Shown here one piece after another: positions 1-64,000 of a stretch of 64,000 nucleotides of DNA. Every line of letters starts with the position of its first letter. Position 1 is the stretch's first letter. The notes below the pieces were generated by a model. The model was not told the origin of the DNA, made no database searches, and was given only the letters and a program-made list of their open reading frames with translations. This DNA is from Clostridiales bacterium (GTDB lineage Bacteria > Bacillota > Dethiobacteria > Dethiobacterales > Dethiobacteraceae), in the NCBI GenBank assembly GCA_018335855.1, contig JAGXRM010000038.1, positions 124,001 to 188,000 on the forward strand. The letters are read 5' to 3'. A program made the translations under genes and the position numbers.

Positions 1-1285
1 GGTTCTGGATATCATTAATCAGCTTAACGATTGCCACGCCTGCCTGGTTACTGTTTTCTGCCAGTTTACGGACTTCCTCGGCAACAACAGCAAAGCCCCT
101 GCCGCTTTCGCCTGCCCTTGCCGCTTCAATGGCGGCATTTAAAGCCAGCAAGTTTGTCTGCTCCGCGATGCCGGTAATCGTCTCGATAATAATACCAATC
201 TCACTGGATGACTGTTCCAGCTCCTTAATTACCGCGCTGGTATCTCCGGTAGCTTCACCAATGGTATTGATGACTTTAACAATATCCTGTACCGCTTCAT
301 CCCCTTGCTGAGACGCTAACTGTGTCGCTTTAGCCTCCTCTAACGTTGTCTGTGCTTTGAGAGATATATCCTGGGCTTTTTGGGCTATCTGGGACTCCAC
401 GACGCCGGTAATTTCCTCCATAGAGGCGTTGCTTTCCTCCGCCGCTGCTGAAAGCTCCTGGGATGACGAGGATATTGTATCAACGGAGACTTTAAGCTTC
501 CCTACAATCTCCTGGAGTTGAGAAACAAATGTGTTGAACCAGTGCGCTAATTCTCCAACTTCATCTTTTGATGCCACATTAATTCTTTTTGTCAGATCAC
601 CATCACTCTGTGCCATATCTTTCAGCATTTCCACAACAGATTTAATGGGATTTGTAATCCCCCGGCTTAAAAACAACACGAGTAAAACACCGAAAATCAA
701 CGCTATAAGCGCTGAAATAATAATGATTCTGTTCGCTGATAGCTCAGTAGCTTCAGCCTGGGCCACCAGTACGCCACTCTCGTCAGATAAGCCATCGGAT
801 ATTTTCCCCAGCAATTCCCGCACCTGTGCCAGGTATTTGTTTGTTTCCTGGGTATAAATAACCTGGGCCCCGGCTAACCCTCCACCTCCGGTGACCTGAC
901 TGTTTATACTACCAGCTGTTTGATGAAGCAAGCGGTGTGGCTCTTCCATTTCGTGAAACAGCGTTTTTATATGACTTGGTAACGCTTTAAACTCATCGGA
1001 CTCAAGAAAAGCATAGTACCAACTGCCCAGACCGCATTTTGTATGATCCAGTTGTCCCTGAAAACTTTCACCGGTTCTAAAAACATCGGACAGTTGGTTC
1101 ACCCATACTAAGTGATCGACTTCCCTCTCTGACAAGAAGTATTCCAGTTGGCTGTTAGTGCGAACCTCTGCATTGCTGTTGCCGATTGCACCCATCATGC
1201 GATAAGAAACCAGACTAATGACAAGCAAAAGTAAAACGACAAACCCTACCCCACCAAAGAGTTTTGACTTGATTGTCAATTTCAT
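1..1285 (-). CDS. Methyl-accepting chemotaxis protein with an extracytoplasmic CZB-like sensor (C-terminus cut by left edge)
   Basis: Transmembrane chemoreceptor feeding CheA/CheW; 428 codons are visible and the C-terminus lies beyond the edge. ATG at 1285 follows a GGGGGG Shine-Dalgarno. TM1 spans about residues 8-30 and TM2 about 186-208. A HAMP region follows, then a signalling domain with the tip sequence [19 protein letters not shown]. The external region has a spaced pattern HLVW (H58), CGLGSW (C84) and HRLLH (H117, H121). This matches the ligand pattern of the chemoreceptor zinc-binding (CZB) family, which is more often found at the cytoplasmic end of receptors. MCP identity is certain; zinc sensing is inferred from the motif. 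Confidence 0.93.
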
Positions 1286-1445
1286 GGATAGACCCCCCAT
1301 TCAAAATTATTGTCTTCTTGGTTTCCAACAACAGCGGTTTGCATTTGTTATAACAGAAATAGACGAAATGAGGATTTGATAACAGCTTCCCCGCCCAGCA
1401 GCTATATAGCATTGTGATAACAGGCACAAGGCTGCTCGTAATTAG

Positions 1446-1973
1446 CTACGCTCCCGTCTCGTGGCCTAATCCATACATGCTCACCTCCCCGCTGTCAACA
1501 AATTGGGTAAAATACCGGCTTTGTTTCGTCATTTCCCGCAGAGCATCTACCGCACTTTTATCAAACTGGATACCGGCAGCCTCCTCTAAACAGCGAATGG
1601 CCGCGGCAGGTGTCATTGCCTTACGGTATGGCCTGTCAGCAGTCATAGCTTCATATGCGTCAGCAACGGTGATTAGCCGACTTAGCAATAATCCTAAAAA
1701 AAGCATGCACAGTGTTAGCACAATCGCAGAAAACATAAAAACGCGAAGCATCCGCTTCACAGGCAGACCGACTTCCTCTGCCGACTGGCTAAACCCCACA
1801 ACTAAATCAAGCCTTTCCAGAGGTACTGCACCGGCTATACGATTAACGTTTTCCATGGAGTAATGCAGCAGAGAATATGACGCTTGTGTAAAGAATAACT
1901 TGCCTGTTTTTTCTATTGTAGTCACATTTGCCATATATCGACAATAGTCCCTATGTTGTATTTTTTGTGTCAA
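1446..1973 (-). pseudogene. Remnant of a membrane HD-GYP protein (internal deletion)
   Basis: This 175-codon frame has no good ribosome-binding site and begins with TTG. It joins what looks like the last part of an extracytoplasmic sensor and one membrane helix (about residues 78-102) directly to the very end of an HD-GYP domain (VADAYEAMTADRPYRKAM, then a GIQFD element). The HD motif, the HHE and DGSGYP regions and all metal ligands are missing, so it cannot be a c-di-GMP phosphodiesterase. The simplest reading is a larger sensor/HD-GYP gene that lost its middle and its start. It could instead be a small membrane protein with a chance C-terminal match. Confidence 0.7.
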
Positions 1974-2018
1974 ATAAAAAAACTAAGCCCATAGGCCTAG
2001 TTAAATAGTTGCGTTTCT

Positions 2019-4178
2019 CTATTTGTTTGTTAAAAAGAAAATAGCAGCCTGCGTCCTGTCTTTTAGTGCCAGCTTTTGCAAAAGATTAGAAACATGAATT
2101 TTTACTGTTTTTTCACTAATATACAATTCTGCTGCAATCTCGTTATTATTTTTTCCGCTTGCAATCATTTCCAGAACCTCGCGTTCACGCGGTGTCAGCT
2201 TTTGATATACTTCCGAGTTATCCACACCTGCTGAAGCATTGATTCTTGCATTAGTGGACACAACTTTTTTAAAAATAGAGTAATAAAACATGGAAAGTTT
2301 TTTTTCTACTTCTTTTGCCATACTATCCAGCGCCAACGCCTCTTGCAGTGTATCCCTGTATGCGCGCGTTGCCGTTAATGCGCTATACGTTGAAGCGATA
2401 CGGATGATGAGAGAATGTGGATGGATTTCTTCCTCCTTCAGTCCACGGGGATAGCCACTGCCGTCCACATTCTCCTCCAACTGCGCTAGCACCGGGGCAT
2501 AACATGCAAGCGTCGGTATGGATGATAAAATTTCGGCCCCGAACATGCCGAACCGCTCAAGCCTTCTTTTTTCTGCCAGCGTTAACTTACCCGACTTTGA
2601 AAAGAGGGCGGGCGAAATTTTAATTTTACCGATATCGTGCAGGCGGGCGGCTATAGTAAGGTCACTTACTTCCCGTTCAGGCAATCCGGCGGCCCTGCCT
2701 AATGTTGTAGCATACAAAGCGGTCTTTTCCGCATGTTCTTTTAACCAGGGCAAATGCCCTTCCAGCATTGCAATCATCCCGTCCATCAATTCGTAGATCC
2801 GCTGATTTTCCTGTTTTTTGTGCCTTTGCCGACTAAGGAAAACTTCGCATATTTTAGCTACTCTTAATATACACTCTTGTTCTTCATCGTTAAATTCTGC
2901 GTTTTTACGTATAATAAGAAACCCGTCATACCTTTCAGACGCCCCCCCAATAGGAACCTCCCAGTATCCTGAGCCCTGTGGCCTGTTCATGCGGAGTGGA
3001 TGCTGAATATAAACTTTCCCACCGTACAATTGTTCAAGCAGAATACAATCCTGCTTCACCTGTGCCTTGCTAAGACTGCATGCGGCAGTAGTGTAAAATT
3101 GCCCTTCGTCTCCTTGCAGGTAAATGCCAAGGGAATGGCACTTTAACCCTTTAAACAGCGCCTCTGCTACTAAATGAAATACATTTTCATCCCTTTCCTG
3201 TCCCAGTAAACCTATTATCAGGCCTAAAGAGCAGTCCAGAAGGCTTTCCTTACGTTTCGTGTGTTTTGTGGAATCGTAATCTTCTAAGTTTCCCAAGTAC
3301 TGGCCAAATCCCTGCAATAGCTCCAGGTCCCGGGGACAAATGTCTGCTTTCAGCGCGAAATGCAGGACTCCCCAGACGCCGTTATCTGACTTCAGTGGAA
3401 GACTTAACAATCTTTCCAGCTCCGGCTCTAAGAGCAGAAATTCTTCCGTTCGCAGATCTTTAGCCGCATCAGGCAAATACACTGCTTCCCCCGTTTCTTT
3501 TATCCATTGGGAAAGCATGCAATTAAATGCCTCCAGCCTGCGAATTCTGTTCTTTTCCGAACAGATAAAAGCATAGCTATTTTTCATAGCGGGAAAAAGC
3601 ACGACTCCTCCCCAGTAGGACGGAAAAATGCTGCATATTTTTTTCAGTGCTTCTTCCCAGAATGTTTCGCCCTGAATACCCTGGTTCGCATAGATAAGCC
3701 TGATAAACTCGTATATTTTTTGAATCTCATCGTTACTCTTATGTAGTTTCCTTAAAAAATGTGCCAGATTATTATTCATACTGAGCAGTAAGTTCCGTTT
3801 GTCGTTCCACTCTCCGGTGAGATTCTTGGTGATTAATTCGCTCATAACCTGTTCTGGGAACATCCGGTGCAGTTGTTGATTTGCAGTGTCTGTAAAATAC
3901 CCGGCTACTAAGTACATGGGCTGGTTAAAGACCGTGGCAGGGGAAATTACCGCTTCCAAGCCCGGTGCAATACTATAAAGTTTTCCTTCATCTGAATTCA
4001 CGCAAGACAGTGTTTTTTTAAGACAGGTGGACAACTGCGACTCCAAATCAAAAGAAAAATAATAACTTGAGCGAAATACAGGGTTTGCGTCGGCATCAAC
4101 CAGAAGAAGAGGAACTCTTGCGACTTCCGAAATTGTGTTAATCAGATCCAATGTGTCGCATTTACATGTTAACTGCAT
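2019..4178 (-). CDS. GAF-like / degenerate HD-GYP / LuxR-type transcriptional regulator
   Basis: 719-residue cytoplasmic regulator. The N-terminal 300-450 residues look like one or two GAF-type sensor modules. An HD domain follows at about residues 480-640 (ARLHDIGKI, later DGSGYPRGL), then a LuxR/FixJ helix-turn-helix at about 655-719 (LTPREREVLEMIASGKNNNEIA, EKTVKIHVSNLLQKL). In HD-GYP enzymes the HHE triplet precedes DGSGYP. Here the equivalent stretch reads LEENV, so two metal-ligand histidines are gone and catalysis is doubtful. The domain may have become a ligand-sensing part of a DNA-binding protein. The ATG has no close Shine-Dalgarno (a G6 run lies about 15 nt upstream). Confidence 0.85.
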   Translation of the reverse strand: MQLTCKCDTLDLINTISEVARVPLLLVDADANPVFRSSYYFSFDLESQLSTCLKKTLSCVNSDEGKLYSIAPGLEAVISPATVFNQPMYLVAGYFTDTANQQLHRMFPEQVMSELITKNLTGEWNDKRNLLLSMNNNLAHFLRKLHKSNDEIQKIYEFIRLIYANQGIQGETFWEEALKKICSIFPSYWGGVVLFPAMKNSYAFICSEKNRIRRLEAFNCMLSQWIKETGEAVYLPDAAKDLRTEEFLLLEPELERLLSLPLKSDNGVWGVLHFALKADICPRDLELLQGFGQYLGNLEDYDSTKHTKRKESLLDCSLGLIIGLLGQERDENVFHLVAEALFKGLKCHSLGIYLQGDEGQFYTTAACSLSKAQVKQDCILLEQLYGGKVYIQHPLRMNRPQGSGYWEVPIGGASERYDGFLIIRKNAEFNDEEQECILRVAKICEVFLSRQRHKKQENQRIYELMDGMIAMLEGHLPWLKEHAEKTALYATTLGRAAGLPEREVSDLTIAARLHDIGKIKISPALFSKSGKLTLAEKRRLERFGMFGAEILSSIPTLACYAPVLAQLEENVDGSGYPRGLKEEEIHPHSLIIRIASTYSALTATRAYRDTLQEALALDSMAKEVEKKLSMFYYSIFKKVVSTNARINASAGVDNSEVYQKLTPREREVLEMIASGKNNNEIAAELYISEKTVKIHVSNLLQKLALKDRTQAAIFFLTNK

Positions 4179-4287
4179 TGTTTGAATTTTTATGCCCCCC
4201 CAATAGAAGTTACTCCCCCACCAAGCATTGTAACATTGTCGGAATATTTTAACAATAGTGCTATCGCATTATACGACTGTTTTCAAC

Positions 4288-4330
4288 AAAAAAAGCGCCT
4301 TTCCTCTAAAGTGACGAAAAGCGCTTTTTT
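4288..4330. terminator. Bidirectional rho-independent terminator
   Basis: Inverted repeat AAAAAAGCGC ... GCGCTTTTTT with an inner CTTT/AAAG pairing, directly after the stop of the CAP/LysM gene. It gives a U-run on either strand. Confidence 0.8.
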
Positions 4331-4334
4331 GAGA

Positions 4335-5135
4335 CTATCGTCCCACAAACATTTGCGTAAACATCATCCCGTACCGTCCGCCGGTGATGGCACCGATGCC
4401 GATATGGGTGAAATTGGGATTTAAAATATTGGCGCGGTGGCCGGGAGAATTCATCAGCCCTGTATGAGCCCGTTCCACAGTGGGGGCACCGGCCAGGTTT
4501 TCACCGGCAGTACGGTAAGTAACACCAGCAGCCCTCATCATATCAAAGGGAGAACCATAAGTTGGTGACTGGTGCGCAAAATAGTTCAGATTAATCATAT
4601 CCTGGCTTTTCAGCCGGGCTAAGCGGGTCAGTTCCATATCGGCCTGCAGCGGACGGAGGCCACGGCTTGTCCGCTCATAATTTACCAGGTTAAGCATTTG
4701 CTGTTCTGCCTGGGTCAACCCGCTGACGTTTTGCTCAGGCGCAGGGGCAACAGGCGCAGGGGCAGGAATCGGGGTAGGGGCGGGAGCCGGCTGTGGCGCA
4801 GTGGCAGGCTGTGATGTAAGAGGAACAAGGAGTAGCCGACCAGCGTAGAGAGCATCACTGGTTAGGTTGTTTAGCCGTTTTAACTCTGCCACAGTGGTCT
4901 TAAAACGCTGACTGATACTAACAAGAGTATCTCCCGATTGTATCCTGTAGTACGCGTACGTAATTCTGGTCGTTGTCGTAGTGGTGGGGGAAGAGACAAG
5001 CCGCCAGCCGTTTGCTGTATATTGATATGTATAACGGTAAGTGATGGTTGTTGCTTCGGCTGTGGCGGAGAGGGGAATGAACAGCAATGTGATAAACAGC
5101 ACAAGGGAGAGTAGGCACGTCCACTTTCTCTTCAA
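4335..5135 (-). CDS. Secreted LysM-CAP (YkwD/SCP-like) protein
   Basis: Exported wall- or spore-associated protein. A signal peptide (KRKWTCLLSLVLFITLL then a TAEA cleavage-like site) is followed by a LysM domain at about residues 50-95 (YRIQSGDTLVSISQRF), a Pro/Ala-rich linker and a C-terminal CAP domain. CAP hallmarks are FAHQSP, GENLA and SPGHRANILNP. CAP proteins of this type are common in spore formers, but their biochemical role is unsettled. A GTG at 5144 overlaps the GGAG ribosome-binding site. The TTG at 5135 has AAGGAG at the right distance and starts the signal peptide at KRK, so I chose it. Confidence 0.88.
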   Translation of the reverse strand: MKRKWTCLLSLVLFITLLFIPLSATAEATTITYRYTYQYTANGWRLVSSPTTTTTTRITYAYYRIQSGDTLVSISQRFKTTVAELKRLNNLTSDALYAGRLLLVPLTSQPATAPQPAPAPTPIPAPAPVAPAPEQNVSGLTQAEQQMLNLVNYERTSRGLRPLQADMELTRLARLKSQDMINLNYFAHQSPTYGSPFDMMRAAGVTYRTAGENLAGAPTVERAHTGLMNSPGHRANILNPNFTHIGIGAITGGRYGMMFTQMFVGR

Positions 5136-5183
5136 AAATAACACTCCTTTTTTCGTAAATTGTTAACATAACTTCACAATTAG

Positions 5184-5213
5184 ATTATAGCTTACATTAC
5201 CGGAACTCAGCAA
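5184..5213 (-). promoter_or_regulatory. Sigma-A-type promoter for the LysM-CAP gene
   Basis: On the minus strand TTGCTG, an 18-nt spacer, then TATAAT, about 50 nt upstream of the TTG start. Confidence 0.55.
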
Positions 5214-5255
5214 AGAGTAAATATTGGTATTCTCTAGGCTTAAACGAGATTACAG

Positions 5256-5286
5256 GAAAAAATGAGCGGTAAATGAACCGCTCATT
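5256..5286 (-). terminator. Terminator of the SPOCS-LysM gene
   Basis: Stem AATGAGCGG / CCGCTCATT with an 8-nt loop, followed on the minus strand by a T-run. Confidence 0.75.
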
Positions 5287-5318
5287 TAAGAATATGCTCT
5301 CATGGCATATGCTGCCAG

Positions 5319-6854
5319 CTATCCCGGAATGATCAGTTTTTGCCCAGGGAAAATCAGGCTGGGGTTTTGTAAATTGTTGGCGGCAATAATTGATTCCATT
5401 GTTACGCCGAACATACGGGCAATCTTCCAGATACTATCTCCGGAACGGACAATATACACTCTGCCTGTGGGCTGAGGCTTCGGGTGAGACGGGGATATGG
5501 GGGATACAGGAAAGAAGGGATGCTTAGTGATAATATCCTTCTTTACGGCCCTTGTTACCTTGACTGTAATTTCTATAATAGTGACCTGCCGGGCCGTCAG
5601 GCCTCCGGGGTTAATGTCGACCTTGACAAATTCCACCCGAGCTTTAACACGGGCCCGCATTCCCGGAGCCGCCCCGGGGACATCAACAAAATGTACAAAG
5701 CTTTCATCCACATCCTGCGCGAAAACCACGCTGGTTTCGGCGTCAACTGCGAAAATCTGCTTGTGCAGCACTCCGCGAACGATAACTTTATTCGCAATAA
5801 CTTCTGTGCGTAGATTCCTTACTTCCGCATCTACCGGCTCCCTGACTTTACGGGCAGGCCTGCTGAAAAAAATCTCCCGTTGTATTAATATCTGTGATGA
5901 ACCGACCCCCAATACCTGATCTAAAAGGAATGGATCCTGAAAGTGAGAGTGATGGAAGTGGCTCCGTGTATCCGCGGCCACTTCGAGCGACTCTATCTTG
6001 GAAAGACGGACGCCGGCATGAAGCAGTCCCCGCAGTACACCCTTATTGCTCCCAGGTTCTCTTTGGCAGGTAAATAACTGGGCCTGTGCCGCACAGTCCG
6101 CCAACATTTCTGTCCCTGCGTCGGCCGCTTCTAAAAAGCGCTTAACCGGGAAAACAAATGTCTCTACAAACGTATTTTCCCTGGGACCCTGATAGGGAAC
6201 TGTGGCAACCACATCCCCCTCCAGCTTTAGCCAACCCCGCATCGGTGTTACTTTTGCATTAACAAAGCGACTCTCGATTGTCCCCAGACTCTGCGGCGTT
6301 TCCTCGAAACTTACTGGCAAAGCCAGATCCCACGAATCAGCATAACGATCAAAGAAAGTTTCCACATTTACCGTCTCTGAAAGTATAGACGCATCTACAT
6401 CGCCGGGTTTGTAAATCGTTATTTCCCTTTGTTCGTAGACGGTATAATCCATCTTTAACTGGCAATTACCCGTCATTAGTGTCGTATGCTTGCCCCGAAC
6501 AGCCATGGACTCAGTCCGCCATTGTCCTTTCAGGCTCGCCTCAGTGGATATCTCAATTTCATCACCGGGCTTAATGCCAGGGACAGGAACCAGTTCAATA
6601 ACCGTGTGAACAGTGGCCGCTTTTTCCACTAAGCCGGTTTCCGGTGCAACGTAATGGGTTTCCTGCTGAATAACTAAGTGGGCGCATAGTTCTCCGGACA
6701 GTGCAAGTGCACTGGCCTCCAAAACGGTTAATACGGGGTCGTCAAAGTCCTTCGTCTGATCCGGCAGTGCCCATTTAAGCGGAAATGCTACACTTACCTC
6801 ACCTGTGGCCTGAACTATCGGTAAAATCCGGTTTACTTTTTGCGGTTCTGTCAT
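5319..6854 (-). CDS. SPOCS (DUF3794) domain protein with C-terminal LysM
   Basis: 511 residues. The C-terminal half carries a SPOCS/DUF3794 module (VRNLRTEVIANKVIVRG, HKQIFAVD, then FVHFVDVPGAAPGM), the unit repeated three times in the next gene. LysM closes the protein at about residues 460-511 (YIVRSGDSIWKIARMFG, GQKLIIPG). The N-terminal half is beta-rich and probably holds diverged copies. SPOCS/LysM proteins occur in spore formers and are thought to be coat or cortex-surface components. There is no signal peptide, consistent with synthesis in the mother cell. GGAGGAGG precedes the ATG. It is probably a paralogue of the adjacent gene. Confidence 0.85.
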   Translation of the reverse strand: MTEPQKVNRILPIVQATGEVSVAFPLKWALPDQTKDFDDPVLTVLEASALALSGELCAHLVIQQETHYVAPETGLVEKAATVHTVIELVPVPGIKPGDEIEISTEASLKGQWRTESMAVRGKHTTLMTGNCQLKMDYTVYEQREITIYKPGDVDASILSETVNVETFFDRYADSWDLALPVSFEETPQSLGTIESRFVNAKVTPMRGWLKLEGDVVATVPYQGPRENTFVETFVFPVKRFLEAADAGTEMLADCAAQAQLFTCQREPGSNKGVLRGLLHAGVRLSKIESLEVAADTRSHFHHSHFQDPFLLDQVLGVGSSQILIQREIFFSRPARKVREPVDAEVRNLRTEVIANKVIVRGVLHKQIFAVDAETSVVFAQDVDESFVHFVDVPGAAPGMRARVKARVEFVKVDINPGGLTARQVTIIEITVKVTRAVKKDIITKHPFFPVSPISPSHPKPQPTGRVYIVRSGDSIWKIARMFGVTMESIIAANNLQNPSLIFPGQKLIIPG

Positions 6855-6912
6855 AATAACCTCCTCCCGCTTTATCGTATGACAAGCACAACAAAATTGC
6901 TTCTTTTTGAAT

Positions 6913-6941
6913 AAAAAAAATGTAGCATCACCGATGCTACA
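6913..6941 (-). terminator. Terminator of the triple-SPOCS gene
   Basis: Perfect 9-bp stem TGTAGCATC/GATGCTACA with a 3-nt loop, followed on the minus strand by eight T. Confidence 0.85.
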
Positions 6942-6950
6942 TTTTGCGGA

Positions 6951-8510
6951 TTATCCTTTGGGTGGAGCGGGGATAATGATTTTTTGCCCGGGGAAGATCA
7001 GATTGGGGTCTTTAATTTCCGGGTTTGCTGCAAGAATTGCATCCACCGTTGTCCGGAACCGCTGTGCTATTTTAAACAGCGTGTCGCCTTTCTGGACGAT
7101 ATAGACAGTAAATGTGGGGAGCACATCAATGACATCCAGATCTACCACAACCTCTAGCTGGACAAACTCCGTCACCTTGATGAAGATTTCGATAACTACA
7201 ATCTGGCGAATACGTGTCCTGTCATAGGGGTCAATTTCAAAGTCTACAAATTCAACACGGGGATAAACCTGAACGACCTGACCCGGCATGGCCCCTGGAA
7301 TATCAATAAACACGGAGAAGCGTTCACGGACTTCAAATTCCAGGACATCTGGGAATTCGCCTTCCCGGACAAAGAAGATTTGCTTGACCAGATCCCCTTC
7401 TACAATAACTTTGTTTTCGATAATGCGGGTTTCGATGTTCTCAAAGCGGGTATCGGGCGGGCCTGCAATCTTTTTGGCAGGTGCCGGTGCCACTAAGTCC
7501 ATGACAATCTTGTGTTGGCGAGCGCCTTCACCGACTACTTGTGAGACTTTAAGTAACTCTTTTGTTACTTTGACGTCTTTAATGTCTGTAACAACTTCAA
7601 CCTGGACAGTCTCCGTCACCTTGACAAAGATGTCAATAATCGCTGTCTGCACACCCCGTGTCGGGTCATACGTGTCAATAACTACGTCCACAAATTCTAC
7701 CCGGGGATGTACCTGCGCGTTCGCTCCGGGGAAAGCGCCGGGCACGTCGACAAAGTGAGTAAACCGTTCATCCACCGATACCTCAAAGACGATATCGTCT
7801 TCACCCACGAAGAAAATTTGTTTATGCAGAATGCCTTCCACAATCACTTTATTTTCAATGACACGGGCTACAATATTTCTTATTTCGGTATCAATGTTTT
7901 TGATTTTCCTTGCGAAACGCCCAAAATCAATGTCTGCTCTGACCGCAACCTGTGATGCGTTTTCCCCAATTACACTTTCTACTTTCAATAACTCTTTGAC
8001 GATTTTTTTGGGATCAACACCGATCACATCTACGACAACTTCCAGTTGCAGTGTTTCCGTGACCTTTACGAAAATTTCCAGGACCACAGTTTGCCGGAAC
8101 AGTGAATCAACCATATTGTTGTTCTCATGGTGGGGGACTTCGCGAATAAAATCGTGTCCAACAAATTCAATACGGGTATGAACCTGGACGTTCATGCCGG
8201 GCATGGCACCGGGCACATCTACAAAATGGACAAACCTTTCATCGGGTACCGTAAACTCTTTTAGCTGGCCGGTGTCGTCATCCACATAGAAAATCTGCTT
8301 GTGAATAACCCCTTCTACCACAACTTTATTTTCGATGACCCTCGCTTGAACATTCCGGATCGTGGCATCTACTTCCGTAATTTTTCTGACCCGGCCCGGC
8401 AGAGTTATATCTCTGATCACCGATGTCTGGGCGGCGTTCTCCCCGACCACCTGTTCCACCTTAAGTAGGTCGGTGATAAATTCCACCTTTACTTTTTCAT
8501 CTTTACCCAT
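6951..8510 (-). CDS. Triple SPOCS (DUF3794) repeat protein with C-terminal LysM
   Basis: 519 residues made of three tandem SPOCS units of about 155 residues. Each runs LLKVxxVxGExAxQ, then RxIENKVxVEGxLxKQIFFV, then RFxxFxDVPGAxPG, then a VEFVDxxID strand, ending FVKVTExVQLEVV. A LysM domain follows (YIVQKGDTLFKIAQRFRTT, GQKIIIPAPP). There is no signal peptide or membrane segment, as expected for a mother-cell-made spore-surface protein. LysM would anchor it to peptidoglycan-like material and the repeats probably drive assembly. AAAGGAGGC lies upstream of the ATG. The unit similarity indicates internal duplication. Confidence 0.88.
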   Translation of the reverse strand: MGKDEKVKVEFITDLLKVEQVVGENAAQTSVIRDITLPGRVRKITEVDATIRNVQARVIENKVVVEGVIHKQIFYVDDDTGQLKEFTVPDERFVHFVDVPGAMPGMNVQVHTRIEFVGHDFIREVPHHENNNMVDSLFRQTVVLEIFVKVTETLQLEVVVDVIGVDPKKIVKELLKVESVIGENASQVAVRADIDFGRFARKIKNIDTEIRNIVARVIENKVIVEGILHKQIFFVGEDDIVFEVSVDERFTHFVDVPGAFPGANAQVHPRVEFVDVVIDTYDPTRGVQTAIIDIFVKVTETVQVEVVTDIKDVKVTKELLKVSQVVGEGARQHKIVMDLVAPAPAKKIAGPPDTRFENIETRIIENKVIVEGDLVKQIFFVREGEFPDVLEFEVRERFSVFIDIPGAMPGQVVQVYPRVEFVDFEIDPYDRTRIRQIVVIEIFIKVTEFVQLEVVVDLDVIDVLPTFTVYIVQKGDTLFKIAQRFRTTVDAILAANPEIKDPNLIFPGQKIIIPAPPKG

Positions 8511-8752
8511 AGTTCAGCCTCCTTTCGTCTAATTTACTACACTATATGCAAACAACGGAAAAATGTATCCCCCGCCCCCTTTCCCGTTGGTTCATCAGAT
8601 TAATTATATGCTCAATCTCCGGAAAATGTGCGCAGGGGCTGAACCGTCTCTAACATATCTATTTTACTAAAAAGAAAAATATGCAAGAAATGCCGACTTA
8701 CAAGAAAAAGGATCGTAGCCTCCCTGAGCGTTATAATTTCCTTGCCTAAAAC
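8511..8752. other. Intergenic region upstream of the triple-SPOCS gene
   Basis: No gene seen. On the minus strand CATATAAT (near 8605) and CATATAGTG (near 8540) resemble the -10 boxes of sporulation sigma factors (sigma-E/sigma-K). This fits the spore genes but is only suggestive. Confidence 0.3.
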
Positions 8753-8788
8753 AAAAAGCAGCCCCCTGTTTGCAGGGGGCTGCTTTTT
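8753..8788. terminator. Strong bidirectional terminator downstream of veg
   Basis: AAAAAGCAGCCCCCTG and its complement around a TTTG loop, with T-runs on both strands. The veg stop codon lies 14 nt beyond it. Confidence 0.9.
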
Positions 8789-8801
8789 GTCTGCGAGAAA
8801 A

Positions 8802-9080
8802 TTATTTTACCATGTACTGCGGGCTCATACCGCCATCTTTTTGCACCAGTGTCAGTTCAACTGTCTCCGTGAGTACATCGGCATACGAAAAAGATAGTCT
8901 TTGATTATAGTTGGGTTCATCAATCCGAATGATAAAGATGGAAGGATAGGTGTTTTCCAGTACACCTATTTTCTCTAGCGTCTTGCGACGCCCTCTGTGG
9001 GCGCGAAGTCGAATTTTCTGACCGACATGTGATTCCAGGTCACGCCTGATATCAATTAGCGCTTTTGTAGCTGCCAACAT
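8802..9080 (-). CDS. veg: Veg family protein
   Basis: Small cytoplasmic protein of 92 residues matching the Veg family in length and motifs: HVGQKIRLRAHRGRRKTLEKIGVLENTYPSIF, continuing with an FSYADVLTETVEL element. In Bacillus veg is a strongly expressed gene linked to biofilm formation and spore outgrowth; its molecular mechanism is not settled. It sits two genes downstream of yabG, close to the Bacillus order yabG-veg, here separated by the SpoIID-amidase gene. GGGGTG precedes the ATG. The C-terminal tail of about 12 residues is longer than in Bacillus. Confidence 0.9.
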   Translation of the reverse strand: MLAATKALIDIRRDLESHVGQKIRLRAHRGRRKTLEKIGVLENTYPSIFIIRIDEPNYNQRLSFSYADVLTETVELTLVQKDGGMSPQYMVK

Positions 9081-9208
9081 TCATCACCCCATCTAAGATT
9101 TACTCACTAATTGTAACATATGACAGGGCAAAAGTCAAATTTTAAAACTATATTATATCAGCCCCATTTAGAAAGTGTCAAGGGTTAAATTCATTGTTAA
9201 TTATTTGC

Positions 9209-10966
9209 TTATACGTGGCTGTTTATACGGAGTAAAACGTAATCAATGATACCTGACAGAAGTGCATCAGCCGTTTTTTCGCGAAAATCATCGCCTGCAA
9301 GGAGATTTTCTTCTTTTCGGTTGGTAATAAATGCTACTTCAACCAGGATTGCCGGCATTGCCGTATATCTCAGTACATAAAACGATGCCGCCTTAACACC
9401 GCGATTACGCCTGCCCAGCATCTCTATTAACTTTTTCTGAACAAACCCGGCAAAGATTTGACCAGGGGTGCTGCCCGGGTAATGGTAAGTTTCCGTTCCA
9501 TGCGCTGCCGGATTTTCATGGCCGTTGGCATGAATACTGACAAAGACATTTGCCTTAGCCTGGTTTGCCGTCGCCACACGATTTTGTAAGGTAACAGTAC
9601 TATCATCTGCCCTCGTGAGAATTACTTCTGCACCGTGTTTGGACAATTTTTTTGCCAGGCGCAGTGAAATATCAAGCACAACATCCTTCTCTTTAACCCC
9701 GCTTGGCCCTACAGCACCGCTGCTGTTTCCACCGTGTCCCGGATCTACAGCAATGACCGTTCCCAAAAGCGGCAGTGGGTCGGTATCTTGCTCATCTGTC
9801 GCTTCAATGGGTTGAATTTCGGTATCACGGTAATAATGTGCCAGAATTTCCTGCCAGGACAATCCTTTTCGGGCATAGCCGTCAGCACCGTACTGACACA
9901 GGCCGACCCGGTGGCCATAACCTTTGCTGATAAACTCAATAGTCGGCAAACTCCAATCCAGCCATTGTGAAGGAAGATTGAGCGCCTGCCGCAAAGTAGC
10001 GCCGGAGATACTTTTGTCGGCAATGCGGACCTGCCGTAAAGTCCCTGCATCAGTTACATTTTCTTTTTGTAATAAAGGCGTTCCACCCATTATGGCAGCG
10101 TAAATTTCACCAAATGAAACTCCTGTTTTTTGCGAAAGTTCAACCGGGTTTATATGATATTTCCGTTCGTAATATGGAGAGTGCTTGTCGTGCATACAGG
10201 GGACAGAACGAAGGTAAGGAAGGTCATTTTCCCAAACGTTGACGGCACTTTCAGTCTTGCCTCCACAGGTAGAGTGAAAAACAGTATCTGCTCTTTTTCC
10301 CTGGTAAAACAATACGGACCAGGCCGTGGCTTTCACTGCTTCTTCTATATTATTCCGGTGGCGCGGGTAATCCCCGCCCCACAACTCCCGCTGTTTTTCC
10401 CGGGAGAGCCACCCCTGACAGTGTGCCGGGCTTGTGCAAATATCGGCGTCCGGGCTTCTGTTGCATCCCTGCCCGCCGAAGAGCAGCATTTTTCGTGCAG
10501 CATAACCCCGGGAGGCCACAGTCTGCGCACGCAGAGCTTCGGGATGGAATAGAGCCGGCATTTCAGCAGCCACGACCCCGGCAAGGTAATCTTCCATTTC
10601 CATGTTGAGTATTGTCTCATCATGAAAAACCTTAAGTAGTGTCCGGCTGAGACGCACTGTTACCCGAAAGGGGGTATATAAGCTTTGAATAGAATAAGGG
10701 TGAGACCTTTCAAGATCAAGAACAACACGGAGTATCCCTGGACGCGGCCGACCAAACCGTATACCGCTGATTAACCCGTCATCAAAGTTATTGCTGTCCG
10801 GAACAGAACCGGTTTCAGCGAAATCAATGACAACCCGCGGCGGGTTGTCAAGGATAAAATGTTCATATTGGACCGGGTTATTAAATAAGAAATCAAAACG
10901 ACTAAAGATTACACTTTTTTCCCTATCCGCCTCTTTTACGTATCTCCAGCTCAGAAAGTCGGACAT
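9209..10966 (-). CDS. SpoIID-type lytic transglycosylase fused to N-acetylmuramoyl-L-alanine amidase
   Basis: 585 residues in three parts. An AMIN-like beta domain spans about 15-115. A SpoIID/LytB domain follows at about 115-385, with the conserved VVAAEMP catalytic Glu (E135), HSTCGGKTES and GYGHRVGLCQYGA. An Amidase_3 domain covers about 400-585, with VIAVDPGHGG (H411), SIHANG and ILVEVAFITN. SpoIID cleaves glycan strands lacking stem peptides, and amidases make such strands, so the two activities complement each other. In Bacillus they are separate proteins (SpoIID and SpoIIP). No signal peptide or membrane anchor is visible, so it may act in mother-cell lysis or use an unseen start. AAAGGAGTG precedes the ATG; it lies 15 nt after yabG and is probably cotranscribed. 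Confidence 0.88.
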   Translation of the reverse strand: MSDFLSWRYVKEADREKSVIFSRFDFLFNNPVQYEHFILDNPPRVVIDFAETGSVPDSNNFDDGLISGIRFGRPRPGILRVVLDLERSHPYSIQSLYTPFRVTVRLSRTLLKVFHDETILNMEMEDYLAGVVAAEMPALFHPEALRAQTVASRGYAARKMLLFGGQGCNRSPDADICTSPAHCQGWLSREKQRELWGGDYPRHRNNIEEAVKATAWSVLFYQGKRADTVFHSTCGGKTESAVNVWENDLPYLRSVPCMHDKHSPYYERKYHINPVELSQKTGVSFGEIYAAIMGGTPLLQKENVTDAGTLRQVRIADKSISGATLRQALNLPSQWLDWSLPTIEFISKGYGHRVGLCQYGADGYARKGLSWQEILAHYYRDTEIQPIEATDEQDTDPLPLLGTVIAVDPGHGGNSSGAVGPSGVKEKDVVLDISLRLAKKLSKHGAEVILTRADDSTVTLQNRVATANQAKANVFVSIHANGHENPAAHGTETYHYPGSTPGQIFAGFVQKKLIEMLGRRNRGVKAASFYVLRYTAMPAILVEVAFITNRKEENLLAGDDFREKTADALLSGIIDYVLLRINSHV

Positions 10967-10981
10967 ATTACACTCCTTTGT

Positions 10982-11836
10982 TTAATACGGGGATTTTGGC
11001 AGGCCCAGCCGGAACTTACCCCGTGTTTCCAGCCCTCCGACCCCGTCAAGCCCCGTAATTGTATGTTTTATTACTTCATAAATGTTGACCGTCTCGATAA
11101 TGGGAGTAAAAGCAACTTTTTCCATAATAAAAACGGGGTCCAGTGCATGAATGAGAACGCGTTGAGGCGAACTGGCAAAGTTAGCTCCTGCATCCAAAAG
11201 TGCCTCATAATGAGACTGACACGCTCCCGCAAATATTACCAAGTCATCTTTTCCGGGCTCATATTGCCTTGCCTTTACCGTCGCATTTACAAAAAACTGT
11301 GAATTCCTATAGCTGTTTATATCCTGAAAGTTTTTCTTGTGTTTCAAATAAGCATCGTGACCGGTGAGGATAAGAATATCGGGATGATGTTCATGAAGCA
11401 AATTCCATATCGCATCCGGTTGATCCCGTTCCGGTACAAAAACACCCTGCGCCGTTAACCCCAGTGATTGATATACTTTTAAACACTCGTCGAGGTAGTC
11501 AGCATCTCCGTCAAGATGCAAGATTTTTCCGGGCATCTCAAAAAACTGTTCCGGTGCCATACCGCTTCGTCCACGCAGGTGTTCCCGCTCCATAATGCGG
11601 CGGCGGTAAATTTTTTTTATACATTCCTTTTGTGCATTTTTTGAATGAGAGTTGTACTGCTGCACCTCATCAGGTTGAGGGTGGATCAGATCACTGATTT
11701 CCGCGTCCGCCAAAAGCCGCATATCCAGACCTTTTAGCATTGCCGTTCCCTTTTTTTCATCAATGTAAGCGATTTTAAACAATATATCCATGCCGTATGA
11801 CTTGCGTCCAACAATATCTCCCACACTAAACTTCAA
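10982..11836 (-). CDS. yabG: Sporulation-specific protease YabG
   Basis: Cysteine-type protease that processes coat proteins (SpoIVA, SafA in Bacillus) in the mother cell. The longest frame extends upstream, but homologues begin at the motif KFSVGDIVGRKSYGMDILF. A TTG at 11836 precedes exactly that motif and has AAAGGGGGA seven bases upstream, giving 284 residues against 290 in Bacillus. The central HLDGDADYLDECL, ILTGHDAYLK and VIFAGACQSHYEALLDAGANFASSP stretches are typical. The spore genes downstream on the same strand agree with expression late in sporulation. Confidence 0.92.
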   Translation of the reverse strand: MKFSVGDIVGRKSYGMDILFKIAYIDEKKGTAMLKGLDMRLLADAEISDLIHPQPDEVQQYNSHSKNAQKECIKKIYRRRIMEREHLRGRSGMAPEQFFEMPGKILHLDGDADYLDECLKVYQSLGLTAQGVFVPERDQPDAIWNLLHEHHPDILILTGHDAYLKHKKNFQDINSYRNSQFFVNATVKARQYEPGKDDLVIFAGACQSHYEALLDAGANFASSPQRVLIHALDPVFIMEKVAFTPIIETVNIYEVIKHTITGLDGVGGLETRGKFRLGLPKSPY

Positions 11837-11976
11837 TGAACAATCCCCCTTTAAAGCTCGTCGCTGCATCACACGTATTCCCTCACAGTATATGTATATG
11901 TAGGGATAAAACAATTTGTGCTTGCCAAGAGAAGTTTTTGGAGTTTGATAATATACTGTAGCAGGAGGGGTAGTCA

Positions 11977-12786
11977 ATGTTTGCTGCTGTTGTTCCTGTT
12001 CATAACGAAGAAGCCCGTGTCGGCAGTCTGTTGCGGCGGCTGCAAAATATAGAAGAAATTTCAAAAACGTATGTCATCCTTAACGGATCCAACCGCTCTA
12101 CAGTAGAGGAGGTTGAATCCGTCTACCGCCGTAATAAGCAAAAAATAACACTGGTTTCCTTTAAGGATCCTTTGGGAATTGATGTGCCCCGGGCTGTGGG
12201 GGCCCAGCTGGTATATACCTTCAGTATGTGCCATGCAATTTTTATTGACGGAGACCTTGTTGGTGAAATCACCAAAGACTTAAGAGGTTTAATTGCCACA
12301 GCCCGCTTAAACAAGTTGGACCTTGCTTTAACAGACTGCTACCCGGAGAAAAAAGCATTGGAAGCAGTCAGTGAACCCATGCATTTCTTTCGACGGCTGC
12401 TCAATCAGGAGTTGGGCCTGCAATCCCGGTTAGGTATCGCCACACCGTCTCACGGCCCGCATATCGTATCCCGGCGGCTTCTTCCGCTGGTCCCGTGGGA
12501 TGACTATGCTGTACCACCCATGCTTTTGGCGCATGCCAAGTGTAATAATCTGAATATTGGGATTGCCGGTGTTATCCCCCATGGCCTGTTGGGCTCATCC
12601 ATAAAGAACCAGACCCATAGCCAGCTTATTATTGATACTATTGCGGGTGACTGCCTTGAAGCCCTTTCTGTGTTACATCATCAACCAAGGAACAGGAGCT
12701 TTGAAGGTAAAACGTATCTGGGATACCACAAGCAACGGCGTTTCGATTTATTGCAACAATTTTTAGGAGGACGACTCATGAACTAA
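11977..12786 (+). CDS. Glycosyltransferase family 2-like protein
   Basis: 269 residues, divergent from yabG. The N-terminus FAAVVPVHNEEARVGSLLRRL is the nucleotide-binding start of GT-A/GT2 enzymes, and FIDGDLVGE provides the DxD-type metal site. The later part (SRLGIATPSHGPHIVSRR, VPWDDYAVPPMLLAHA) resembles acceptor-side segments of GT2 enzymes. No membrane helix is present. Similar short GT2 proteins occur in spore formers, but the acceptor is unknown. GCAGGAGGGG stands just upstream of the ATG. Adjacent spore genes hint at a spore-surface glycan, which is inference only. Confidence 0.75.
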   Translation: MFAAVVPVHNEEARVGSLLRRLQNIEEISKTYVILNGSNRSTVEEVESVYRRNKQKITLVSFKDPLGIDVPRAVGAQLVYTFSMCHAIFIDGDLVGEITKDLRGLIATARLNKLDLALTDCYPEKKALEAVSEPMHFFRRLLNQELGLQSRLGIATPSHGPHIVSRRLLPLVPWDDYAVPPMLLAHAKCNNLNIGIAGVIPHGLLGSSIKNQTHSQLIIDTIAGDCLEALSVLHHQPRNRSFEGKTYLGYHKQRRFDLLQQFLGGRLMN

Positions 12787-12824
12787 AAAAGACGCTTCAT
12801 CACATTTCAGATGAAGCGTCTTTT
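12787..12824. terminator. Bidirectional terminator after the glycosyltransferase gene
   Basis: Stem AAAAGACGCTTCATC / GATGAAGCGTCTTTT immediately after the stop codon. Confidence 0.85.
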
Positions 12825-12840
12825 GCATACTTTACCCACC

Positions 12841-12860
12841 AAAAAAACGCCTTTCGGCGT
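12841..12860 (-). terminator. Terminator of the YkuK-family gene
   Basis: Short stem AACGCC-TTTC-GGCGTT followed by a T-run on the minus strand. Confidence 0.6.
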
Positions 12861-12919
12861 TGGCAGTACATCTTTATTCTGACAGGTTCAGGACAAGCTT
12901 ATCTGCAGAAAAGTGCCGC

Positions 12920-13396
12920 TTATTTTGTATACTTATCGGCTACTGTACTGGCCCCATACGATTCAGGCTTAATGCACGCATGAAACCCGCTGCCAATTAC
13001 CATACCGACCACTTCCCGGATTAATTCCCTGGTATCCCCTTTTTCACCCACATCCAAATGAACCTCCATGTTCAGGCATGAATGGCCGTTTTCCGCTAGT
13101 TTTGCGGTGACCAGCGTGGCGACTTCAAGGCTGAGGAATGTCTCATAGTAGATGCGTTGTCTCAAACTTTCCATATAGCGATGCTTCTGTCGTCTGAAAA
13201 AATACCTGGCACCTTTGCCAACACGGTGGATAATAATTGCAGTAACAAAGCAGACATCCTGCCGATAATGGGCATGGGAATCCGTCCCGATAATCAGCTT
13301 ATATTGCTCCTTTGGCTTATCATCAATATAGGCGATAATATCAGCAAACGCTTCATCCAATGATAAGCTTCCGCGTGAAGGGCTCGTAAAGTTCAT
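12920..13396 (-). CDS. RNase H-like YkuK (DUF458) family protein
   Basis: 158 residues with the YkuK/DUF458 signature: KLIIGTDSHAHYRQDVCFVTAIIIHR near the N-terminus, the FFRRQKHRYMESLRQRIYYET segment, and EVHLDVGEKGDTRELIREVVGMVIGSGF. The acidic residues fit an RNase H-like fold. The family is widespread in spore formers, with no established physiological role. AAAGGTG precedes the ATG. The gene follows rsmA on the same strand after a 32-nt gap and may be cotranscribed. Confidence 0.85.
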   Translation of the reverse strand: MNFTSPSRGSLSLDEAFADIIAYIDDKPKEQYKLIIGTDSHAHYRQDVCFVTAIIIHRVGKGARYFFRRQKHRYMESLRQRIYYETFLSLEVATLVTAKLAENGHSCLNMEVHLDVGEKGDTRELIREVVGMVIGSGFHACIKPESYGASTVADKYTK

Positions 13397-13428
13397 TGTT
13401 TATCGGCACCTTTCAAAATCTTTACACG

Positions 13429-14286
13429 CTATACTGCTGTTTTATTATAAAGCAAGCGAGATAAATTTGCAAATTCCGCCACGCTAAGCGTTTCACCCCG
13501 TCGAGCTAAGTCGAGGTCGGCTTCGGCTCCTAGTTCAGTTAATTCTCCCTTTGAAAGTGGAAAAACAGCATGTAACGTGTTCAATGCCATTTTACGCCTT
13601 TGAGAAAATACTGCTTCAACTACACGAAAAAAAACAGCTTCATCTCCCACATCATACTGTGTTGCTGCGTCGGGCCGCAGGCGGACCACCGCAGATGAAA
13701 TCTCAGGTCGTGGGAAAAAAACCGTCCGGGGAACGGTAAAGAGCAATTCTGTTTTTGCCGCAAACTGGCACACTACCGAAAGAGTTCCATACTCTTTGCT
13801 GCCAGGTTTGGCGACGATGCGCTGCGCCACTTCTTTCTGCAACATACAGACCATTACCGGAAATTGCTGTCTGTGTTGCTTAAGCCATCGATAGAATAAG
13901 GGAGTCGCAACATTATACGGCATATTAGCCACCAGCTTGACCGGCTTATCGCCAAGCAGGCCCGGATAATCCACATCCATGGCATCCTGGCGGATAATTG
14001 TAATATTATCATATTCAGCCAGGGTTTCTTTTAGCACCGGAATTAGCCGCTCGTCAATTTCCAGAGCGGTAACCCTGTCGGCCCGCAGAGCCAGTTCCCG
14101 TGTCAGCGCCCCAATCCCGGGACCGATTTCCAGCACATGGTCACCGCACTCAATTTCTGCCGCAGAAACTATTTTAATCAAAATATTTTCATCGACTAAA
14201 AAATTCTGGCCCCATTTTTTTCGTAATCGAATACCATGGCTGCTCAGCAACTGGGTTACAAAACCCGGATTCGTCAGCTTACTCAC
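13429..14286 (-). CDS. rsmA: 16S rRNA (adenine1518-N6/adenine1519-N6)-dimethyltransferase RsmA (KsgA)
   Basis: Dimethylates the two adjacent adenosines in the 3'-terminal loop of 16S rRNA, using S-adenosylmethionine, during 30S maturation. 285 residues, normal for the family. KKWGQNFLVDENIL, the SAM motif VLEIGPGIGALT and the catalytic NMPYNVATPL are all present, followed by the C-terminal helical domain (FSQRRKMALNTL). GTG start at 14286 with GGGGGAA upstream. In Bacillus rnmV lies between yabE and this gene; here only 25 nt separate them. Confidence 0.96.
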   Translation of the reverse strand: MSKLTNPGFVTQLLSSHGIRLRKKWGQNFLVDENILIKIVSAAEIECGDHVLEIGPGIGALTRELALRADRVTALEIDERLIPVLKETLAEYDNITIIRQDAMDVDYPGLLGDKPVKLVANMPYNVATPLFYRWLKQHRQQFPVMVCMLQKEVAQRIVAKPGSKEYGTLSVVCQFAAKTELLFTVPRTVFFPRPEISSAVVRLRPDAATQYDVGDEAVFFRVVEAVFSQRRKMALNTLHAVFPLSKGELTELGAEADLDLARRGETLSVAEFANLSRLLYNKTAV

Positions 14287-14311
14287 AGTTTCCCCCTATT
14301 CTTTCAAAATC

Positions 14312-15388
14312 CTATAATTCTTGTGGTAGCAAGTATACACGAAGTCGTTTACGTCCGAATTTCCAGGCCGTGCTGTGATCAGCAATCAGCAGATCAATTC
14401 GATTTCCTTTTATGGCACCGCCCACATCAGCGGCAACAGCAAACCCGTAGCCGTCTATGTATAAACGGCTGCCGAGGGGGATAACTCTCGGATCTACCGC
14501 CACGATATGTGGATTTCCCTCTTGCCCGTTCCCTGCAGTTGCACGTATACCTGTGGCGGTAATTCCATCATTAAAATGGCCGGTACATTTACTTCTGCCG
14601 TACTCGTCTATAGGACACCCGCTTTCTGCGGTACCAGGGCAATATGCTGTAGCAGTCACATGAATTACTTGATTAAACTGAAATGATCGCCCGGCCCGGG
14701 AAAGCAGGGTGTTACCCCCATGCTCAACTACCCGGTCCTGTTTTACGCGAATGATCTCCGATTGGACCAGATGTAAATCAACTTCCTCACCATTCTCCAT
14801 TGTTACTTCCACAGTGTCTTCCCGTAACCCGGTTACCCCGCGCTGCAACACCCGACTCTCACCGCGATCCATGCTTTCATTAGTTCGCCGGATTTCACGG
14901 AAAGGAATTTCACTGCGCTGCGTTATTAAATGCTTACTAACACGAATTACTTCCACTGTATCACCCGATTGTAGCTTTTCATCAGCTCCAGGTTGTATCC
15001 GGTCCAGTTCTCCCAGTGTAACCCCCAGGGACTGCAGAGCCTGACCGGCAGTAGTTTCTGCCGCCCACAGCACAAAATCATTACCATCCGCGGCTACAGT
15101 AATGGGGAAAGCTGCCCTGTATTTAATCTCCATACCATCGTACGTTCTCTCCTCCGGTTGATGGGAGAGCATATCATACTTACCTGGCTCAATACCGGCC
15201 TCACTAAGAACTCCGGCCACATTGTGGCTGTATGTGTACACTACACGACTGTGCCCGTCTGCTAACAACCTGACTTCTTTCCGGGATAAATGTACAGAAA
15301 ACAATACTAACATACCTGCTGTTATCAGGAATAAAACAGGTATCCAAGTAGCGGCTTCAAACCGATCACTCCTGGTAATTTTATCCAT
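14312..15388 (-). CDS. yabE: YabE-like wall protein: DUF348 + G5 + 3D domain
   Basis: Cell-wall-active protein related to YabE and resuscitation-promoting factors. A membrane anchor or signal (VLFLITAGMLVLFSV) is followed by DUF348 modules (about 35-150), a G5 domain (about 155-235) and a C-terminal 3D domain (about 240-350). The 3D region has TATAYCPG, HIVAVDPRVIPLGSRLYIDGYG and VAADVGGAIKGNRIDLL, the acidic triad of this MltA-like barrel. A Cys-containing insertion follows TATAYCPG. It probably cleaves or binds peptidoglycan. Position between tatD and rsmA matches Bacillus yabE. GGAGGAAG precedes the ATG. Confidence 0.88.
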   Translation of the reverse strand: MDKITRSDRFEAATWIPVLFLITAGMLVLFSVHLSRKEVRLLADGHSRVVYTYSHNVAGVLSEAGIEPGKYDMLSHQPEERTYDGMEIKYRAAFPITVAADGNDFVLWAAETTAGQALQSLGVTLGELDRIQPGADEKLQSGDTVEVIRVSKHLITQRSEIPFREIRRTNESMDRGESRVLQRGVTGLREDTVEVTMENGEEVDLHLVQSEIIRVKQDRVVEHGGNTLLSRAGRSFQFNQVIHVTATAYCPGTAESGCPIDEYGRSKCTGHFNDGITATGIRATAGNGQEGNPHIVAVDPRVIPLGSRLYIDGYGFAVAADVGGAIKGNRIDLLIADHSTAWKFGRKRLRVYLLPQEL

Positions 15389-15413
15389 AATTCTTCCTCC
15401 TTACAGCCTTTCT

Positions 15414-15443
15414 ATTTTACCCAATTTGGCAAAGATTTGTCAA
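15414..15443 (-). promoter_or_regulatory. Sigma-A promoter for the yabE-like gene
   Basis: TTGACA, 18-nt spacer, TAAAAT on the minus strand, 25 nt upstream of the start codon. It places the 86-bp repeat upstream of transcription initiation. Confidence 0.75.
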
Positions 15444-15528
15444 GAAATTCCGCTTCACTGTACCGGGCATCCCCGCAGATAGTATTTCCATTATTTTCTG
15501 CCCTATACGGCAGTAAAATTTTTGACAA

Positions 15529-15613
15529 CAAGAAATGCGCGCTTATTCAGTTCCCTCAGCGTGCGCTTTTCAGTACTGTATACCGCTGCCGATTTGCAAA
15601 TGCAAACCGTTAT
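15529..15613. repeat. 86-bp intergenic repeat, copy 1
   Basis: About 85 bp, matching 49898-49983 with only about five differences. Both share CTTATTCAGTTCCCTCAGCG, then CAGTACTGTATACCGCTGCC, then a hairpin around TTTGCAAATGCAAA. In both places the repeat sits just past a minus-strand terminator and upstream of the next minus-strand gene. No open frame explains the conservation. Confidence 0.8.
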
Positions 15614-15626
15614 AATTTTCTGCAGT

Positions 15627-15651
15627 AAAAAAAAAGCACCCTGCAGGTGCT
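15627..15651 (-). terminator. Terminator of the RlpA-domain gene
   Basis: AGCACC-CTGCA-GGTGCT stem with nine T following on the minus strand. Confidence 0.8.
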
Positions 15652-15680
15652 AGCGTTTGCTGATAACCTCTCAGGCGACT

Positions 15681-16712
15681 TTATTTCAACACTTCAACCG
15701 TAACCTTGCCAACCCCGGCAGAGCGCAGGCCAATAGCTTCGGCAGCGGCCATGGATAAATCTATGATGCGATTTTTACCAAACGGCCCACGGTCGTTAAT
15801 CCGAACATCTACGCTTTTACCGGTTTTCAAATATGTGACACGGACGCGGGTGCCAAAAGCCAGGGTGGGATGGGCCGCTGTATAATCATTTTTGTTAAAA
15901 ACCTCACCACTGGCCGTTTTCGCACCATGTAAACCGTCTCCATTGCCGTACCAGGAAGCAATCCCTTCAATAATATTAGTCACTACGCCACCCCCCCGCG
16001 CACTGGCGGTTACAATAGGCTCAGGATCGGCAGTGCCGATTAGAACTACGCTGTTTGTCGGTTCATTCAATTGCTTCTCTTCAATTAACTGTCGACTTTC
16101 TTCGTTCCCGTCGGCTAATACAATCTCGTATGTCTTAAGCAGTGTGCCTACTTTTCCCTGGACGGTTACCTTCTTTTTTCCCCGGGGTATGGTTGGATCA
16201 TTTTTTTGTTCTGTCTTAAAAGGGATTGAAACTTCCTCACTGATTAGCGAAGTACTGACCCGGGTAATAAGAATATCGCTACCGTGGCTCAGTGTGGCCT
16301 GTAAGCTTGGCTCCACCCTGTCTTCAAGGGCAACTGTCACAGCCAGTTCATTCAGCAATTCTGACGTGCTCTCTGCGGTTGTATAAACTAGTGCTGTCTG
16401 CCCGTCAACATGGAGAAAGACGGGAAACGCTTTGCGCAAACTGATAATCATCCCTTTTTCAATCCGCTCATCGGCGCTCGGTGAGAGTTTGTCACGCCCT
16501 CGTACATATATTCCGATTTCGTCCAACAATTGACCAACTGTTTTTGCTTCGGTCATAATGATTTGCGACTCATAATCTACAATAAGAGTGACCTCTTTTG
16601 CTGTCGCCTGCCGATAGACAAAGATGGAAACCAGTAGCAACATGCTTAATAAAATGCTTTTAACGGCGTACTGTTTTACGGAGAACTTTTCGTTTAAGCC
16701 TGGAATGGCCAT
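15681..16712 (-). CDS. DUF348/G5 protein with RlpA-like double-psi beta-barrel
   Basis: Exported wall protein, about 343 residues. A signal/membrane segment (SILLSMLLLVSIFVYR) is followed by two DUF348 modules, a G5 domain (about 180-235) and a C-terminal RlpA-like barrel (GIASWYGNGDGLHGAKTASGE, HPTLAFGTRVRVT, VRINDRGPFGKNRIIDLS). RlpA barrels bind or cleave peptidoglycan. The architecture parallels the neighbouring YabE-like gene with a different catalytic end. An ATG at 16721 abuts the GAGGGG ribosome-binding site, so the ATG at 16712 is preferred. Confidence 0.87.
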   Translation of the reverse strand: MAIPGLNEKFSVKQYAVKSILLSMLLLVSIFVYRQATAKEVTLIVDYESQIIMTEAKTVGQLLDEIGIYVRGRDKLSPSADERIEKGMIISLRKAFPVFLHVDGQTALVYTTAESTSELLNELAVTVALEDRVEPSLQATLSHGSDILITRVSTSLISEEVSIPFKTEQKNDPTIPRGKKKVTVQGKVGTLLKTYEIVLADGNEESRQLIEEKQLNEPTNSVVLIGTADPEPIVTASARGGGVVTNIIEGIASWYGNGDGLHGAKTASGEVFNKNDYTAAHPTLAFGTRVRVTYLKTGKSVDVRINDRGPFGKNRIIDLSMAAAEAIGLRSAGVGKVTVEVLK

Positions 16713-16807
16713 AGGCCACATCCCCTCTTTTTTCTTCTTCTCTCTAAGTTTTGAGCTTTAAATATATCTATGAAAAGAACGTCTGAATATGCGGAATTAT
16801 TTTCCCG

Positions 16808-17581
16808 TTATGTAAGCGAGAACAACCTTCTGGCGTTTTCACTGGTTTTTTCAGCAAAATCCTTTATACTTTCACCGCGTAATTTTGAGACATAGTCAGC
16901 AATTGCCGTCACATACGCAGGTTCATTTCGTTTCCCACGATATGGCACCGGTGCCAGGTAGGGTGAATCTGTCTCTATCAGCAATCTCTCCGTTGGAATC
17001 TCTGTTGCGACTGCCTGTAAGTCCGCGGCGTTTTTAAACGTCACCGGACCTGCCAGAGATATATAAAAACCCAGGTCCAGACACTTGCGAACAAATGAGA
17101 TATTACCGGAAAAACAGTGAAACACCCCTCCGGCCTCCCATGCCTGCTCGTCTAGTAAAATGTTGAGCACTTCTTCATGGGCATCCCTGTCATGGATAAT
17201 GACAGGCAAACCCAGTTCTTTTGCCAGACGGATTTGTTCACGGAAGACTGTTTCCTGTGCCTGGGCAGAGGAGTGGTTGTAATAGTAGTCAAGGCCGATT
17301 TCGCCAATAGCCACAACTTTCTTTTCTGCAGCCATGGAGCGGACTTTGTCCTTCCATCCCAGTCCGACCCGACCGGCATCGTGCGGGTGAACACCTACTG
17401 CAGCAAATACAGATGTATATTTTTGTGCCAAGTCAACAGCCGCCAGGGATGACTCCAAATCAAAACCAACGTTAATAATTGTGCTGACTCCAGCCTGTGC
17501 AGCCCGTCCAATCACTTCCGACAAATCCTTGCCAAAGCGACCGTCGTTTAAATGGGCATGGGTATCAATCAATTCAACCAT
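16808..17581 (-). CDS. tatD: TatD family metal-dependent hydrolase/DNase
   Basis: 257 residues, TIM-barrel metallohydrolase. ELIDTHAHLND gives the HxH metal site. AAVGVHPHDA, VAIGEIGLDYYYNHSSAQAQE, FRCF-like VFHCFSGN and LLIETDSPYLAP are the later signatures. Homologues act as 3'-5' DNases or in quality control. It overlaps the metG stop (TAATG), so translation is probably coupled. The metG-tatD-yabE order is conserved in Bacillus. Confidence 0.94.
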   Translation of the reverse strand: MVELIDTHAHLNDGRFGKDLSEVIGRAAQAGVSTIINVGFDLESSLAAVDLAQKYTSVFAAVGVHPHDAGRVGLGWKDKVRSMAAEKKVVAIGEIGLDYYYNHSSAQAQETVFREQIRLAKELGLPVIIHDRDAHEEVLNILLDEQAWEAGGVFHCFSGNISFVRKCLDLGFYISLAGPVTFKNAADLQAVATEIPTERLLIETDSPYLAPVPYRGKRNEPAYVTAIADYVSKLRGESIKDFAEKTSENARRLFSLT

Positions 17582-19548
17582 TACTTCACCTTGCTACCTG
17601 GAGCAACCAATGTCTCCGTGGTGGTAAGTACCAGATTCCCTTCTGTATCAGACGCAGCAAGCAACATTCCTTCCGAGAGAATGCCCCGGAGTTTAACCGG
17701 CTTTAAGTTGGCCACAAAAATAACGCTTTTGCCAACCAGCCCCTCCGGTGCGTAGTGCTTGGCAATCCCCGCCACAACTTGCCTTTCTTCATTCCCTAAA
17801 CTCACTTTTAATTGTAAGAGTTTGTCCGCCCCTTCAATCCGCTCAGCCTCAATAATTGAGGCGACACGTAAGTCAATGCGGGCAAATTCGTCAATACTGA
17901 TTAATCCCTCAGTCTCTGCCATGTTGCCGGCCTCCTTTGGTTTTACCTCACGTTCTGGTTGCGGCTTATCTTTTTTCGTTGCCTGGCGTACTGGCACCCG
18001 GTCTTCTCCCACCAATTCTAAACGGGGAAATAAAACAGCTCCGGGAGACGTGGCGGCACCAGAGGGAAACTTGCCAAATTCCAGAATACTTTCCCATGTG
18101 TGCAATTCAGGCATATCTATGATACCCAGTTGCGCCCAAATCTTTTCCGGCGTTTGTGGCATAAACGGCTGAAGCAACACGGAAATGATGCGGATGCTTT
18201 CCAAAAGGTTATACATTACAGCATCCAGCCGGTCCTGCCTGCCTGCCTTAGCCAGGGCCCAGGGTGCTGCTTCATCTATATACTTGTTGGCACGCCCGAT
18301 AAATTTCCACAGTTCCGTAAGGGCGTTGGAAAAAAGCAACTCATCCATTAATTGTTCCATTTTAGCCGGTAAATCAAAAGCCATATTTTTCAGTTCATCA
18401 TCCAGAGGTTCACCTGTACCGGACGCAGGCGCGGTACCGCCGTAATATTTTTGCAGCATTGCCAGCGTTCTGTTCAGAAGATTGCCTAAATCGTTGGCTA
18501 AATCAAAGTTTAACCGTTGAATCAGTGCATCTTCACTAAAGTGTCCATCGGCGCCAAAAGGAATTTCCCGCAACAGAAAATAGCGAATAGCATCTGAGCC
18601 GTACCGATCTACTAAAACCTCTGGGTCAATTACATTGCCTTTAGACTTTGACATTTTCCCTTCGTCGAGAAGAAGCCAGCCATGACCAAATACCTTCTTA
18701 GGCAGTTCCAATCCCAGTGCCATCAGAAAAATTGGCCAGTAAATCGTATGAAAACGGACAATTTCCTTACCGATTAACTGTACATCGGCTGGCCAATATG
18801 TATGTACTTTATGATCATCTTCAGAAAGGTAACCAAGAGCTGTAATATAGTTACTTAATGCATCCAGCCAGACATAGATGACGTGCTTTTCGTCGAACGG
18901 AACAGGAATGCCCCAACGGAATGTAGTGCGGGAAACACACAAGTCTTCGAGACCTGGCTTTAAAAAGTTGTTAATCATTTCGTTTTTACGGGAAACGGGC
19001 TGGATAAACTCCGGATGATTCTCAATATACTCCATCAGTCGGTCAGCATATTTTGACATCTTAAAAAAGTAACTTTCTTCCGCCACCATTTCCACCGGAC
19101 GCCTACAATCAGGACAGCAAGTTTCTTCCAACTGCCGCTCTGTCCAAAAAGCTTCACAGGGAGTGCAGTACCAACCTTCATACTTGGATTTATAAATGTC
19201 TCCTTGTTCATAAAACTTTGCGAAGATTTTTTGTACAGAATCCTTATGCCGCATCTCAGTCGTACGGATAAAGTCATCATAGGAAATATCCAATATTTCC
19301 CACAGCTTCTGAATCCATGCTACAATTTCATCAACAAATACTTGCGGTTCTTTCCCCGCCTCAACGGCACGACGTTCCATTTTCTGGCCGTGTTCATCGG
19401 TTCCGGTGAGAAAATATACTTCGTAACCGGTGAGCCGTTTAAAGCGAGCCATAGCGTCGGCAGCAACTGTGGTATAGGAATGGCCGATATGCAGTTTATC
19501 GCTGGGATAGTAGATTGGTGTTGTAATATAAAATGTTTTCTTGTTCAC
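17581..19548 (-). CDS. metG: Methionyl-tRNA synthetase
   Basis: Charges tRNA-Met with methionine. Class I signatures are YYPSDKLHIGHSYT (HIGH) and KMSKSKGN (KMSKS). A zinc-binding CTPC...CCPDC insertion is present (about residues 125-145). A C-terminal tRNA-binding OB domain follows (about 555-655: FARIDLRVASIIEAERIEGADKL), typical of the dimeric Gram-positive form. A longer frame begins with ATG at 19569, but AGGGAG lies correctly upstream of the GTG at 19548, which gives the usual N-terminus NKKTFYITTPIYY. Confidence 0.97.
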   Translation of the reverse strand: MNKKTFYITTPIYYPSDKLHIGHSYTTVAADAMARFKRLTGYEVYFLTGTDEHGQKMERRAVEAGKEPQVFVDEIVAWIQKLWEILDISYDDFIRTTEMRHKDSVQKIFAKFYEQGDIYKSKYEGWYCTPCEAFWTERQLEETCCPDCRRPVEMVAEESYFFKMSKYADRLMEYIENHPEFIQPVSRKNEMINNFLKPGLEDLCVSRTTFRWGIPVPFDEKHVIYVWLDALSNYITALGYLSEDDHKVHTYWPADVQLIGKEIVRFHTIYWPIFLMALGLELPKKVFGHGWLLLDEGKMSKSKGNVIDPEVLVDRYGSDAIRYFLLREIPFGADGHFSEDALIQRLNFDLANDLGNLLNRTLAMLQKYYGGTAPASGTGEPLDDELKNMAFDLPAKMEQLMDELLFSNALTELWKFIGRANKYIDEAAPWALAKAGRQDRLDAVMYNLLESIRIISVLLQPFMPQTPEKIWAQLGIIDMPELHTWESILEFGKFPSGAATSPGAVLFPRLELVGEDRVPVRQATKKDKPQPEREVKPKEAGNMAETEGLISIDEFARIDLRVASIIEAERIEGADKLLQLKVSLGNEERQVVAGIAKHYAPEGLVGKSVIFVANLKPVKLRGILSEGMLLAASDTEGNLVLTTTETLVAPGSKVK

Positions 19549-19585
19549 GGGTATCTCCCTACTTTTCATATAGAAGTTAATCTTA

Positions 19586-19615
19586 ATTATATCAAAAAAT
19601 CTCCGTTTTAAGCAA
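19586..19615 (-). promoter_or_regulatory. Promoter for metG-tatD
   Basis: TTGCTT, 18-nt spacer, TATAAT on the minus strand, about 38 nt upstream of the GTG start. No T-box or SAM riboswitch is seen. Confidence 0.6.
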
Positions 19616-19675
19616 GTAACGGCAGGTACACTTGTCCCTATATACCAATGTTTGTATAAATTACAAATTTAACAC

Positions 19676-19704
19676 TTGTTTTTTATGGGAATTGCTGGTA
19701 TAAT
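19676..19704 (+). promoter_or_regulatory. Promoter for abrB
   Basis: TTGTTT, 17-nt spacer, TATAAT on the plus strand, 38 nt upstream of the ATG. Confidence 0.65.
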
Positions 19705-19742
19705 TGGCCTGTGTCGAAACGTGTTGAATTAGGGGAGGGAAA

Positions 19743-19988
19743 ATGTTGAAATCTACCGGGATTGTACGTAAAGTCGATGAGCTTGGACGGGTTGTTATCC
19801 CCATCGAATTACGGAGAACTTTAGGCATTGATGTTAAAGACTCCTTGGAAATTTATGTGGACAGTGAAAAAATCATCCTGAAGAAGTACGAACCAGCCTG
19901 TATTTTCTGCGGTAATGCCGACCATGTTAAGCATTACAAAGGACGAATTATCTGCGGAGAGTGCATTAAGGAAATGGCTACCGAATAA
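19743..19988 (+). CDS. abrB: AbrB family transition-state regulator
   Basis: 81-residue DNA-binding protein. The N-terminal SpoVT-AbrB swapped-hairpin domain covers about residues 1-50 (STGIVRKVDELGRVVIPIELRRTLGI). A short C-terminal CxxC...CxxC segment (CIFCGNADHV, IICGEC) resembles clostridial AbrB proteins and could bind zinc. AbrB proteins control post-exponential and sporulation genes. The gene stands alone on the plus strand opposite metG, as in Bacillus, with GGGGAGGG upstream. Confidence 0.93.
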   Translation: MLKSTGIVRKVDELGRVVIPIELRRTLGIDVKDSLEIYVDSEKIILKKYEPACIFCGNADHVKHYKGRIICGECIKEMATE

Positions 19989-20020
19989 AGAGCAAGTTTT
20001 ACTTGCTCTTTATTTTTTTT
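19987..20020 (+). terminator. Terminator of abrB (overlaps rsmI end)
   Basis: Stem AAAGAGCAAGT / ACTTGCTCTTT followed by a T-run; convergent with rsmI, whose stop codon lies inside it. Confidence 0.85.
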
Positions 20021-20837
20021 TATGAATTACGTTATATACATCCCGGCGCGGAACACCAAGGCGGCGGGCTGCTTCACGAATCGCATCTCTTTTGTCGAAA
20101 CCTGTCGCAAGAAGCTCGTCTACCAGCGCTTCCGGACTCATGTTAATTTCCATTTTTTCAACCTTTTTTTCAAGGAGAACGGTACACTCACCCCGCGGCG
20201 GGTTTTGCGTAAAGTGATCCAATACAACGTCCAGCGTACCACGGATAAATTCCTCATGAATTTTCGTCAGTTCTCTGGCAACTACAACCTGACGGTCTTT
20301 TTGGGACATCCCGGCCAGTTCGGACAATGTTTTCAATAAACGGTGTGGTGCTTCATAAAATACCGTAGTTTTTGTTTCCCTTTCTATATCGGCCAGCATT
20401 CCTTTCCTTAGCTTGCCACGGGCGGGAATAAATCCGTAAAACGCAAACGGCGTTGAAGTCAGACCTGAGGCGGACAGAGCAGTTACGGCAGCGACCGGAC
20501 CTGGCAGCGCAATTACGGGGATCCCGTTGCCAATTGCCTCCCGTACCAATTCTTCTCCGGGATCAGCAATACCCGGTGTGCCCGCGTCACTGACCAGCGC
20601 CACATCCTCTCCGGCTAACAGCCGTTCCAGGATGTACGGTGTTTTTTTTATTTTATTATGCTCATGGTAGCTGACCAAAGGAACATGTATATCAAAATGG
20701 CTGAGAAGTTTCCTTGTATGCCGGGTGTCTTCGGCCGCGACCCTGGAGGCTTGCTTTAATATTCTCAGCACCCGCAGGGTTATATCTTCCAGGTTGCCCA
20801 GCGGAGTGGGACAAAGATAAAGTTTCCCCACAGTCAT
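20010..20837 (-). CDS. rsmI: 16S rRNA (cytidine1402-2'-O)-methyltransferase RsmI
   Basis: Class III (SAM/tetrapyrrole methylase fold) enzyme that 2'-O-methylates C1402 of 16S rRNA. KLYLCPTPLGNLEDITLRVL, VAAEDTRHTRKLL, ALVSDAGTPGIADPG and ETKTTVFYEAPHRL are diagnostic. The longest frame starts at 20945. GGAGGG six bases before the ATG at 20837 supports MTVGKLYL as the start, giving 275 residues. Upstream lies a Mur-ligase stub on the opposite strand. Confidence 0.93.
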   Translation of the reverse strand: MTVGKLYLCPTPLGNLEDITLRVLRILKQASRVAAEDTRHTRKLLSHFDIHVPLVSYHEHNKIKKTPYILERLLAGEDVALVSDAGTPGIADPGEELVREAIGNGIPVIALPGPVAAVTALSASGLTSTPFAFYGFIPARGKLRKGMLADIERETKTTVFYEAPHRLLKTLSELAGMSQKDRQVVVARELTKIHEEFIRGTLDVVLDHFTQNPPRGECTVLLEKKVEKMEINMSPEALVDELLATGFDKRDAIREAARRLGVPRRDVYNVIHKKK

Positions 20838-20936
20838 TTTCATCCCTCCAATAACCGATACATAAAGGTTATCAAGTTCACAAACAATATAGCCGAACTT
20901 GCTCAAACGTAGTAATTTCAGGTAAAGGAGCACCCT

Positions 20937-21044
20937 ATGATCCATATAAAAAACGCGCGTCCGGTGATTGGCGTTACAGGGACAAACGGGAAAACAACAA
21001 GCTTACTCATGGCAAAACACATTATGGAGTACTGTGGTCAGTAA
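20937..21044 (+). pseudogene. 5' stub of a Mur ligase-family gene
   Basis: AAAGGAG is followed by an ATG and 35 codons encoding PVIGVTGTNGKTTSLLMAKH, the Walker A (GTNGKTT) start of Mur ligases (MurE, MurT or cyanophycin-synthetase type), then a TAA stop. A complete member has more than 400 residues, so only the beginning survives. The final 23 nt overlap the 3' end of ricT on the other strand. A rearrangement that replaced the rest of the gene is the simplest explanation. Confidence 0.7.
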
Positions 21045-21729
21045 CATCCGTTCCCGGTTCCTGTACGTTCTGAAGCGCCGCCTTAGCCATTTCGTAAGCA
21101 TCGGACTCATAGCGCAGGCAACACATCAGACGCCCGCAGACACCGGATATTTTTGTTGGGTTTAAAGAAAGATTTTGATCCTTAGCCATACGGATGGATA
21201 CAGGCTCAAATTCACCCAAAAATGTATGACAGCATAGTACCCGGCCGCATGGGCCTAAGCCGCCAATCATTTTAGCTTCATCTCGTACTCCAATCTGCCT
21301 AAGCTCAATTCGTGTCCGAAACACAGTGGCCAAATCTTTCACTAATTCCCGAAAATCAACTCTGCCGTCCGCCGTAAAGTAAAAAATTACTTTGGACCGG
21401 TCAAAGGTATATTCCACATCAACCAGCTTCATATCCAAGGCGTGTTCCTGAATTTTTTGCAGTGCGGCGTCAAACGCCTCCTCTTCCTTCTGCCGATTTT
21501 CCAGGATTTTTTGACAATCCTCTTCACTGGCGGCTCGGACCACTTTCTTTAGCGGTTGGACAACGTCTGCCGGAGGTACCTGTTTGGGCCCAACAACAAT
21601 CTCGCCAAATTCCTGGCCGCGGGACGTCTCTACAATCACAAACCCCCCGGGAGTAAGCTCAATTCCGTCGGGGTCAAAATAATAAATCTTTCCCGCTTTT
21701 TTAAAGCGGATACCGATGACTGTTTGCAT
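21022..21729 (-). CDS. ricT: RicT/YaaT (PSP1 domain) protein, short C-terminus
   Basis: Part of the Y-complex (RicA-RicF-RicT) that stimulates RNase Y-dependent mRNA processing and sporulation phosphorelay in Bacillus. 235 residues. The PSP1 core has GGLGPCGRVLCCHTFLG and the second cysteine set GVCGRLMCCLRYE, consistent with the Fe-S clusters reported for the complex. Bacillus RicT has about 275 residues; here it ends soon after YEMAK, lacking the usual final beta segment, exactly where the Mur-ligase stub overlaps. AAAGGAGG favours the ATG at 21729 over the TTG at 21735. It overlaps holB by 29 nt. Confidence 0.93.
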   Translation of the reverse strand: MQTVIGIRFKKAGKIYYFDPDGIELTPGGFVIVETSRGQEFGEIVVGPKQVPPADVVQPLKKVVRAASEEDCQKILENRQKEEEAFDAALQKIQEHALDMKLVDVEYTFDRSKVIFYFTADGRVDFRELVKDLATVFRTRIELRQIGVRDEAKMIGGLGPCGRVLCCHTFLGEFEPVSIRMAKDQNLSLNPTKISGVCGRLMCCLRYESDAYEMAKAALQNVQEPGTDVTDHSTP

Positions 21730-22705
21730 TTTCAAAAACCTCCTTTATACGCCTTAGCGTCAGCTCCAAAGCAAGACGAACATTCACAGGACTACGTACC
21801 ATTTTCTGCAAGGTTATAATTTCCTCAATTACTTTAATCGTCGCATCTTCAGACCACTTTTCCGTGAACGTATTGATAATATCCATATGCTCCTGATAGA
21901 GTATAAGCTCCGGTTCCCCCGTCGACTGCATTACTAACAGATCCCGAAGCAGAGCTAAGAGCGTGTCTATAATCGCTGTCAGGTTTTCTTTACCCGCCAG
22001 CTGGCTTGCCAACATGCTTGCTCCATCCCCCACAGAAAGGGCTGACAGCACATCGGCCGCTTCTTGATAGAGTTCCAGCCAGGGGGACATATCTGCCATT
22101 GACAGCGCCCTCCCGGGGATTCCCTCGGCCAAAGTCAGCATTCGTTCCTTTGAAGATGGATCGGCACCAGGCAGCATGTCCAAAAGTTTGCTCATGCTTT
22201 CCCTGTCCAATCTTTGCAGCGGGAATAGCTGACAACGGGAAACTATGGTAGGCGGCAGACTTCCCGGATTTTCGCAAAGAAGAATAAACACCGTCGCCGG
22301 CGGCGGCTCTTCCAACACTTTAAGCAGGCTGTTAGCCGCTTCCGGAGTTATCATGCCTGTTACATCAAGGATAAATACCTGGTAACGTGCTTCGTGGGGT
22401 TTTAATGAAACCTTCTTTTTAAGCTGCCTGATTTGATCAATCTTTACCGATTTACCATCTGGTACAATCCAATGGATATCCGGGTGGCTTCCTTGGTAAA
22501 TCTTTTTACAGGATATACACTGTCCGCAAAAATCATCCGCGATATGCGAACAATTTAAAGCACGCACTAAAGCAGTGGCTATTTTTTTTTTGCCTATTCC
22601 CTCGGGGCCATAAAACAGATACGCGTGGGAAGTCGTTCCCGAGCGAAGGGAAGAGCGGATTGTCTGAATGATTTGATTCTGTCCACAAATTTCATCAAAG
22701 CCCAT
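21701..22705 (-). CDS. holB: DNA polymerase III subunit delta'
   Basis: Clamp-loader subunit. 334 residues. The AAA+ domain has FYGPEGIGKKKIA at the Walker A position, the zinc module CSHIADDFCGQCISC, ANSLLKVLEEPP and the SRC motif IVSRCQLFPL. The Walker A ends GKKK rather than GKT/S; this is common in delta' subunits, which need not hydrolyse ATP. Position between tmk and ricT is the conserved Gram-positive order. Confidence 0.93.
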   Translation of the reverse strand: MGFDEICGQNQIIQTIRSSLRSGTTSHAYLFYGPEGIGKKKIATALVRALNCSHIADDFCGQCISCKKIYQGSHPDIHWIVPDGKSVKIDQIRQLKKKVSLKPHEARYQVFILDVTGMITPEAANSLLKVLEEPPPATVFILLCENPGSLPPTIVSRCQLFPLQRLDRESMSKLLDMLPGADPSSKERMLTLAEGIPGRALSMADMSPWLELYQEAADVLSALSVGDGASMLASQLAGKENLTAIIDTLLALLRDLLVMQSTGEPELILYQEHMDIINTFTEKWSEDATIKVIEEIITLQKMVRSPVNVRLALELTLRRIKEVFENANSHRYPL

Positions 22706-22746
22706 AATTTAACCTCGATACTTATTATTATACCATAACCGGGTTA

Positions 22747-23379
22747 TTACACGGTACGCGCTATCAGGGGGCTTACTCCGTTCCAAATGGCACGAAATAC
22801 TTCATCCGCATCCGGTGTCCCGTCTACCACAGCTATTCTTTCGGGAAAACGGGCGGCAACTTCTAAAAAGCCCTGCCGCACACGGTTATGGTAAGTCAGT
22901 GATTTTTGTTCTATGCGGTCTGCCGCCGCACCGGCACGCCGGGAAAGTCCGGTGTCCGGTGGCAAATCTAAAATAAAGGTGCGGTCGGGCAGGCGTTCCT
23001 GCACCGCTTTTACATTGATGCTGAGAACAAAGTCCCACTCAATTCCTCCGCCAAATACCTGATAGGCCAATGAAGAATCAATAAAACGGTCGCAGAGTAC
23101 CAGCTTTCCCGCTGACAGCGCGGGAGCAATGACCTCACGATAGAGTTGGGCCCGGGCTGCTGCGTACAGAAAAACTTCCGTCAGCGGTGTCATCTCCCCG
23201 AAACGGGGGTCGAGTAGAATTTCCCTCACCGCATCACTGATTGCGGTGCCGCCAGGCTCCCTGGTACATACCGTTTCAATACCAAGCTCATTGGCTTTTT
23301 GCGCAATACGATGTAATTGCGTCGTTTTACCGGCTCCATCAGGTCCTTCCAGACTGATAAACACGCCTTGTTTATTCAT
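22747..23379 (-). CDS. tmk: Thymidylate kinase
   Basis: Phosphorylates dTMP to dTDP. 210 residues: P-loop FISLEGPDGAGKTTQ, TREPGGTAISDAVREILLD (dTMP binding), CDRFIDSSLAYQ (DRY-like) and the LID region. An upstream ATG at 23394 overlaps the stop of the preceding gene (ATGA), but GAGAGGTG is properly spaced for the ATG at 23379. Confidence 0.95.
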   Translation of the reverse strand: MNKQGVFISLEGPDGAGKTTQLHRIAQKANELGIETVCTREPGGTAISDAVREILLDPRFGEMTPLTEVFLYAAARAQLYREVIAPALSAGKLVLCDRFIDSSLAYQVFGGGIEWDFVLSINVKAVQERLPDRTFILDLPPDTGLSRRAGAAADRIEQKSLTYHNRVRQGFLEVAARFPERIAVVDGTPDADEVFRAIWNGVSPLIARTV

Positions 23380-23390
23380 AGCTGCACCTC

Positions 23391-24800
23391 TCATAAACAG
23401 ATACGCAGACGACCCTGACGGTCAAGCCCGCGCAGTTCTATTCCCGCGTTCCCGGCAGCAGCCAAATAATCGGCCACCTGTTCTGATACCCGTTCCCCGG
23501 CAGCCAAAACGGGAATTCCCGGTGGATAGGGCACAACAAAGGATGCGGAGATTCCTCCCACAGCTTCCCGTGGATGAGCAAAGCGGGCCGCTCCAAACCA
23601 GGCCTGCCGCGGTGAAATAACCGGGTCAGGATCAGGGACGGCAGAAAACTCAACAATAGGCTCACCCCGGTAGCCAGTCAACCGTTGAAACGCGGCTACT
23701 GTTTTTTCCATCTGCAGAGCGCGAGAACCTATTCCTAAAACGGCAAGAATGTGACCAGAGCAGGCCAGTTCCGTTTCTACCCCTGATTCCCGTAATAAGC
23801 GGGCAGCTGTCACCCCACTCACTCCCGCTTGCCCTGTTAACACAGTCACACGGGTTAAATCCAGGTCAAAACCCAGTTTGCACACCAGATTACGCTCCAG
23901 AAGAGGAAAATGAGTCCGCAAAGCATCACGCAGAGTTTCGGCTGTATTACAGACACCAGTCCAGATTTCTTTTCCCTGCAGAGCCATTTGTTTACGGGTG
24001 GCGTCCAGAGAGAGGAGCAGCGGATAAGAAGGACTGCTCGTCTGGACTGACTGCAGAGCTGCTCTTAGGCGGAATGGGTCAATCCTGCTGCCCTGCCGGT
24101 GGAGTACCGCACCCGGTGTAAGCGCGCCCAGGGTTTTATGCCAACTCTGTACCCGTAGGTCTGCCATCCGGCCCGATGATGACGGCAAAACAGGGGAAAA
24201 CCCCAGGTGAGCTCCATGTGCTTCGTCAAGAAGCAGATAAGCATTATGGCGGCGTACAGCGGCTTCAATCTTCTTAATGTCTGCACAAACGCCGTAATAA
24301 CTGGGGCTGGTAACCACCACGGCTTTCGCATCCGGGCAACTATGAAAACCTGCTTCTATCTCCTCAACTGTCACATTCAGAGGAAAACCCTTATCACATG
24401 CAACAGGAATGTAGCGAGGGATTGCACCGGAGTAGACAAGTCCATGGTAGACGGAACTGTGCGCATTTCGTGGTACCAACACATTATCCCCGGGTCCACA
24501 TGTGGCGAGAATCATCGCCATCACCCCGGCACTGGCTCCGTTAACGAGAAAATAGGACTGATTAGCACCAAAAGCAACGGCTGCCAAATCTTGTGCATCC
24601 CGAATCATTCCACAAGGTTTATGCAAATCATCAAGACCGGGAAGTTCCGTCAGGTCATACTTTGCCAATTCATTAAAAAGCAACGGCAAGTCAGCCGGAA
24701 TTCCGCCGCCGCCGGCATGGCCGGGTACATGCAGCCTAACATTTCCCTTCCCGATATGCTTATGCAGTTGGCTTAAAATTGGCAGAGATGTTTGGTCCAT
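23391..24800 (-). CDS. PLP-dependent Orn/Lys/Arg decarboxylase family protein
   Basis: 469 residues, fold-type I, similar to Bacillus YaaO/SpeA. VHVPGHAGGG-like N-terminus (LHVPGHAGGG), PRNAHSSVYHGL, LLDEAHGAHLGF (PLP-binding Asp) and QSWHKTLGALTPGAVLH (Schiff-base Lys in WHK). The C-terminal PYPPGIPVLAAGE is typical. Family members decarboxylate arginine or lysine for polyamine synthesis; substrate cannot be assigned here. The start is either TTG 24821 or ATG 24800; I prefer the ATG. It overlaps the following tmk frame, suggesting coupling, and the same linkage (yaaO near tmk) occurs in Bacillus. Confidence 0.88.
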   Translation of the reverse strand: MDQTSLPILSQLHKHIGKGNVRLHVPGHAGGGGIPADLPLLFNELAKYDLTELPGLDDLHKPCGMIRDAQDLAAVAFGANQSYFLVNGASAGVMAMILATCGPGDNVLVPRNAHSSVYHGLVYSGAIPRYIPVACDKGFPLNVTVEEIEAGFHSCPDAKAVVVTSPSYYGVCADIKKIEAAVRRHNAYLLLDEAHGAHLGFSPVLPSSSGRMADLRVQSWHKTLGALTPGAVLHRQGSRIDPFRLRAALQSVQTSSPSYPLLLSLDATRKQMALQGKEIWTGVCNTAETLRDALRTHFPLLERNLVCKLGFDLDLTRVTVLTGQAGVSGVTAARLLRESGVETELACSGHILAVLGIGSRALQMEKTVAAFQRLTGYRGEPIVEFSAVPDPDPVISPRQAWFGAARFAHPREAVGGISASFVVPYPPGIPVLAAGERVSEQVADYLAAAGNAGIELRGLDRQGRLRICL

Positions 24801-24862
24801 AACCTTGTTATTTTTCCACAAAAAGTAGCGTTTACCTGCAATGTCCGCCTGATGTATGAAAT

Positions 24863-24888
24863 AAAAAGCCGGAAGGTTATCTCCCGGC
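24863..24888 (-). terminator. Terminator of guaB
   Basis: GCCGG/CCGGC stem with a T-run on the minus strand, 17 nt after the guaB stop. Confidence 0.7.
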
Positions 24889-24904
24889 AGAAAACATATA
24901 CTCT

Positions 24905-26915
<2,011 letters not shown>

Positions 26916-26931
26916 ACAGGCCTCCGTAAAA

Positions 26932-27330
26932 TTATTTTGTCACCCCGTCCAGCGAGTCCCAGACCTCGTTGGACTGACCCCCTACCACAGTCAGTATTAG
27001 CCTGTTTGGCAGGCAGACGATAGCGTCACCGGACTGCTCGACCCAACCAATGGATGAACATACGCCGAGCGGACAAATCTCCTTAGGCATGGCCAGCACA
27101 CGAACCCGTCCCGCCACAATTTCCACAGTAGCGTGGCCAGCTGGCATCTCTACTGTAATTGTTTGGTCAATTTCTTCATCGAAGGGAATTTCATCAATAA
27201 GCTGCCCGCCCAGTTCCACACGTAATATCCGACTGCCGGCAACTGTCGGCAGCGCTTTTACCCCTAACAGAAACAGGGCCACAAACAATACTGCGGCTAT
27301 TACAAGTATATCCCCTTTTTTCCACTTCAT
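26932..27330 (-). CDS. NusG domain II-containing membrane-anchored protein
   Basis: 132 residues. One N-terminal membrane helix (GDILVIAAVLFVALFLLGV) is followed by a NusG-II-like beta domain (LRVELGGQLIDEIPF, MPKEICPLGVCSSIGW, IVCLPNRLILTV). Such proteins are common in anaerobic Bacillota, often beside FMN/electron-transfer genes, and their function is unknown. A longer frame starts at 27507, but it would cross the promoter at 27378-27406. I take the ATG at 27330, directly before the helix. Confidence 0.8.
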   Translation of the reverse strand: MKWKKGDILVIAAVLFVALFLLGVKALPTVAGSRILRVELGGQLIDEIPFDEEIDQTITVEMPAGHATVEIVAGRVRVLAMPKEICPLGVCSSIGWVEQSGDAIVCLPNRLILTVVGGQSNEVWDSLDGVTK

Positions 27331-27377
27331 CTGTGCCACACTTCTTTCACCGAAGGAGTTATTTATACAATAAATTA

Positions 27378-27406
27378 ATTGTACCATTTTCGGCACCTGG
27401 TTGAAA
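27378..27406 (-). promoter_or_regulatory. Promoter for the NusG-II gene
   Basis: TTTCAA, 17-nt spacer, TACAAT on the minus strand. Confidence 0.5.
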
Positions 27407-27432
27407 AGGGCAAGACTTGGGGCTAAAGGAAA

Positions 27433-27452
27433 CGGCCGGTATATACCGGCCG
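27433..27452 (-). terminator. Terminator of the kor operon
   Basis: Perfect CGGCCGGT/ACCGGCCG stem with an ATAT loop, just past the korD stop, followed by a short T-run. Confidence 0.65.
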
Positions 27453-27466
27453 AACTCTCTTGGTAT

Positions 27467-27742
27467 CTATTTGTTTGCCGCGGCTTTTTTCTTATCTTTC
27501 TTCTCAATCAAAATCGCAGCGTCAGGGCAAACCAACTCACAGATGCCGCAGGCGATACACTGATCCAGCCGCGCTGGTCCCATAATAGGGGTGCCGTAGA
27601 CTCCCGGTTCCTTAGCCCAGTCCAACACGTCGGTCGGGCATTTCTCTTTACACAGGCCGCAACCTTTGCATAGATCGGGAGAAACGTTAAACCAGCCTTT
27701 AGGCCCCTCAAAACGCAGATTCCTAAACGTCTTTTTGGTCAT
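27467..27742 (-). CDS. korD: 2-oxoacid:ferredoxin oxidoreductase, delta (2[4Fe-4S]) subunit
   Basis: 91-residue ferredoxin-like subunit with two [4Fe-4S] motifs, CKGCGLCKEKCP and CIACGICELVCP, followed by a Lys-rich tail. It passes electrons from the TPP centre to ferredoxin. GGGGAGG before the ATG at 27742 rules out the longer frame. It overlaps korC by 20 nt, so the two are cotranslated. Confidence 0.92.
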   Translation of the reverse strand: MTKKTFRNLRFEGPKGWFNVSPDLCKGCGLCKEKCPTDVLDWAKEPGVYGTPIMGPARLDQCIACGICELVCPDAAILIEKKDKKKAAANK

Positions 27743-28418
27743 TATTTTCCTCCCCCTGCAGTGCCTCTTCCACAAGATCAATGCCTCGTTGCAGTGCGTT
27801 AAAGTTTAACTCCCGCAGCTTTGGGTCATCGATAAACTTTTTACCAAGCTTTGTTTCCAGAGCATGCTTAACCGTTTCGATATCCACAACACCGGCCGCC
27901 CGCACAGTTGCTCCCAGGATAATCATGTTAAACACCCGGGGATGAAGTTCGGACAGCGCTATATCTGTTGCAGGAATACCAATAACCTTTTTGGCGTTTT
28001 TAGGCAATTCGACTTTCCCTGTTTTCGGCTGTTCACTTACAGCGTCAGCCTGCGCTTCCGGCGCTACACTGTCATAGACCTGCAAGCCTACCGCTTCATC
28101 CGCCACTTCCGGAGGTGCGATTAGCGAGCTGTCATAAACAAAAAGCGTATCCCCAGTCACGTACTGTTTTGTCCGTGCCACTGCACGTTCACTCAAAGCA
28201 ATAACAATATCCCCGTGCTGAAATTTCGGTGAACCAATCTGCTCATCCGAAATCTGCACAAAAGCGAGGGACACACCGCCGCGTTGCTCAACGCCGAAAT
28301 TAGGGATGTAGAGCGCTTCTTTTCCTTCTTCATTTCCCGCTTCAGCCAGGATATCACCAATGGCTTGTACGCCCTGGCCACCCTCTCCTGCAATTGCTAT
28401 CTTAACCAGTATGGCCAT
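27723..28418 (-). CDS. korC: 2-oxoacid:ferredoxin oxidoreductase, gamma subunit
   Basis: 231 residues. KIAIAGEGGQGVQAIGDILAEAG is the gamma-domain signature, and PNFGVEQRGGVSLAFVQIS follows. An insertion of about 40 residues rich in Ala/Glu/Lys (around residues 120-150) is unusual for the subunit. GGAGGGG precedes the ATG at 28418, only 4 nt after korB. Confidence 0.92.
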   Translation of the reverse strand: MAILVKIAIAGEGGQGVQAIGDILAEAGNEEGKEALYIPNFGVEQRGGVSLAFVQISDEQIGSPKFQHGDIVIALSERAVARTKQYVTGDTLFVYDSSLIAPPEVADEAVGLQVYDSVAPEAQADAVSEQPKTGKVELPKNAKKVIGIPATDIALSELHPRVFNMIILGATVRAAGVVDIETVKHALETKLGKKFIDDPKLRELNFNALQRGIDLVEEALQGEENNDQKDV

Positions 28419-28422
28419 CTCT

Positions 28423-29175
28423 CTACCCCTCCTTGCTTTCGTCCGGAGTCCGGAGTTCACCGGTTTTAAAGTATTTGGCCATCTCTTCTTCCATGAAAGC
28501 CCAGGTTTGCTTTGCATTTGTCCGCCAGTTGGTCGGACAGCTGGAGATTACTTCAAGGAAGGAAAAGCCGTTGCCCGCAATCTGATTCTCCACAGCCTTT
28601 TTCATAAACCGTTTCAGTTGCTTCATATTCGATACACTGGCACGTGCCACGTAAGCGCCCGGCGATGCTATGGCGGCTACCATTTCAGGTCCCAGTGTGG
28701 GGTTGCCGGTTTCTTTGGCGTCTCGCCCATAAGGGCTGGTCTCCGTCTTCTGACCAGGTAATGTAGTCGGGGACATCTGACCACCGGTCATTCCATAGTT
28801 ACAATTATTAACAACAATAGCCATAATTTTCTCATTACGGAATGCGCTGTTCACCAGATGCTGTGAACCAATAGCATAGCCGCCACCGTCACCCATATAG
28901 GCAATGGGAAGCAACTTCGGGTTGGCACGTTTAATACCGACCATCACAGGGTTGGTGCGCCCGTGGTGTGTCTGGACGGTATCTACATTGAAGAAGTCCC
29001 AGGCAAGCAGGGAGCAGCCGATATCCACGCCGAATACCATTCGGTCCTGAATTTCAAGTTCATCAATTACTTCACCCAGGACTTTTAAGACCAGGCCGTG
29101 TCCACAGCCCGGACAAAATTTATGGGGCTTCGTTTCTGTGTTCCAGGATTTTGGCATTGCCAAATGTTCTGCCAT
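28423..29175 (-). CDS. korB: 2-oxoacid:ferredoxin oxidoreductase, beta (TPP-binding) subunit
   Basis: 250 residues. FCPGCGHGLVLKVLGE binds Fe-S/TPP region, VFGVDIGCSLL, and MGDGGGYAIGSQHLVNSAFRN...NNCNYGMTGGQMSPTT is the TPP-Mg motif (GDG...NN). The form resembles 2-oxoglutarate rather than pyruvate oxidoreductases. Order korA-korB-korC-korD is complete. Confidence 0.92.
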   Translation of the reverse strand: MAEHLAMPKSWNTETKPHKFCPGCGHGLVLKVLGEVIDELEIQDRMVFGVDIGCSLLAWDFFNVDTVQTHHGRTNPVMVGIKRANPKLLPIAYMGDGGGYAIGSQHLVNSAFRNEKIMAIVVNNCNYGMTGGQMSPTTLPGQKTETSPYGRDAKETGNPTLGPEMVAAIASPGAYVARASVSNMKQLKRFMKKAVENQIAGNGFSFLEVISSCPTNWRTNAKQTWAFMEEEMAKYFKTGELRTPDESKEG

Positions 29176-29190
29176 CTCTCTCCCACCTTT

Positions 29191-30282
29191 CTATTTTATA
29201 GTTTTCTCTATTCTTTGCACTAATTCTTCTGCTGTCACACCGACACCTGGCTTGTAGAGGGTGTCAAAATTATCGATTGGCATATTGAAAAGTGCACTTT
29301 TTACGAGTCGGGCTAACTGGCCAAGGGCTGACTCAACAAGCAGGAAGTTGCTGCACTTGGCGGCCACTTTTTGTAGCTGCTCATCCGGGAACGGGCGCAG
29401 GGTAATGGGACGGAAATATCCAACCTTAACCCCTTTTTCGCGAAGCCTGTTCATCGCAGCAATGGCTGCGCGGCTGACAACACCGTGTGAAATAATAATG
29501 ATATCAGCATCGTCAACATTTCTCTCATCCCATTCCACCACTTCTTTGGACATCTTTTCATAATCTTCCTGAATCGGCATCGTGGCGTCGTACAGTTCTT
29601 CTTCCACACTGTATGTGTTGCGAAGATGCACCGCATCGCGATCTTTACCAGGTGTGCCCGGCAAACCCAGGGATGCTACAGGTTTAATCATTTCAATGCC
29701 GCGATCTTCAGGATTGTACATAACCAGAGGTTCACGCATTTTTGCCTGATAGCCGTCCCCGAGTATAAAGGTGGGGAAACGATACTTCCAGGCAGTATTA
29801 AATGCTTTGATGGTGTAATCAAACAACTCTTGATGGGTTGCGGTGGAATAGACCACACGCCAACCTTCACCGTTTCCGCCGAAGGTTACCATATTCACTT
29901 CCTGCTGTGAGTAAATAACTGTGGCAGTAGACGGACCCCCGCGTTGCTGCACGATAACTACAACGGGTATACGCATCATTTCTGCCATGGACAAAGGTTC
30001 CTGGAACAGGGTTGTCCCCGGTCCTGCGGTAGCCGAGAAGGATTTACGTCCGGCCAGTGCACCGCCAAGGGTTGTAAAGCCAGCCGAAAGTTCATCCTCG
30101 GTCTGTAAAAATTTCTTTCCGTGCTTAGGCGCCAGGCGGGTCCAGTAGTGCATGATTTCATTCTGGGGCGTAATGGGATACCCGTACATAATATCGGCCC
30201 CCGCCGCTACAGCAGCCCACGCTACAACTTCGTTGCCCGTCATAAAGACTCTCTTCTCTTCTTGAATGGGCTTTTCTGCCAT
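29191..30282 (-). CDS. korA: 2-oxoacid:ferredoxin oxidoreductase, alpha subunit
   Basis: 363 residues. RVFMTGNEVVAWAAVAAGADIMYGYPITPQNEIMHYW, FSATAGPGTTLFQEPLSMAE, and the C-terminal transketolase-like domain (GVVSRAAIAAMNRLREKG, ESALGQLARLVK) are typical of KorA/VorB-type alpha subunits. Likely substrate is 2-oxoglutarate, giving succinyl-CoA in either direction depending on ferredoxin; related branched-chain enzymes are not excluded. GGAGGTG supports the ATG at 30282. Confidence 0.92.
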   Translation of the reverse strand: MAEKPIQEEKRVFMTGNEVVAWAAVAAGADIMYGYPITPQNEIMHYWTRLAPKHGKKFLQTEDELSAGFTTLGGALAGRKSFSATAGPGTTLFQEPLSMAEMMRIPVVVIVQQRGGPSTATVIYSQQEVNMVTFGGNGEGWRVVYSTATHQELFDYTIKAFNTAWKYRFPTFILGDGYQAKMREPLVMYNPEDRGIEMIKPVASLGLPGTPGKDRDAVHLRNTYSVEEELYDATMPIQEDYEKMSKEVVEWDERNVDDADIIIISHGVVSRAAIAAMNRLREKGVKVGYFRPITLRPFPDEQLQKVAAKCSNFLLVESALGQLARLVKSALFNMPIDNFDTLYKPGVGVTAEELVQRIEKTIK

Positions 30283-30356
30283 CCAACACACCTCCTAAGG
30301 CTAAGTAAATTCTCATCCAGTCTACTGTATCTTCTGGGTTAAAAACCCTCTGGACT

Positions 30357-31013
30357 CTACCAAAAAGCTCTCTCCATATACCGTTTCAGGTATCTGACAG
30401 GGTTGCCGTGATGATCTTTTTCCCCCATAATACCGCGAAACCGCTCGTCGACCGTTGTGGCGACGACCGGGATCCCCAGCCTTCTACTGACTTCTGTTAC
30501 AATATCTGACCCTTGGCGAATTATATCTAAATCCGTATCCGCTCCGAGGTGGCTGTTATTTATTAATCCGTCCACCCGGATGAAACCTTCCAGGTAGTGA
30601 ATAATCTCTTCCGTATCAGATGTCATCGGACGGGCTATATTTAAAACTGCCAGAATTTTCAGTTGAGATTCCTCAAACCCTTCCAATAAATTAAAGATAT
30701 CACTTCCGGAAACGCCATAACCAACATCAATAATCACATGTCCTGGCCGTTTTAACACCCAGCGCATTTCCGGCTTAAGAATGGATCCGGCCTCACCAAG
30801 GCCCATGGTTTCTCTGGTCTCCCAAGCTACTACTTCCAGCCCCAATGCTTCCAACTCTTTTTTTAAAGGCCGTAGTGTATAGAATGGTTCCACCAAGTCA
30901 AGGTCTATCAACGACACCTGTTGTCCCTGATCTATCAGCGATAAAGCGCGGTTTATCGCATTCTCACTTTTCCCACTGGCATATTCGCCTACATAGGCTT
31001 CCAAATAGCGCAC
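30357..31013 (-). CDS. SIMIBI-type P-loop protein leading the kor operon
   Basis: 218 residues with a MinD/CobB-like nucleotide fold. The Walker A is a variant, GEYASGKSE near the N-terminus. SLIDLDLVEPFYTLR, VIIDVGYGVSGSDIF (switch) and ILAVLNIARP follow. It is 75 nt upstream of korA behind the only good promoter seen for the operon, so a helper role for the oxidoreductase (assembly or cluster insertion) is plausible but unproven. The start is GTG with AAGGGGA upstream. Confidence 0.75.
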   Translation of the reverse strand: MRYLEAYVGEYASGKSENAINRALSLIDQGQQVSLIDLDLVEPFYTLRPLKKELEALGLEVVAWETRETMGLGEAGSILKPEMRWVLKRPGHVIIDVGYGVSGSDIFNLLEGFEESQLKILAVLNIARPMTSDTEEIIHYLEGFIRVDGLINNSHLGADTDLDIIRQGSDIVTEVSRRLGIPVVATTVDERFRGIMGEKDHHGNPVRYLKRYMERAFW

Positions 31014-31218
31014 ACGGAGTCCCCTTTTTTGCTTGATATGTGTTCATAGCATGTCCAAGGGCAAAAGCCACCATGCCATTAATTCCACACATCACGAAAT
31101 TAAAGGCCCGGGACGCCTCTGGGCCAATCCGGGCCGAGTCAATTATTAGAAATAATTTTTCTGCTGGTAAGATGTAATGTATATTCTGAATAAAAAAATA
31201 ATATTTACTTTAACACGA
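31014..31218 (-). promoter_or_regulatory. Leader of the kor operon with attenuator-like hairpin
   Basis: About 200 nt of untranslated leader. A GGCCCGG/CCGGGCC stem (31105-31135) is followed on the minus strand by TTTAATTT, which could act as a leader terminator. No known riboswitch consensus was recognised. Confidence 0.4.
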
Positions 31219-31247
31219 ATTATATCACTGTCTCTATAGAGCGTCAA
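31219..31247 (-). promoter_or_regulatory. Promoter of the P-loop/kor operon
   Basis: TTGACG, 17-nt spacer, TATAAT on the minus strand. Confidence 0.75.
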
Positions 31248-31300
31248 GGTTTGTGGAACAAAGCGATAATAATTTTTAGAATTTTTCAACGGCTTTAGAA

Positions 31301-31573
31301 TTAGCCCAGCATCCGCTGCAGCAGAACAAGCATCGCCAGCCCGGGTATGCCCATGAAACCTACGATTAGCGCAGTTACAGCGTTAATGCCCACCACGGTA
31401 CTGAACAGACCGCCGATCACATTAAAAACAAACAAAACGACTACACCAATGGCACCTGTAGTCACCACACGCAATGCAAAACGAGCCGGAGTAAAGAGCA
31501 GCTTTGCTACAAAATAAAGGACAGTTATACCAAAGACAACAGCTAAAGCCACATTGTAATCAAAATCAGGCAT
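31301..31573 (-). CDS. bofA: BofA family pro-sigma-K processing inhibitor
   Basis: 90 residues, two to three membrane helices (ALAVVFGITVLYFVAKLLF; TTGAIGVVVLFVFNVIGGLF) and the conserved C-terminal GINAVTALIVGFMGIPGLAMLVLL. In Bacillus BofA holds the SpoIVFB protease inactive in the outer forespore membrane. It follows yaaL with an 8-nt overlap, the conserved recR-yaaL-bofA order. Confidence 0.93.
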   Translation of the reverse strand: MPDFDYNVALAVVFGITVLYFVAKLLFTPARFALRVVTTGAIGVVVLFVFNVIGGLFSTVVGINAVTALIVGFMGIPGLAMLVLLQRMLG

Positions 31574-31886
31574 TATTGACCCTCCTTTCTCTTAGTGCAT
31601 CTAATTTTGCCGGCAACCGGTAACCTTCTTGCCGGGCTTTCTTTAAGAGAAATGTATACTTCTTTTCTGCCGCTACCATGGCGTGAATTGCATGATCAAC
31701 CAGATCGGGATCGGATACATGGTCAAACTGAGACAAAGCGACCTTATATTCCTGGCGCGCTTCTTCAACCAAGTCAAAAAAATCTTTTTCTTTACTTACC
31801 GGTGTAAGGTTGTCCGCCATGGAAAACCTGGCGATTACCACTTCCCAAAGGGATAAAACTTGTTTACGCACATCCTGCCTTATCAA
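31566..31886 (-). CDS. yaaL: YaaL (DUF2508) family protein
   Basis: 106 residues, soluble and helical; the DUF2508 core is LVEEARQEYKVALSQFDHVSDPDLVDHAIHAMVAAEKKYTFLLKKAR. The TTG at 31886 has AAGGGAGG eight bases upstream; an internal ATG gives a shorter product but lacks a ribosome-binding site. Function unknown; conserved neighbour of recR and bofA. Confidence 0.85.
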   Translation of the reverse strand: MIRQDVRKQVLSLWEVVIARFSMADNLTPVSKEKDFFDLVEEARQEYKVALSQFDHVSDPDLVDHAIHAMVAAEKKYTFLLKKARQEGYRLPAKLDALRERRVNNA

Positions 31887-32029
31887 TAAACATACCTCCC
31901 TTAACTCGCATATTCATATTAGTATTCAATTCTTTCCTTAATATATATGCGAAATGCTGTAAATTATCTCATTAATTACTGGCATTGACGGATTAAAATC
32001 TGTGAATGCTAGTTTTAGGAGGTGTTTAC

Positions 32030-32176
32030 ATGGCCGAGTTGTCTTGTACCAGTGAATGCAAGTTTCAGCGGGAAGGAAAATGTACTCTCGAGCGGGCGGA
32101 ATGGGCAAAAAGCAGCGACGGCGCAGAATGCATGTCCCACATCTTTGAAAAAGAAAGCGAATGCCACTCCTCGTAA
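32030..32176 (+). CDS. Small cysteine-rich protein (48 aa)
   Basis: TAGGAGGTG lies seven bases before the ATG, a near-perfect ribosome-binding site. The product MAELSCTSECKFQREGKC... continues with two more cysteines (C34 and C45), five in all, spaced as in small DUF1540-like metal-binding proteins. The TAA stop touches the arm of the MITE downstream, so the natural C-terminus may have been altered. Not a recognised family with certainty. Confidence 0.6.
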   Translation: MAELSCTSECKFQREGKCTLERAEWAKSSDGAECMSHIFEKESECHSS

Positions 32177-32350
32177 ACCGGGGTCAGGCTTAACAATTGA
32201 TTTTATGAACGCAAAAAACAGTGGGTGAAAATACCCACTGTTTCCGCATAATTGATAAATGAAATTTGGTTTCGTGGTTTGACCGCTTACGATAGATCGA
32301 TTTTCATCATGCGAAAGAATTAGGTCAATTGTTAAGCCTGACCCCCGGTT
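32176..32350. mobile_element. MITE-like palindromic element
   Basis: Terminal inverted arms of 25-26 bp (32176-32200 and 32325-32350) differ by one base in a G-run; each reads AACCGGGG(G)TCAGGCTTAACAA and on. Inside is a second hairpin (CAGTGGGT...ACCCACTG near 32215-32242). No coding sequence. GTCAGG-type ends recall elements moved by REP-associated or IS200-like transposases. It separates two convergent genes. Confidence 0.75.
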
Positions 32351-32945
32351 AGAAGTCGCGGCGGCCTTCAAGCGCTCTGGATAATGTGACTTCATCAGCA
32401 TATTCCAGATCGGCGCCTACCGGCAGGCCGTGGGCGATTCTGGTGACACGGATGCCCAAAGGTTTGACAACTCTGGACACATACATGGCGGTGGCTTCCC
32501 CTTCCACATTGGGATTGGTTGCAAGAATCAGCTCCCGAATCTGTCCGCTTTTTAACCGCTCTAATAGCTGCCGAATACGCAGTTGATCCGGACCGATCCC
32601 GTCCATCGGAGATATGGCACCACCCAAAACATGGTAAACCCCTTTAAACTCTCTCATTTTTTCCATGGCAAGGACATCGCGGGCATCCTGGACTACACAA
32701 ATTGTGTGCACATCGCGACGTTTATCACCGCAGACGAAACAAACATCGCTGTCACTGAAATTGCCACAGATCTGGCAGTACTTCGTCTTATCCTTGGCAT
32801 CTACCATGGCCCGCGCCATAAAGACCACTTCTTCCCGCGGCAGGTTAAGGACAAACAAAGCCAGGCGCTGCGCCGTTTTGGGGCCTACGCCGGGCAATTT
32901 CTGAAATGCTTCTATTAAACGGGCGATAGGTTCAGGATATAGCAC
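32349..32945 (-). CDS. recR: Recombination protein RecR
   Basis: 198 residues, normal length. Helix-hairpin-helix region [19 protein letters not shown], the zinc finger [16 protein letters not shown], and a Toprim domain ([15 protein letters not shown]...[16 protein letters not shown]). Acts with RecF/RecO in loading RecA at gaps. The stop codon overlaps the MITE arm without shortening the protein (ends ALEGRRDF as homologues do). Confidence 0.96.
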
Positions 32946-32971
32946 GTGCTGCCTCCCTTGCGTGTTTCGAT

Positions 32972-33292
32972 CTAAAATAACCCCGGAGGCAGGTTCAGGC
33001 CGCCAGTTAATTTTTTCATTTCCTGCGCCGTCATTTCATCCACCATGCGCAGGCCTTCATTAACCGCCGCCAGAATTAAATCCTGCAGCATTTCCACATC
33101 ATCGGGATCTACAGCTTCAGGGTCAATGGTAATACTGACAACCTCTTTTTTGCCGTTCACTTCAGCCCGCACCATACCGCCGCCGCTTGTTGCCTCCAGT
33201 ACCCTCTGCTGCAGTTCCTCCTGCATTTTTAGCATCTCTTTTTGCATTTTCTGAACCTGTTTCATCATGTTGCCCATATTGCCACCGTACAT
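32972..33292 (-). CDS. ybaB: YbaB/EbfC nucleoid-associated protein
   Basis: 106 residues: [23 protein letters not shown], then [20 protein letters not shown]-type core and [22 protein letters not shown]. Small dimeric DNA-binding protein, linked to dnaX and recR across bacteria. The last residues, [10 protein letters not shown], are typical. Confidence 0.95.
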
Positions 33293-33304
33293 AGTTACGC
33301 CTCC

Positions 33305-34855
33305 TTACGAAATACTGGTATCTTCAACAATTGTCCCCTGAAATATATCTACCGCCGTACTGATTAAGTCTTCCTGACCGTTTTCAACGGGGGCCTGGGA
33401 AGAACCTTGGCCGTTAAGCATACAGCGGACAACTACATCCCGACCTAACATTTTACTAACGACTTTCTGCAGACACTGCTTGTTTTTTGCTTCTTCCATC
33501 ATCTCACAGTGTATTGCGCTACCAAAGCTAACTTCCAGTATATTCTCATCACATTTGGCTGGCTGCCCCTGAAGAAGCAATGCCTGTGTTTTCACACTTT
33601 CTTTTTTCACCTGTTCCAGAACCCGGGGCCATAGTTGATGAATCGTTTGCTCCGGCTTGCGTTCTTCCGCGGCTTGCTGCACAGGCTCACGTACTACCAA
33701 CGGGGCAGACACCTCTTTGAGGGTAACCGGTTGCTTTTGGGGTTGCACCTGCCCGGAATGGGCAGCAGCACCTAAACCAAAGATGCGGAATAATGCCAGT
33801 TCCCACATTAAGCGGGGCTTAGCCGACCAGCGAACCTCGGCCAGAAGCTCATGCAGCACCGATAAAATCTGGCCTATGGTTCCCATCCCCAACGCGGCAG
33901 CCTGAATTCTGAGTCGACTTTCCCAAACGGGAGCTACCCCGAGCGTGCCGGAATCATCTTCACATGCCAGGGTAACCATTAAATCACGGTAGTAGGATAC
34001 CGCCTGATGTGTAAAGTGATGCAAATCTTTGCCGGCGGCCACCACTTCGTGCAAAATCAGCAATAGCGATTTTAAATCCCCGCGCAGTAACGCCTCAGTG
34101 AGATTAAAATAAACATCCCTGCCTACTGCTCCCAGGACAGATAATACATCCTCGGTTTCGACATCCCCCCGGGAAAAGGCCATGACTTGTTCCAGCAGTG
34201 AAAGGGCGTCCCGGAGTCCACCTTCGGCCTCTTCAGCAATCAGATGCAGTGCTTCCTCCGTAATCTTCCGTTCAGCTGAGTCCGTCACTTCACGTAGTCG
34301 CTCCACAATTTCACTGTGCCCAATGAGGCGAAAATCCAATCGCTGGCAACGGGAAACAATGGTAGCGGGAAGCTTGTGAGGTTCTGTGGTGGCCAAAATA
34401 AATAATACCTGGCCCGGCGGTTCTTCCAGCGTTTTTAACAAGGCGTTAAAAGCCTCGGCGGTTAACATATGGACTTCATCAATGATATATACTTTTCGGC
34501 GTACTTCCGTGGGAGAATAGCGGGCCTTCTCACGGAGTTCGCGAATTTCATCAATCCCCCGGTTGGAAGCAGCGTCAATTTCCAGCACATCCATAACACG
34601 CCCGGACTGAATACCAATACAGGACTGACATTGGTTACACGGCTCACGGCCCGGGCCGTTTTCACAGTTTACCGCTTTGGCCAGTAGTTTGGCAGCACTG
34701 GTCTTACCGGTACCGCGCGGACCGCAGAATAAATAGGCATGGGCAATTCTGCCCTGTTCCAGAGCATTTTGCAATGTACGTGTAATATGTTCCTGGCCGA
34801 CCAACTCCGCGAAAAGCTGGGGGCGCCAGCGTCGGTAAAGCGCCTGATAAGACAT
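33305..34855 (-). CDS. dnaX: DNA polymerase III subunits gamma/tau
   Basis: Clamp-loader motor and polymerase-tethering subunit. About 516 residues. YQALYRRWRPQLFAELVGQEHI, Walker A FCGPRGTGKTSAAK, zinc module CENGPGREPCNQCQSC, DEVHMLT (Walker B) and SRCQRLDF are present; the C-terminal part is the variable tau region. GGGTGA favours the ATG at 34855. No convincing frameshift site for a gamma form was found. Confidence 0.96.
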   Translation of the reverse strand: MSYQALYRRWRPQLFAELVGQEHITRTLQNALEQGRIAHAYLFCGPRGTGKTSAAKLLAKAVNCENGPGREPCNQCQSCIGIQSGRVMDVLEIDAASNRGIDEIRELREKARYSPTEVRRKVYIIDEVHMLTAEAFNALLKTLEEPPGQVLFILATTEPHKLPATIVSRCQRLDFRLIGHSEIVERLREVTDSAERKITEEALHLIAEEAEGGLRDALSLLEQVMAFSRGDVETEDVLSVLGAVGRDVYFNLTEALLRGDLKSLLLILHEVVAAGKDLHHFTHQAVSYYRDLMVTLACEDDSGTLGVAPVWESRLRIQAAALGMGTIGQILSVLHELLAEVRWSAKPRLMWELALFRIFGLGAAAHSGQVQPQKQPVTLKEVSAPLVVREPVQQAAEERKPEQTIHQLWPRVLEQVKKESVKTQALLLQGQPAKCDENILEVSFGSAIHCEMMEEAKNKQCLQKVVSKMLGRDVVVRCMLNGQGSSQAPVENGQEDLISTAVDIFQGTIVEDTSIS

Positions 34856-35086
34856 AGCATCACCCATCTTCCCATATTCCCCGTCAGTCGGAAAAATCCT
34901 TTACACTGTGATGAATTTTTGCCAGATATTCATATCCTCAAATCCGCCACAAATAAAGCAGTTATTGATTACCTGTAAAAGAGGTAAGTTTACCCTCTGG
35001 TTGAATGGGTCAACCAAAACCTGCGCATGATACTGAACCAGCACCTTATAAAGGTAAGGCAGTCATTCTATGATACTTTTTACACA

Positions 35087-35113
35087 ACAAAAAAAATTCC
35101 CTAAAAAAGGGAA
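35087..35113 (-). terminator. Terminator of the SRP RNA gene
   Basis: TTCCCT/AGGGAA stem followed by a long T-run on the minus strand. Confidence 0.85.
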
Positions 35114-35130
35114 CTTTTGTTAAAATAAAT

Positions 35131-35406
35131 TGGCCGTGCACCTGCCTTTGGCACTTTCTCCCAGGCGTTACCCGAATAGTTAGCTCAGGCCAGGCCGCCC
35201 CGTGGCACCCATAAGGACTTGCTTACCGCTGCTTCCTTCCGGACCTGACGGGGTTCACAAGCTTACGCCGCACGGGACCCGGCCGTCGACACCACTTTTT
35301 CGGGTCAGACCCTGAAAAACCGGAACCGGGGGCAGGAATTCAACCCTGCTACAGCGGGTTGCAGGTACAGGGCACCGCTACCTCCCCGTCTAGCACGACC
35401 AAACTT
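35131..35406 (-). ncRNA. ffs: Signal recognition particle RNA (large, Gram-positive type)
   Basis: About 275 nt. The 5' end GGTCGTGCTAGACGGGGAGG matches Bacillus scRNA. The domain IV hairpin GTCAGGTCCGGAAGGAAGCA binds Ffh, and the 3' end pairs back through GGTGCACGGC. The Alu domain is present, as in spore formers. Ends are approximate. Confidence 0.95.
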
Positions 35407-35419
35407 GTAATAAAATATA

Positions 35420-35510
35420 TGGCGGAGAGAGAGGGATTCGAACCCTCGAGACGCGTGAACATCTACCCGCTTTCCAGGCGAGCGCCTTCGACCAACTCAG
35501 CCATCTCTCC
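35420..35510 (-). tRNA. tRNA-Ser (anticodon GGA)
   Basis: 91 nt including an encoded CCA. Acceptor arm GGAGAGA/TCTCTCC, anticodon loop CTGGAAA, a long variable arm typical of tRNA-Ser, and T-arm GGGTTCGAATCCC. It lies just upstream of the SRP RNA on the same strand. Confidence 0.97.
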
Positions 35511-35649
35511 GAACTAACCTATAAAATATTGAATTTTAGAGTCGCAAATATCCCGACAATAATATATTTTACTATTCTTTTGCATGAATATCAAGTACTT
35601 ATTCTTGCCAGTTACCAAAATCCATTGCAATAGAAAGCTTATTGCTGTT

Positions 35650-36318
35650 TTACCCGTGTAATATCGATACCATTTCCACTAATTTTTTCTCTGCCTGAAC
35701 GGAAAGCCCAAATCCGGCCAGGTCTTTCACCAAGCCCTCCGGCGTTCCCAGGCCTGCCACATAGCCATTAATGCGGGCAGCCACGGTAGACGCCACAAAA
35801 TCGTTAACTTCCGGATATACCGTTTGCATTTCATCCTTTAACTCGTCAATCCGCTGCAAGTAATATTTTTGATGATAAGCCTCTGCGAGATAAAAGACTT
35901 CAAACGGCCTGACCTCTGTATATATTTTCCTGCCGCTGTTTTTTTCCTGCAATGCTATACTTTCTATTGCTGCTTTTTCCTGCGCTCCGTTATGGAAAAA
36001 AATAATTGACATGTACTGGACAGGGCGACGCTCCCAGGGTGCATGGTTTACCCAAAAAACCTCTAATAACTCTGTGTATGTAATCGTATCGGGGTCAAAC
36101 TGAACTTGCACCGTTTCCGTATGATCGCCTAATTTACGGTAAGTAGGGCTCTCACTGGTACCGCCCGCATACCCTACACGCGTACTAACCACACCGGGAA
36201 GATGTCCGAACCGGGCATCAGGACCCCAGAATCAACCCATGGCAAAGGTAGCCGTTTCTATCAAAGGCATCACAACGCTGTCCAGTGGTAATTTTTTTTG
36301 TTTAGATAATGGGTTCAT
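35650..36318 (-). CDS. msrA: Peptide-methionine (S)-S-oxide reductase with selenocysteine
   Basis: Reduces methionine-S-sulfoxide in proteins. Conventional translation would give only 180 residues starting after the active site. ATG at 36318, with GGAGG seven bases upstream, opens a frame that reads ETATFAMG, then an in-frame TGA (36232-36234, codon 29), then FWGPDARFGHLPGVV. MsrA enzymes carry GCFWG here, so TGA replaces the catalytic Cys: GUFWG. Everything after it (YAGGTSESPTYRKLGDHTE, QYMSIIFFHNG) is normal MsrA. Selenocysteine MsrA is known from some clostridia and algae. It follows pckA by 61 nt. Confidence 0.9.
36204..36224 (-). promoter_or_regulatory. Candidate bacterial SECIS hairpin in msrA
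   Basis: Starting seven nt past the UGA, GUCC pairs with GGAC around a 13-nt loop (UGAUGCCCGGUUC). Location agrees with bacterial SECIS elements, which lie directly 3' of the UGA. Structure judged by eye. Confidence 0.45.
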
Positions 36319-36379
36319 CGCGTCGCCTCCTCTTGCCTATTATGCTCGTAAACGTCCCGATGTCACCTTCCTTTTTTTT

Positions 36380-37963
36380 CTACTCCTGTCTACTGTCGCT
36401 TAATGGACCAGCCTGCCGAACCGGAGTGGATACATCCTTAAACTTTTGAAAGTTTTTGGTAAAGCTGTCCGCCAACTCCCGTGCTTTACGCTCAAACGCA
36501 TTCTTGTCCTGCCAGGTATCCCGCGGGTTTAATAACTTGTCTGGCACACCGGCAACTTTCTGTGGCACCAAGATGTTAAAGACCGGGTCAGACTGGAATT
36601 CACCATCTTCTATGCTACCGTCCAATACAGCGGAAATAATCGCCCGGGTGTATGTCAGATCAATTCTGCTACCCACACCGTAGGGTCCACCGGACCAACC
36701 AGTATTAATCAGGTATACCCGGGAACCGTGTAAATCTATTTTCTCTCCGAGCATATCCGCATAGACATTCGGCCGCAACGGCAAAAACGGTGCACCAAAG
36801 CAGGTTGAAAATGTCGCTTCCGGTTTTGTTACACCCCGTTCCGTCCCTGCCAGCTTAGATGTATATCCGGAAAGAAAATGGTACATTGCCTGATCCTTTG
36901 TCAGCTTTGCAACGGGAGGCAGCACACCAAATGCGTCTGCCGTTAAAAAAATGACGACCTCAGGGTGCCCGGCCACCCCCGGAACTACCGCACCGGGAAT
37001 ATATTCAATGGGATATGCAGCCCGTGTATTCTCCGTTATTGTTCCATCCTGGTAATCGGCTACTCCGGTATCCTCATCAACAGCCACATTTTCCAGTACA
37101 GAACCATTTTTAATAGCATTCCAGATTTGGGGTTCTTTTTTCTCTGTTAGTCCAATACATTTGGCGTAGCATCCGCCTTCAAAGTTAAATATCCCCCGTT
37201 CGGTCCAACCGTGTTCATCATCGCCGACCAAAAAGCGATTGGAATCTGCGGACAATGTTGTTTTTCCTGTGCCCGAAAGTCCGAAAAACAATGCTGTATC
37301 CCCGTGTTTACCCACATTTGCCGAACAATGCATCGGCAAAACTCCCTGAAACGGCAAGAGATAATTTAGTACGCTGAATACCGACTTTTTTAACTCTCCC
37401 GCATACTCCGTACCGCCGATTAACACTACTTTTTTCTCAAATGAGATAATAATATATGTTTCCGAGTTTGTACCGTCAAGTACGGGATCTGCCTGTAAAC
37501 AGGGGGTGCCGATAATAGTAAACTCAGGTTTGTGTCCCCGCAATTCATCCTCGCCTGGGGATATTAACAACTGGCGAACAAATAGATTTTGCCAGGCGTA
37601 TTCAGTCAGAACCCGAATGGGTAGCCTGTATTTTTTATCGGCGCCGGCATACCCGTCAAAAACAAACATTTCCTGCTGCTGCACATAATCCTGTGCCCGC
37701 TGATATATCTGCTCAAATTTCTCTTGTGATATCGGCCGGTTGTTACCCCAATCGATATGCTCCCGTACCGACGGCTCGTCTACAATAAATTTGTCTTTTG
37801 GTGAGCGGCCTGTATATTTACCTGTCAGAACCCTCAACGCGCCGCTCGCGGTAAGCTCCCCTTCTCCCCGGGACAATGCAAAACTTAAGAGTTTGTCCGC
37901 CGACAGGTTGTAATAATCCTGTTTATGCCCCGTTATTTCTTCCTCAGACAGGTTCGCCTTCAT
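36380..37963 (-). CDS. pckA: Phosphoenolpyruvate carboxykinase (ATP)
   Basis: Interconverts oxaloacetate + ATP and PEP + CO2 + ADP. 527 residues. [39 protein letters not shown] (kinase motif), GDDEHGW and the R-rich [17 protein letters not shown] are typical. The frame could start at 38005, but the ATG at 37963 starts MKANLSEEE, the usual N-terminus, with GGAGGG upstream. Confidence 0.96.
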
Positions 37964-38100
37964 AATAATTAGCTCCCTCCACAACAGCATCCACACGGAA
38001 TGCAAAAAAAATTTAAGATGACCTTTACAAGACGATATTCACATTTTAGCACATCTTTTACATAGAGGAAATATCACGATGCGAAAAATATATAAAAAAG

Positions 38101-38139
38101 AAAGTAAGGCAGGGTACGAGGCGCACCCTGCCTTACTTT
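38101..38139. terminator. Strong terminator after the acyl-CoA dehydrogenase gene
   Basis: Fifteen-base arms AAAGTAAGGCAGGGT / ACCCTGCCTTACTTT. Confidence 0.85.
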
Positions 38140-38141
38140 CT

Positions 38142-39839
38142 TCAGCGATTCATTTCGTATGCATCCTTCAGCGCATAAACTTCATTCTCCCAGACCCGAC
38201 GGTATCTGTGCTCATCTACAACCGGCTTCCTGATCATCTTAATCAGATAGTCCATTTGCTGCTGATTGGTAATAGGCTTACTGTAAAGCTGTAGAGCATA
38301 TTTAGAAAAGTCCCTTACCATAAAATCAAAAATCTGGTCCACCAGGTCATCTTCAATCTTGTATATCCCGGCATTCTCTAAAATTAGCTGCCCGTAAACG
38401 ACCAGTGTAAAAATTTCACCCAGTGCTAACAGGAAATCCGTGTCCCGGCGCTGAGCGTCATCGGGCGTTGCCGCCATTAGAAACTTCCTAAATAACGATA
38501 TCTGCTCCTTAAACACATTTACGTTTGGTAAATCCCGGCTATCATAGGCAGCAGTATAGTTATGGAAGCGAATTTTACTTAAGCCGCTTGCTGAACCCTG
38601 GTCAAACAGAAAGTCATCGTTGCAGGGTTGATCCTGCCTGGAAACCACCGGATAAACCTTGGGATTAAAGAAATAGTTGGCCATGAACTTGACAATCAGT
38701 GCTATATTCACATGCACTGTACCTTCAAGCTTCGGTAGTGCGCGAATATCCCTGGCAGCCATCTCAAAAAACGTGTCCTTCTCAAAACCTTTGGCCGCAA
38801 TCACATCCCATAACAGATTGATTACTTCCTCGCCCTGGGTTGTTACTTTCATCTTAACCGTGGGGTTATAAAGAAGATAGCGCCTGTCTTCCGGCGAAGC
38901 TGCCCGCATATAATCAGCTGCCCGCAGAGCAAAAAGCTTCATTGCTGTTAAGCGGCTGTACGCATCCACAAACATCTGCTTTACGTGGGGAAAGTCCGTG
39001 ACATACATCCCGTAGAGCTGCCGGTTGGCAGCATGATTCAGAGCCTCATAGAAGGCATGGGTGCAGATACCGACAGATGCCCAACCCAGATTATACTTCC
39101 CAACGTTCACAGTGTTCAGGGCCGCGTCCCAGGCGTCCTGCCCCCGGGACAAAAGATCTGTCTCTGTAACCACATAGTCATGAAGCTTGAAATCGGCTAC
39201 ATACGATTGTGAATTGACCACATTGGTCACCAGTTCATAGTTCTTGTTGCGGTAATTGGCCGTAAAAAACACATACTCACCGCTGTCTGCCACCTTCCCA
39301 AACGTAGAAACCATCTCGGCCACATTGCCGTTACCGATATAGTACTTCTCCCCGTTAGCCAGATATGTCCCGTCGGATTGCGGCGTCAAAGCCATTTCCG
39401 TGGCATAGATATCCGCACCGTGCGCCCTCTCTGACAGGCCAAAAGCAAATACTTCCCCTTGTTTTAATAACTCCGCCGCCTTGCGCTTGGCGTCTTCGTT
39501 GTTACTCATCCAGATTGGTCCCAACCCAAGGATAGATACTTGCCAGGTATACCAGTAGTGTAGACCGTAAAAAGCTAAAATCTCATTAAACTCACAGTTT
39601 CTCCAGGTATCCCAGCGACAGTCTTTATTCCCGTACCCTGCCGGCGTCAGCAGTGTGGAAAAAATCTCGTTTTCTTTTATAAACTGAAGCAGATCTTCAT
39701 ACCAGACCCGTTCCCGGTCGTCTTTTTTCAAACGGTCCTTTCCCTTGTTCTCAAAAAATTCAATGGTTTTTAGCATGATCTGGCGCGAACGTTCATCGGA
39801 GTATTCCCGGTTATGTTTTTTGGGATGTAAAAGAATCAT
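38142..39839 (-). CDS. Acyl-CoA dehydrogenase family flavoprotein
   Basis: 565 residues, longer than the usual 380. Segments FAFGLSERAHGADIYATEMALTP (flavin/substrate loop), GEKYYIGNGNVAEMVSTFGK, GWASVGICTHAFYEALNHAANRQLYG and EVINLLWDVIAAKGFEKDT follow the family order. About 150 extra C-terminal residues resemble a further helical domain. Substrate unknown. It stands alone between terminators, so no electron-transfer flavoprotein is linked here. GGGGAGGTG precedes the ATG. Confidence 0.85.
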   Translation of the reverse strand: MILLHPKKHNREYSDERSRQIMLKTIEFFENKGKDRLKKDDRERVWYEDLLQFIKENEIFSTLLTPAGYGNKDCRWDTWRNCEFNEILAFYGLHYWYTWQVSILGLGPIWMSNNEDAKRKAAELLKQGEVFAFGLSERAHGADIYATEMALTPQSDGTYLANGEKYYIGNGNVAEMVSTFGKVADSGEYVFFTANYRNKNYELVTNVVNSQSYVADFKLHDYVVTETDLLSRGQDAWDAALNTVNVGKYNLGWASVGICTHAFYEALNHAANRQLYGMYVTDFPHVKQMFVDAYSRLTAMKLFALRAADYMRAASPEDRRYLLYNPTVKMKVTTQGEEVINLLWDVIAAKGFEKDTFFEMAARDIRALPKLEGTVHVNIALIVKFMANYFFNPKVYPVVSRQDQPCNDDFLFDQGSASGLSKIRFHNYTAAYDSRDLPNVNVFKEQISLFRKFLMAATPDDAQRRDTDFLLALGEIFTLVVYGQLILENAGIYKIEDDLVDQIFDFMVRDFSKYALQLYSKPITNQQQMDYLIKMIRKPVVDEHRYRRVWENEVYALKDAYEMNR

Positions 39840-39875
39840 GAAAACACCTCCCCAAATTATTTATCTAATATAAAT

Positions 39876-39904
39876 ATTATATGATGCAAATAATTATGGC
39901 AAGA
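39876..39904 (-). promoter_or_regulatory. Possible promoter of the acyl-CoA dehydrogenase gene
   Basis: TATAAT on the minus strand (39876-39881) with a weak TCTTGC 17 nt upstream. Confidence 0.4.
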
Positions 39905-39931
39905 CTTATTTCAAGAATATTGAAAATCATG

Positions 39932-39960
39932 AAAAAGAGTTTCGCAAATAACGAAACTCT
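39932..39960 (-). terminator. Terminator of arsC
   Basis: AGAGTTTCG/CGAAACTCT stem followed by T residues on the minus strand. Confidence 0.75.
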
Positions 39961-39986
39961 CACACATCCATGCAGGCAGTTTCCTT

Positions 39987-40397
39987 TTAGCCAAAATTTT
40001 TATCTATCCAAGCTTTAATTTCATCTCTAACATATCGAACTCTAGCTAAAATTTCTTCATCTCTGCCGGTAAATGTGGACGGGTCGGGAAAGCTTTCATG
40101 GAAATAATTCTTGCCGCCAGCAAAAAATGGGCATATTTCATTAGCATTGTCACAAACCGTAACAATATGGTCCAACTCCGCATCCTTAAACTCGTCGGCG
40201 CTCTTTGCCCTGTGTGATGACATATCGACGTCCATTTCTTCCATCACCATGACTACATACGGATTGAGGCTCCCGGGCTCCACCCCGGCACTATATGCTT
40301 CATACCGATCTCCGTAAAAATGGCGCAACAGGGCTTCTCCCAACTGTGAGCGAGCTGAATTATGGGTACACAGAAACAGAACTTTTTGCTTTGACAT
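39987..40397 (-). CDS. arsC: Arsenate reductase / low-molecular-weight phosphatase family (ArsC)
   Basis: 136 residues. VLFLCTHNSARSQLGEALLRH holds the P-loop CX5R of the thioredoxin-linked arsenate reductases. HIVTVCDNANEICPFF carries the second redox Cys, and HESFPDPSTFTG the general acid Asp. The gene stands alone without arsR or arsB, so detoxification needs partners elsewhere; a phosphatase role is possible. Start ATG 40397, with GGGGTGACC upstream. Confidence 0.88.
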   Translation of the reverse strand: MSKQKVLFLCTHNSARSQLGEALLRHFYGDRYEAYSAGVEPGSLNPYVVMVMEEMDVDMSSHRAKSADEFKDAELDHIVTVCDNANEICPFFAGGKNYFHESFPDPSTFTGRDEEILARVRYVRDEIKAWIDKNFG

Positions 40398-40547
40398 AAG
40401 GTCACCCCTTACTCAAAATACCATATGCTATGCATTTTCTCTTGTAAGATACCCTTTTCCTGCCGTTATAACACTTTTAACAAAACGTTAACACAATCAT
40501 AATAAACCAATGGGTAATTTCAAGTATAATAGTTGCGGGGTGATTAC

Positions 40548-40691
40548 ATGAATAAACATGAGGAAATCGAAAAGATCAAAATAAAAATAGAAGATGTAAA
40601 GAAAAGAATGCCTGCTCATTCGGTAAAACCAGCTATTATTCAGGAACTGGAGCAACTGGAAGACAGGCTAGCCGAACTGGTAAAGGAGTAA
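40548..40691 (+). CDS. Small helical protein (47 aa)
   Basis: GGGGTG precedes the ATG; the 47 codons give a highly charged helix, EEIEKIKIKIEDVKKRMPAH, then SVKPAIIQELEQLEDRLAEL. It ends in a Glu/Lys coiled-coil-like stretch. Similar short proteins with a PAHSV motif are common in Clostridia and lack a known role. It has a terminator right after it and a TATAAT (40526-40531) upstream. Confidence 0.75.
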   Translation: MNKHEEIEKIKIKIEDVKKRMPAHSVKPAIIQELEQLEDRLAELVKE

Positions 40692-40705
40692 TACGATCTG
40701 ATGTA

Positions 40706-40742
40706 AAATGAGCCACTTCAGTATTGAAGTAGCTCATTTTTT
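40706..40742 (+). terminator. Terminator of the 47-aa gene
   Basis: AAATGAGC-C-ACTTCA / TGAAGT-A-GCTCATTT stem followed by T-run. Confidence 0.85.
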
Positions 40743-40803
40743 CACGTTTCTTATTCTTTTGTCGCATATATTCCACACAGAAAACCTGTTTTCCTGCTAA
40801 CAA

Positions 40804-40836
40804 AAAAAGACTTTGCATCCTTGGCAAAATCTTTTT
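40804..40836 (-). terminator. Terminator at the end of the B12 cluster
   Basis: AAAAAGA-TTTGC / GCAAA-TCTTTTT stem immediately past the P-loop gene, with a T-run on the minus strand. Confidence 0.7.
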
Positions 40837-40843
40837 CTACGTT

Positions 40844-41872
40844 TCAATTCTGGCACTTACCATTCACCGCTTCCATAACTAACTGATACAAAGCATCCTC
40901 CCCCTGGCGGACCACATCCACCACCGGTGTTTTTAGGCGGGAGGACATGGTTGACCACATCTCATCAGCATCCAGCCAAGACTTGACAAACTCACGGTTA
41001 GCCTTGTTATACAATGGATAAAAAGGGTTGATGGTCACAGACAAAAGGGAAAGAGGGGAACGAACTCCGACGTTTCCCCCTTCTCTGCAATAATCCCGTA
41101 TCAACAGGGACATCTTTAACAAATCCCCACATAATAACAGCTTTATGGGATTACTAAAAACAAGGCCGGGCAGAGAAGGGCATTGACTCAACGTCTCTGT
41201 CAGACGGGTAAACGGTTTAATATCCACCATGCCGGAAAATTCTATGAAACTGTGAGTACAATCTGCAAACGAGTACACTTTCAGATTGCGTTCAATTAGC
41301 AGGTTTGTGACATGCAACGCAGGCTCTTGGATAGTCAACTGTGGCAGATTCAATAGAAACTCAATTGCCTGGGCTTCTTGAGCCAGTTCTTCTATATTTG
41401 TATTGCGGGACGCTCCTGTAGCAATAATTAAACCGTCTACAATACCCATAGGGGCAAGACGGTTTAAAGCACCGTCAACAAGCAGTACCCTAACATTATA
41501 TTTATCGAGACAGGCTACAGTCTGCTCCAATGTCTTTTTACTGTTGGGGCCGGCCAAAACGACGAGTCCGCTTCTGCGTACCCTGCAGATAAAGAGACTG
41601 CCTAAAGGAACCTGCAATTCCAACTTCTCCAGTTTTTCCAGAACTGCACTGCCAGCGTTTAGGCATTTTTCTGCAGTCACTACAATGGAGCCGGTTGTAA
41701 GGTGCAAGCGCGGTTTAGGCAGATTGGTTACGTTATCAATTTCTTCACCATCATAGCCAATACTGGTGACCGCCAAACTGGCAGGACTGGGCCATCTGCT
41801 GATAAGAGACATAGTAGCCGTTGTCTTACCTGTATTTTTCGCTGTCCCTGCAATGCCTATCTTTTTAATCAT
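40844..41872 (-). CDS. P-loop NTPase, putative partner of the B12-dependent mutase
   Basis: 342 residues. KIGIAGTAKNTGKTTATMSLI is a clear Walker A (GxxxxGKT). Later segments (VLLVDGALNRLAPMGIVDGLIIATGAS) look like a SIMIBI GTPase fold. Its ATG overlaps the stop of the mutase gene (ATGA), so the two are translationally coupled. B12 mutases often need an NTP-dependent reactivase; KamB/KamC of lysine 5,6-aminomutase and MeaB-like chaperones are examples. That role is inferred from context, not from a specific motif. Confidence 0.7.
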   Translation of the reverse strand: MIKKIGIAGTAKNTGKTTATMSLISRWPSPASLAVTSIGYDGEEIDNVTNLPKPRLHLTTGSIVVTAEKCLNAGSAVLEKLEKLELQVPLGSLFICRVRRSGLVVLAGPNSKKTLEQTVACLDKYNVRVLLVDGALNRLAPMGIVDGLIIATGASRNTNIEELAQEAQAIEFLLNLPQLTIQEPALHVTNLLIERNLKVYSFADCTHSFIEFSGMVDIKPFTRLTETLSQCPSLPGLVFSNPIKLLLCGDLLKMSLLIRDYCREGGNVGVRSPLSLLSVTINPFYPLYNKANREFVKSWLDADEMWSTMSSRLKTPVVDVVRQGEDALYQLVMEAVNGKCQN

Positions 41873-43692
41873 GCATGAACCTTATAAACAGTACCCCGAC
41901 CTGCCCGGCCCGGATAGGCGCCGTCTTCCCTTGTCCCCAGCAAGCCTTTGTACAGGCTTTGCGCAAAGTCCCCTTCTTGCGCTACCTGTGCTAACACCTT
42001 TTCTATGCCGCTTAAAATCTCCTGCGACCACTGGGCCGCCTGCTCGGTTGGTGCAATTTTCGCTTTTCCCAGAAAACGAAAAGATTCTTTCACAGCTTTT
42101 AATGTATCAACCCTGGAAGCAGCAGCAATGGGACCGCCGGAATACGCTTCATCAGAAGAAGCAATTGAAATTGCTTCCACTCCGCAAGAAGCGGCAAGAG
42201 CTGCATGCAGACAGGTTGACACGGAAGACTGGACCCGTTCTTCTGTCTGTGTTAAAAAGCCAATCGGCGCACCGGGCCAAATAGGTGCGTCAACAATCTC
42301 CCTGAGCGCTAGTATTTTGGCTATATTAAAATCAATATAATTATCATTCATGTAGCCGTTAATCATTACTTCCGGCGAATTACAAAACAGTGGTTGTAAA
42401 ATTGGCTGGGCACCTAATTGAAGTGCCAGATTAGCAACGATTAACATGCCAGCGAAAGCCTTATGAGCAGGAACACCCGACAGCTCCTCATTCGTTACCA
42501 CGTCAAAAGGCATATTGTAGCCGGCGGCGAATTTTATCGACTGGACACCGTCAACCAAAAGTCTTTCAGGGTCCGTACCGCCTCCGAGTGAACCGTAGAC
42601 AATATTAATTTTCGTCAAATCAGCACCGGCATTAGCGGCCAATACGACAGTTTCAGGGGTATTAACCCCCCTGTGTGCCCGGACCTGCCAAAGGGTGGTG
42701 TCAAGCAGCGAACTTTTTATACATTGCAGGTTTTCAGGTGTTATGACTGACCCGTCTTCCTGGTGCGTCTGGTATCCTTCCATAAACCCTTCCGTACGGG
42801 CACCCCAGGACGGGTCAAAATGAACTACACCATCAGCTCCCCAGGCTTCAGCTACCTTTATATGACCAATGTCAAGGGATGGACAGCCTGTGCCATATTG
42901 AACAAACACCGCCGGCTTGCTACGTGTGTGTCGCAAATCTATTGCTCTCATCCTGGAATTGGTTAGCTTTAAATAGTCACTGAGCGCGTCCAACTCACTT
43001 TTCTCCAGCCGGCGCGTCTGAGGATGAAGAGTCCCCTTCGTGTAATAATTACTAATTACTTCATCACAAAGCCGGGCATACTCTTTTTTTAGGCTGGCAG
43101 CATCTTTGCCGGCTTGGTTCTCCTCAATAATTGCCTGGCGCAGCAATGCTCTTCCTATTCCCGGACTGCTTTTACCTTGGCTCCAGGATAGAATCTGGCC
43201 TGCAATCTGATCTAAAAGCTTCTTAATGTTTGCGTGATGAAACGTATAATGATAATCGCTTGTAAGGTCATATCGCTTTTTTTGAGTGGCATACTCTGCC
43301 AGGGTATACTCCCGGCCTTCAACAAAGGCGACGGCCTCTTCCACAGTGGTACCGGGTCCAAAACCGGCATCAAAGCCCAGTTCGGCCGCAAACTCAGGCC
43401 TAATCGCCATACCGCCCACAGCTACCCTAATCTTTTCCCGTAACCCCGCAGCGTCCAATAGGTCCACAAAGCGGGCCAAGAGCTCCTCCACGCCGTAACC
43501 TAAGGTACGGCTGACAAGGACTGTGTCTGCCTTATGCTCTATGATGGCATTGATGATTTCCTGTGCTGAATAATCAGGAGGGTAAAGCCAGGTCTGATGG
43601 CCGGCCTCGTTGAGAGCGCGACGAATCATTTTAAGTCCGATATCATGTACCGGATCCATGGGAGCTAACACTACTTTTTTACTTACTGTCAT
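41869..43692 (-). CDS. B12-binding glutamate-mutase-like fusion protein
   Basis: 607 residues. The N-terminal domain (about 5-130) is a B12-binding Rossmann fold: DPVHDIG (H16, variant of DxHxxG), VSRTLG (about 60-65) and VAVGGMA (about 91-97). After a helical linker, the C-terminal part (about 240-600) resembles the TIM barrel of methylaspartate mutase E chain: FVQYGTGCPSLDIGHIKVAE, INIVYGSLGGGTDPER, and SSDEAYSGGPIAAASRVDTL. In known glutamate mutases the two parts are separate proteins. The fusion with B12 domain first suggests a distinct carbon-skeleton mutase or aminomutase. Substrate unknown. Confidence 0.75.
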   Translation of the reverse strand: MTVSKKVVLAPMDPVHDIGLKMIRRALNEAGHQTWLYPPDYSAQEIINAIIEHKADTVLVSRTLGYGVEELLARFVDLLDAAGLREKIRVAVGGMAIRPEFAAELGFDAGFGPGTTVEEAVAFVEGREYTLAEYATQKKRYDLTSDYHYTFHHANIKKLLDQIAGQILSWSQGKSSPGIGRALLRQAIIEENQAGKDAASLKKEYARLCDEVISNYYTKGTLHPQTRRLEKSELDALSDYLKLTNSRMRAIDLRHTRSKPAVFVQYGTGCPSLDIGHIKVAEAWGADGVVHFDPSWGARTEGFMEGYQTHQEDGSVITPENLQCIKSSLLDTTLWQVRAHRGVNTPETVVLAANAGADLTKINIVYGSLGGGTDPERLLVDGVQSIKFAAGYNMPFDVVTNEELSGVPAHKAFAGMLIVANLALQLGAQPILQPLFCNSPEVMINGYMNDNYIDFNIAKILALREIVDAPIWPGAPIGFLTQTEERVQSSVSTCLHAALAASCGVEAISIASSDEAYSGGPIAAASRVDTLKAVKESFRFLGKAKIAPTEQAAQWSQEILSGIEKVLAQVAQEGDFAQSLYKGLLGTREDGAYPGRAGRGTVYKVHA

Positions 43693-43925
43693 TTCCCATC
43701 CGCCCCTTTCAGCCAGCCGTATTTGTCACCGGCACGGAAAATATAACCACGTGCTCTGACTCTGGCTCCGGGACCAAGGTGTTGACAATACACGACATCA
43801 ATATCTTTCAGGCCCATTTCCGTCATTATTTTTTTAATGACCTCTTTGGCCTCATTTTCATCTTTTGCTACAACAAATGTTTCGACGTCAAGTGCATCAA
43901 TGATACTATCCAGGCAATGGGCCAT
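43689..43925 (-). CDS. Small protein upstream of the B12 mutase
   Basis: 78 residues: ALDVETFVVAKDENEAKEVI, then GLKDIDVVYCQHLGPGARVR and RAGDKYGWLKG. Not recognised. It overlaps the mutase start by ATGA, implying a stoichiometric partner, perhaps a small subunit as OraS is to OraE. AAAGGA supports the ATG at 43925 over the one at 43934. Confidence 0.65.
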   Translation of the reverse strand: MAHCLDSIIDALDVETFVVAKDENEAKEVIKKIMTEMGLKDIDVVYCQHLGPGARVRARGYIFRAGDKYGWLKGADGK

Positions 43926-43950
43926 AAACAGCATCCTTTCTCTGTTAGAG

Positions 43951-44682
43951 TTATGTTTTGCCTTCTTCTTTGTGCACCAGAGACCAGAATTTTTGCACGT
44001 CGGAGATTAGATTATCAACGTGCTCCACCATGGCTTTTTCTGCTGCTTCAGGATCGCGGGCTCTGAGTGCTGTATAAATTTTATAATGGTCTTGCAGTAC
44101 CTGGCTGTGTACCTGTTTGCGGATATACTCCAGCACCGGCGAAAGTTGCGCATCCTGACGAATGAGGTCAAGTGCTGCTCTAAGTACCTTATTTCCTGCC
44201 GCTTCGGCAAGTAAATAGTGGAACTCCACATCTTTTTCTACCACACTTTTTGTTGATGCAGCCAGTCCGGGTTTTGCTATGCCTTCCATCAGGCTTAACT
44301 GGTGCGAAGTAATGTTAAGCGCAGCCTGACGGGCAATCTCACGTTCAATCGCTTTACGGGCTACAAGTATTTCTAAAAGTTCCTCTTTATTCCTTGACCC
44401 AACCAAATTCGCTAACTTCTGTGAATGATGCATACGCGCTTCTTCATTCACAATTTGCTCCAACCGCTCTTTACCAAATTCAGTTAAAATCCTGCCTTTG
44501 AAACCTTCCCTCTGCGTTAAACCCTGCTGGTCTAATAGGCGAAGCAATCGCCCTACCGTCGCTTCACTTACGTTATATTCTGCCTCATTCAGAGCCTTGC
44601 ATGCAGAGCCGCAACCTACAGGGGCATCGCTTCCGGCAATAAATTTTAGTAAAACAAGCTGTTCTTTTCTCTCTCTCAACAT
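43951..44682 (-). CDS. Winged-helix/FCD transcriptional regulator
   Basis: 243 residues. The N-terminal wing (about 10-80: APVGCGSACKALNEAEYNVS, EATVGRLLRLLDQQGLTQ) resembles the RNase R/NrpR-type winged helix rather than GntR. The C-terminal all-helical FCD domain (about 95-235) has KDVEFHYLLAEAAGNKVL and a later H in DHYKIYTALRARDPEAAEKAMVEHV, which are metal/ligand positions in FadR-like regulators. It probably controls this cluster in response to a carboxylate or amino-acid effector. Two direct repeats overlap its own promoter. Confidence 0.82.
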   Translation of the reverse strand: MLRERKEQLVLLKFIAGSDAPVGCGSACKALNEAEYNVSEATVGRLLRLLDQQGLTQREGFKGRILTEFGKERLEQIVNEEARMHHSQKLANLVGSRNKEELLEILVARKAIEREIARQAALNITSHQLSLMEGIAKPGLAASTKSVVEKDVEFHYLLAEAAGNKVLRAALDLIRQDAQLSPVLEYIRKQVHSQVLQDHYKIYTALRARDPEAAEKAMVEHVDNLISDVQKFWSLVHKEEGKT

Positions 44683-44718
44683 TCCCCATCCCCCCCTGGC
44701 AATCAGTGTGTTGTTGAC

Positions 44719-44771
44719 ATTCTACTATTTGCCAGTAAAAATTGCAATTTAATTTTGTACTATTTACCAGT
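44719..44771 (-). promoter_or_regulatory. Regulator promoter with two direct-repeat operators
   Basis: On the minus strand TTGCAA (44742-44747), a 17-nt spacer and TAGAAT (44719-44724). The 14-mer TACTATTTRCCAGT (plus strand) occurs at 44723-44736 and 44758-44771, 35 bp apart. The first copy covers the spacer and -10. This arrangement suits autorepression. Confidence 0.65.
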
Positions 44772-44784
44772 CATGAGAGAGAGT

Positions 44785-44822
44785 ACTAGTAACCGCCAGC
44801 TTATTAACTGGCGGTTACTAGT
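44785..44822. terminator. Hairpin between the permease and regulator genes
   Basis: Fifteen-base arms ACTAGTAACCGCCAG / CTGGCGGTTACTAGT with an 8-nt loop. The T-run is weak, so it may only partly terminate the upstream operon. Confidence 0.6.
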
Positions 44823-44847
44823 ATTTTATTCATTGTAAAGCTTTTCT

Positions 44848-46281
44848 TTACATCATGAAAACGGCAACGATGGATGCGGTGATAAGACCACAGGCAACAG
44901 GAATAAAGTTTTTGCGGGCCAGATCTAAAGGATTGACTCCCGCAACACCAGCAGTAGCTACAAGGCCAAAGGCCCAGGCTGCAATGGTACCACCGCCGGA
45001 CCAAACAGCACCCATTTGACCGATAGCTGCCATGGCAGGCACACTGACACCAGCCGCGCCGCCAATGGATTGGGCCAGGCTGGCAGTCAGGGGCAGGCCT
45101 GAAAATCCGGAGCCATCAAGACCGGTAATTACACCAATGAACATGTTACCGAAAGAAAGTGCGAATTTATTCATCGGCAAAGAGGTAGCCAATTTGGTGC
45201 CCAAATCAAAAAGCAGTCTGGGAGCGCCTTCGCCTAGAATATCCGCCGCCGCACCGGCACCCAGAAAGAAAAAGCCGGCAATGGGAATAACAGGAGCGAA
45301 AATTTTAATTGCAAAGCCCATACCCTCACGCAAATGTCCCACAATCGACTCCAGAGCGTAATGGCCCTCTTCGAGAACACTGTTGAAAATCAGCATGGCA
45401 ACAGCAGCTCCGCCCAACAAAGCGGTTGCATCCCCACCACGGATATGGGGCATCGCTTCAATAAACTTAGAAGAAATCATGAGGATAATAATGGAGATGA
45501 ACACAGCAGGCACCACAATAGCACTGATAACCGCTTTATTATCTTTCCTTACCTTCGGCTCAGCCGCTGAAACCAGTTCGCTGCAGGCAGCCAGTTCACC
45601 GCTTGCCACTTTGGCACAATTGATGGTAATCTCTTTACGCATCATGAAGTAAGCAACTAAAATTGCAACGATACCTGTCACCCAGGAAAGAATGGCAACA
45701 TTACCCAGCATAGACCCGGAAGCAAGTCCTGCCGAGCGTTCGCTCAAACCAGGTGCGCCCTGGATGACAAGGTCTCCCGATAAAGCAACCCCGTGTCCAA
45801 AGATGTTAACGGCCATGGCAGCTGCCATGGGAGGCAGGCCTGCTTTTACAGCAACGGGAATCAGCATAACACCAACCAGAGCTGTAGCAGGAGTAGGCCA
45901 GAAAAAGAGAGCACAGACATACATAACACTGCCCAGTGCAAAAAAGCTAAGATGCGGGTTCACCATGAGCTTGCGGGCCGGAGAAACCATCAGATAGTCC
46001 GATCCCAGCTTTTGCATCGCTTTTAGCATCGCCACCATCAGAGCTATGACCAACATGATGTCAAACAAGTCCATACCGGCAATCATCAGTGCATTAAATG
46101 ATGACTGAATGGCAAAAACGATTCTCGCCACAAATGAACCCTGGGAATAGAGAAGACCGATGGTAAAGATACCAATTAAACAAGGCAACACAACATCCCG
46201 TCTGAGAACCATTGTAATAACGACGATAACAATAAAAAGCAGGTAAATCCAGTGAGAGGCAGTAAGAACTACTCCATCCAT
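44848..46281 (-). CDS. Multi-pass permease of the B12 cluster
   Basis: 477 residues, about 12 membrane helices (WIYLLFIVIVVITMVL, MLVIALMVAMLKAM, SVMYVCALFFWP ...). A conserved mid-protein loop (VNIFGHGVALSGDLVIQGAP) and its likely symmetric partner (MFIGVITGLDGSGFSGLPLTAS) suggest two inverted halves as in GntP, citrate or NhaC-type transporters. Family is not certain; probably a cation-coupled importer of a carboxylate or amino acid. GGAGG lies ten bases before the ATG. Confidence 0.75.
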   Translation of the reverse strand: MDGVVLTASHWIYLLFIVIVVITMVLRRDVVLPCLIGIFTIGLLYSQGSFVARIVFAIQSSFNALMIAGMDLFDIMLVIALMVAMLKAMQKLGSDYLMVSPARKLMVNPHLSFFALGSVMYVCALFFWPTPATALVGVMLIPVAVKAGLPPMAAAMAVNIFGHGVALSGDLVIQGAPGLSERSAGLASGSMLGNVAILSWVTGIVAILVAYFMMRKEITINCAKVASGELAACSELVSAAEPKVRKDNKAVISAIVVPAVFISIIILMISSKFIEAMPHIRGGDATALLGGAAVAMLIFNSVLEEGHYALESIVGHLREGMGFAIKIFAPVIPIAGFFFLGAGAAADILGEGAPRLLFDLGTKLATSLPMNKFALSFGNMFIGVITGLDGSGFSGLPLTASLAQSIGGAAGVSVPAMAAIGQMGAVWSGGGTIAAWAFGLVATAGVAGVNPLDLARKNFIPVACGLITASIVAVFMM

Positions 46282-46457
46282 AAGTTAGCAACCTCCTAGA
46301 CGTTTTTATTTTTTTAAAACTAAGATAGCTACACTCCCCGTCTCCAAGCCCCCTTTCTGTTATTACCGCATAGCCGGTGCCGCCAGAATATAATGGACAA
46401 TTTAAAATCTTTTGTATATTTCAGGCAGAGAAAACAGAAGTTGTCTCTGCCCGTCAG

Positions 46458-47741
46458 TTAGTTAGTGGGTGTTTTTGCAAAAATCCCAGTCAACCCTGCT
46501 TCAGCAACACGATTTTCAACTACCGATTTCTCCGTGGTATACAGATCCTTGTCTTTCAGTGCATTAAAGAGAACAGAACCTGAGAAGGTATACTTCTTGC
46601 CCATTCCTCCCGGGGTCGCCATTTCTTCTTTCACCCAGGCAATCGCTTCACCGATAATCAGGCTGCGCGGAATTTCCAGCATCTTTACTCCCATTGCCGA
46701 GCATACAGCATTGTATCCGGCCAGGGTACCTGTGACAATAGCCTCGGTATGTCCTACCAGCAGGCCTGCCTTTTCCCCACCGCAGAACAGGTTATCCACG
46801 CCTTGTACCTGGAGATGGTTGTCGCGGGGTGAAAGAGCGAGATAACGCATTGAGTTCCCTGTGCCACCGGCATACGGGTCTTCATAGCGTGCTTCAGCAA
46901 AGCCGGGAATCTGGCGTAATGCTTCCAGGGGAAAGTAGGAAGTCATGAGCTTCGCATGACCTGTATCCAACAAAATAATATTTTGCTCAAATTCAGGCAG
47001 AGCATATTGCTGACAAGCCTTCTTCTCCATGGAACCGGTTTTCCGCATTTTTTCCGGAATAGGAATGATAGCAACACCTTTGGCATTCAATTCCTTAAGG
47101 ATTTCCGGTGCCAGTGACTCTTTATGCAGTTTACAGGAACCGCTCATAGCACCGATAGTGCCGTCTTCTTTAATACCCATAAACTCTTCGACGCCGGCTT
47201 TAGCAGCAATACTGACACGGCCTCCAAAGGTAGGACAGCGTAGAATACACATGGCACAGCCGTTGCCGTACTTTGTACAGTTAGCCATACCGCCTGCTGT
47301 ACCGGTAGCCTCTATAAATACATCCGCTTCCAATTTAGTTCCGTCGGCAAGGACAACTGCTGCGATTTTCTTCCCGTTCATTTCAACGTTTTTGGCTGCA
47401 CTCATACAGATAAGGCGAATCCCTTTACTTTCCAATAACTGCCGTACTGCCGGTTCAATTTTTGCCACATCGTATAATGATGCATGCTTGTGTCCGGGGA
47501 AATCTATATTCGTATGCCTTGAAACGCTATCTGTTACCTCAAACAGGTCGCCGCCACCCATAGCAATTGCTTCCTCGGTCGCTGTCCAGCGCCCGTTGTT
47601 ACGCATAATCCCTCCTACCAGTCCGGTTCCAAGCAACATATCAGTACGTTCAACCAGTGTGACATGTGCGCCTGCCTTGGCAGCAGCTAAAGCTGCCGCA
47701 GAGCCTGCCCATCCTCCGCCTACTACTACTACGTTTATCAT
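46458..47741 (-). CDS. FAD-dependent oxidoreductase of the B12 cluster
   Basis: 427 residues. The N-terminal Rossmann motif VVVVGGGWAGSAAALAAAKAG is followed by an FAD-binding signature near the C-terminus (VDNLFCGGEKAGLLVGHTEA). The overall layout recalls GidA/TrmFO-like flavoproteins and 'FAD-dependent oxidoreductase' proteins of anaerobes. A CAMCILRCP cluster at about residues 165-173 could be redox-active or bind a metal. No membrane segment. Likely oxidises an amine or hydroxy acid in this pathway, inferred from context. Confidence 0.72.
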   Translation of the reverse strand: MINVVVVGGGWAGSAAALAAAKAGAHVTLVERTDMLLGTGLVGGIMRNNGRWTATEEAIAMGGGDLFEVTDSVSRHTNIDFPGHKHASLYDVAKIEPAVRQLLESKGIRLICMSAAKNVEMNGKKIAAVVLADGTKLEADVFIEATGTAGGMANCTKYGNGCAMCILRCPTFGGRVSIAAKAGVEEFMGIKEDGTIGAMSGSCKLHKESLAPEILKELNAKGVAIIPIPEKMRKTGSMEKKACQQYALPEFEQNIILLDTGHAKLMTSYFPLEALRQIPGFAEARYEDPYAGGTGNSMRYLALSPRDNHLQVQGVDNLFCGGEKAGLLVGHTEAIVTGTLAGYNAVCSAMGVKMLEIPRSLIIGEAIAWVKEEMATPGGMGKKYTFSGSVLFNALKDKDLYTTEKSVVENRVAEAGLTGIFAKTPTN

Positions 47742-47878
47742 AGGTACCTACCCCCGTGTTAAAATAGTTAGTTTTTCCTGTTTGCGGTATCTGTAATAAA
47801 TTTCGGCGGCCATGCATTAAAACTCAAGTAAATACTTGGATATCTGCATGACCACCGGAAAATTAACTGCCAAAAACT

Positions 47879-49324
47879 TTAGTTATAAGCATACTTTGTA
47901 ATAATCTCAATCAACTTAACTAATGCTTTCACGGCGTAACGAGCTCTCTCTTCGATGATCTGGCCCTTTTCATCCGTTGTGCCAAGACCCGGTGAAATAT
48001 AAATATTGGCATCATAGGCGATGGTGGGAATTACACCCATTTGAGCTAAACCGGTCTGGAGAAGATTGGAGCCCGCATACATATCTTCAATGGAGAAGAT
48101 GGGAATCCCTGAGCCATCAGCCCAAGTTCCTTCGTAATTGACTTCAATTGCTGTCGAGTTATAACTCTTGTTGAAGATAATTCCCTGACGCAGATTCGCA
48201 TCCAACTGACTGAATTCCTGCTCAATGATATCATAGAAGTCATCAACAGGCTTGGTCAGCACCTCCGGCGCATCCTTCAGCACACGCAGCGCAGCAATTT
48301 GGCCCAGCAGTGCTTCTTTACCGGGATCCTGAGTAACGTAGGCTGCTTTTCCGTAAGATGCGGTTGTGCCCCAACGATCGCCATGCATCCCCATAGCCCG
48401 GCGAATCGGCACCATATATTCTTCCTTGCCGATAATCAAGCCACTGGTTGTGGCGCCGCTTGCCTTGTCCATGCTGTAAATCATCACATCTGCGCCGGTC
48501 TTCCGGATGTCAGTACCAACGAAAGGAATGCCCCAGGCATTATCAACAATATAGGGAACGTTCCACTTTTGAGCCAAACGGCTCAAACCTTTCTGTAAAA
48601 GAGGAACTCCGTTTTCATCTTTTTGTCCATAACCGTACCCCGGCGTTTCATAGCCAAGAGAAGCAAACCCAGTCACTTGATCGGCATGACGCTGTGCCAC
48701 TTCTTCCATTTTTGCCACGGTTTTTTCAGCATCGACCCCTGTTAACAAAGGTACAGGCCAATACTTGATGCCGTGCACAGGATACTCTGCACCTTCCATG
48801 GGAACGATGACGGTGTCCATGTTATTTTGTCTTTTACCATAAAAACCTAGCTCACCTGCAGACGATCCGCGGTCAGCAAAAATATCTTTATACTTCGGAG
48901 GAAACGGGCGACCGTATGCTCCATGGTGATGTAAATGCTTTTCCAAAGGAGCTAAGTAGCGGGTCCGGTAATTATCACCGCGGCCAAGATTCGGAGGGGT
49001 AAGCAGACAATCATAGGCTGTCCAAAGACCAGCCTCACAGGTGTTGACGGGAGCGCAATCATATTCATCCCCATAAAAACCTTTAATCAGTTCCCTGATA
49101 TCATCGACTAACTTGGCCAGGGGGATAACTTTCTTGCCGCCTTCCTCACAAAAATGTGCAATATCGTCACGCAAGGGTGCGGGACAACCGGATATTGCAC
49201 CGGTTAAACCAAACGTACCTTTCAAATCATCGGGAATACCAATTTCTGCAGCGGCATCCTTCGCCTCTTTATAGATGGCGGGGATATTAGCCTGCAGCTT
49301 TTTATAAATTTGATACTTAAACAC
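47879..49324 (-). CDS. Fold-type I PLP-dependent enzyme of unknown specificity
   Basis: 481 residues. VDNAWGIPF supplies the Asp (D261) that contacts the pyridine nitrogen, and IYSMDKASGATTS the Schiff-base Lys (K287), typical of the aminotransferase fold. CEAGLWTAYDCLL and HGDRWGTTASYGKAAYV are further fixed points. Similarity is to SepSecS/aminotransferase class V-like proteins, but I cannot name a function. Candidates are a lyase, transaminase or racemase acting on the cluster's substrate. It lies 21 nt after the first gene. Confidence 0.75.
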   Translation of the reverse strand: MFKYQIYKKLQANIPAIYKEAKDAAAEIGIPDDLKGTFGLTGAISGCPAPLRDDIAHFCEEGGKKVIPLAKLVDDIRELIKGFYGDEYDCAPVNTCEAGLWTAYDCLLTPPNLGRGDNYRTRYLAPLEKHLHHHGAYGRPFPPKYKDIFADRGSSAGELGFYGKRQNNMDTVIVPMEGAEYPVHGIKYWPVPLLTGVDAEKTVAKMEEVAQRHADQVTGFASLGYETPGYGYGQKDENGVPLLQKGLSRLAQKWNVPYIVDNAWGIPFVGTDIRKTGADVMIYSMDKASGATTSGLIIGKEEYMVPIRRAMGMHGDRWGTTASYGKAAYVTQDPGKEALLGQIAALRVLKDAPEVLTKPVDDFYDIIEQEFSQLDANLRQGIIFNKSYNSTAIEVNYEGTWADGSGIPIFSIEDMYAGSNLLQTGLAQMGVIPTIAYDANIYISPGLGTTDEKGQIIEERARYAVKALVKLIEIITKYAYN

Positions 49325-49345
49325 TTCTAAACACTCCTTTTTAAA

Positions 49346-49768
49346 TTATTTCTTACAACACTGTAAATCCTGACCAATCTGTAAATCTCTTTCACTTCCG
49401 GAAAGTGCTTGTCCGTGAATCACAATATTTAAGTGATTAGGCATATGAGTTTCATCAAAGCCGCAGACAGTCCCGATGACTTCATTGTCAATCATAATTG
49501 TGTCTCCTGAAACCATAACGCCGCCGTTTTGAAATTCGACGAATCCCAGGTACGCAATGGAATCCACTCTGTCTCCCGGTCGCGCATCTTTAACAGCAAT
49601 GATCAGCTCATGAACCTCATTCTTACAAATTACCCGTGATGGTTGAGATATGAGTTGTAAACCACGGCTAGAAAACTTTCCGTCCAACACTGCTACCAGC
49701 TTTCCCATAAGAGGGGCTTTTAGCACATATGGGTCCCTTTTAAACATCTTTACCTTATAAGGGTCCAC
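49346..49768 (-). CDS. DUF6917-like protein, first gene of the catabolic cluster
   Basis: 140 residues with beta-rich segments LMGKLVAVLDGKFSSRGLQL, VKDARPGDRVDSIAYLGFVE, and MIDNEVIGTVCGFDETHMPN HLNIVIHG-type core. Resembles a domain of unknown function found beside PLP and B12 enzymes. The frame opens with a GTG at 49777 that touches GGGAG; the GTG at 49768 is correctly spaced and preferred. A perfect palindrome lies 29 nt upstream. Confidence 0.7.
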   Translation of the reverse strand: MDPYKVKMFKRDPYVLKAPLMGKLVAVLDGKFSSRGLQLISQPSRVICKNEVHELIIAVKDARPGDRVDSIAYLGFVEFQNGGVMVSGDTIMIDNEVIGTVCGFDETHMPNHLNIVIHGQALSGSERDLQIGQDLQCCKK

Positions 49769-49796
49769 AAAATTCACTCCCTTTATTTTCTAGCCG

Positions 49797-49811
49797 CTCA
49801 TCACTGATGAG
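49797..49811. promoter_or_regulatory. Palindromic operator, copy A
   Basis: CTCATCA-C-TGATGAG, perfect 7+7 inverted repeat, flanked by TAGC. The same palindrome, with the same flanks, precedes porG (59266-59280). Presumed binding site of a shared regulator. Confidence 0.65.
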
Positions 49812-49897
49812 TAGCACCTTGATAAGTATTTCTATCATTTCTCCAAAATACCTTTTTTAAAACGAAAAAAAACTGAAATTTTTTCTTTTCTAAAAAC

Positions 49898-49983
49898 CAA
49901 GAAAGGTGCGCTTATTCAGTTCCCTCAGCGCGCGCTTTTGCAGTACTGTATACCGCTGCCGATTTGCAAATGCAAATCGTTAT
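49898..49983. repeat. 86-bp intergenic repeat, copy 2
   Basis: Nearly identical to 15529-15613. In copy 2 the hairpin arms GATTTGCA/TGCAAATC are perfect. In copy 1 the minus-strand RNA keeps pairing through a G-U, consistent with a minus-strand RNA structure or a palindromic mobile sequence. Confidence 0.8.
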
Positions 49984-49995
49984 TTCCTCCAGGAT

Positions 49996-50024
49996 AAAAA
50001 AATACCGGAAATCTTTCCGGTATT
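49996..50024 (-). terminator. Terminator of the 37-aa membrane protein gene
   Basis: AATACCGGAAA/TTTCCGGTATT stem with a T-run on the minus strand. Confidence 0.85.
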
Positions 50025-50046
50025 TGGTACTATTCTATCCATAACA

Positions 50047-50160
50047 TCAAAAAAGAGGTACGCCTCCCAGCAAACAGCCCAGCAAGACTAAACAGGTAAT
50101 CCAAATGGCTCCTCCAAATAACATAAGGATAGCCGACGGAGCTTCTGAAGAAATTCTCAC
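50047..50160 (-). CDS. Small single-span membrane protein (37 aa)
   Basis: GGAGGTG stands seven bases before a GTG. The product MRISSEAPSAILMLFGGAIW... continues with one hydrophobic helix and ends GGVPLF. It resembles the tiny MetS-type partners of NSS-family transporters, but the match is loose. An ATG seven bases upstream in another frame would give an unremarkable 44-residue peptide, so the GTG frame is favoured. Confidence 0.5.
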   Translation of the reverse strand: MRISSEAPSAILMLFGGAIWITCLVLLGCLLGGVPLF

Positions 50161-50171
50161 TCATTCACCTC

Positions 50172-50390
50172 CTAATGCTCAAGAATAAAAAGCTTATGTT
50201 CCAATTCTTCAAGCGGGAATTTTAAACCGGGGCAGTTCCGATTATGAGGCTCTACATGATGAAAAGGAATTTTATATTTCTGCATCAAAGAAAACACCTC
50301 ATCAACCAGATCATCCATCTTCTTTACTTTCACATGCAAGCTGTGTTCCGGAATATCCGGGCAGTCTTCCTTATGTAGCACAATGACCAT
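50172..50390 (-). CDS. Small soluble protein of unknown function (72 aa)
   Basis: VIVLHKEDCPDIPEHSLHVKVKKMDDL, then HHVEPHNRNCPG and a Leu-rich helix. The two Cys and several His could bind a metal. GGGAGTG precedes the ATG. Not recognised; probably cotranscribed with the 37-aa gene 12 nt downstream. Confidence 0.65.
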   Translation of the reverse strand: MVIVLHKEDCPDIPEHSLHVKVKKMDDLVDEVFSLMQKYKIPFHHVEPHNRNCPGLKFPLEELEHKLFILEH

Positions 50391-50467
50391 TTTTTCATCA
50401 CTCCCACAATTAAAATATGTAATGCGGGTTGGAAGTGTTACAAGAACTGCGGAGCGTCCAGAGAGAT

Positions 50468-50508
50468 AAAAAAATAAAACGTTCCCGGCCTTAGGCCTTG
50501 AACGTTTT
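50468..50508 (-). terminator. Terminator of the ilv operon
   Basis: AAAACGTTC ... GAACGTTTT with an inner GGCC pairing and a T-run on the minus strand. Confidence 0.85.
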
Positions 50509-50527
50509 ATACTATCTTTTTGTTATG

Positions 50528-50785
50528 CTAACAACGTGTTCCCCAAAATACAAACCCAATCCCTGTCAGCAACATCATCAGATTAACTGGATTTAGAGAA
50601 CTGCTTAGCCCTGCGATGCCCAAGGCACTGACTGACAGAAAAATAAATGGTCCTATACTGCCAATAATTCCGTTGGCACGTACGGCAAAGGCAATATCTT
50701 TTTTTAGCATCAGTAGACCGGCTACCAAGCTAATTAAGCCAAATGTGATCCTGAGCACTGCCATGAATGCTATCCTGATATCCAT
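50528..50785 (-). CDS. yqhV: YqhV (DUF2619) family membrane protein, copy 2
   Basis: 85 residues, three helices; SIGPFIFLSVSALGIAGL is nearly identical to the copy at 52553. In Bacillus yqhV adjoins the spoIIIA operon; here it follows an acetolactate-synthase-like gene. Function unknown. Probably paralogous by tandem duplication. Confidence 0.85.
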   Translation of the reverse strand: MDIRIAFMAVLRITFGLISLVAGLLMLKKDIAFAVRANGIIGSIGPFIFLSVSALGIAGLSSSLNPVNLMMLLTGIGFVFWGTRC

Positions 50786-50800
50786 ACACCACCTCCGCCG

Positions 50801-52480
50801 CTACTTTGCGGTTGTAACCATTTCATTAATTGGACAATTGGGAGGCACCATGGGAAAAACATTTTCCCCGGTCTTCACTCTAAAGTCTATCACGACCGGG
50901 CCTGGCGTACTCAGCGCTTTTTGCAGCACAGGAATAACTTCAGACGGCTTTTGCGCCCTCAATCCCAAAGCACCGTAAGCCTCAGCCAGTTTAACAAAAT
51001 CCGGACTGCCTTTTTGAAGAACAACCGAAGAATAACGGCTGTGAAAAAACATCTCCTGCCATTGTCTGACAAGGCCCAGATGTTGATTATTAATAATGGC
51101 AACTTTAACAGGCAGGCAATACTTTACGGCTGTGGCCAGTTCCCGGATATTCATCTGAAAACTACCGTCTCCGGCGATACAAAAAACAACATCATCCGGA
51201 CAACCTAATTGAACTCCGATTGAAGCGGGAAACCCATAGCCCATGGTACCCAGTCCACCCGATGACGCAAAAGAGCGTGGTTTATTAAATTTATAGTACT
51301 GCGCCGTCCACATTTGATGCTGTCCTACTTCTGTTGTGATTAATGCCTTGCCTTCTGTTTGCTCATAGATCTGTTCAATAACAAACTGTGGGCAAATTTC
51401 GCCATCCGCATCCTGACAGTAGCGCATGGGAGCACAGCGCCGCCATTCATTAATTTTCGCCAGCCAAGGCTCTGTATTCTCAGGCCCGGGCTTTTTCAGT
51501 AATTGTGTTAAAACCTGCTTGATATCTCCGACAATGGGAATATCAGCACGAACGTTTTTCCCGATTTCTGCCGGATCTATATCAACATGAATGATTGTGG
51601 CATCCTTAGCAAAATCGCTTTTTCTGCCTGTAACACGGTCGTCAAAACGAGCACCGGCTGCAATAATTACATCTGCTTCATTTACTGCCATATTGGCCCA
51701 ATAAGTACCGTGCATGCCCAGCATTCCCAAAGCCAGAGGATGCCCCGTGGGAAATCCTGACAAACCCATTAGTGTCGTAGTTACAGGAATGCTAAATTTT
51801 TCAGCAAACTGCCGTAATTCCTCATGCGCACCTGAATAAATAATTCCGCCACCGGCATAAATAACTGGCTTATTAGCTTGGGCCAGAACCTTTGCCACTT
51901 TGTTTACCTGGCCCGGGTGACAATTGTAGACAGGATTATAACCGCGCATATAAATATTTTTCGGATACCTAAAAATTCCGATGTCCATCTGGACGTGGAT
52001 GGGTAAATCAATAAGAACAGGTCCACATCTACCCGTTGTTGCCAAATGAAAAGCTTCTCTGATCGTACGGGGCAAATCTGAAACCGATTCAACCACTGTA
52101 CTATGTTTTGTGATTGGCAAGGTGATGCTAAAGACATCCACATCTTTGTAGGCATCGTTAACACTATTTGCTGACATACCATGGCCGGTGAAAATCACCA
52201 TGGGGACAGAGTCCATATAGGCAGTGGCTATACCAGTTACAAGGCTGGTTGATCCCGGACCGGATGTGCTAAAGACGATACCCGGTTTCCCCGTGGCTCT
52301 TGCATAACCGTCTGCAGCATGGGCTGCACCCTGCTCGTGACAATACATAACGAACCGGATATCGGCCTCGGTTAACTGATTAACCACATTATCCGATGTA
52401 CCTCCGGGATAACAAAATACTGTATCCACAAGCTCTTTCTTCAGAGCCTCTACTACTATTTGGATCCCGCTCATTTTCAT
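50801..52480 (-). CDS. Acetolactate synthase-like TPP enzyme, copy 2 (diverged)
   Basis: About 559 residues, TPP-dependent carboligase fold. The catalytic Glu (CHEQGAAHAADGYARATGKPG), TPP motif GDGSFQMN...NN and VRQWQEMFF (the Trp linked to 2-oxobutyrate preference in AHAS) are kept. The segment that reads TGQVAIPLIGTDAFQE in copy 1 is changed here to TGHGMSANSVNDAYKD, losing the conserved Gln, so catalysis may differ. GAGGTG favours the ATG at 52480. No regulatory subunit gene follows. Confidence 0.85.
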   Translation of the reverse strand: MKMSGIQIVVEALKKELVDTVFCYPGGTSDNVVNQLTEADIRFVMYCHEQGAAHAADGYARATGKPGIVFSTSGPGSTSLVTGIATAYMDSVPMVIFTGHGMSANSVNDAYKDVDVFSITLPITKHSTVVESVSDLPRTIREAFHLATTGRCGPVLIDLPIHVQMDIGIFRYPKNIYMRGYNPVYNCHPGQVNKVAKVLAQANKPVIYAGGGIIYSGAHEELRQFAEKFSIPVTTTLMGLSGFPTGHPLALGMLGMHGTYWANMAVNEADVIIAAGARFDDRVTGRKSDFAKDATIIHVDIDPAEIGKNVRADIPIVGDIKQVLTQLLKKPGPENTEPWLAKINEWRRCAPMRYCQDADGEICPQFVIEQIYEQTEGKALITTEVGQHQMWTAQYYKFNKPRSFASSGGLGTMGYGFPASIGVQLGCPDDVVFCIAGDGSFQMNIRELATAVKYCLPVKVAIINNQHLGLVRQWQEMFFHSRYSSVVLQKGSPDFVKLAEAYGALGLRAQKPSEVIPVLQKALSTPGPVVIDFRVKTGENVFPMVPPNCPINEMVTTAK

Positions 52481-52552
52481 GCTCGACTTCACCTCAATTG
52501 TAAAAACAATCCCGATAAAACGTTATATATACTCTTCAGATTTGTTGCAATT

Positions 52553-52810
52553 CTAACGGATCCCTAACATAATCAATGTTACGCCCAGAATCAGCAGTAG
52601 CAGTTTCCGCTTATCCATTTTTGCACGTAAAGCTGCGATGCCCAAGGCGCTCACGGAAAGAAAAACAAAAGGCCCTATGCTTCCTAAAATACCATTAATT
52701 AATATGGCCTGTTGCAGATCATTAAAATAAAAAATCAGCAGCCCTCCGGTTAGACCCAGAAGGCCGTAAATCACCCTGGTCAATCCCATAAGCTTTACCC
52801 TTGCATCCAT
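52553..52810 (-). CDS. yqhV: YqhV (DUF2619) family membrane protein, copy 1
   Basis: 85 residues; helices around VIYGLLGLTGGLLIFYF, GSIGPFVFLSVSALGIAAL and LLLLILGVTLIML. About as long as copy 2 and sharing the central motif. It lies 32 nt after ilvN and before the second synthase. Confidence 0.87.
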   Translation of the reverse strand: MDARVKLMGLTRVIYGLLGLTGGLLIFYFNDLQQAILINGILGSIGPFVFLSVSALGIAALRAKMDKRKLLLLILGVTLIMLGIR

Positions 52811-52841
52811 GCAGACAACCCCTCTGTAGCCCGTGTCTCAG

Positions 52842-53330
52842 TTATTTTATTGTCTTGCTGCCTCTCAATATTGCAATTTTCCCCGTCCTGACAACTTCAA
52901 GGATGGTGTATTGTGAAAGCAACATTGTAATGGCTTCAATCTTTTCCTGGTTGCCCGTAACTTCGATAATTATCGAATTTAAAGCGACATCAACAATTTT
53001 AGCTCTAAACGTTTCCACGATTTGCTGAATTTCAGCCCTGTTGCCAACATCTGCACTTACTTTTATGAGCACCAGTTCTCTGTCCACTGAAGGCTCCTGA
53101 GTCAGGTTGGACACTTTTAAAACATTGATTAATTTATATAGCTGTTTAATAATCTGCTCTAAAATCTTTTCATCGGCTTCCACCTCGATGGTCATCCGAG
53201 ACACCATCGGCTCAACGGTTTTTCCCACAGCAAGGCTTTCAATATTATAACCCCTCCGGGAAAAAAGGCCTGCCACTCTGACGAGCACACCGGGCTTATC
53301 TTCCACCAGTACAGCTAAGACGTATCTCAT
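52842..53330 (-). CDS. ilvN: Acetolactate synthase small (regulatory) subunit
   Basis: 162 residues. N-terminal ACT domain (YVLAVLVEDKPGVLVRVAGLFSRRGYNIESLAVG) that binds valine for feedback inhibition, then the conserved ALS_ss_C domain (RELVLIKVSADVGNRAEIQQI). Its ATG overlaps the ilvB stop (ATGA), indicating coupled translation. Confidence 0.95.
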   Translation of the reverse strand: MRYVLAVLVEDKPGVLVRVAGLFSRRGYNIESLAVGKTVEPMVSRMTIEVEADEKILEQIIKQLYKLINVLKVSNLTQEPSVDRELVLIKVSADVGNRAEIQQIVETFRAKIVDVALNSIIIEVTGNQEKIEAITMLLSQYTILEVVRTGKIAILRGSKTIK

Positions 53331-55006
53331 TTTTGTTCCCCCTTTATCATTTTGTTAATTTGACTATTAGGTGGAACCATGGGAAAAACATTGGTATTAG
53401 ACATAACTCTGAAATCGATGACTGCGGGACCGCTAAACGCCAATGCCTCTTCTATGGCAGGCACGACATCCGCCGGCTTCTCGACACGCAGGCCTAATGC
53501 ACCATAGGCCTCAGCCATTTTGGCAAAATCAGGCACCTGTTGCAAATCGACGGAAATATATCGGCCCTTACAATAAAATTGCTGCAACTGGCGGACCATT
53601 CCCAGGCATTGATTATTAATAATTGCCACTTTAACAGGAATATTGTATTCCACAGCCATAGCAAGTTCCTGGGAATTCATCAGAAAACTGCCATCTCCGG
53701 CAATACAAAATACCAATTCGTCGGGACGCCCGACTTGCATGCCAAGAGATGCAGGGAATCCGTATCCCATCGCACCCAATCCACCCGAGGAAGCCAGGGA
53801 ACGCGGCCGCGTAAACTTGTAATACTGAGCAGTCCACATCTGATGCTGGCCCACTTCCGTCGCAATCAACGCTTTCCCTTGTGTCTTTTCATAAATTTTT
53901 TCAATAACAAATTGTGGAGATATTTCGCCATTCATATCCTGCGAATAGCTGAGAGGAGTTTCTTCCTTCCACTTCGCGATTTTTTCCAGCCACGGACCTG
54001 TATCTGATGGCCCCAATTTTTTCAGCAGTTCCGTTAGAACAAGCTTAACATCACCCACAATAGGGACGTCAACCTGGACGTTTTTCCCTATTTCCGCCGG
54101 ATCAATATCAATATGAACAATCTTTGCTTTACTGGCAAAACGTTTGGCGTCCCCTGTTACCCTTTCATCAAACCGCGCTCCCACGGCAAGAATCATGTCG
54201 GCGTTACTAACAGCCATATTTGCCCAGTACGTTCCGTGCATTCCCAGCATACCCAACGCCAGGGGATGATTTCCGGGAAAAGCGGACAGACCCATTAGTG
54301 TTGTCGTTACGGGAATTCCGCACTGTTCAGCCAACTGCAACAACTCTTCGTAGGCACCGGAATTTGTTACTCCGCCTCCTGCGTAAATTACAGGCTTTTT
54401 AGCACGGGCAATAGCTCTGGCACCTCTGGATATTTGTCCGGGATGACCGTTATAGGTTGGATTATACCCCGGAATGGATACATTCTCAGGATAACGGAAC
54501 TCTGCAACAGCCTGCTGTACATCCTTTGGAATATCAATCAGTACGGGGCCGCATCTGCCTGTGGTGGCCAGGTAAAAAGCCTGCTTAATAATTGTAGGCA
54601 ATTCACGCACATCTTTGACCAGAAAATTATGCTTTGTAATGGGGAGCGTAATCCCTGTAATGTCAACCTCCTGGAAAGCATCGGTGCCAATTAAGGGAAT
54701 CGCAACCTGCCCGGTTATAAAGACCATAGGAACAGAATCCATATAGGCGGCGGCAATGCCCGTAACCAAGTTGGTAGCCCCGGGACCGGATGTGGCCAGA
54801 ACCACCCCTGGCTTTCCTGTGGCACGTGCATATCCGTCCGCAGCATGCGCCGCACCCTGCTCGTGCCTGGATAAAATATGGCGAATGTCCGTGTCATAAA
54901 GCATATCATAGAGGTTTAGGACATTACCGCCGGGATACCCAAATATGGTATCAACATTCTCGTGTTTTAAGGCCTCCATGACCATTTGTGCGCCGGAAAT
55001 TTTCAT
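53327..55006 (-). CDS. ilvB: Acetolactate synthase large subunit, copy 1
   Basis: Condenses two pyruvates (or pyruvate and 2-oxobutyrate) in Val/Leu/Ile synthesis; uses TPP, Mg and FAD. 559 residues: FGYPGGNVLNLYDML, SRHEQGAAHAADGYA (catalytic Glu), TGQVAIPLIGTDAFQE, GDGSFLMN...NN. Where AHAS enzymes have VRQWQ this one has VRQLQ, losing the Trp that favours 2-oxobutyrate in E. coli AHAS II. It may thus prefer pyruvate. The T-box upstream fits amino-acid control. Confidence 0.95.
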   Translation of the reverse strand: MKISGAQMVMEALKHENVDTIFGYPGGNVLNLYDMLYDTDIRHILSRHEQGAAHAADGYARATGKPGVVLATSGPGATNLVTGIAAAYMDSVPMVFITGQVAIPLIGTDAFQEVDITGITLPITKHNFLVKDVRELPTIIKQAFYLATTGRCGPVLIDIPKDVQQAVAEFRYPENVSIPGYNPTYNGHPGQISRGARAIARAKKPVIYAGGGVTNSGAYEELLQLAEQCGIPVTTTLMGLSAFPGNHPLALGMLGMHGTYWANMAVSNADMILAVGARFDERVTGDAKRFASKAKIVHIDIDPAEIGKNVQVDVPIVGDVKLVLTELLKKLGPSDTGPWLEKIAKWKEETPLSYSQDMNGEISPQFVIEKIYEKTQGKALIATEVGQHQMWTAQYYKFTRPRSLASSGGLGAMGYGFPASLGMQVGRPDELVFCIAGDGSFLMNSQELAMAVEYNIPVKVAIINNQCLGMVRQLQQFYCKGRYISVDLQQVPDFAKMAEAYGALGLRVEKPADVVPAIEEALAFSGPAVIDFRVMSNTNVFPMVPPNSQINKMIKGEQK

Positions 55007-55199
55007 TATGTCAACCCCTTTTTCAGATTATCAATACCTTGTCCCAGCGCTATTCAGGACGATTAAGTATATATAGGCACTCCGTCGTTACCGACAAGGG
55101 AGCGAAACCTCTGGATAACCCGCCGAAATATAGCCCTGGGCATTTAGCATTATCGCTTCCAACACAACCGCAAAACAACCAGAAATAATTAAATGTATA

Positions 55200-55470
55200 T
55201 AAAAAAATCCAGCCGCCCATTATTACATGTTAAGGGGCGAAAGGATTTCCTCCGCGGTACCACCCTTATTCTTTCGGCTAAGCCGAACTCAAGGTTAAAC
55301 CTGCTGATAACGGACAGCTCCGGCCCGGCCTACTTGTACTTTCGGGGGGCAGCTTCAGGGGGACTTTCATCCGTAGCGTTTACCGGTTCACAGCTTCCAC
55401 CGGCTCTCTGAAAAACAAATTACGGGTTACTTTCCCTGGCATTGCTGTTTACAAAATAGCGAAAATATTG
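55200..55470 (-). promoter_or_regulatory. T-box leader of the ilv operon
   Basis: The 14-nt antiterminator core AGGGTGGTACCGCGG is at 55252-55266. An AGAGAGCC...GGTG stem I start is near 55403-55412, and the competing terminator (AAATCC...GGATTT, T-run at 55200-55208) follows. A GTC in the stem I loop context GAAA-GTC-CCCCTGAAGC suggests a valine specifier. Uncharged tRNA would favour read-through into ilvB. Confidence 0.9.
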
Positions 55471-55476
55471 TTTTTA

Positions 55477-55505
55477 ATTATATCTAACTGAGCTTTTTTT
55501 GTCAA
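55477..55505 (-). promoter_or_regulatory. Consensus promoter of the T-box/ilv operon
   Basis: TTGACA, exactly 17 nt, TATAAT on the minus strand. Confidence 0.9.
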
Positions 55506-55541
55506 CAAAACTTTGCACTCCTGATTTTTATATATTTCCCA

Positions 55542-55579
55542 ATAAAACGCAGTGAATGCTGGCAGCATTCACTGCGTTT
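55542..55579. terminator. Terminator of the por-ridA operon
   Basis: Near-perfect 17-bp stem AAACGCAGTGAATGCTG / CAGCATTCACTGCGTTT, 21 nt after ridA. Confidence 0.85.
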
Positions 55580-55599
55580 GTAAAAGCAAGTTCTTTTAA

Positions 55600-56052
55600 T
55601 TATTCTACTTCGACAATCATTTCCACTTCAACAACCGCATTGAGAGGCAATGCTGCCACTCCTACAGCTGCACGGGCATGACCAGTTTCAAACAACTGTC
55701 CCAGAAATTCTGAGGCGCCGTTAACCACTTTGGCATGGGCGGTAAAATCAGGAGCGCTATTTACAAATCCGGTTACCTTAACAATCTGTTTAATCCCATC
55801 CAGACTGCCTGTCAGGCCTTTGATTGCTGCAAGGCAGTTAATCACGCAGATCTTAGCTGCCTGATAAGCGTCTTCCTCACTGACATCGACGCCTACCTTA
55901 CCAGCGTATTTGATTTCACCGTTTACCAAAGGCACTTGCCCTGACGTAAAGATATGTTTCCCCGAGCGCACGGCTGGCACATAAGCACCTACAGGACTTG
56001 CTGCCGTTGGCAGTTCCACACCGATCTCACTAAGTTTCTTTTCGATACTCAA
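55600..56052 (-). CDS. ridA: RidA family enamine/imine deaminase
   Basis: 150 residues, of the longer YjgF subgroup: KLSEIGVELPTAASPVGAYVPA, IFTSGQVPLVNGEI, then GHARAAVGVAALPLNAVVEVEMIVE (Arg that binds the carboxylate). RidA hydrolyses reactive enamines/imines (2-aminoacrylate and relatives) released by PLP enzymes, giving 2-oxoacids. TTG start with AAAGGAGG upstream. It is the last gene of the por operon, so its product could feed the oxidoreductase. Confidence 0.9.
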   Translation of the reverse strand: MSIEKKLSEIGVELPTAASPVGAYVPAVRSGKHIFTSGQVPLVNGEIKYAGKVGVDVSEEDAYQAAKICVINCLAAIKGLTGSLDGIKQIVKVTGFVNSAPDFTAHAKVVNGASEFLGQLFETGHARAAVGVAALPLNAVVEVEMIVEVE

Positions 56053-56078
56053 ATTGGTAACCTCCTTTAATGTGTTGC

Positions 56079-57011
56079 TTACTTCTCACCACAGCGAACC
56101 AGCAACGCTTCCCACTGTTGGTCTACAAACTCCTGCATTTGTTCAATGACGCCCTCGTTCTCAGGCTTAAAAAGATGGCTGAAGCGTCCCTGTACTTTCA
56201 AGTATCCCCTTAATTCTTGTTTATTTTGCACTTTACCAGTCAGTCGCCATTCACCGTTTTCCACCTCATAGAGAGGCCAGATGCAAGCTTCTGTGGCCAT
56301 CTTACTTAATTCTATCGTTTTTTCCATGGGGTAGCGCCAACCGCGATGGCAGGGAGCCAAAATATTAAGGAATGCAGGCCCGTCCACTGCGAAAGCTTTT
56401 TGCGCTTTTGCAACCGTGTCGCGCCAGTGATGCACAGCGGCCTGAGCCACATAGGGGATATTATGTGCTGCGGCAATAGCGGTCAAATCCTTACGGTTTT
56501 GTGTTTTACCAGAACTACCCTTCCCGTAAGGAGATGTGGTGGTCCAGGTGCCCATGGGGGTTGCGCCTGAGCGCTGAGTGCCCGTATTCATATATGCTTC
56601 ATTATTATAACACACATACAGTACACGATGACCACGTTCCAGCATCCCGGATAACGCCTGGAAGCCGATATCATAAGTTCCCCCGTCTCCGCCAAACACC
56701 ACAAAACGAAAGTCCTTGCCGATTTTACCCTGCTTTTTTAAAGCGATATAGGCAGCCTCAATGCCACTAATGGTCGCCGAAGCATTTTCAAAAGCGCTGT
56801 GTATAAACGATGTCTGCCAAGCGCTGTACGGATATATTGCTGTGGAAACGGCCAGACAACCTGTCGCACCGCTAACAACAATCTGGGCATCTTGGGGAGC
56901 GGCATGAAGCACTTGCCGTACTGCAATAGGTGCGCCACACCCGGCGCACATACGATGCCCGCCGGCCAGCAACTCTTTCTGTTTAACGATCTCACTTAAT
57001 TTTATGGCCAT
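56079..57011 (-). CDS. porB: Pyruvate/2-oxoacid:ferredoxin oxidoreductase, beta subunit
   Basis: 310 residues with the TPP motif: MCAGCGAPIAVRQVLHA, VFGGDGGTYDIGFQALSGM...NNEAYMNTGTQRSGATPMG. The Cys positions for the [4Fe-4S] near TPP are present. The GATPMGTWTTTSPYGK loop and CHRGWRYP are typical of PorB. 27 nt upstream of ridA. Confidence 0.93.
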   Translation of the reverse strand: MAIKLSEIVKQKELLAGGHRMCAGCGAPIAVRQVLHAAPQDAQIVVSGATGCLAVSTAIYPYSAWQTSFIHSAFENASATISGIEAAYIALKKQGKIGKDFRFVVFGGDGGTYDIGFQALSGMLERGHRVLYVCYNNEAYMNTGTQRSGATPMGTWTTTSPYGKGSSGKTQNRKDLTAIAAAHNIPYVAQAAVHHWRDTVAKAQKAFAVDGPAFLNILAPCHRGWRYPMEKTIELSKMATEACIWPLYEVENGEWRLTGKVQNKQELRGYLKVQGRFSHLFKPENEGVIEQMQEFVDQQWEALLVRCGEK

Positions 57012-57054
57012 GCTAATCCCTCCAGCGTAGTTCAGTTTGCATTATTTTTGCCAT

Positions 57055-58242
57055 TTATTCCCGGACCCCCAGATAAGCTACGCTACTTTGCACAACACCG
57101 TCAGACATGCCGGTTTGAATCGTTTCAACTGTTTGCTTCATCATATTAATATCTAACTCGCGGCCGCCAAGGCCGTAAATAAAATTATACAGGCGGGGTT
57201 TTTTCTCCGCTTCGTAAAAAGCTGAGCGTAATTCCACAAAAACGGGGCCGCCTATACTGCCGGCTAATGTGTCAGAACGGTCTAAAACAGCAGCCGCCTT
57301 TATATGAGAGAGCGCATCCACCAATTCCTGCGCTGGAAACGGCCTGAACATTCTCAGCTTTAACAGACCGACCCGTTCACCCTGTTCCCTTAACTCATCA
57401 ACAGCTGTTCTGGCAGTACCGGCTGCGGAGCCTAAAGCAATAATGGCATATTCCGCATCTTCAAGCCTGTATGTCTCAAAAAAATCATAGCTGCGTCCGG
57501 AGATGCCCGCAAATTCAGTCCCGACTTTTTTAATTACGGCGGAGGCATTCAACATCCCCTGAGCCTGAGCGCGCTTAACCTCAAAATAATAACCGTGCAG
57601 TCCGTCAAATGCGCCAAAGCTCGGCGGATTTTTCGTATCAAGCAAAGAGTATGGCGGTTGAATCGTACCCACAAAATTCTTAACCGGTTGATCTTCCAGC
57701 AGTTCCACCCTCCCCAGAGAGTGACTGATAATAAATCCGTCCATTAAAACCATCACCGGCAGAAGCACATCGGGGTGCTCGGCAATACGGACAGCCTGAA
57801 TGATATTGTCATACGCTTCCTGAGCATCCTCTGAGTAAAGCTGTATCCAACCGGCATCACGGGCTCCCATACTGTCACTGTGGTCACAATGGATGTTAAC
57901 GGGAGCAGACAGAGCCCGGTTGACATTGGTCATTACTATCGGCAGTCGCAGACCGGAAGCAATATAAAGCATCTCCCACATTAATGCCAGTCCCTGAGAA
58001 GATGTTGCTGTCATTACACGGGACCCGGCTGCGGCAGCGCCGATAGCAGCACTAAGTGCACTATGCTCACTCTCCACGTTAATCATTTCCGTATCCACCA
58101 GTTTATCAGCAACCATCTGAGCATATGTCTCCACAATCGAGGTTTGCGGTGTTATAGGATAAGCAGGCACTACATCCGGGTTAATTTGTCGCATGGCTTC
58201 AGCAATTGCGTCTGTGCCAACCATAGCCGCTACTTTGGTCAT
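57055..58242 (-). CDS. porA: Pyruvate/2-oxoacid:ferredoxin oxidoreductase, alpha subunit
   Basis: 395 residues: AYPITPQTSIVETYAQ, NVESEHSALSAAIGAAAAGSRVMTATSSQGLALMWEML (the catalytic-subunit core), RDAGWIQLYSEDAQEAYD, and the C-terminal KLRMFRPFPAQELV. Typical of PorA of anaerobes. Substrate could be pyruvate or a related short 2-oxoacid. Confidence 0.93.
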   Translation of the reverse strand: MTKVAAMVGTDAIAEAMRQINPDVVPAYPITPQTSIVETYAQMVADKLVDTEMINVESEHSALSAAIGAAAAGSRVMTATSSQGLALMWEMLYIASGLRLPIVMTNVNRALSAPVNIHCDHSDSMGARDAGWIQLYSEDAQEAYDNIIQAVRIAEHPDVLLPVMVLMDGFIISHSLGRVELLEDQPVKNFVGTIQPPYSLLDTKNPPSFGAFDGLHGYYFEVKRAQAQGMLNASAVIKKVGTEFAGISGRSYDFFETYRLEDAEYAIIALGSAAGTARTAVDELREQGERVGLLKLRMFRPFPAQELVDALSHIKAAAVLDRSDTLAGSIGGPVFVELRSAFYEAEKKPRLYNFIYGLGGRELDINMMKQTVETIQTGMSDGVVQSSVAYLGVRE

Positions 58243-58263
58243 TAAAATCCTCCTCCTGCACGC

Positions 58264-58641
58264 TTAGGCGCTTTTATCTTCTTTTTTATCTTTCTTATCA
58301 TCATCCGGCAGCAAGCATTGTTCCAACCCCAGCGCCTCCGCCTCATTCATCATGTGAATGGCGTTTTTCGGGCAAACCTGGGCACAAATACCGCAGCCCT
58401 TACAATGCTCCAGCTTAAACCCATCCATCTTTTCATTTTCAACCAAAATAGAACTATCGGGGCAAAATATGAAGCAGATAAAACAATGTACACACTTCTC
58501 CAAATCAAGAATAGGCCTTAAAGAACGCCAGCCGCCTGTAACGTAGCGATTTGTGGTGGCAGGTTCGGGAATCACAGCCCCCACTGGATGCTTTGACCAG
58601 CCCCACTTTGAAATTTCTGACACATCCCAGGATTTACTCAT
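58264..58641 (-). CDS. porD: Pyruvate/2-oxoacid:ferredoxin oxidoreductase, delta (ferredoxin) subunit
   Basis: 125 residues with two [4Fe-4S] motifs, CVHCFICFIFCP and CKGCGICAQVCP, preceded by the PorD-type N-terminus (WGWSKHPVGAVIPEPATT). It overlaps porG by ATGA. Confidence 0.93.
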   Translation of the reverse strand: MSKSWDVSEISKWGWSKHPVGAVIPEPATTNRYVTGGWRSLRPILDLEKCVHCFICFIFCPDSSILVENEKMDGFKLEHCKGCGICAQVCPKNAIHMMNEAEALGLEQCLLPDDDKKDKKEDKSA

Positions 58642-59213
58642 TTAACCTGCACCTCCTCAAATGCGCGTACCAGTGCTTTGATATTTGCTTCTATTACCTT
58701 TTGAGGGAATTTACTGCCGAAATAATCTTCTGTAAAATTTTTCGCTTCTTCTAACGAAAAAAGTCCGTTGATTTTCAACAGTGCCCCTAACATGGGAATA
58801 TTGGGCATCGATCTGCCCATGGTTTCCGTTGAAATCCTGATTGCGTCCACGGTTGCTACCTTGTAATCATAAAGCTTGTACTTTTCCTTCATCGTGTCAG
58901 GACACTCTCCGGTGTTGATAACAACCTGAGCACCTGCAGCCATGCCGGATGTAAAATCGATCACATCGCATAAGGAAGGATCTACAACCATCACAATATC
59001 AGGCTGAGTGACACTATAGTAAGTACGTATTGGTTCATCGCTCACACGGTTAAAACATTGTATGGGCGCGCCCATTCTTTCAGGTCCGTACTCCGGAAAA
59101 GCCTGAAAAAAAAGACCTTTACACAAAGCCATCTCCGCCAACATTTTGGCCGCAGTTACTGCTCCCTGACCCCCTCTGGCATGCCAGCGGATTTCTGTCA
59201 TGTTTTTACTCAC
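58638..59213 (-). CDS. porG: Pyruvate/2-oxoacid:ferredoxin oxidoreductase, gamma subunit
   Basis: 191 residues: EIRWHARGGQGAVTAAKMLAEMA, FFQAFPEYGPERMGAPIQCF and DPSLCDVIDF are the PorG core. First gene of porG-porD-porA-porB-ridA. GTG start with AAAGGGG upstream. The shared palindrome lies about 53 nt before the start codon. Confidence 0.92.
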   Translation of the reverse strand: MSKNMTEIRWHARGGQGAVTAAKMLAEMALCKGLFFQAFPEYGPERMGAPIQCFNRVSDEPIRTYYSVTQPDIVMVVDPSLCDVIDFTSGMAAGAQVVINTGECPDTMKEKYKLYDYKVATVDAIRISTETMGRSMPNIPMLGALLKINGLFSLEEAKNFTEDYFGSKFPQKVIEANIKALVRAFEEVQVK

Positions 59214-59265
59214 TGTCGCTTACCCCTTTCTTTGAGCTGCAAAATACTAAACAACCAGACCGCTG

Positions 59266-59280
59266 CTCATCAATGATGAG
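59266..59280. promoter_or_regulatory. Palindromic operator, copy B
   Basis: CTCATCA-A-TGATGAG inside a wider dyad (GACC-A-CT-A-CTCATCA ... TGATGAG-C-AG-C-GGTC on the minus strand). Same core and flanks as at 49797-49811. Confidence 0.65.
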
Positions 59281-59473
59281 TAGTGGTCTTAATCAATTTC
59301 GACAAGTGTAATAAATCTCCTTCCCGCAAAAATAAAAAAAATTAATTTCTTGTTAAATAAATACGTGGAATCCCGACAAAGATACGATTCTACAGTGTCA
59401 GGAATTCGGGGAAAAGTTATTAAAATAGTGATTACGGATGCTACCTAATCGTATGAACTGAAGCGTGCAGGCT
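59281..59473. other. Intergenic region upstream of porG
   Basis: AT-rich, no gene seen. No convincing -10/-35 pair was picked out; a GGAAGGAG stretch at about 59318-59325 on the minus strand precedes only an 11-codon frame. Confidence 0.3.
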
Positions 59474-59508
59474 AAAGGGGCTGACCTGAAAATCAGGTCA
59501 GCCCCTTT
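59474..59508 (-). terminator. Terminator of the membrane Fe-S/flavin reductase gene
   Basis: AAAGGGGCTGACCTGA / TCAGGTCAGCCCCTTT, nearly loopless 16-bp stem. Confidence 0.85.
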
Positions 59509-59533
59509 GGTTTATTAAGCTCCATGCCTTGGC

Positions 59534-61000
59534 TTATACGGCCTCATGGAATACATCCTCTTCCTCAACGCCCTTATCCCGTAACAGTTGCAAGGTGTCA
59601 AGAGTCATTGCTTTAGTACCGCAAATATACACCTTATAACCAATCAGATCCATTTCCCGAATTATGTTTGTAACATATCCCTTTTTATGCTCCGCTTCAT
59701 TATGAGGTCTGGATACCACCTTAATATAGCGGAACTTATTATGTTCAGCTTCCAGTTCCTTAAAATAGTTATCATAAATGAACTGGTCTTCATAGCGCAC
59801 ACCATAAATCAGGGTAATTTCCTTAATATTGTTTGTAGTTGTCAACAGATCTTTAGTCAGCGGAATAAAGGGCGTGATACCAATTCCGTTTGCTACAAAC
59901 AACACCTTTTGTGCTGTCTTATCCACAATCAATTCATTCCCCATGGGACCTTCCAGCTCAACCATATCTCCTTCTTTGAATCTGTTGAAGATGATTTCGC
60001 TGCCGTATCCACCAGGCTCTCTTTTAATAATAATCTTGACTGTTTTCCCGTCAATATTGTTGGATGCAATCGTAAACGCACGGAAGAGTAAAGGTTTATC
60101 CTGAATTTTAATCAGCATAAATTGTCCGGGCTGATAATCTACTTTTTGAGGACTTTTAAATGCTAAAATATATTCATTTATGTCATCCTGCAGTTCCTTA
60201 ACAGAAACTATTTGCGCTTTGATTGACTGTCGGTTTTCATAACCAGTCAAGTCTTGTTCACTGACAACCTTCAACCCATCTTCTGTGTTAGACAAAATAA
60301 GGATTCCCGCCGGGCAGTTTTCAACACAGGTAGCACAACGAATACACATTTCATTTTCAAACTGGCTGTTCTCAGTAAATTCCAGGTGCGGGGTTAACTG
60401 CATCGGGCAGACCCGGGCGCACTTGCCGCATGTATGGCACTTTTCTATGCTGCAGACAGTTACTTTTTTATCAATCTTCTTATTTAACCCCATCAATTTG
60501 CCAAGCTTATAGGACAGAACCTGGAAAGTTCCCATAGGACAAAAAGAACACCATGTTCTGGAACTGACAAACAGAGCAAAAATTGTTCCCAGAATTGTTA
60601 CCATAAGATAGTTCATGACAAAAATAAACCCGAGCCTATCCCAAAAAGGTGCTGCACCAAAAAGGGCAAATACTTTAATTAACCTTTGGGTTAACATATA
60701 CATAAACCAGGAAAATGCTAAAACTATCATGACCTTGGACTTTAAAAAAGAAGGGATTTTTTTATTTCTACTTATCGGCATAATAAACTGATCAAATAAA
60801 CTGCCATGGGGGCAGAGATTACCACACCAGTACTTCCCTTTAAAAAAGCCTTGAACGCCAAGTGCAAGCATTAAAGGTATCATCAACAGACCTAGTTTTG
60901 GATACCACAAACCGCCAAAAGCAACTAACAAAATAAATAACCAGGCAAATTTTCTTATTGAGTTAAAAATACGGTTCGTGTTAATATAAAACGAATTCAT
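59534..61000 (-). CDS. Membrane Fe-S protein fused to ferredoxin-NAD(P) reductase-like domain
   Basis: 488 residues. The N-terminal half (about 1-175) has several helices with NapH/polyferredoxin-type Cys motifs at their ends, WCGNLCPHGS and WCSFCPMGTF. Two [4Fe-4S] motifs follow (CHTCGKCARVCP, CIRCATCVENCP, about 185-235). The C-terminal half is an FNR-like FAD/NAD module (YQPGQFMLIKIQDKPLLFRAF-type FAD site, FVANGIGITPFIPL, GYKVYICGTKAM). A membrane electron-transfer protein between NAD(P)H and Fe-S carriers is likely. A CsoR-type operator at its promoter points to control by copper or sulfane sulfur. Confidence 0.85.
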   Translation of the reverse strand: MNSFYINTNRIFNSIRKFAWLFILLVAFGGLWYPKLGLLMIPLMLALGVQGFFKGKYWCGNLCPHGSLFDQFIMPISRNKKIPSFLKSKVMIVLAFSWFMYMLTQRLIKVFALFGAAPFWDRLGFIFVMNYLMVTILGTIFALFVSSRTWCSFCPMGTFQVLSYKLGKLMGLNKKIDKKVTVCSIEKCHTCGKCARVCPMQLTPHLEFTENSQFENEMCIRCATCVENCPAGILILSNTEDGLKVVSEQDLTGYENRQSIKAQIVSVKELQDDINEYILAFKSPQKVDYQPGQFMLIKIQDKPLLFRAFTIASNNIDGKTVKIIIKREPGGYGSEIIFNRFKEGDMVELEGPMGNELIVDKTAQKVLFVANGIGITPFIPLTKDLLTTTNNIKEITLIYGVRYEDQFIYDNYFKELEAEHNKFRYIKVVSRPHNEAEHKKGYVTNIIREMDLIGYKVYICGTKAMTLDTLQLLRDKGVEEEDVFHEAV

Positions 61001-61035
61001 TCCTCACTACACCTCCAGAAATTTTAAACGCTTGC

Positions 61036-61058
61036 AGTATACCCCTTGGGGGTATACT
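61036..61058. promoter_or_regulatory. CsoR/CstR-type operator
   Basis: AGTATACCCC-TTG-GGGGTATACT, a perfect 10+10 palindrome. G/C-tract palindromes with TATACCCC are typical targets of the CsoR/CstR/FrmR family. It covers the transcription start of the reductase gene. Confidence 0.75.
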
Positions 61059-61061
61059 GGT

Positions 61062-61090
61062 ATGATAACGTGTTAACATTATTTTGTCAA
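61062..61090 (-). promoter_or_regulatory. Promoter of the membrane reductase gene
   Basis: TTGACA, 17-nt spacer, TATCAT on the minus strand; operator lies immediately downstream. Confidence 0.8.
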
Positions 61091-61249
61091 TACGAAAACT
61101 GCGCTGGTATGAGTTTCCATTTAGCTTAGGTAGCAACTTTTTCCTTTGCAATGGCCAAAAACAAGGTGTTAAAATTTAAGAGGAATATTATTAGTAAGTA
61201 TCGAATAATAATATAGTTTGAACTAAAACGTACAGAAGCGGAGAAGTTT

Positions 61250-62098
61250 ATGGAGTCTAGAGTTAGTAGTAACACCCATTTAGAATCCGGTCAACAACAT
61301 GCAGAATACCAGGCATTAATGCAGGGGCTCGAGCGAAGCAAGTTTGAGAAAGCGTTAATTCTTCCGCTAATTGAAGATGCGCAGAACATCGTGGAGGTCG
61401 GCTGTGGTAACGGTGTCGTCCTCGATTTACTGTCTCATAATTTCCCATCCAGTAACGTTTGGGGAATAGACTTGGACCCCGTGATGTGTGAAGCATCAAA
61501 AAGCAGAGGCCTGCCCAATGTAAACGTGCTGTGTACAGATGCTACCACCATTCCATTCGCAGAGAATGAATCTATGGATGCGGTGGTCTACTGCAGCACA
61601 TTACATGAAATCTTTTCCCAGGGAGGCCCGTCTCAGGTTGTTGCCAGCCTAAAAGAAGCCGCCCGTGTCTTACGCCCAGGCGGTAGTGTAATTATCCGGG
61701 ATAGCGTTAAACCTTCTCCCGGTAAAACACAGATACGCTTTAAACAAGAGTGGGTAGAAAAACGGTTTTATAACTATCTAAAAGATTACGAACTGGTTAA
61801 ACGTCAATATGAGCAATTAAGCGATGGGACGTTTTCTGTGGAAAATTCGTATCTCTTTGAGTTTTTAACTAAATATTTCTATGATGTTGGCTGGGATAAA
61901 GAAATGCAGGAAGTATATGGGTACTACACAGAAGAGGAATTTCGTGATGAGCTTCGCTGTGCAGGATTTGAAATTGTTTATAAGCATAGCTACCTCCTTC
62001 CATATTTCAGCGAGAAATGGGCAAAGGATCTATTAATCGATCAGCCATTTACCAAAAGCACAATTATTGTGAAAGCTGAAAAGGTTTGCAGTGTATGA
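61250..62098 (+). CDS. Class I SAM-dependent methyltransferase
   Basis: 282 residues. IVEVGCGNGVVLDLLSHNFP is motif I; VWGIDLDPVMCEASK motif II; FAENESMDAVVYCSTLHEIF and AARVLRPGGSVIIRDSVKP are the later motifs of Methyltransf_11/25. Long C-terminal part (about 170-282) with aromatic residues may bind the acceptor, which is unknown. Overlaps the following HAD remnant by ATGA, so they once formed an operon. Confidence 0.85.
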   Translation: MESRVSSNTHLESGQQHAEYQALMQGLERSKFEKALILPLIEDAQNIVEVGCGNGVVLDLLSHNFPSSNVWGIDLDPVMCEASKSRGLPNVNVLCTDATTIPFAENESMDAVVYCSTLHEIFSQGGPSQVVASLKEAARVLRPGGSVIIRDSVKPSPGKTQIRFKQEWVEKRFYNYLKDYELVKRQYEQLSDGTFSVENSYLFEFLTKYFYDVGWDKEMQEVYGYYTEEEFRDELRCAGFEIVYKHSYLLPYFSEKWAKDLLIDQPFTKSTIIVKAEKVCSV

Positions 62099-62551
62099 AA
62101 GCAGTCTTTCTGACCGATTTCGATGGAACTGTTACGCAGGATATACTAAAATAAAAATAATATCCCCTTAGCAATTGTTAGTGACGGTTTGGATTTTTAT
62201 ATACAGCATATGCTAAAAAATGCCGACATTCACAACATTCCCGTGTACTCAAACTTAACTTCATTTAATGGTAACCGATTAACCGTGGCTTTCCCCCCTC
62301 TGCCGGACGATTGTCCATGCGGAATGTGCGCTAACTGCAAGCTGGCAATCTGTCGAAAGTACAGGAAAGAATTTCCCGGACATAAGTTGATTTATGCAGG
62401 AGACGGGTATTCCGACAGAAATGTAATTCACGAAGTGAATATGATTTTTGCAAAAAATGAATTTGCTGACTACTGTCGGCAAAACAAAATTTCGTATATT
62501 CCTTTTGATAATTTCGGCAATATACTATCCCATATGCAGATGTTAGCATAA
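62095..62551 (+). pseudogene. Broken HAD-type phosphatase (MtnX-like)
   Basis: The ATG overlapping the methyltransferase stop opens MKAVFLTDFDGTVTQDILK, the HAD catalytic start (DFDGT), then stops at once. About 10 nt later another frame continues with IPLAIVSDGLDFYIQHMLK, a Cys-rich stretch CPCGMCANCKLAICRK, and the GDGYSDRN motif, ending at 62551. The missing middle, about 60 codons, and the frame change show an internal deletion. The intact family member resembles MtnX, the methionine-salvage phosphatase. Confidence 0.75.
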
Positions 62552-62621
62552 GCTTGCAATGAGCCAGCCGCTCCTTTCCACATTCAACATTGGTAGTTTG
62601 GCAAACTCATAGTTAAACTGA

Positions 62622-62654
62622 TTAAGGGGTTTCGCAATGCGAAACCCCTTTAAA
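62622..62654. terminator. Bidirectional terminator
   Basis: TTAAGGGGTTTCGC / GCGAAACCCCTTTAA with a short loop, serving the broken HAD gene and the DUF302 gene. Confidence 0.85.
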
Positions 62655-62703
62655 ATAAGCATATGACAAGAGACAAGAACAATTCAATTCCGCTTACAAC
62701 ATC

Positions 62704-63087
62704 CTATTTGCTTTCATCAATAATCCTAAGTAAAATATCCTCCACCTCTTCGGCAAAACTCCGTAGCTCCGGTTTGTCAAACATACCCACCAGATACATA
62801 GGTTTGACCGTACTAATGACAACCTTGCCTTCCGTTACATACACATTAATCCGGCAGGGCATTAACAGACCCACTGTAACTTCAATCTGCAGCGCTGTAT
62901 GAGCATATTTTGCATTGCAGACCTCAATAATCTTCAATGGTTCCCGCTCAAAGCTTTTTTCGGCCAACATAGCCTGTACATCATGGACATGAAGCACTCT
63001 AAAAGCATTTGCACTGGTTCTTTCAATAACAGCGTCCACTGCCTCATCAAATGACTTGTTGCTCACAACTTCATATATTGCATCCAT
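62704..63087 (-). CDS. DUF302 family protein
   Basis: 127 residues. SFDEAVDAVIERTSANAFRVLHVHDV, LKIIEVCNAKYAHTALQIE and LLMPCRINVYVTEGKVVIS are the DUF302 signature (a conserved Cys in the MPC motif). Function unknown; often found near redox or thiol genes. GAGGAGG lies 12 bases before the ATG at 63087. Confidence 0.85.
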   Translation of the reverse strand: MDAIYEVVSNKSFDEAVDAVIERTSANAFRVLHVHDVQAMLAEKSFEREPLKIIEVCNAKYAHTALQIEVTVGLLMPCRINVYVTEGKVVISTVKPMYLVGMFDKPELRSFAEEVEDILLRIIDESK

Positions 63088-63167
63088 TGATATTATTAGC
63101 CTCCTCAGGATTTGCATAATACTTACTTTTATTATATCAGGCATTCCATATATTAAACCTCGGCAAA

Positions 63168-63254
63168 TTATTTCTCGAAAACAATGCCCGAGTCCTTGGG
63201 CAGGGCCAATCCGGATTCCGCTTCAATTGCCTTTAAGATCCCTGCAGGAACCAT
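63168..63254 (-). CDS. Small ORF with strong ribosome-binding site (28 aa)
   Basis: CAGGAGG lies eight bases before the ATG. The 28-residue product begins MVPAGILKAIEAESGLALP and ends VFEK. It starts 16 nt after the URO-D-family gene and could be a genuine small gene or the start of a lost larger one. Not recognised. Confidence 0.35.
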   Translation of the reverse strand: MVPAGILKAIEAESGLALPKDSGIVFEK

Positions 63255-63269
63255 TCTTATATCCTCCTG

Positions 63270-64000
63270 TTATAGAACAGAACAATCGGATCCTGTTTTA
63301 GTAAATCCCTTGAAATCCGGGTAGTGCGGATAATATTTCTGATGCCACGCCATAGCATCCAGAACCTTATCAATATTCTCCGGCGGCACGTTGTAAGGCA
63401 CATTACAGCCAGGTGCCAGAACATATCCGGTAGACCCGCCGGCAGACAGACTGGTAATGGCATCCTCACGAGGATCCACCATACCCAGCATCAGCGACAT
63501 TGTCAGTTTCAGGCTACCCGAAAAACCTAGGCCGTAATGCAACGCTAAATCCCGAGCGTAATTCAGGTTCACCTGCTCGTCGCAGGAAAAGCTGTGCACG
63601 CCCAACTTACAGATATCTTCCATAACTTTGCTGGCGTCACCACATGTCAGAAAAATAGATGTTCTTTCTGCAGAATGGATGACGTCGATTGCCTCCTGAC
63701 AGTGTGGAGCAACAAATTCCCGGAACGTATCCGGATGAATTTGTGAGGCTACCGGATCCACAATACCCAATACTTCACACCCAATATCTCGATAAATCCG
63801 GGCAGACTCTGCAATTACCCTACCGCTAAAGCTGATGATTTCAGCTGCCAGTTCCTTGTTTTTCACCAAATCGGTGAACAGCTTTGTGCCTCGCAGATGG
63901 GCTGCGAGCGTTAAAGGACCACAAAACAGGCCCACGAGCGCCCAGTCACCTTTATTTTGCATTATCTTTTGCCCAGCTTCCACCACAACCGGCCATCGTC
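63270..64000 (-). CDS. Uroporphyrinogen decarboxylase-family (MtaA/CmuA-like) methyltransferase, N-terminus cut
   Basis: The frame is open to the right edge; 243 codons visible. VGLFCGPLTLAAHLRG, SIFLTCGDASKVMEDICKLGVHSFSCDEQVNLNYAR and YVLAPGCNVPYNVPPENI mark the URO-D superfamily branch of corrinoid-dependent methyltransferases (MtaA, CmuA). The HxC-type zinc ligands are partly seen (TCGD; PGCN). It likely transfers methyl groups to or from a corrinoid; the partner lies outside the window. Confidence 0.85.
   Translation of the reverse strand, partial: RWPVVVEAGQKIMQNKGDWALVGLFCGPLTLAAHLRGTKLFTDLVKNKELAAEIISFSGRVIAESARIYRDIGCEVLGIVDPVASQIHPDTFREFVAPHCQEAIDVIHSAERTSIFLTCGDASKVMEDICKLGVHSFSCDEQVNLNYARDLALHYGLGFSGSLKLTMSLMLGMVDPREDAITSLSAGGSTGYVLAPGCNVPYNVPPENIDKVLDAMAWHQKYYPHYPDFKGFTKTGSDCSVL

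Follow-up and report, generated by a model that had tools for sequence, protein, structure and literature searches.

UGA at the catalytic position of a Clostridium oremlandii-type methionine-S-sulfoxide reductase gene in a selenocysteine-using Dethiobacteraceae bacterium

The methionine-S-sulfoxide reductase (MsrA) of Clostridium oremlandii is a selenocysteine (Sec)-containing enzyme of the 1-Cys type. Its C-terminal helical domain is essential, and the enzyme is reduced by glutaredoxin, not by thioredoxin (PMC4479559, PMC4333827). Its active-site residues are Tyr47, Glu55, Gln89, Tyr90, His137 and Tyr140 (PMC4333827), and its Cys form is active, at a level ~20-fold below that of the Sec form (PMC4479559). 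The gene described here lies in a stretch of 64,000 nucleotides of a Dethiobacteraceae genome, referred to as the window; there is little doubt that it encodes a selenoprotein MsrA of this same 1-Cys type. The host very probably reads the msrA UGA as Sec.

The msrA coding sequence (35650..36318, minus strand) runs from ATG 36318 to the TAA at 35650-35652 and comprises 222 codons. Its sole internal stop is the in-frame TGA at 36232-36234, flanked by ...ETATFAMG and FWGPDARFG...; according to the homologue alignment, this codon would correspond to Sec29 of the catalytic G-U-FWG motif. The preliminary description had recognised in this frame an MsrA interrupted by one TGA at the position of the catalytic Cys, and the read-through protein bears this out, matching PMSR (PF01625) over residues 22-156 with 140 bits (E 9e-41; Pfam cut-off 23.7) and scoring above the cut-off of the NCBIfam msrA model (equivalog domain). 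The good ribosome-binding site that it placed before the ATG is also apparent, as AAGAGGAGG at 36326..36334 (minus strand), 7 nt upstream. The 222 residues of the read-through product include zero Cys, and hence zero resolving Cys. Residues 176-222 (35653..35793, minus strand) make up a putative helical domain at the C-terminus, like that of C. oremlandii MsrA, for which the Pfam match to MsrA_helical (PF20939; residues 176-209, E 4e-4) remains just below the cut-off, with 20.5 bits vs 23.7.

The best PDB matches of the protein are 4lwj and its sister entries (E 1.6e-57), with a phmmer alignment spanning query residues 21-199. We take this group, solved by the authors of PMC4479559, to be the MsrA of Clostridium (Alkaliphilus) oremlandii (CoMsrA). 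The alignment with a known Sec-MsrA that the preliminary description proposed as a check is thereby available, and all listed active-site residues of CoMsrA are conserved in it, as Y60, E68, Q101, Y102, H149 and Y152. The window MsrA resembles CoMsrA in carrying a Sec codon at the catalytic site, in the complete lack of Cys and in an equal set of active-site residues, and it aligns with it over the catalytic domain and most of the helical domain. Unlike CoMsrA, it belongs to another bacterium, has 222 instead of 209 residues and a longer N-terminus, and is known here from its sequence alone.

Directly upstream of msrA, on the same strand and separated by a gap of ~60 nt, lies a gene resembling ATP-type phosphoenolpyruvate carboxykinase (36380..38005, minus strand), which we take to be pckA from its sequence; the pckA-msrA order is repeated in G006, a genome of the same family. 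When the window was scanned for read-through frames of at least 80 codons that contain one TGA and lie largely clear of other long open frames, msrA was the only one out of 15 in which a recognisable protein is interrupted by the TGA; the remaining ones are mostly stops close to the start or end of ordinary genes. Downstream of msrA, at 35134-35398, a bacterial large signal recognition particle RNA adjoins a tRNA-Ser(GGA), and a T-box leader is found farther along, at 55230-55451; both are ordinary features.

In-frame stops commonly mark gene decay, and a single base change converts TGC or TGT into TGA, as would be expected if msrA were a dead gene or the base had been wrongly sequenced. This origin of the TGA is scarcely credible and was rejected, taking into account the conservation of the codon, the lack of further disruption and the conservation of the protein. 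Twenty genomes of the family, the own one included, were searched (order-level searches gave the same 20), and the same msrA was detected in two others, G016 (66% identity) and G006 (52% identity), each with one TGA at the same codon and zero other stops; the other genomes encode more distant, stop-free MsrA or MsrAB proteins, or none. In a maximum-likelihood tree, the window msrA clusters with these two copies (support 99/96). On either side of the TGA the frame stays open and is conserved, with low NG86 dN values vs these relatives (0.26 and 0.42; over the whole gene, synonymous divergence is too high to compute). Dozens of more distant homologues share the TGA, and both the full Sec machinery of the genome and the SECIS signal of the homologues speak against a dead gene or a wrong base. 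The own genome (2.96 Mb, 99.5% complete) was also searched for a second msrA; none was found, and the window copy is thus the sole msrA, accompanied by one MsrB without internal stop. An intact second copy combined with other lesions in close relatives had been considered in the preliminary description as an argument against Sec, and neither is seen in this genome or in G016 and G006.

A scan with one genome per species yielded 80 msrA loci. The TGA form occurs in at least seven phyla, namely Thermodesulfobacteriota, Nitrospirota, Chloroflexota, Actinomycetota, Myxococcota, Planctomycetota and Bacillota, and the TGT/TGC form mostly in Bacillaceae, Planococcus-like bacteria, Paenibacillus, Pontibacter and Thermoplasmata. 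The catalytic codon is TGA in 48/48 aligned TGA-form copies vs TGT or TGC in the Cys-type homologues; one locus, L038, carries TGA together with the full hairpin motif, yet is scored as Cys in the codon count and in the tree, and neither alignment A1 nor the synonymous-recoding test includes it. On the tree, at least about five switches between Sec and Cys are required, one of which may be explained by the scoring of L038. The statement that Sec-MsrA exists in a few clostridia and algae proves too narrow: it is well supported that this is an already known kind of enzyme with a wider spread than the preliminary description assumed, of which the window gene is an additional member. As a separate observation, the msrA of Alkalihalobacillus bogoriensis (L100:4031) is of the TGA form, has the GUU-loop motif and is nested among Cys-codon bacillar msrA on the tree; a recent Cys-to-Sec change, or losses elsewhere, are possible explanations.

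The genome contains the complete bacterial selenocysteine system, for which the preliminary description had suggested a search and whose absence it would have taken as an argument against Sec. The selB gene (C20:36950-38824) is located between selA (C20:38827-40194) and selD (C20:35958-36890, minus strand; L019), adjacent to both, and a tRNA-Sec with the UCA anticodon is encoded at C57:22465. Furthermore, selD itself is of the Sec type, with an in-frame TGA in CSGG-U-AAK; the formate dehydrogenase alpha gene has one in ARL-U-HAPTVAG, and two small glutaredoxin genes have it at the first redox position, in HS-U-TYC and KY-U-GPC (L116:1492-1728; L119, TGA at 1528-1530), where the standard code does not read through. 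Because the machinery genes are accompanied by these four further genes with TGA at a known Sec position, the host is a Sec-using bacterium; the Sec genes listed are a targeted sample of its selenoproteome. As in C. oremlandii, a Sec-type glutaredoxin occurs in the same genome as Sec-MsrA. Hairpins with GUU in the loop are found 24-36 nt past the TGA in selD and in both glutaredoxin genes, that of selD having 6 bp and its GUU loop 34-36 nt past the TGA; the hairpin of formate dehydrogenase carries GGUCU.

Bacterial SECIS elements, as modelled in bSECISearch, consist of a stem-loop after the UGA whose apical loop of 3-14 nt starts 16-37 nt downstream and carries G at its first or second position. 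The SECIS-like hairpin of the window msrA, GAUG-C-CCG-GUU-CGG-A-CAUC (36201..36219, minus strand), agrees with this model: it occupies +13 to +31 nt past the TGA, contains one C.A mismatch, and exposes the apical loop GUU at +21 to +23 (36211-36209, minus strand). A hairpin at this place had been noted from the outset, and its existence is backed by covariation among homologues, but its signal is weak when the window sequence is taken alone. Folding of the 60 nt after the TGA gives z = +0.45, which alone is uninformative, and comparison of the hairpin segment with synonymous recodings gives z = -0.87 (p = 0.17), which alone is not significant. Since single-sequence thermodynamics is uninformative, the case for the hairpin is built on the comparison of homologues.

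This comparison is decisive and argues for a SECIS element in the Sec-MsrA family. In the 48 TGA copies, the sequence of codons +6 to +9 is, with few exceptions, (T/G)CC C(G/A)G TTC GGG. Gly +9 is GGG in 47/48 copies vs 17% elsewhere in the same genes, Ser +6 is TCC in 34 of 35 cases vs 26%, and Arg +7 is CGG in all 39 cases vs 32%. The same freezing was sought in the Cys-codon homologues and none was observed, these codons being used freely; the contrast is repeated phylum by phylum. The frozen codons correspond to a family hairpin, CCCG-GUU-CGGG, with the loop 21-23 nt past the UGA, which is extended by covarying pairs: columns 18/32 are A-U, C-G, U-A or G-C, and columns 19/31 are U-A or G-C. 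In total, 32 cells changed on both sides vs 8.8 +/- 2.1 after shuffling (0/500 as high), a count that also exceeds slid versions. Compared with their synonymous recodings, TGA copies fold better (median z -2.7; p<0.05 in 75%), in contrast to the Cys copies (median z 0.2; p<0.05 in 3%); the difference is significant by the Mann-Whitney test (p 6e-14, relatedness ignored). The signature TCC/GCC-C(G/A)G-TTC-GGG thus provides a cross-phylum SECIS mark that separates Sec-MsrA from Cys-MsrA. Like the Sec-MsrA genes of Thermodesulfobacteriota, Nitrospirota, Chloroflexota, Actinomycetota and others, the window gene has TGA as its catalytic codon, followed by the GUU-loop hairpin. It departs from them in the upper stem, which is CCC/GGG in those phyla: among the 48 TGA copies it alone replaces GGG by GGA at +9, hence the C.A mismatch; the lower stem GAUG/CAUC and the loop GUU are retained.

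The codon constraint also bears on whether translation simply ends at the UGA, with only a C-terminal fragment made from an internal start. Downstream of the TGA, GTG 36192 does open a frame of 180 aa, and automatic annotation would start the protein there, past the active site, so that the enzyme would be missed, as the preliminary description anticipated. As a biological product, however, such a fragment would lack both the GUFWG motif and its catalytic residue; moreover, the relatives conserve the protein sequence encoded ahead of the TGA, and the downstream codons are constrained by the hairpin only where the catalytic codon is TGA. With the TGA and the protein conserved and no further disruption present, this possibility is very improbable and was rejected.

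Collectively, the machinery, the TGA of the relatives and the comparative SECIS signal support the reading of the msrA UGA as Sec put forward in the preliminary description, and the following sequence of events can be proposed. SelD and SelA would produce Sec-tRNA-Sec. SelB would deliver it to the UGA under the guidance of the hairpin that lies 13-31 nt past this codon and has GUU as its apical loop, so that Sec29 is inserted. We infer that Sec29 would then attack Met-S-sulfoxide, with release of Met. Because the protein has no resolving Cys, the oxidised Sec would be reduced directly by glutaredoxin, for which the genome offers two Sec-type candidates (UTYC and UGPC).

Sec may not be the only amino acid placed at this UGA, because a second, tRNA-Sec-like tRNA could place Cys at the same codon. 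This tRNA (94 nt; C32:16609-16702, plus strand; L003:1501-1594) has a GCA anticodon, U73, a long acceptor stem, a long D stem, a long variable arm and an encoded CCA, and its match to the Rfam tRNA-Sec model reaches 55 bits, above the cut-off. It accounts for the second strong Rfam match in the genome, and a second tRNA-Sec was therefore rejected. The gene is of the tRNA-ReC type; the work on such a tRNA in Desulfotomaculum nigrificans is reportedly that of Vargas-Rodriguez et al. 2018. GCA anticodon and U73 are Cys identity elements (PMC7609411), and the tRNA thus combines both of them with a tRNA-Sec-like structure. According to a review, the D. nigrificans tRNA of the GCA type works through SelB and translates Sec UGA as Cys (PMC11415595). 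The two tRNAs are alike in the GCA anticodon, U73, the tRNA-Sec-like fold and the Sec-using genome, the one described here being known from its gene only.

It is conceivable, although we consider it on balance rather unlikely, that the UGA is read by two tRNAs, as Sec via tRNA-Sec(UCA) and as Cys via the SelB-delivered GCA tRNA. Sec-MsrA would then be made under available selenium and a slower Cys-MsrA without it, which would extend the Sec reading and not oppose it. Besides the tRNA gene itself and the D. nigrificans precedent, this is favoured by similar GCA tRNA genes (84-98% identity) in three other family genomes, G006, G010 and G018, and by the activity, ~20-fold weaker, of the Cys form of C. 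oremlandii MsrA (PMC4479559), from which Cys at UGA29 would be expected to give a working but slower enzyme. On the other hand, no GCA tRNA was detected in G016 although it encodes Sec-MsrA, and msrA is missing from G018 although the GCA tRNA is present there; the two are therefore not tightly linked, and their constant co-occurrence is not supported among the 20 family genomes. If double decoding does take place, the selenium supply would decide the active-site amino acid encoded by the genome's only msrA, making it a dual-identity gene. Because it combines a sole, UGA-encoded MsrA with a GCA tRNA-Sec-like tRNA, the genome is well suited as a natural test case for the question why these tRNAs persist.

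Finally, a reading frame resembling a site-specific integrase was seen by eye beside the gene for tRNA-Sec(UCA) (L002:1-1500), as if an integrative element were attached at selC.

Follow-up and report, generated by a model that had tools for sequence, protein, structure and literature searches.

The window, by which we mean the whole 64,000-nucleotide stretch of DNA that was analysed, carries eight adjacent genes that, according to the gene calls, are all encoded on the minus strand and span positions 40844-49777. These are listed below, followed by two further features at higher positions that may belong to the same pathway.

49346..49777, minus strand: DUF6917 protein, 143 aa (PF21891, E 3.8e-44)
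47879..49324, minus strand: fold-type-I PLP enzyme, 481 aa (weak family matches, fold-type-I model)
46458..47741, minus strand: GIDA/FAD_oxidored-type FAD oxidoreductase, 427 aa (PF01134, E 2e-33)
44848..46281, minus strand: permease, 477 aa (no meaningful match in Pfam)
43951..44682, minus strand: regulator with winged-helix and FCD domains, 243 aa (PF07729, E 9.9e-24; PF08461, E 2e-12)
43689..43934, minus strand: small protein, putative free-standing KamE/OraE-like dimerisation domain, 81 aa (PF16554, E 5e-4, below cut-off)
41869..43692, minus strand: B12 mutase, B12 domain plus KamD-like barrel, 607 aa (PF02310)
40844..41872, minus strand: KamB-family P-loop reactivase, 342 aa (NF052386, E 1.1e-54, below cut-off)
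55600..56052, minus strand: RidA-family protein, 150 aa, putative displaced member of the cluster
56079..59213, minus strand: PorABCD-type 2-oxoacid:ferredoxin oxidoreductase, adjoining RidA, with a putative link to the pathway

The eight genes are present where the first-pass annotation had described them, except that the DUF6917 gene extends to 49777 and not 49768. The overlaps it had noted were also recovered: an ATGA, read directly, joins the end of the small-protein gene to the start of the fusion-protein gene, and the fusion and P-loop genes share 4 bases.

Full-length homologues of the B12 fusion were found in 38 of the 398 genomes of the phylum, at 41 loci. Counted on the same strand and no more than 10 kb from the mutase, the small protein is encoded at 39/41 loci, the P-loop protein at 38/41, the PLP enzyme at 37/41 (38/41 on either strand), DUF6917 at 35/41 and the FAD enzyme at 33/41; homologues of the regulator and the permease occur near the mutase at 32 and 17 of the 41 loci, respectively. 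DUF6917 and the PLP enzyme are encoded in every one of the 38 mutase-carrying genomes. In the class of Sporomusa malonica, the mutase was detected in 18 of 150 genomes; of the 25 loci found there, 20 were read, and most of these retain the neighbourhood. The first-pass annotation had made its reading depend on conservation of the neighbourhood in other genomes; as this neighbourhood is kept in most of the 41 loci (38 genomes) and most of these 20, the cluster is not a product of chance, and the eight-gene set is a real, conserved unit. Gene maps of GC-rich loci were built by tblastn, and neighbourhood counts for FAD2 were left out given cross-matches of the FAD gene. One genome (G387) contains the PLP, FAD, permease, RidA and DUF6917 genes with no mutase match, and plasmid records gave only two B12-domain matches. 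A candidate distant homologue (L095) was rejected, its locus looking like ordinary KamDE, and a D-cysteate sulfo-lyase gene following the regulator was set aside, being found in only three related loci.

The 607-aa fusion protein comprises a B12-binding domain (residues 14-121, family scan) and a KamD-like barrel (residues 150-607). The former contains the motif DPVHDIGLK with H16; D13, H16 and G19 of the axial-histidine signature DxHxxG are present in 41/41 homologues, and G19 in 19/20 sequences of alignment A2. Profile comparison of this domain with KamE gave 99.2% (E 6.5e-20). In the AlphaFold2 model of the fusion protein (pLDDT 86.2), the best fold match of the barrel is KamD (1xrs_A; Z 32.4, rmsd 3.0, 385 residues aligned), followed by glutamate mutase (Z 26.4) and OraE (Z 25.4). 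The barrel also matched the KamD profile at 84.8% (E 6.6e-6), or 35.9% when trimmed to the barrel core, in an alignment of low diversity (Neff about 2), and the glutamate mutase profile at 3.6%, or 0.28% for the core alone. PF09043, the KamD/OraE model, matched neither the fusion protein nor anything in the rest of its own genome, and PF06368, the GlmE family, gave no match in the fusion protein up to E 10. Sequence matches to solved structures are confined to the B12 domain, plus one chance-level piece (E 0.21); among these structures, the sole place checked, there is no close homologue with a proven standard activity. Among characterised systems, lysine 5,6-aminomutase comes nearest, so the label "glutamate-mutase-like" given previously is replaced here: glutamate mutase was rejected as nearest relative by the fold ranking, both of its profile values and the missing PF06368 match. 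The three coupled "mutase genes" of the earlier description encode rearranged components of the lysine 5,6-aminomutase system: a KamD barrel, KamE-type B12 and dimerisation domains and a KamB-type reactivase.

Glutamate mutase GlmES needs no PLP, and it was considered whether the cluster encodes its counterpart, which would hold an amino-dicarboxylate by arginines and rearrange its skeleton, with the PLP enzyme replacing methylaspartate ammonia-lyase. The own genome has just a borderline PF06368 match (26.4 bits against a cut-off of 26.6), beside a B12-domain gene, and we take this match to be a putative methylmalonyl-CoA mutase; the lack of a clear GlmE speaks for such a counterpart, as does the second-ranked fold match of the barrel. 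In addition, R299 and R338 are invariant in 41/41 homologues and correspond, by eye, to two members of the arginine claw (R66, R100 and R149; PMC9545868), namely Arg100 and Arg149. However, the profiles do not support this register, and the amine contact would be lost because Arg66 would become G267 and Glu171 would become K361, making such a counterpart distinctly improbable.

In lysine 5,6-aminomutase, PLP is carried by Lys144 of KamE, as stated in PMC3958899, and this residue is invariant among the 12 KamE sequences aligned. The alignment of the B12 domain with KamE is gapless from H16 to L27, and therefore puts H16 opposite H133 and L27 opposite K144. Position 27, 11 residues after the histidine, is leucine in 41/41 homologues, and leucine (19/20) or methionine (1/20) in alignment A2. 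Neither this missing lysine nor the RidA gene features in the first-pass annotation. In the barrel, the profile alignment (84.8%) places KamD Arg184 at D293, Tyr236 at A339, Ser238 at R341 and Arg268 at G/A371 of the mutase, and the phosphate loop of KamD (Gly187, Gln188 and Ser189) is deleted. By this alignment, of the seven PLP contacts (Arg184, Ser189, Tyr236, Ser238, Tyr263, Arg268 and Asn299) five appear lost, Asn299 has an ambiguous counterpart, and Tyr263, which stacks on PLP in KamD, is kept as Y366. Judged from these alignments, the second cofactor (PLP) site of the mutase seems to be lost, and the mutase most likely works without PLP of its own. It is less probable, though worth weighing, that the protein is still a PLP-dependent aminomutase whose amino-acid substrate is neither lysine nor ornithine, and in which PLP would lie in the barrel against Y366, either unanchored or attached via a new lysine (K361). 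Both residues are invariant in 41/41 homologues, KamD is the nearest fold, and the dimer-domain and KamB-like partners are retained; the leucine at the PLP-lysine position and, by alignment, the deleted phosphate loop and the replacement of Arg184, Ser238 and Arg268 make us doubt it.

The partner proteins point to the same clan. The small protein matched OAM_dimer with an E of 0.0005 (20.9 bits against a cut-off of 25) and the profile of the KamE N-terminal domain at 86.4% over 37 columns, by which it resembles the KamE dimerisation domain. The P-loop protein matched KamB, the lysine 5,6-aminomutase reactivase, with an E of 1.1e-54 (185.7 bits, cut-off 210), and the same model scored 249.1, 243.2, 191.3 and 180.2 bits on the four cluster homologues scanned, with the cut-off exceeded by L048 and L063 but not by L081 and L088. 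Since it passes two of four, automatic annotation may wrongly suggest lysine fermentation at such loci. A family scan of the eight genes found no enzymes of lysine or ornithine fermentation apart from the KamB-like reactivase, in agreement with the first-pass annotation. Were the mutase simply a lysine 5,6-aminomutase from a divergent lineage, the fold and the relation to KamB would be accounted for, but hardly the loss of the PLP lysine, the lack of a PF09043 match in the protein or its own genome, or the result of the family scan, and at least five genomes (G075, G080, G112, G116 and G125) carry the mutase alongside a strong KamD match; we regard this explanation as very improbable. A standard lysine or ornithine aminomutase is rejected on account of the differing domain order and PLP lysine.

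The PLP enzyme gave only weak matches to the Aminotran_5, DgaE/SelA and sulfhydrylase families. Its model (pLDDT 77.9) has fold-type-I neighbours at Z about 20-21, near-tied among aldolases, aminotransferases and desulfurases, with no single family standing out. From its motif, K287 is probably the Schiff-base lysine. In DUF6917, the motif THxPNHxN is kept in 32/32 aligned sequences, the window included.

On either strand, 24/41 loci have a RidA gene no further than 10 kb from the mutase. It was not found within this distance in the other 17, which include the window and its closest relatives among the 41 loci (L042 and L043). The window RidA, whose Rid-family and enamine/imine deaminase matches are below their cut-offs, is 58% identical to the RidA of another cluster locus (L050). 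It is adjoined by acetolactate synthase genes, the first of which is preceded by a T-box leader; because these genes look biosynthetic, the link of RidA and Por to the cluster is less than proven. The acetolactate synthase genes themselves (50801-55006) are unlikely to be pathway members, given the T-box leader and the presence of an ilvB-like gene within 10 kb in only 1/41 loci, that of the window. At two further loci (L144 and L145), ilvB-like genes lie near mutase-less copies of DUF6917 or the PLP enzyme, which slightly favours an acetolactate link.

Combining the fold, profile and neighbourhood comparisons, we consider it somewhat probable that the cluster encodes a rearranged, PLP-free adenosylcobalamin radical isomerase belonging to the lysine 5,6-aminomutase clan, together with its KamB-like reactivase and a PLP enzyme that forms a protein of its own. 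The cluster as a whole suggests an undescribed breakdown route for an amino acid or similar compound; the import and rearrangement of an amino acid or amine, proposed in the first-pass annotation, is conjectural. In the order we infer, the permease would import the substrate, and the isomerase, formed by the 607-aa B12-barrel and 81-aa dimer proteins, would rearrange its carbon skeleton via a 5'-deoxyadenosyl radical. The fold-type-I PLP enzyme may then catalyse elimination from, or deamination of, the product to give an enamine or imine, which RidA would hydrolyse to a 2-oxoacid for conversion to an acyl-CoA by the oxoacid:ferredoxin oxidoreductase. The FAD enzyme would carry out a redox step, its place in the pathway left unassigned, and the FCD regulator would sense the substrate. 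The putative carbon-skeleton chemistry is drawn by analogy, as the relation to glutamate mutase is unsupported by sequence (3.6%).

As for the substrate, some loci hint at a peptidoglycan-derived amino acid, for instance diaminopimelate or one in the D-form. A locus from a Treponema genome (L081) has genes for an LD-carboxypeptidase, an M14 carboxypeptidase and an oligopeptide transporter near the cluster, another (L151) has D-aminopeptidase and AnmK near the PLP and DUF6917 genes, and the stretch around 13/59 loci contains a gene that we take, from its sequence, to be D-Ala-D-Ala-carboxypeptidase-like. However, these loci are few, the genes lie in other operons or on other strands, the 13 may reflect a shared housekeeping location, and no such gene was recognised within 10 kb of the window cluster in gene lists read by eye. 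Degradation of such a compound is accordingly rated as a slim prospect.

To our knowledge, only a few adenosylcobalamin isomerase families exist. If the isomerase works without PLP, a two-cofactor radical enzyme can turn into a one-cofactor one, and DUF6917, of unassigned function, and a little-known PLP family would gain a shared pathway. More tentatively, the cluster could represent a new adenosylcobalamin class, in which a PLP-aminomutase scaffold was re-cut into a PLP-free radical isomerase and tied to DUF6917 and a new fold-type-I PLP family in an undescribed anaerobic route, possibly for a compound with no known B12-dependent fermentation. In the literature searched, which left out most subscription journals, no paper was recognised as dealing with this cluster, and none matched DUF6917, PF21891, OAM_dimer or the reactivase names.

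Among known systems, lysine 5,6-aminomutase KamDE with KamB/KamC shares with the cluster the KamD-type barrel, the KamE-type B12 domain with its axial histidine motif, the dimer domain and the KamB-family P-loop protein. Unlike in that system, where the dimer and B12 domains form the KamE chain apart from the barrel, the B12 domain in the cluster precedes the barrel within one chain, and the dimer domain has its own gene; the PLP lysine is leucine, the PLP contacts are largely gone by alignment, and other genes accompany it, with no KamC noticed in the gene lists read. Glutamate mutase GlmES shares the barrel fold and perhaps, judged by eye, arginine contacts; the cluster differs from it in having no PF06368 match, a profile value of only 3.6% and a KamB-like partner, and in fusing the barrel and B12 parts, which are separate chains in glutamate mutase (PMC9545868). 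D-Ornithine 4,5-aminomutase OraSE shares the barrel fold and the dimer domain (PF16554), but the B12 domain of OraE lies towards the C-terminus of a single chain (alignment 627-740 of 763), whereas that of the mutase is N-terminal, and PLP is bound to Lys629 of OraE, as given in PMC4256349, where the mutase has leucine, the position being mapped through KamE.

All eight genes of the cluster described in the first-pass annotation were located at window positions 40844-49777 on the minus strand, and the overlaps said to join the three mutase genes were confirmed as 4-base overlaps. Family scans of the cluster proteins matched DUF6917, FAD/GIDA, winged helix plus FCD and B12 domains, while the OAM_dimer match and the KamB match of the P-loop protein fell below cut-off. 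Between the permease and regulator genes lies an inverted repeat (44780-44827; 20 pairs, 8-base loop) resembling a terminator or operator, so the cluster may form two transcription units. The following features surround the cluster in the window:

35134-35398, large SRP RNA, side by side with the tRNA
35423-35510, tRNA
38142-39839, acyl-CoA dehydrogenase-like protein of 565 aa, far below the cut-offs of every NCBI model matched
39987-40397, gene between the cluster and the acyl-CoA dehydrogenase-like gene, resembling an arsenate reductase
50172-50390, 72-aa protein ahead of DUF6917, no Pfam match
50528-50785, DUF2619 protein ahead of DUF6917
50801-52492, second ilvB-like gene, adjoining the cluster, after the acetolactate synthase genes
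55230-55451, minus strand, T-box leader (125 bits) ahead of the acetolactate synthase genes
55600-56052, RidA homologue adjoining PorABCD, 58% identical to the RidA of locus L050

Locus L042 has two proteins at the same position ahead of DUF6917, one a homologue of 77 aa and the other similar in sequence and 85 aa long. The DUF6917 protein itself (49346-49777, minus strand) contains the motif THxPNHxN at residues 110-117, invariant in 32 sequences and possibly a metal site of the family.

Matches to the mutase were found in 93 of 398 genomes sampled from the phylum of the window, probably Bacillota going by the named relatives. In 55 of the 93 the match covered no more than all or part of a B12 domain, leaving full-length homologues in 38 genomes at 41 loci (one locus in two pieces, counted). 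Of the 398 genomes, 39 carried DUF6917 and 40 the PLP enzyme, each set including all 38 mutase genomes; those beyond the 38 are G387 (both genes) and G050 (PLP enzyme only). Among the 41 loci, window included, the genes counted were those on the strand of the mutase and no more than 10 kb away from it, giving lower bounds, with some loci on short contigs, of 39 for the small protein, 38 for the P-loop gene, 37 for the PLP enzyme (38 on either strand), 35 for DUF6917 (36 on either strand), 33 for the FAD gene, 32 for the regulator, 24 for RidA and 17 for the permease. The class to which Sporomusa malonica belongs was sampled with 150 genomes, and 18 of them carried the mutase at 25 loci, several having two copies; 20 loci were read, with DUF6917 nearby in 19, the PLP enzyme in 19 and the P-loop gene in only 13. 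A scan of named genomes, partly overlapping the 398, gave at least 27 full-length loci (L062-L088), with carriers including Tepidanaerobacter, Fervidicola, Desulfovirgula, Heliorestis, Heliobacterium, Sporomusa, Symbiobacterium, Dethiobacter, Candidatus Adiutrix and a Treponema. The Treponema genome was the sole carrier among 198 of its phylum, and its locus consists of just DUF6917, the PLP enzyme, the small protein, the mutase and the P-loop protein. None of the 14 other sampled genomes of the window's own class had a full-length mutase, so the window copy may have been acquired by transfer.

The AlphaFold2 model of the mutase was good (pLDDT 86.2), and the top structural match of its barrel (residues 150-607) was KamD of lysine 5,6-aminomutase (Z 32.4, rmsd 3.0, 385 residues, 17% identity), also ranked first by Foldseek, followed by glutamate mutase (Z 26.4) and ornithine aminomutase (Z 25.4). 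Sequence profiles agreed with KamD at 84.8% (E 6.6e-6), or 83.0% for residues 140-607 and 35.9% for the barrel core alone. The N-terminal domain matched the KamE profile at 99.2%, and the small protein matched the KamE dimerisation domain at 86.4% over 37 columns. The P-loop protein belongs to the KamB family; with the NCBI KamB model, two of four cluster homologues scanned scored above cut-off and two below, as did the window protein. The profiles did not agree with glutamate mutase, which reached 3.6% (barrel core 0.28%). R299 and R338 coincide by eye with its arginine-claw residues Arg100 and Arg149 (PMC9545868), in a register unsupported by profiles.

According to PMC3958899 and PMC4256349, KamE and OraE hold PLP through a lysine of the B12 domain. 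This lysine is invariant in 12 aligned KamE sequences, 11 residues past the histidine, and its motif is present in 15 of 16 KamD loci fetched. The corresponding position in the new family is leucine in 41 of 41 sequences (a further alignment, A2, of 20 sequences has one methionine), and this replacement is solid. Alignment with KamD further suggests that the PLP contacts Arg184, Tyr236, Ser238 and Arg268 become D293, A339, R341 and G or A, with the phosphate loop deleted, Tyr263 retained as Y366 and Asn299 lacking a clear counterpart; this map is weaker than the leucine assignment because it comes from a low-diversity sequence alignment. In the best-supported reading, the mutase would act as a PLP-free radical isomerase whose product would pass to the PLP enzyme and RidA.

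RidA hydrolyses enamines and imines produced by PLP enzymes, and is encoded close to the PLP enzyme in many loci. The PLP enzyme is a predicted fold type I protein with best local sequence matches to DgaE/SelA-like proteins and a sulfhydrylase. Partial copies lacking their own mutase occur in G303 (DUF6917, PLP, FAD and permease), G209 (a tandem second DUF6917, PLP and FAD) and G033 (PLP and FAD); G387 has no mutase match, yet carries FAD, permease, RidA, DUF6917 and, at the end of a contig, a fragment of the PLP gene. Given these copies, the PLP module may be able to function on its own, in keeping with the isomerase as a step added ahead of it.

Substrate leads were too few to decide. Two loci have peptidoglycan genes in their surroundings, and one copy of DUF6917 has an aspartate-dehydrogenase-like gene as its neighbour. 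In the related loci L184, L186 and L195 the regulator is directly followed by a D-cysteate sulfo-lyase-like gene; the L195 copy passes the D-cysteate sulfo-lyase (CuyA) model and the others are 87-88% identical to it. On one contig of G257 (L206 and L146), a 48% PLP homologue lies amid MmgE/PrpD, M19 dipeptidase, AstE/AspA and class-V aminotransferase genes, and about 16 kb farther DUF6917 adjoins the aspartate-dehydrogenase-like gene. A literature search, with subscription journals mostly outside its scope, brought up no paper recognisably about the cluster, and for DUF6917 and the reactivase names it returned no papers at all.

Based on the matches of barrel to KamD, N-terminus and small protein to KamE and P-loop protein to KamB, all these parts are traceable to lysine 5,6-aminomutase. 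Their order is new, with the B12 domain placed before the barrel in a single chain and the dimer domain set free as a separate protein.

Follow-up and report, generated by a model that had tools for sequence, protein, structure and literature searches.

What kind of enzyme carries a B12-binding domain in front of a mutase-type barrel within a single chain, and which known system is nearest to it? The gene in question lies in a stretch of 64,000 nucleotides (the window) from a contig of a Clostridiales bacterium, and a preliminary description had taken its product to be a B12 domain fused to a glutamate-mutase-like barrel, with a variant cobalamin motif and the standing of a new subgroup. We consider it probable that the product, hereafter the mutase, is the catalytic chain of an AdoCbl-dependent radical mutase that was rearranged from the lysine 5,6-aminomutase (KamDE) line and works free of PLP. 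The genes of the cluster are listed in Table 1.

Table 1. Genes of the mutase cluster, with positions in the window.
Feature	Position	Strand	Remarks
KamB-type reactivase subunit, 342 aa	40844..41872	-	Downstream of mutase; start overlaps mutase stop (ATGA)
Mutase, predicted catalytic chain, 607 aa	41869..43692	-	Single open frame, ATG start; N-terminal residues 1-128, B12-binding Rossmann domain; residues ~150-607, helical extension and barrel of KamD type
Small subunit, 81 aa, stand-alone KamE/OraE-type dimerization domain	43689..43934	-	Stop overlaps mutase start (ATGA)
FCD-domain transcriptional regulator of the cluster	43951..44682	-	Pfam FCD, 9.9e-24
Membrane transporter	44848..46281	-	No family match
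GidA-like FAD-dependent oxidoreductase	46458..47741	-	Pfam GIDA, 2e-33
Separate fold-type-I PLP enzyme, SelA/DgaE/Cys-Met lyase-like	47879..49324	-	Weak matches
DUF6917 protein	49346..49777	-	Pfam PF21891, 3.8e-44

Residues 14 to 121 of the mutase match the Pfam B12-binding family (PF02310; E = 3.8e-15, 56.2 bits against a cut-off of 32.1), and the domain aligns with that of KamE (hhalign E = 7e-24); the remaining 480 residues have no family match among the Pfam and NCBIfam models. The Pfam match, together with the profile and fold comparisons described below, bears out the initial observation that a B12 domain precedes a mutase-type barrel within one chain. The classic DxHxxG motif is absent and DPVHDIG is found, with the His kept and the Asp at -3. 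None of the 29 full-length homologues departs from the D13-P14-V15-H16-D17 stretch, and position 19 is occupied by Gly in 27 of them and by Ala in the other 2. Because the D-x-x-H variant is invariant across these homologues, we regard it as a family trait rather than an error, and the displacement of the Asp by one place that had been pointed out at the start is real. Though variant, DPVHDIG would work like the DxHxxG motif; its His16 is the predicted axial ligand of cobalt, and cobalt ligation could be altered by the variant. Two Anaerolineae members (L005:8998-10836 and L006:8998-10830) read DPVHDNA, where the Gly of DxHxxG is gone and the His is retained.

The second part of the chain is, by profile and predicted fold, clearly a B12-mutase barrel with KamD, the lysine 5,6-aminomutase alpha chain, as its nearest relative. 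Profile-profile comparison with hhalign gave scores of 54.5 for KamD (E = 3e-6), 38.0 for OraE, and 32.6 for GlmE, against best scores of 24.6, 21.8, and 28.5, respectively, in 20 column-shuffled controls. The top foldseek match of the AlphaFold model is 1xrs_A (KamD; E = 1.2e-10), and VIA-align Z scores are 22.4 to 22.7 for three KamD entries (22.6 over 370 residues), 17.6 for GlmE, and 16.9 for OraE; the model was built from an alignment of five sequences and is modest (mean pLDDT 68.7, pTM 0.70, parts of the barrel below 50). Since profile and predicted fold both rank KamD first, we place the barrel nearest to KamD, followed by OraE and GlmE, and in foldseek and VIA-align the C-terminal half matches KamD rather than a methyltransferase barrel. 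The C-terminal likeness to the glutamate mutase E chain noted earlier can be seen, in that hhalign pairs EAYSGGPIAAASRVDTLKAV with HEALGIPTKEANAAGLKAT of GlmE over 80 columns (E = 0.003), but of the three profiles GlmE gives the weakest match, with both KamD and OraE scoring higher. The mutase itself has no match to PF09043 (KamD alpha chain) at E = 0.1 and none to PF06368 (glutamate mutase E chain), for which one homologue reaches 19 bits, below the cut-off of 26.6. Canonical GlmE was not found in the mutase's own genome, and neither was KamD, in a search that matched no control genome either.

The two genes that overlap the mutase gene also point toward the KamDE line. The small subunit scores E = 5e-4 and 20.9 bits against Pfam OAM_dimer (PF16554), below the cut-off of 25, and aligns with the N terminus of KamE (hhalign E = 3.1e-6); OAM or LAM chains make up 8 of the 10 top PDB matches to its predicted fold (best E = 5e-3), and 23 of the 25 loci carry its ORF directly ahead of the mutase gene. 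As far as these profiles and models go, the mutase and small subunit together are a reshuffled KamDE, in which one chain with the barrel and another with the dimerization and B12 domains have given way to one chain with the dimerization domain and another with the B12 domain and barrel. The downstream gene appears, by sequence, to encode a dedicated KamB-type reactivase of the mutase. It matches NCBIfam NF052386 (KamB) with E = 1.1e-54 and 185.7 bits against a cut-off of 210, and the reactivases beside orthologous mutases score 190 to 255 bits. A KamB-type reactivase is present in 37 of 37 mutase-bearing genomes, and genomes that have both the mutase and KamDE carry a separate KamB copy for each (e.g., on C10 versus C1 in G209); no KamC was found near the mutase in 25 loci. 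Because each junction overlaps by four bases (ATGA), the small subunit, mutase, and reactivase are probably translated together. Two reactivases (L033:10559-11632 and L030:7392-8495) pass the NF052386 cut-off beside a mutase that is not KamDE, so misannotation is likely, and the curated label "lysine 5,6-aminomutase reactivase KamB" is likely mis-assigned to reactivases adjacent to the mutase.

Full-length relatives of the mutase, with 52 to 72% identity, occur in 37 other genomes among 398 sampled from the same phylum, or about 1 in 10, and beyond that sample in two Bacillota MAGs and two Anaerolineae MAGs, the latter taking the family into the Chloroflexota; in plasmid records, matches are confined to the B12 domain. 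Across 29 sequences, 120 positions are invariant, including the D13-D17 stretch, K21, R338, H340, R341, K361, Y366, D374, and R377. The homologues are set apart by their unusual domain order and variant motif, in agreement with the separate subgroup that had been proposed, and we found no description of the mutase family or of DUF6917 in the literature, mainly openly accessible papers. GlmE-like ORFs of 550 aa were considered as further relatives and rejected; the one inspected (L092, in the same genome as the window) resembles, by eye, the methylmalonyl-CoA mutase large chain.

Within 10 kb of the mutase, nearly always on the same strand, the 25 loci encode the PLP enzyme (20 loci), DUF6917 (18), the GidA-like flavoprotein (18), the FCD regulator (16, always on the same strand), RidA (13), and the transporter (11). 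The PLP enzyme, which has weak matches to DgaE and O-acetylhomoserine sulfhydrylase models, and DUF6917 each occur in 37 of 37 genomes with the mutase and in 0 of 39 without it (76 genomes; Fisher p ~1e-22, with genomes counted as independent despite their kinship). The association also holds in G388 and G368, where the PLP enzyme and/or DUF6917 sit on other contigs. Given this strict co-occurrence, we regard the mutase, PLP enzyme, and DUF6917 as one functional module. A carboxylate carrier is suggested by the transporter homologue in L006, which weakly matches DctM; a carboxylate substrate is suggested by this DctM-like transporter together with the FCD regulator and a pocket rich in Arg and His, and RidA suggests an imine arising from a PLP or flavin step. 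The genome that contains the window also encodes a corrinoid adenosyltransferase. We did not retain a substrate assignment from the neighbors, since the recurrent flavoprotein, RidA, PLP enzyme, DUF6917, regulator, and transporter indicate no single compound; a DAP dehydrogenase and a D-cysteate sulfo-lyase-like protein in L005, a malic enzyme in L006, and an AOR in L004 are not recurrent and were set aside as pathway clues.

Several other features of these loci may be recorded. The GidA-like flavoprotein has a cysteine-rich GCAMCILRC segment that might bind a metal or an Fe-S cluster. Four loci (L028, L031, L032, and L033) have a second flavoprotein paralogue downstream of the mutase, beside an ORF sized like a PRK05802-type FAD/NAD-binding protein, which was identified as such in L033 only; the two are possibly an electron-transfer pair. 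Elsewhere in the window, a single ACT-type small subunit (52842-53330) sits between two large subunits that resemble acetolactate synthase (50801-52492 and 53327-55006), all on the (-) strand, in an unusual duplicated arrangement (50801-55006) that is probably controlled by an upstream T-box leader (55230-55451, (-) strand; Rfam, 125 bits).

Whether the mutase shares the second cofactor of its nearest relatives was judged from the active-site positions. PLP in KamD is contacted by Arg184, Gly187-Gln188-Ser189, Tyr236, Ser238, Tyr263, Arg268, and Asn299, along with Lys144 of KamE (PMC3958899). The PLP-lysine position, 11 residues beyond the cobalt-ligand His, is Lys in 15 of 15 KamE sequences and Leu in 29 of 29 mutase sequences. 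In the barrel, where the mapping combines remote profile alignments at ~20% identity with the modest AlphaFold model, KamD Arg184 aligns to Asp293, Gly187-Ser189 falls on a deletion, Tyr236, Ser238, and Arg268 correspond to Ala339, Arg341, and Gly371, and Asn299 lies opposite a gap; Tyr263 is retained as Tyr366. On this mapping, the mutase appears to lack the PLP of the lysine and ornithine aminomutase line. A weak alignment to GlmE places Arg149 and Tyr181 (residue numbering checked), which we take to be substrate contacts, at Arg338 and Tyr366, while the positions aligned with GlmE Arg66 and Arg100 have no Arg, leaving Arg149 alone matched of the three substrate arginines. The term "glutamate-mutase-like" originally given to the barrel holds for these active-site positions, but overall the barrel is closer to KamD. 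The match at the two GlmE positions, Arg149 and Tyr181, suggests a mutase that needs no PLP and works on a carboxylate. Adjoining Tyr366 are the glycine-rich loop YGSLGGGTDPER and the invariant Lys361.

These last elements could form a relocated PLP or phosphate site, and the mutase might then still be a PLP-plus-B12 aminomutase like KamDE and OraE, with PLP on a relocated lysine (e.g., Lys361) and GGGTDPER as a new phosphate loop. Such an enzyme would be in keeping with KamD as the closest overall fold, with Tyr366 at the position of the PLP-stacking Tyr263, with the near or full invariance of K361 and the G-T-D-P-R loop, and with an operon encoding both a KamB-type reactivase and a dimerization domain. 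We nonetheless think it unlikely, given the Leu at His+11 in every homologue, the lack of aligned counterparts for Arg184, Gly-Gln-Ser, Ser238, and Arg268, and the lack of precedent among known members for a barrel lysine as PLP anchor.

A glutamate mutase subgroup with fused S and E chains, which would make glutamate mutase the closest relative as the preliminary description had it, is highly improbable. The weak C-terminal GlmE profile match, the conserved Arg149 and Tyr181 positions, and the GlmE Z score all speak for it, but KamD and OraE outscore GlmE in the profiles and KamD does so in Z, no Arg stands opposite GlmE Arg66 or Arg100, the B12 domain is KamE-like, and the operon holds a KamE dimerization-domain protein and a KamB-type reactivase. 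These same two operon partners argue against a corrinoid methyltransferase that uses methyl-cobalamin chemistry rather than a radical mutase; here, too, the barrel goes with KamD rather than with the barrels of methyltransferases, and the B12 domain has no preceding helical cap domain. We give this last reading almost no weight, even though the B12 domain also matches corrinoid proteins, MtgC and MtbC among them, and a barrel with a B12 domain is common in methyltransferases.

For the PLP-free radical mutase of the KamDE line that we favor, we infer a mechanism in which cobalamin binding, PLP independence, the reaction, and the pathway order would fit together as follows. The 81-aa subunit would be the split-off dimerization domain of KamE, whose B12 domain would have fused ahead of the KamD barrel. 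Cobalt would be ligated by His16 in a base-off/His-on state; on entry of the substrate into the barrel, the B12 domain would swing over it and the Co-C bond would break, allowing the 5'-deoxyadenosyl radical to take a hydrogen before a 1,2-shift. The substrate would be gripped directly by R338, H340, R341, and Y366, as in glutamate mutase, with no external aldimine on PLP; since such direct contacts resemble those of glutamate mutase, it is probably a carboxylate, e.g., an amino or hydroxy acid. The KamB-type protein from the neighboring gene would assist the exchange of inactivated cobalamin, and the PLP enzyme and DUF6917 would take over the product; the flavoprotein and RidA (imine hydrolysis) would act at later steps. 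The chances seem to us slightly better than even that this PLP-free KamDE scaffold is a class of AdoCbl-dependent mutase not described before, and that its radical rearrangement of a carboxylate opens a widespread catabolic pathway of anaerobes, with the PLP enzyme and DUF6917 as further obligate members. Because the same undescribed companions are always present, the mutase probably marks an undescribed degradation pathway in anaerobic bacteria. To our knowledge, the AdoCbl mutase reactions known so far number only about eight, and a reactivase of its own and strictly co-inherited undescribed enzymes point to an unrecognized reaction as well as pathway. If the proposal is true, it shows how PLP can be acquired or given up on one scaffold, a point relevant to the need of lysine and ornithine aminomutases for two cofactors.

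Among the known systems, lysine 5,6-aminomutase KamD/KamE (PDB 1XRS, 8T0V, and 9Q1A) shares the most with the mutase locus: the barrel fold, the N-terminal helical extension, the KamE-type B12 domain, the KamE dimerization domain (a separate protein here), and the KamB-type reactivase. It differs in domain order, with the barrel on one chain and the dimerization and B12 domains on the other, in its DxHxxG motif (DxxHxxG in the mutase), and in its PLP lysine and PLP pocket, most residues of which have no counterpart in the mutase, whose locus also lacks KamC. D-ornithine 4,5-aminomutase OraE/OraS has the fold class, the dimerization domain, and a similar C-terminal YPxRxG tail in common with the mutase, but OraE combines barrel, dimerization, and B12 domains in one chain and binds PLP on Lys629, and no OraS-like subunit is seen with the mutase. 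The predicted PLP-free state, the Arg and Tyr at the GlmE Arg149 and Tyr181 positions, and the weak C-terminal profile match are shared with glutamate mutase GlmS/GlmE, which is less similar overall, has the Arg66 and Arg100 that the mutase does not retain, and is accompanied by MutL/GlmL, in contrast to the single-chain, B12-first mutase with KamB. The fused isobutyryl-CoA mutase IcmF likewise carries its B12 domain first, N-terminal to the barrel in a single chain; it differs in its G-domain and CoA-binding barrel, whereas the reactivase of the mutase is a separate KamB-type protein. Within the KamDE, OraE, and glutamate mutase types, the domain order initially put forward as a novelty is thus new, with IcmF as the precedent for a B12 domain followed by a barrel.
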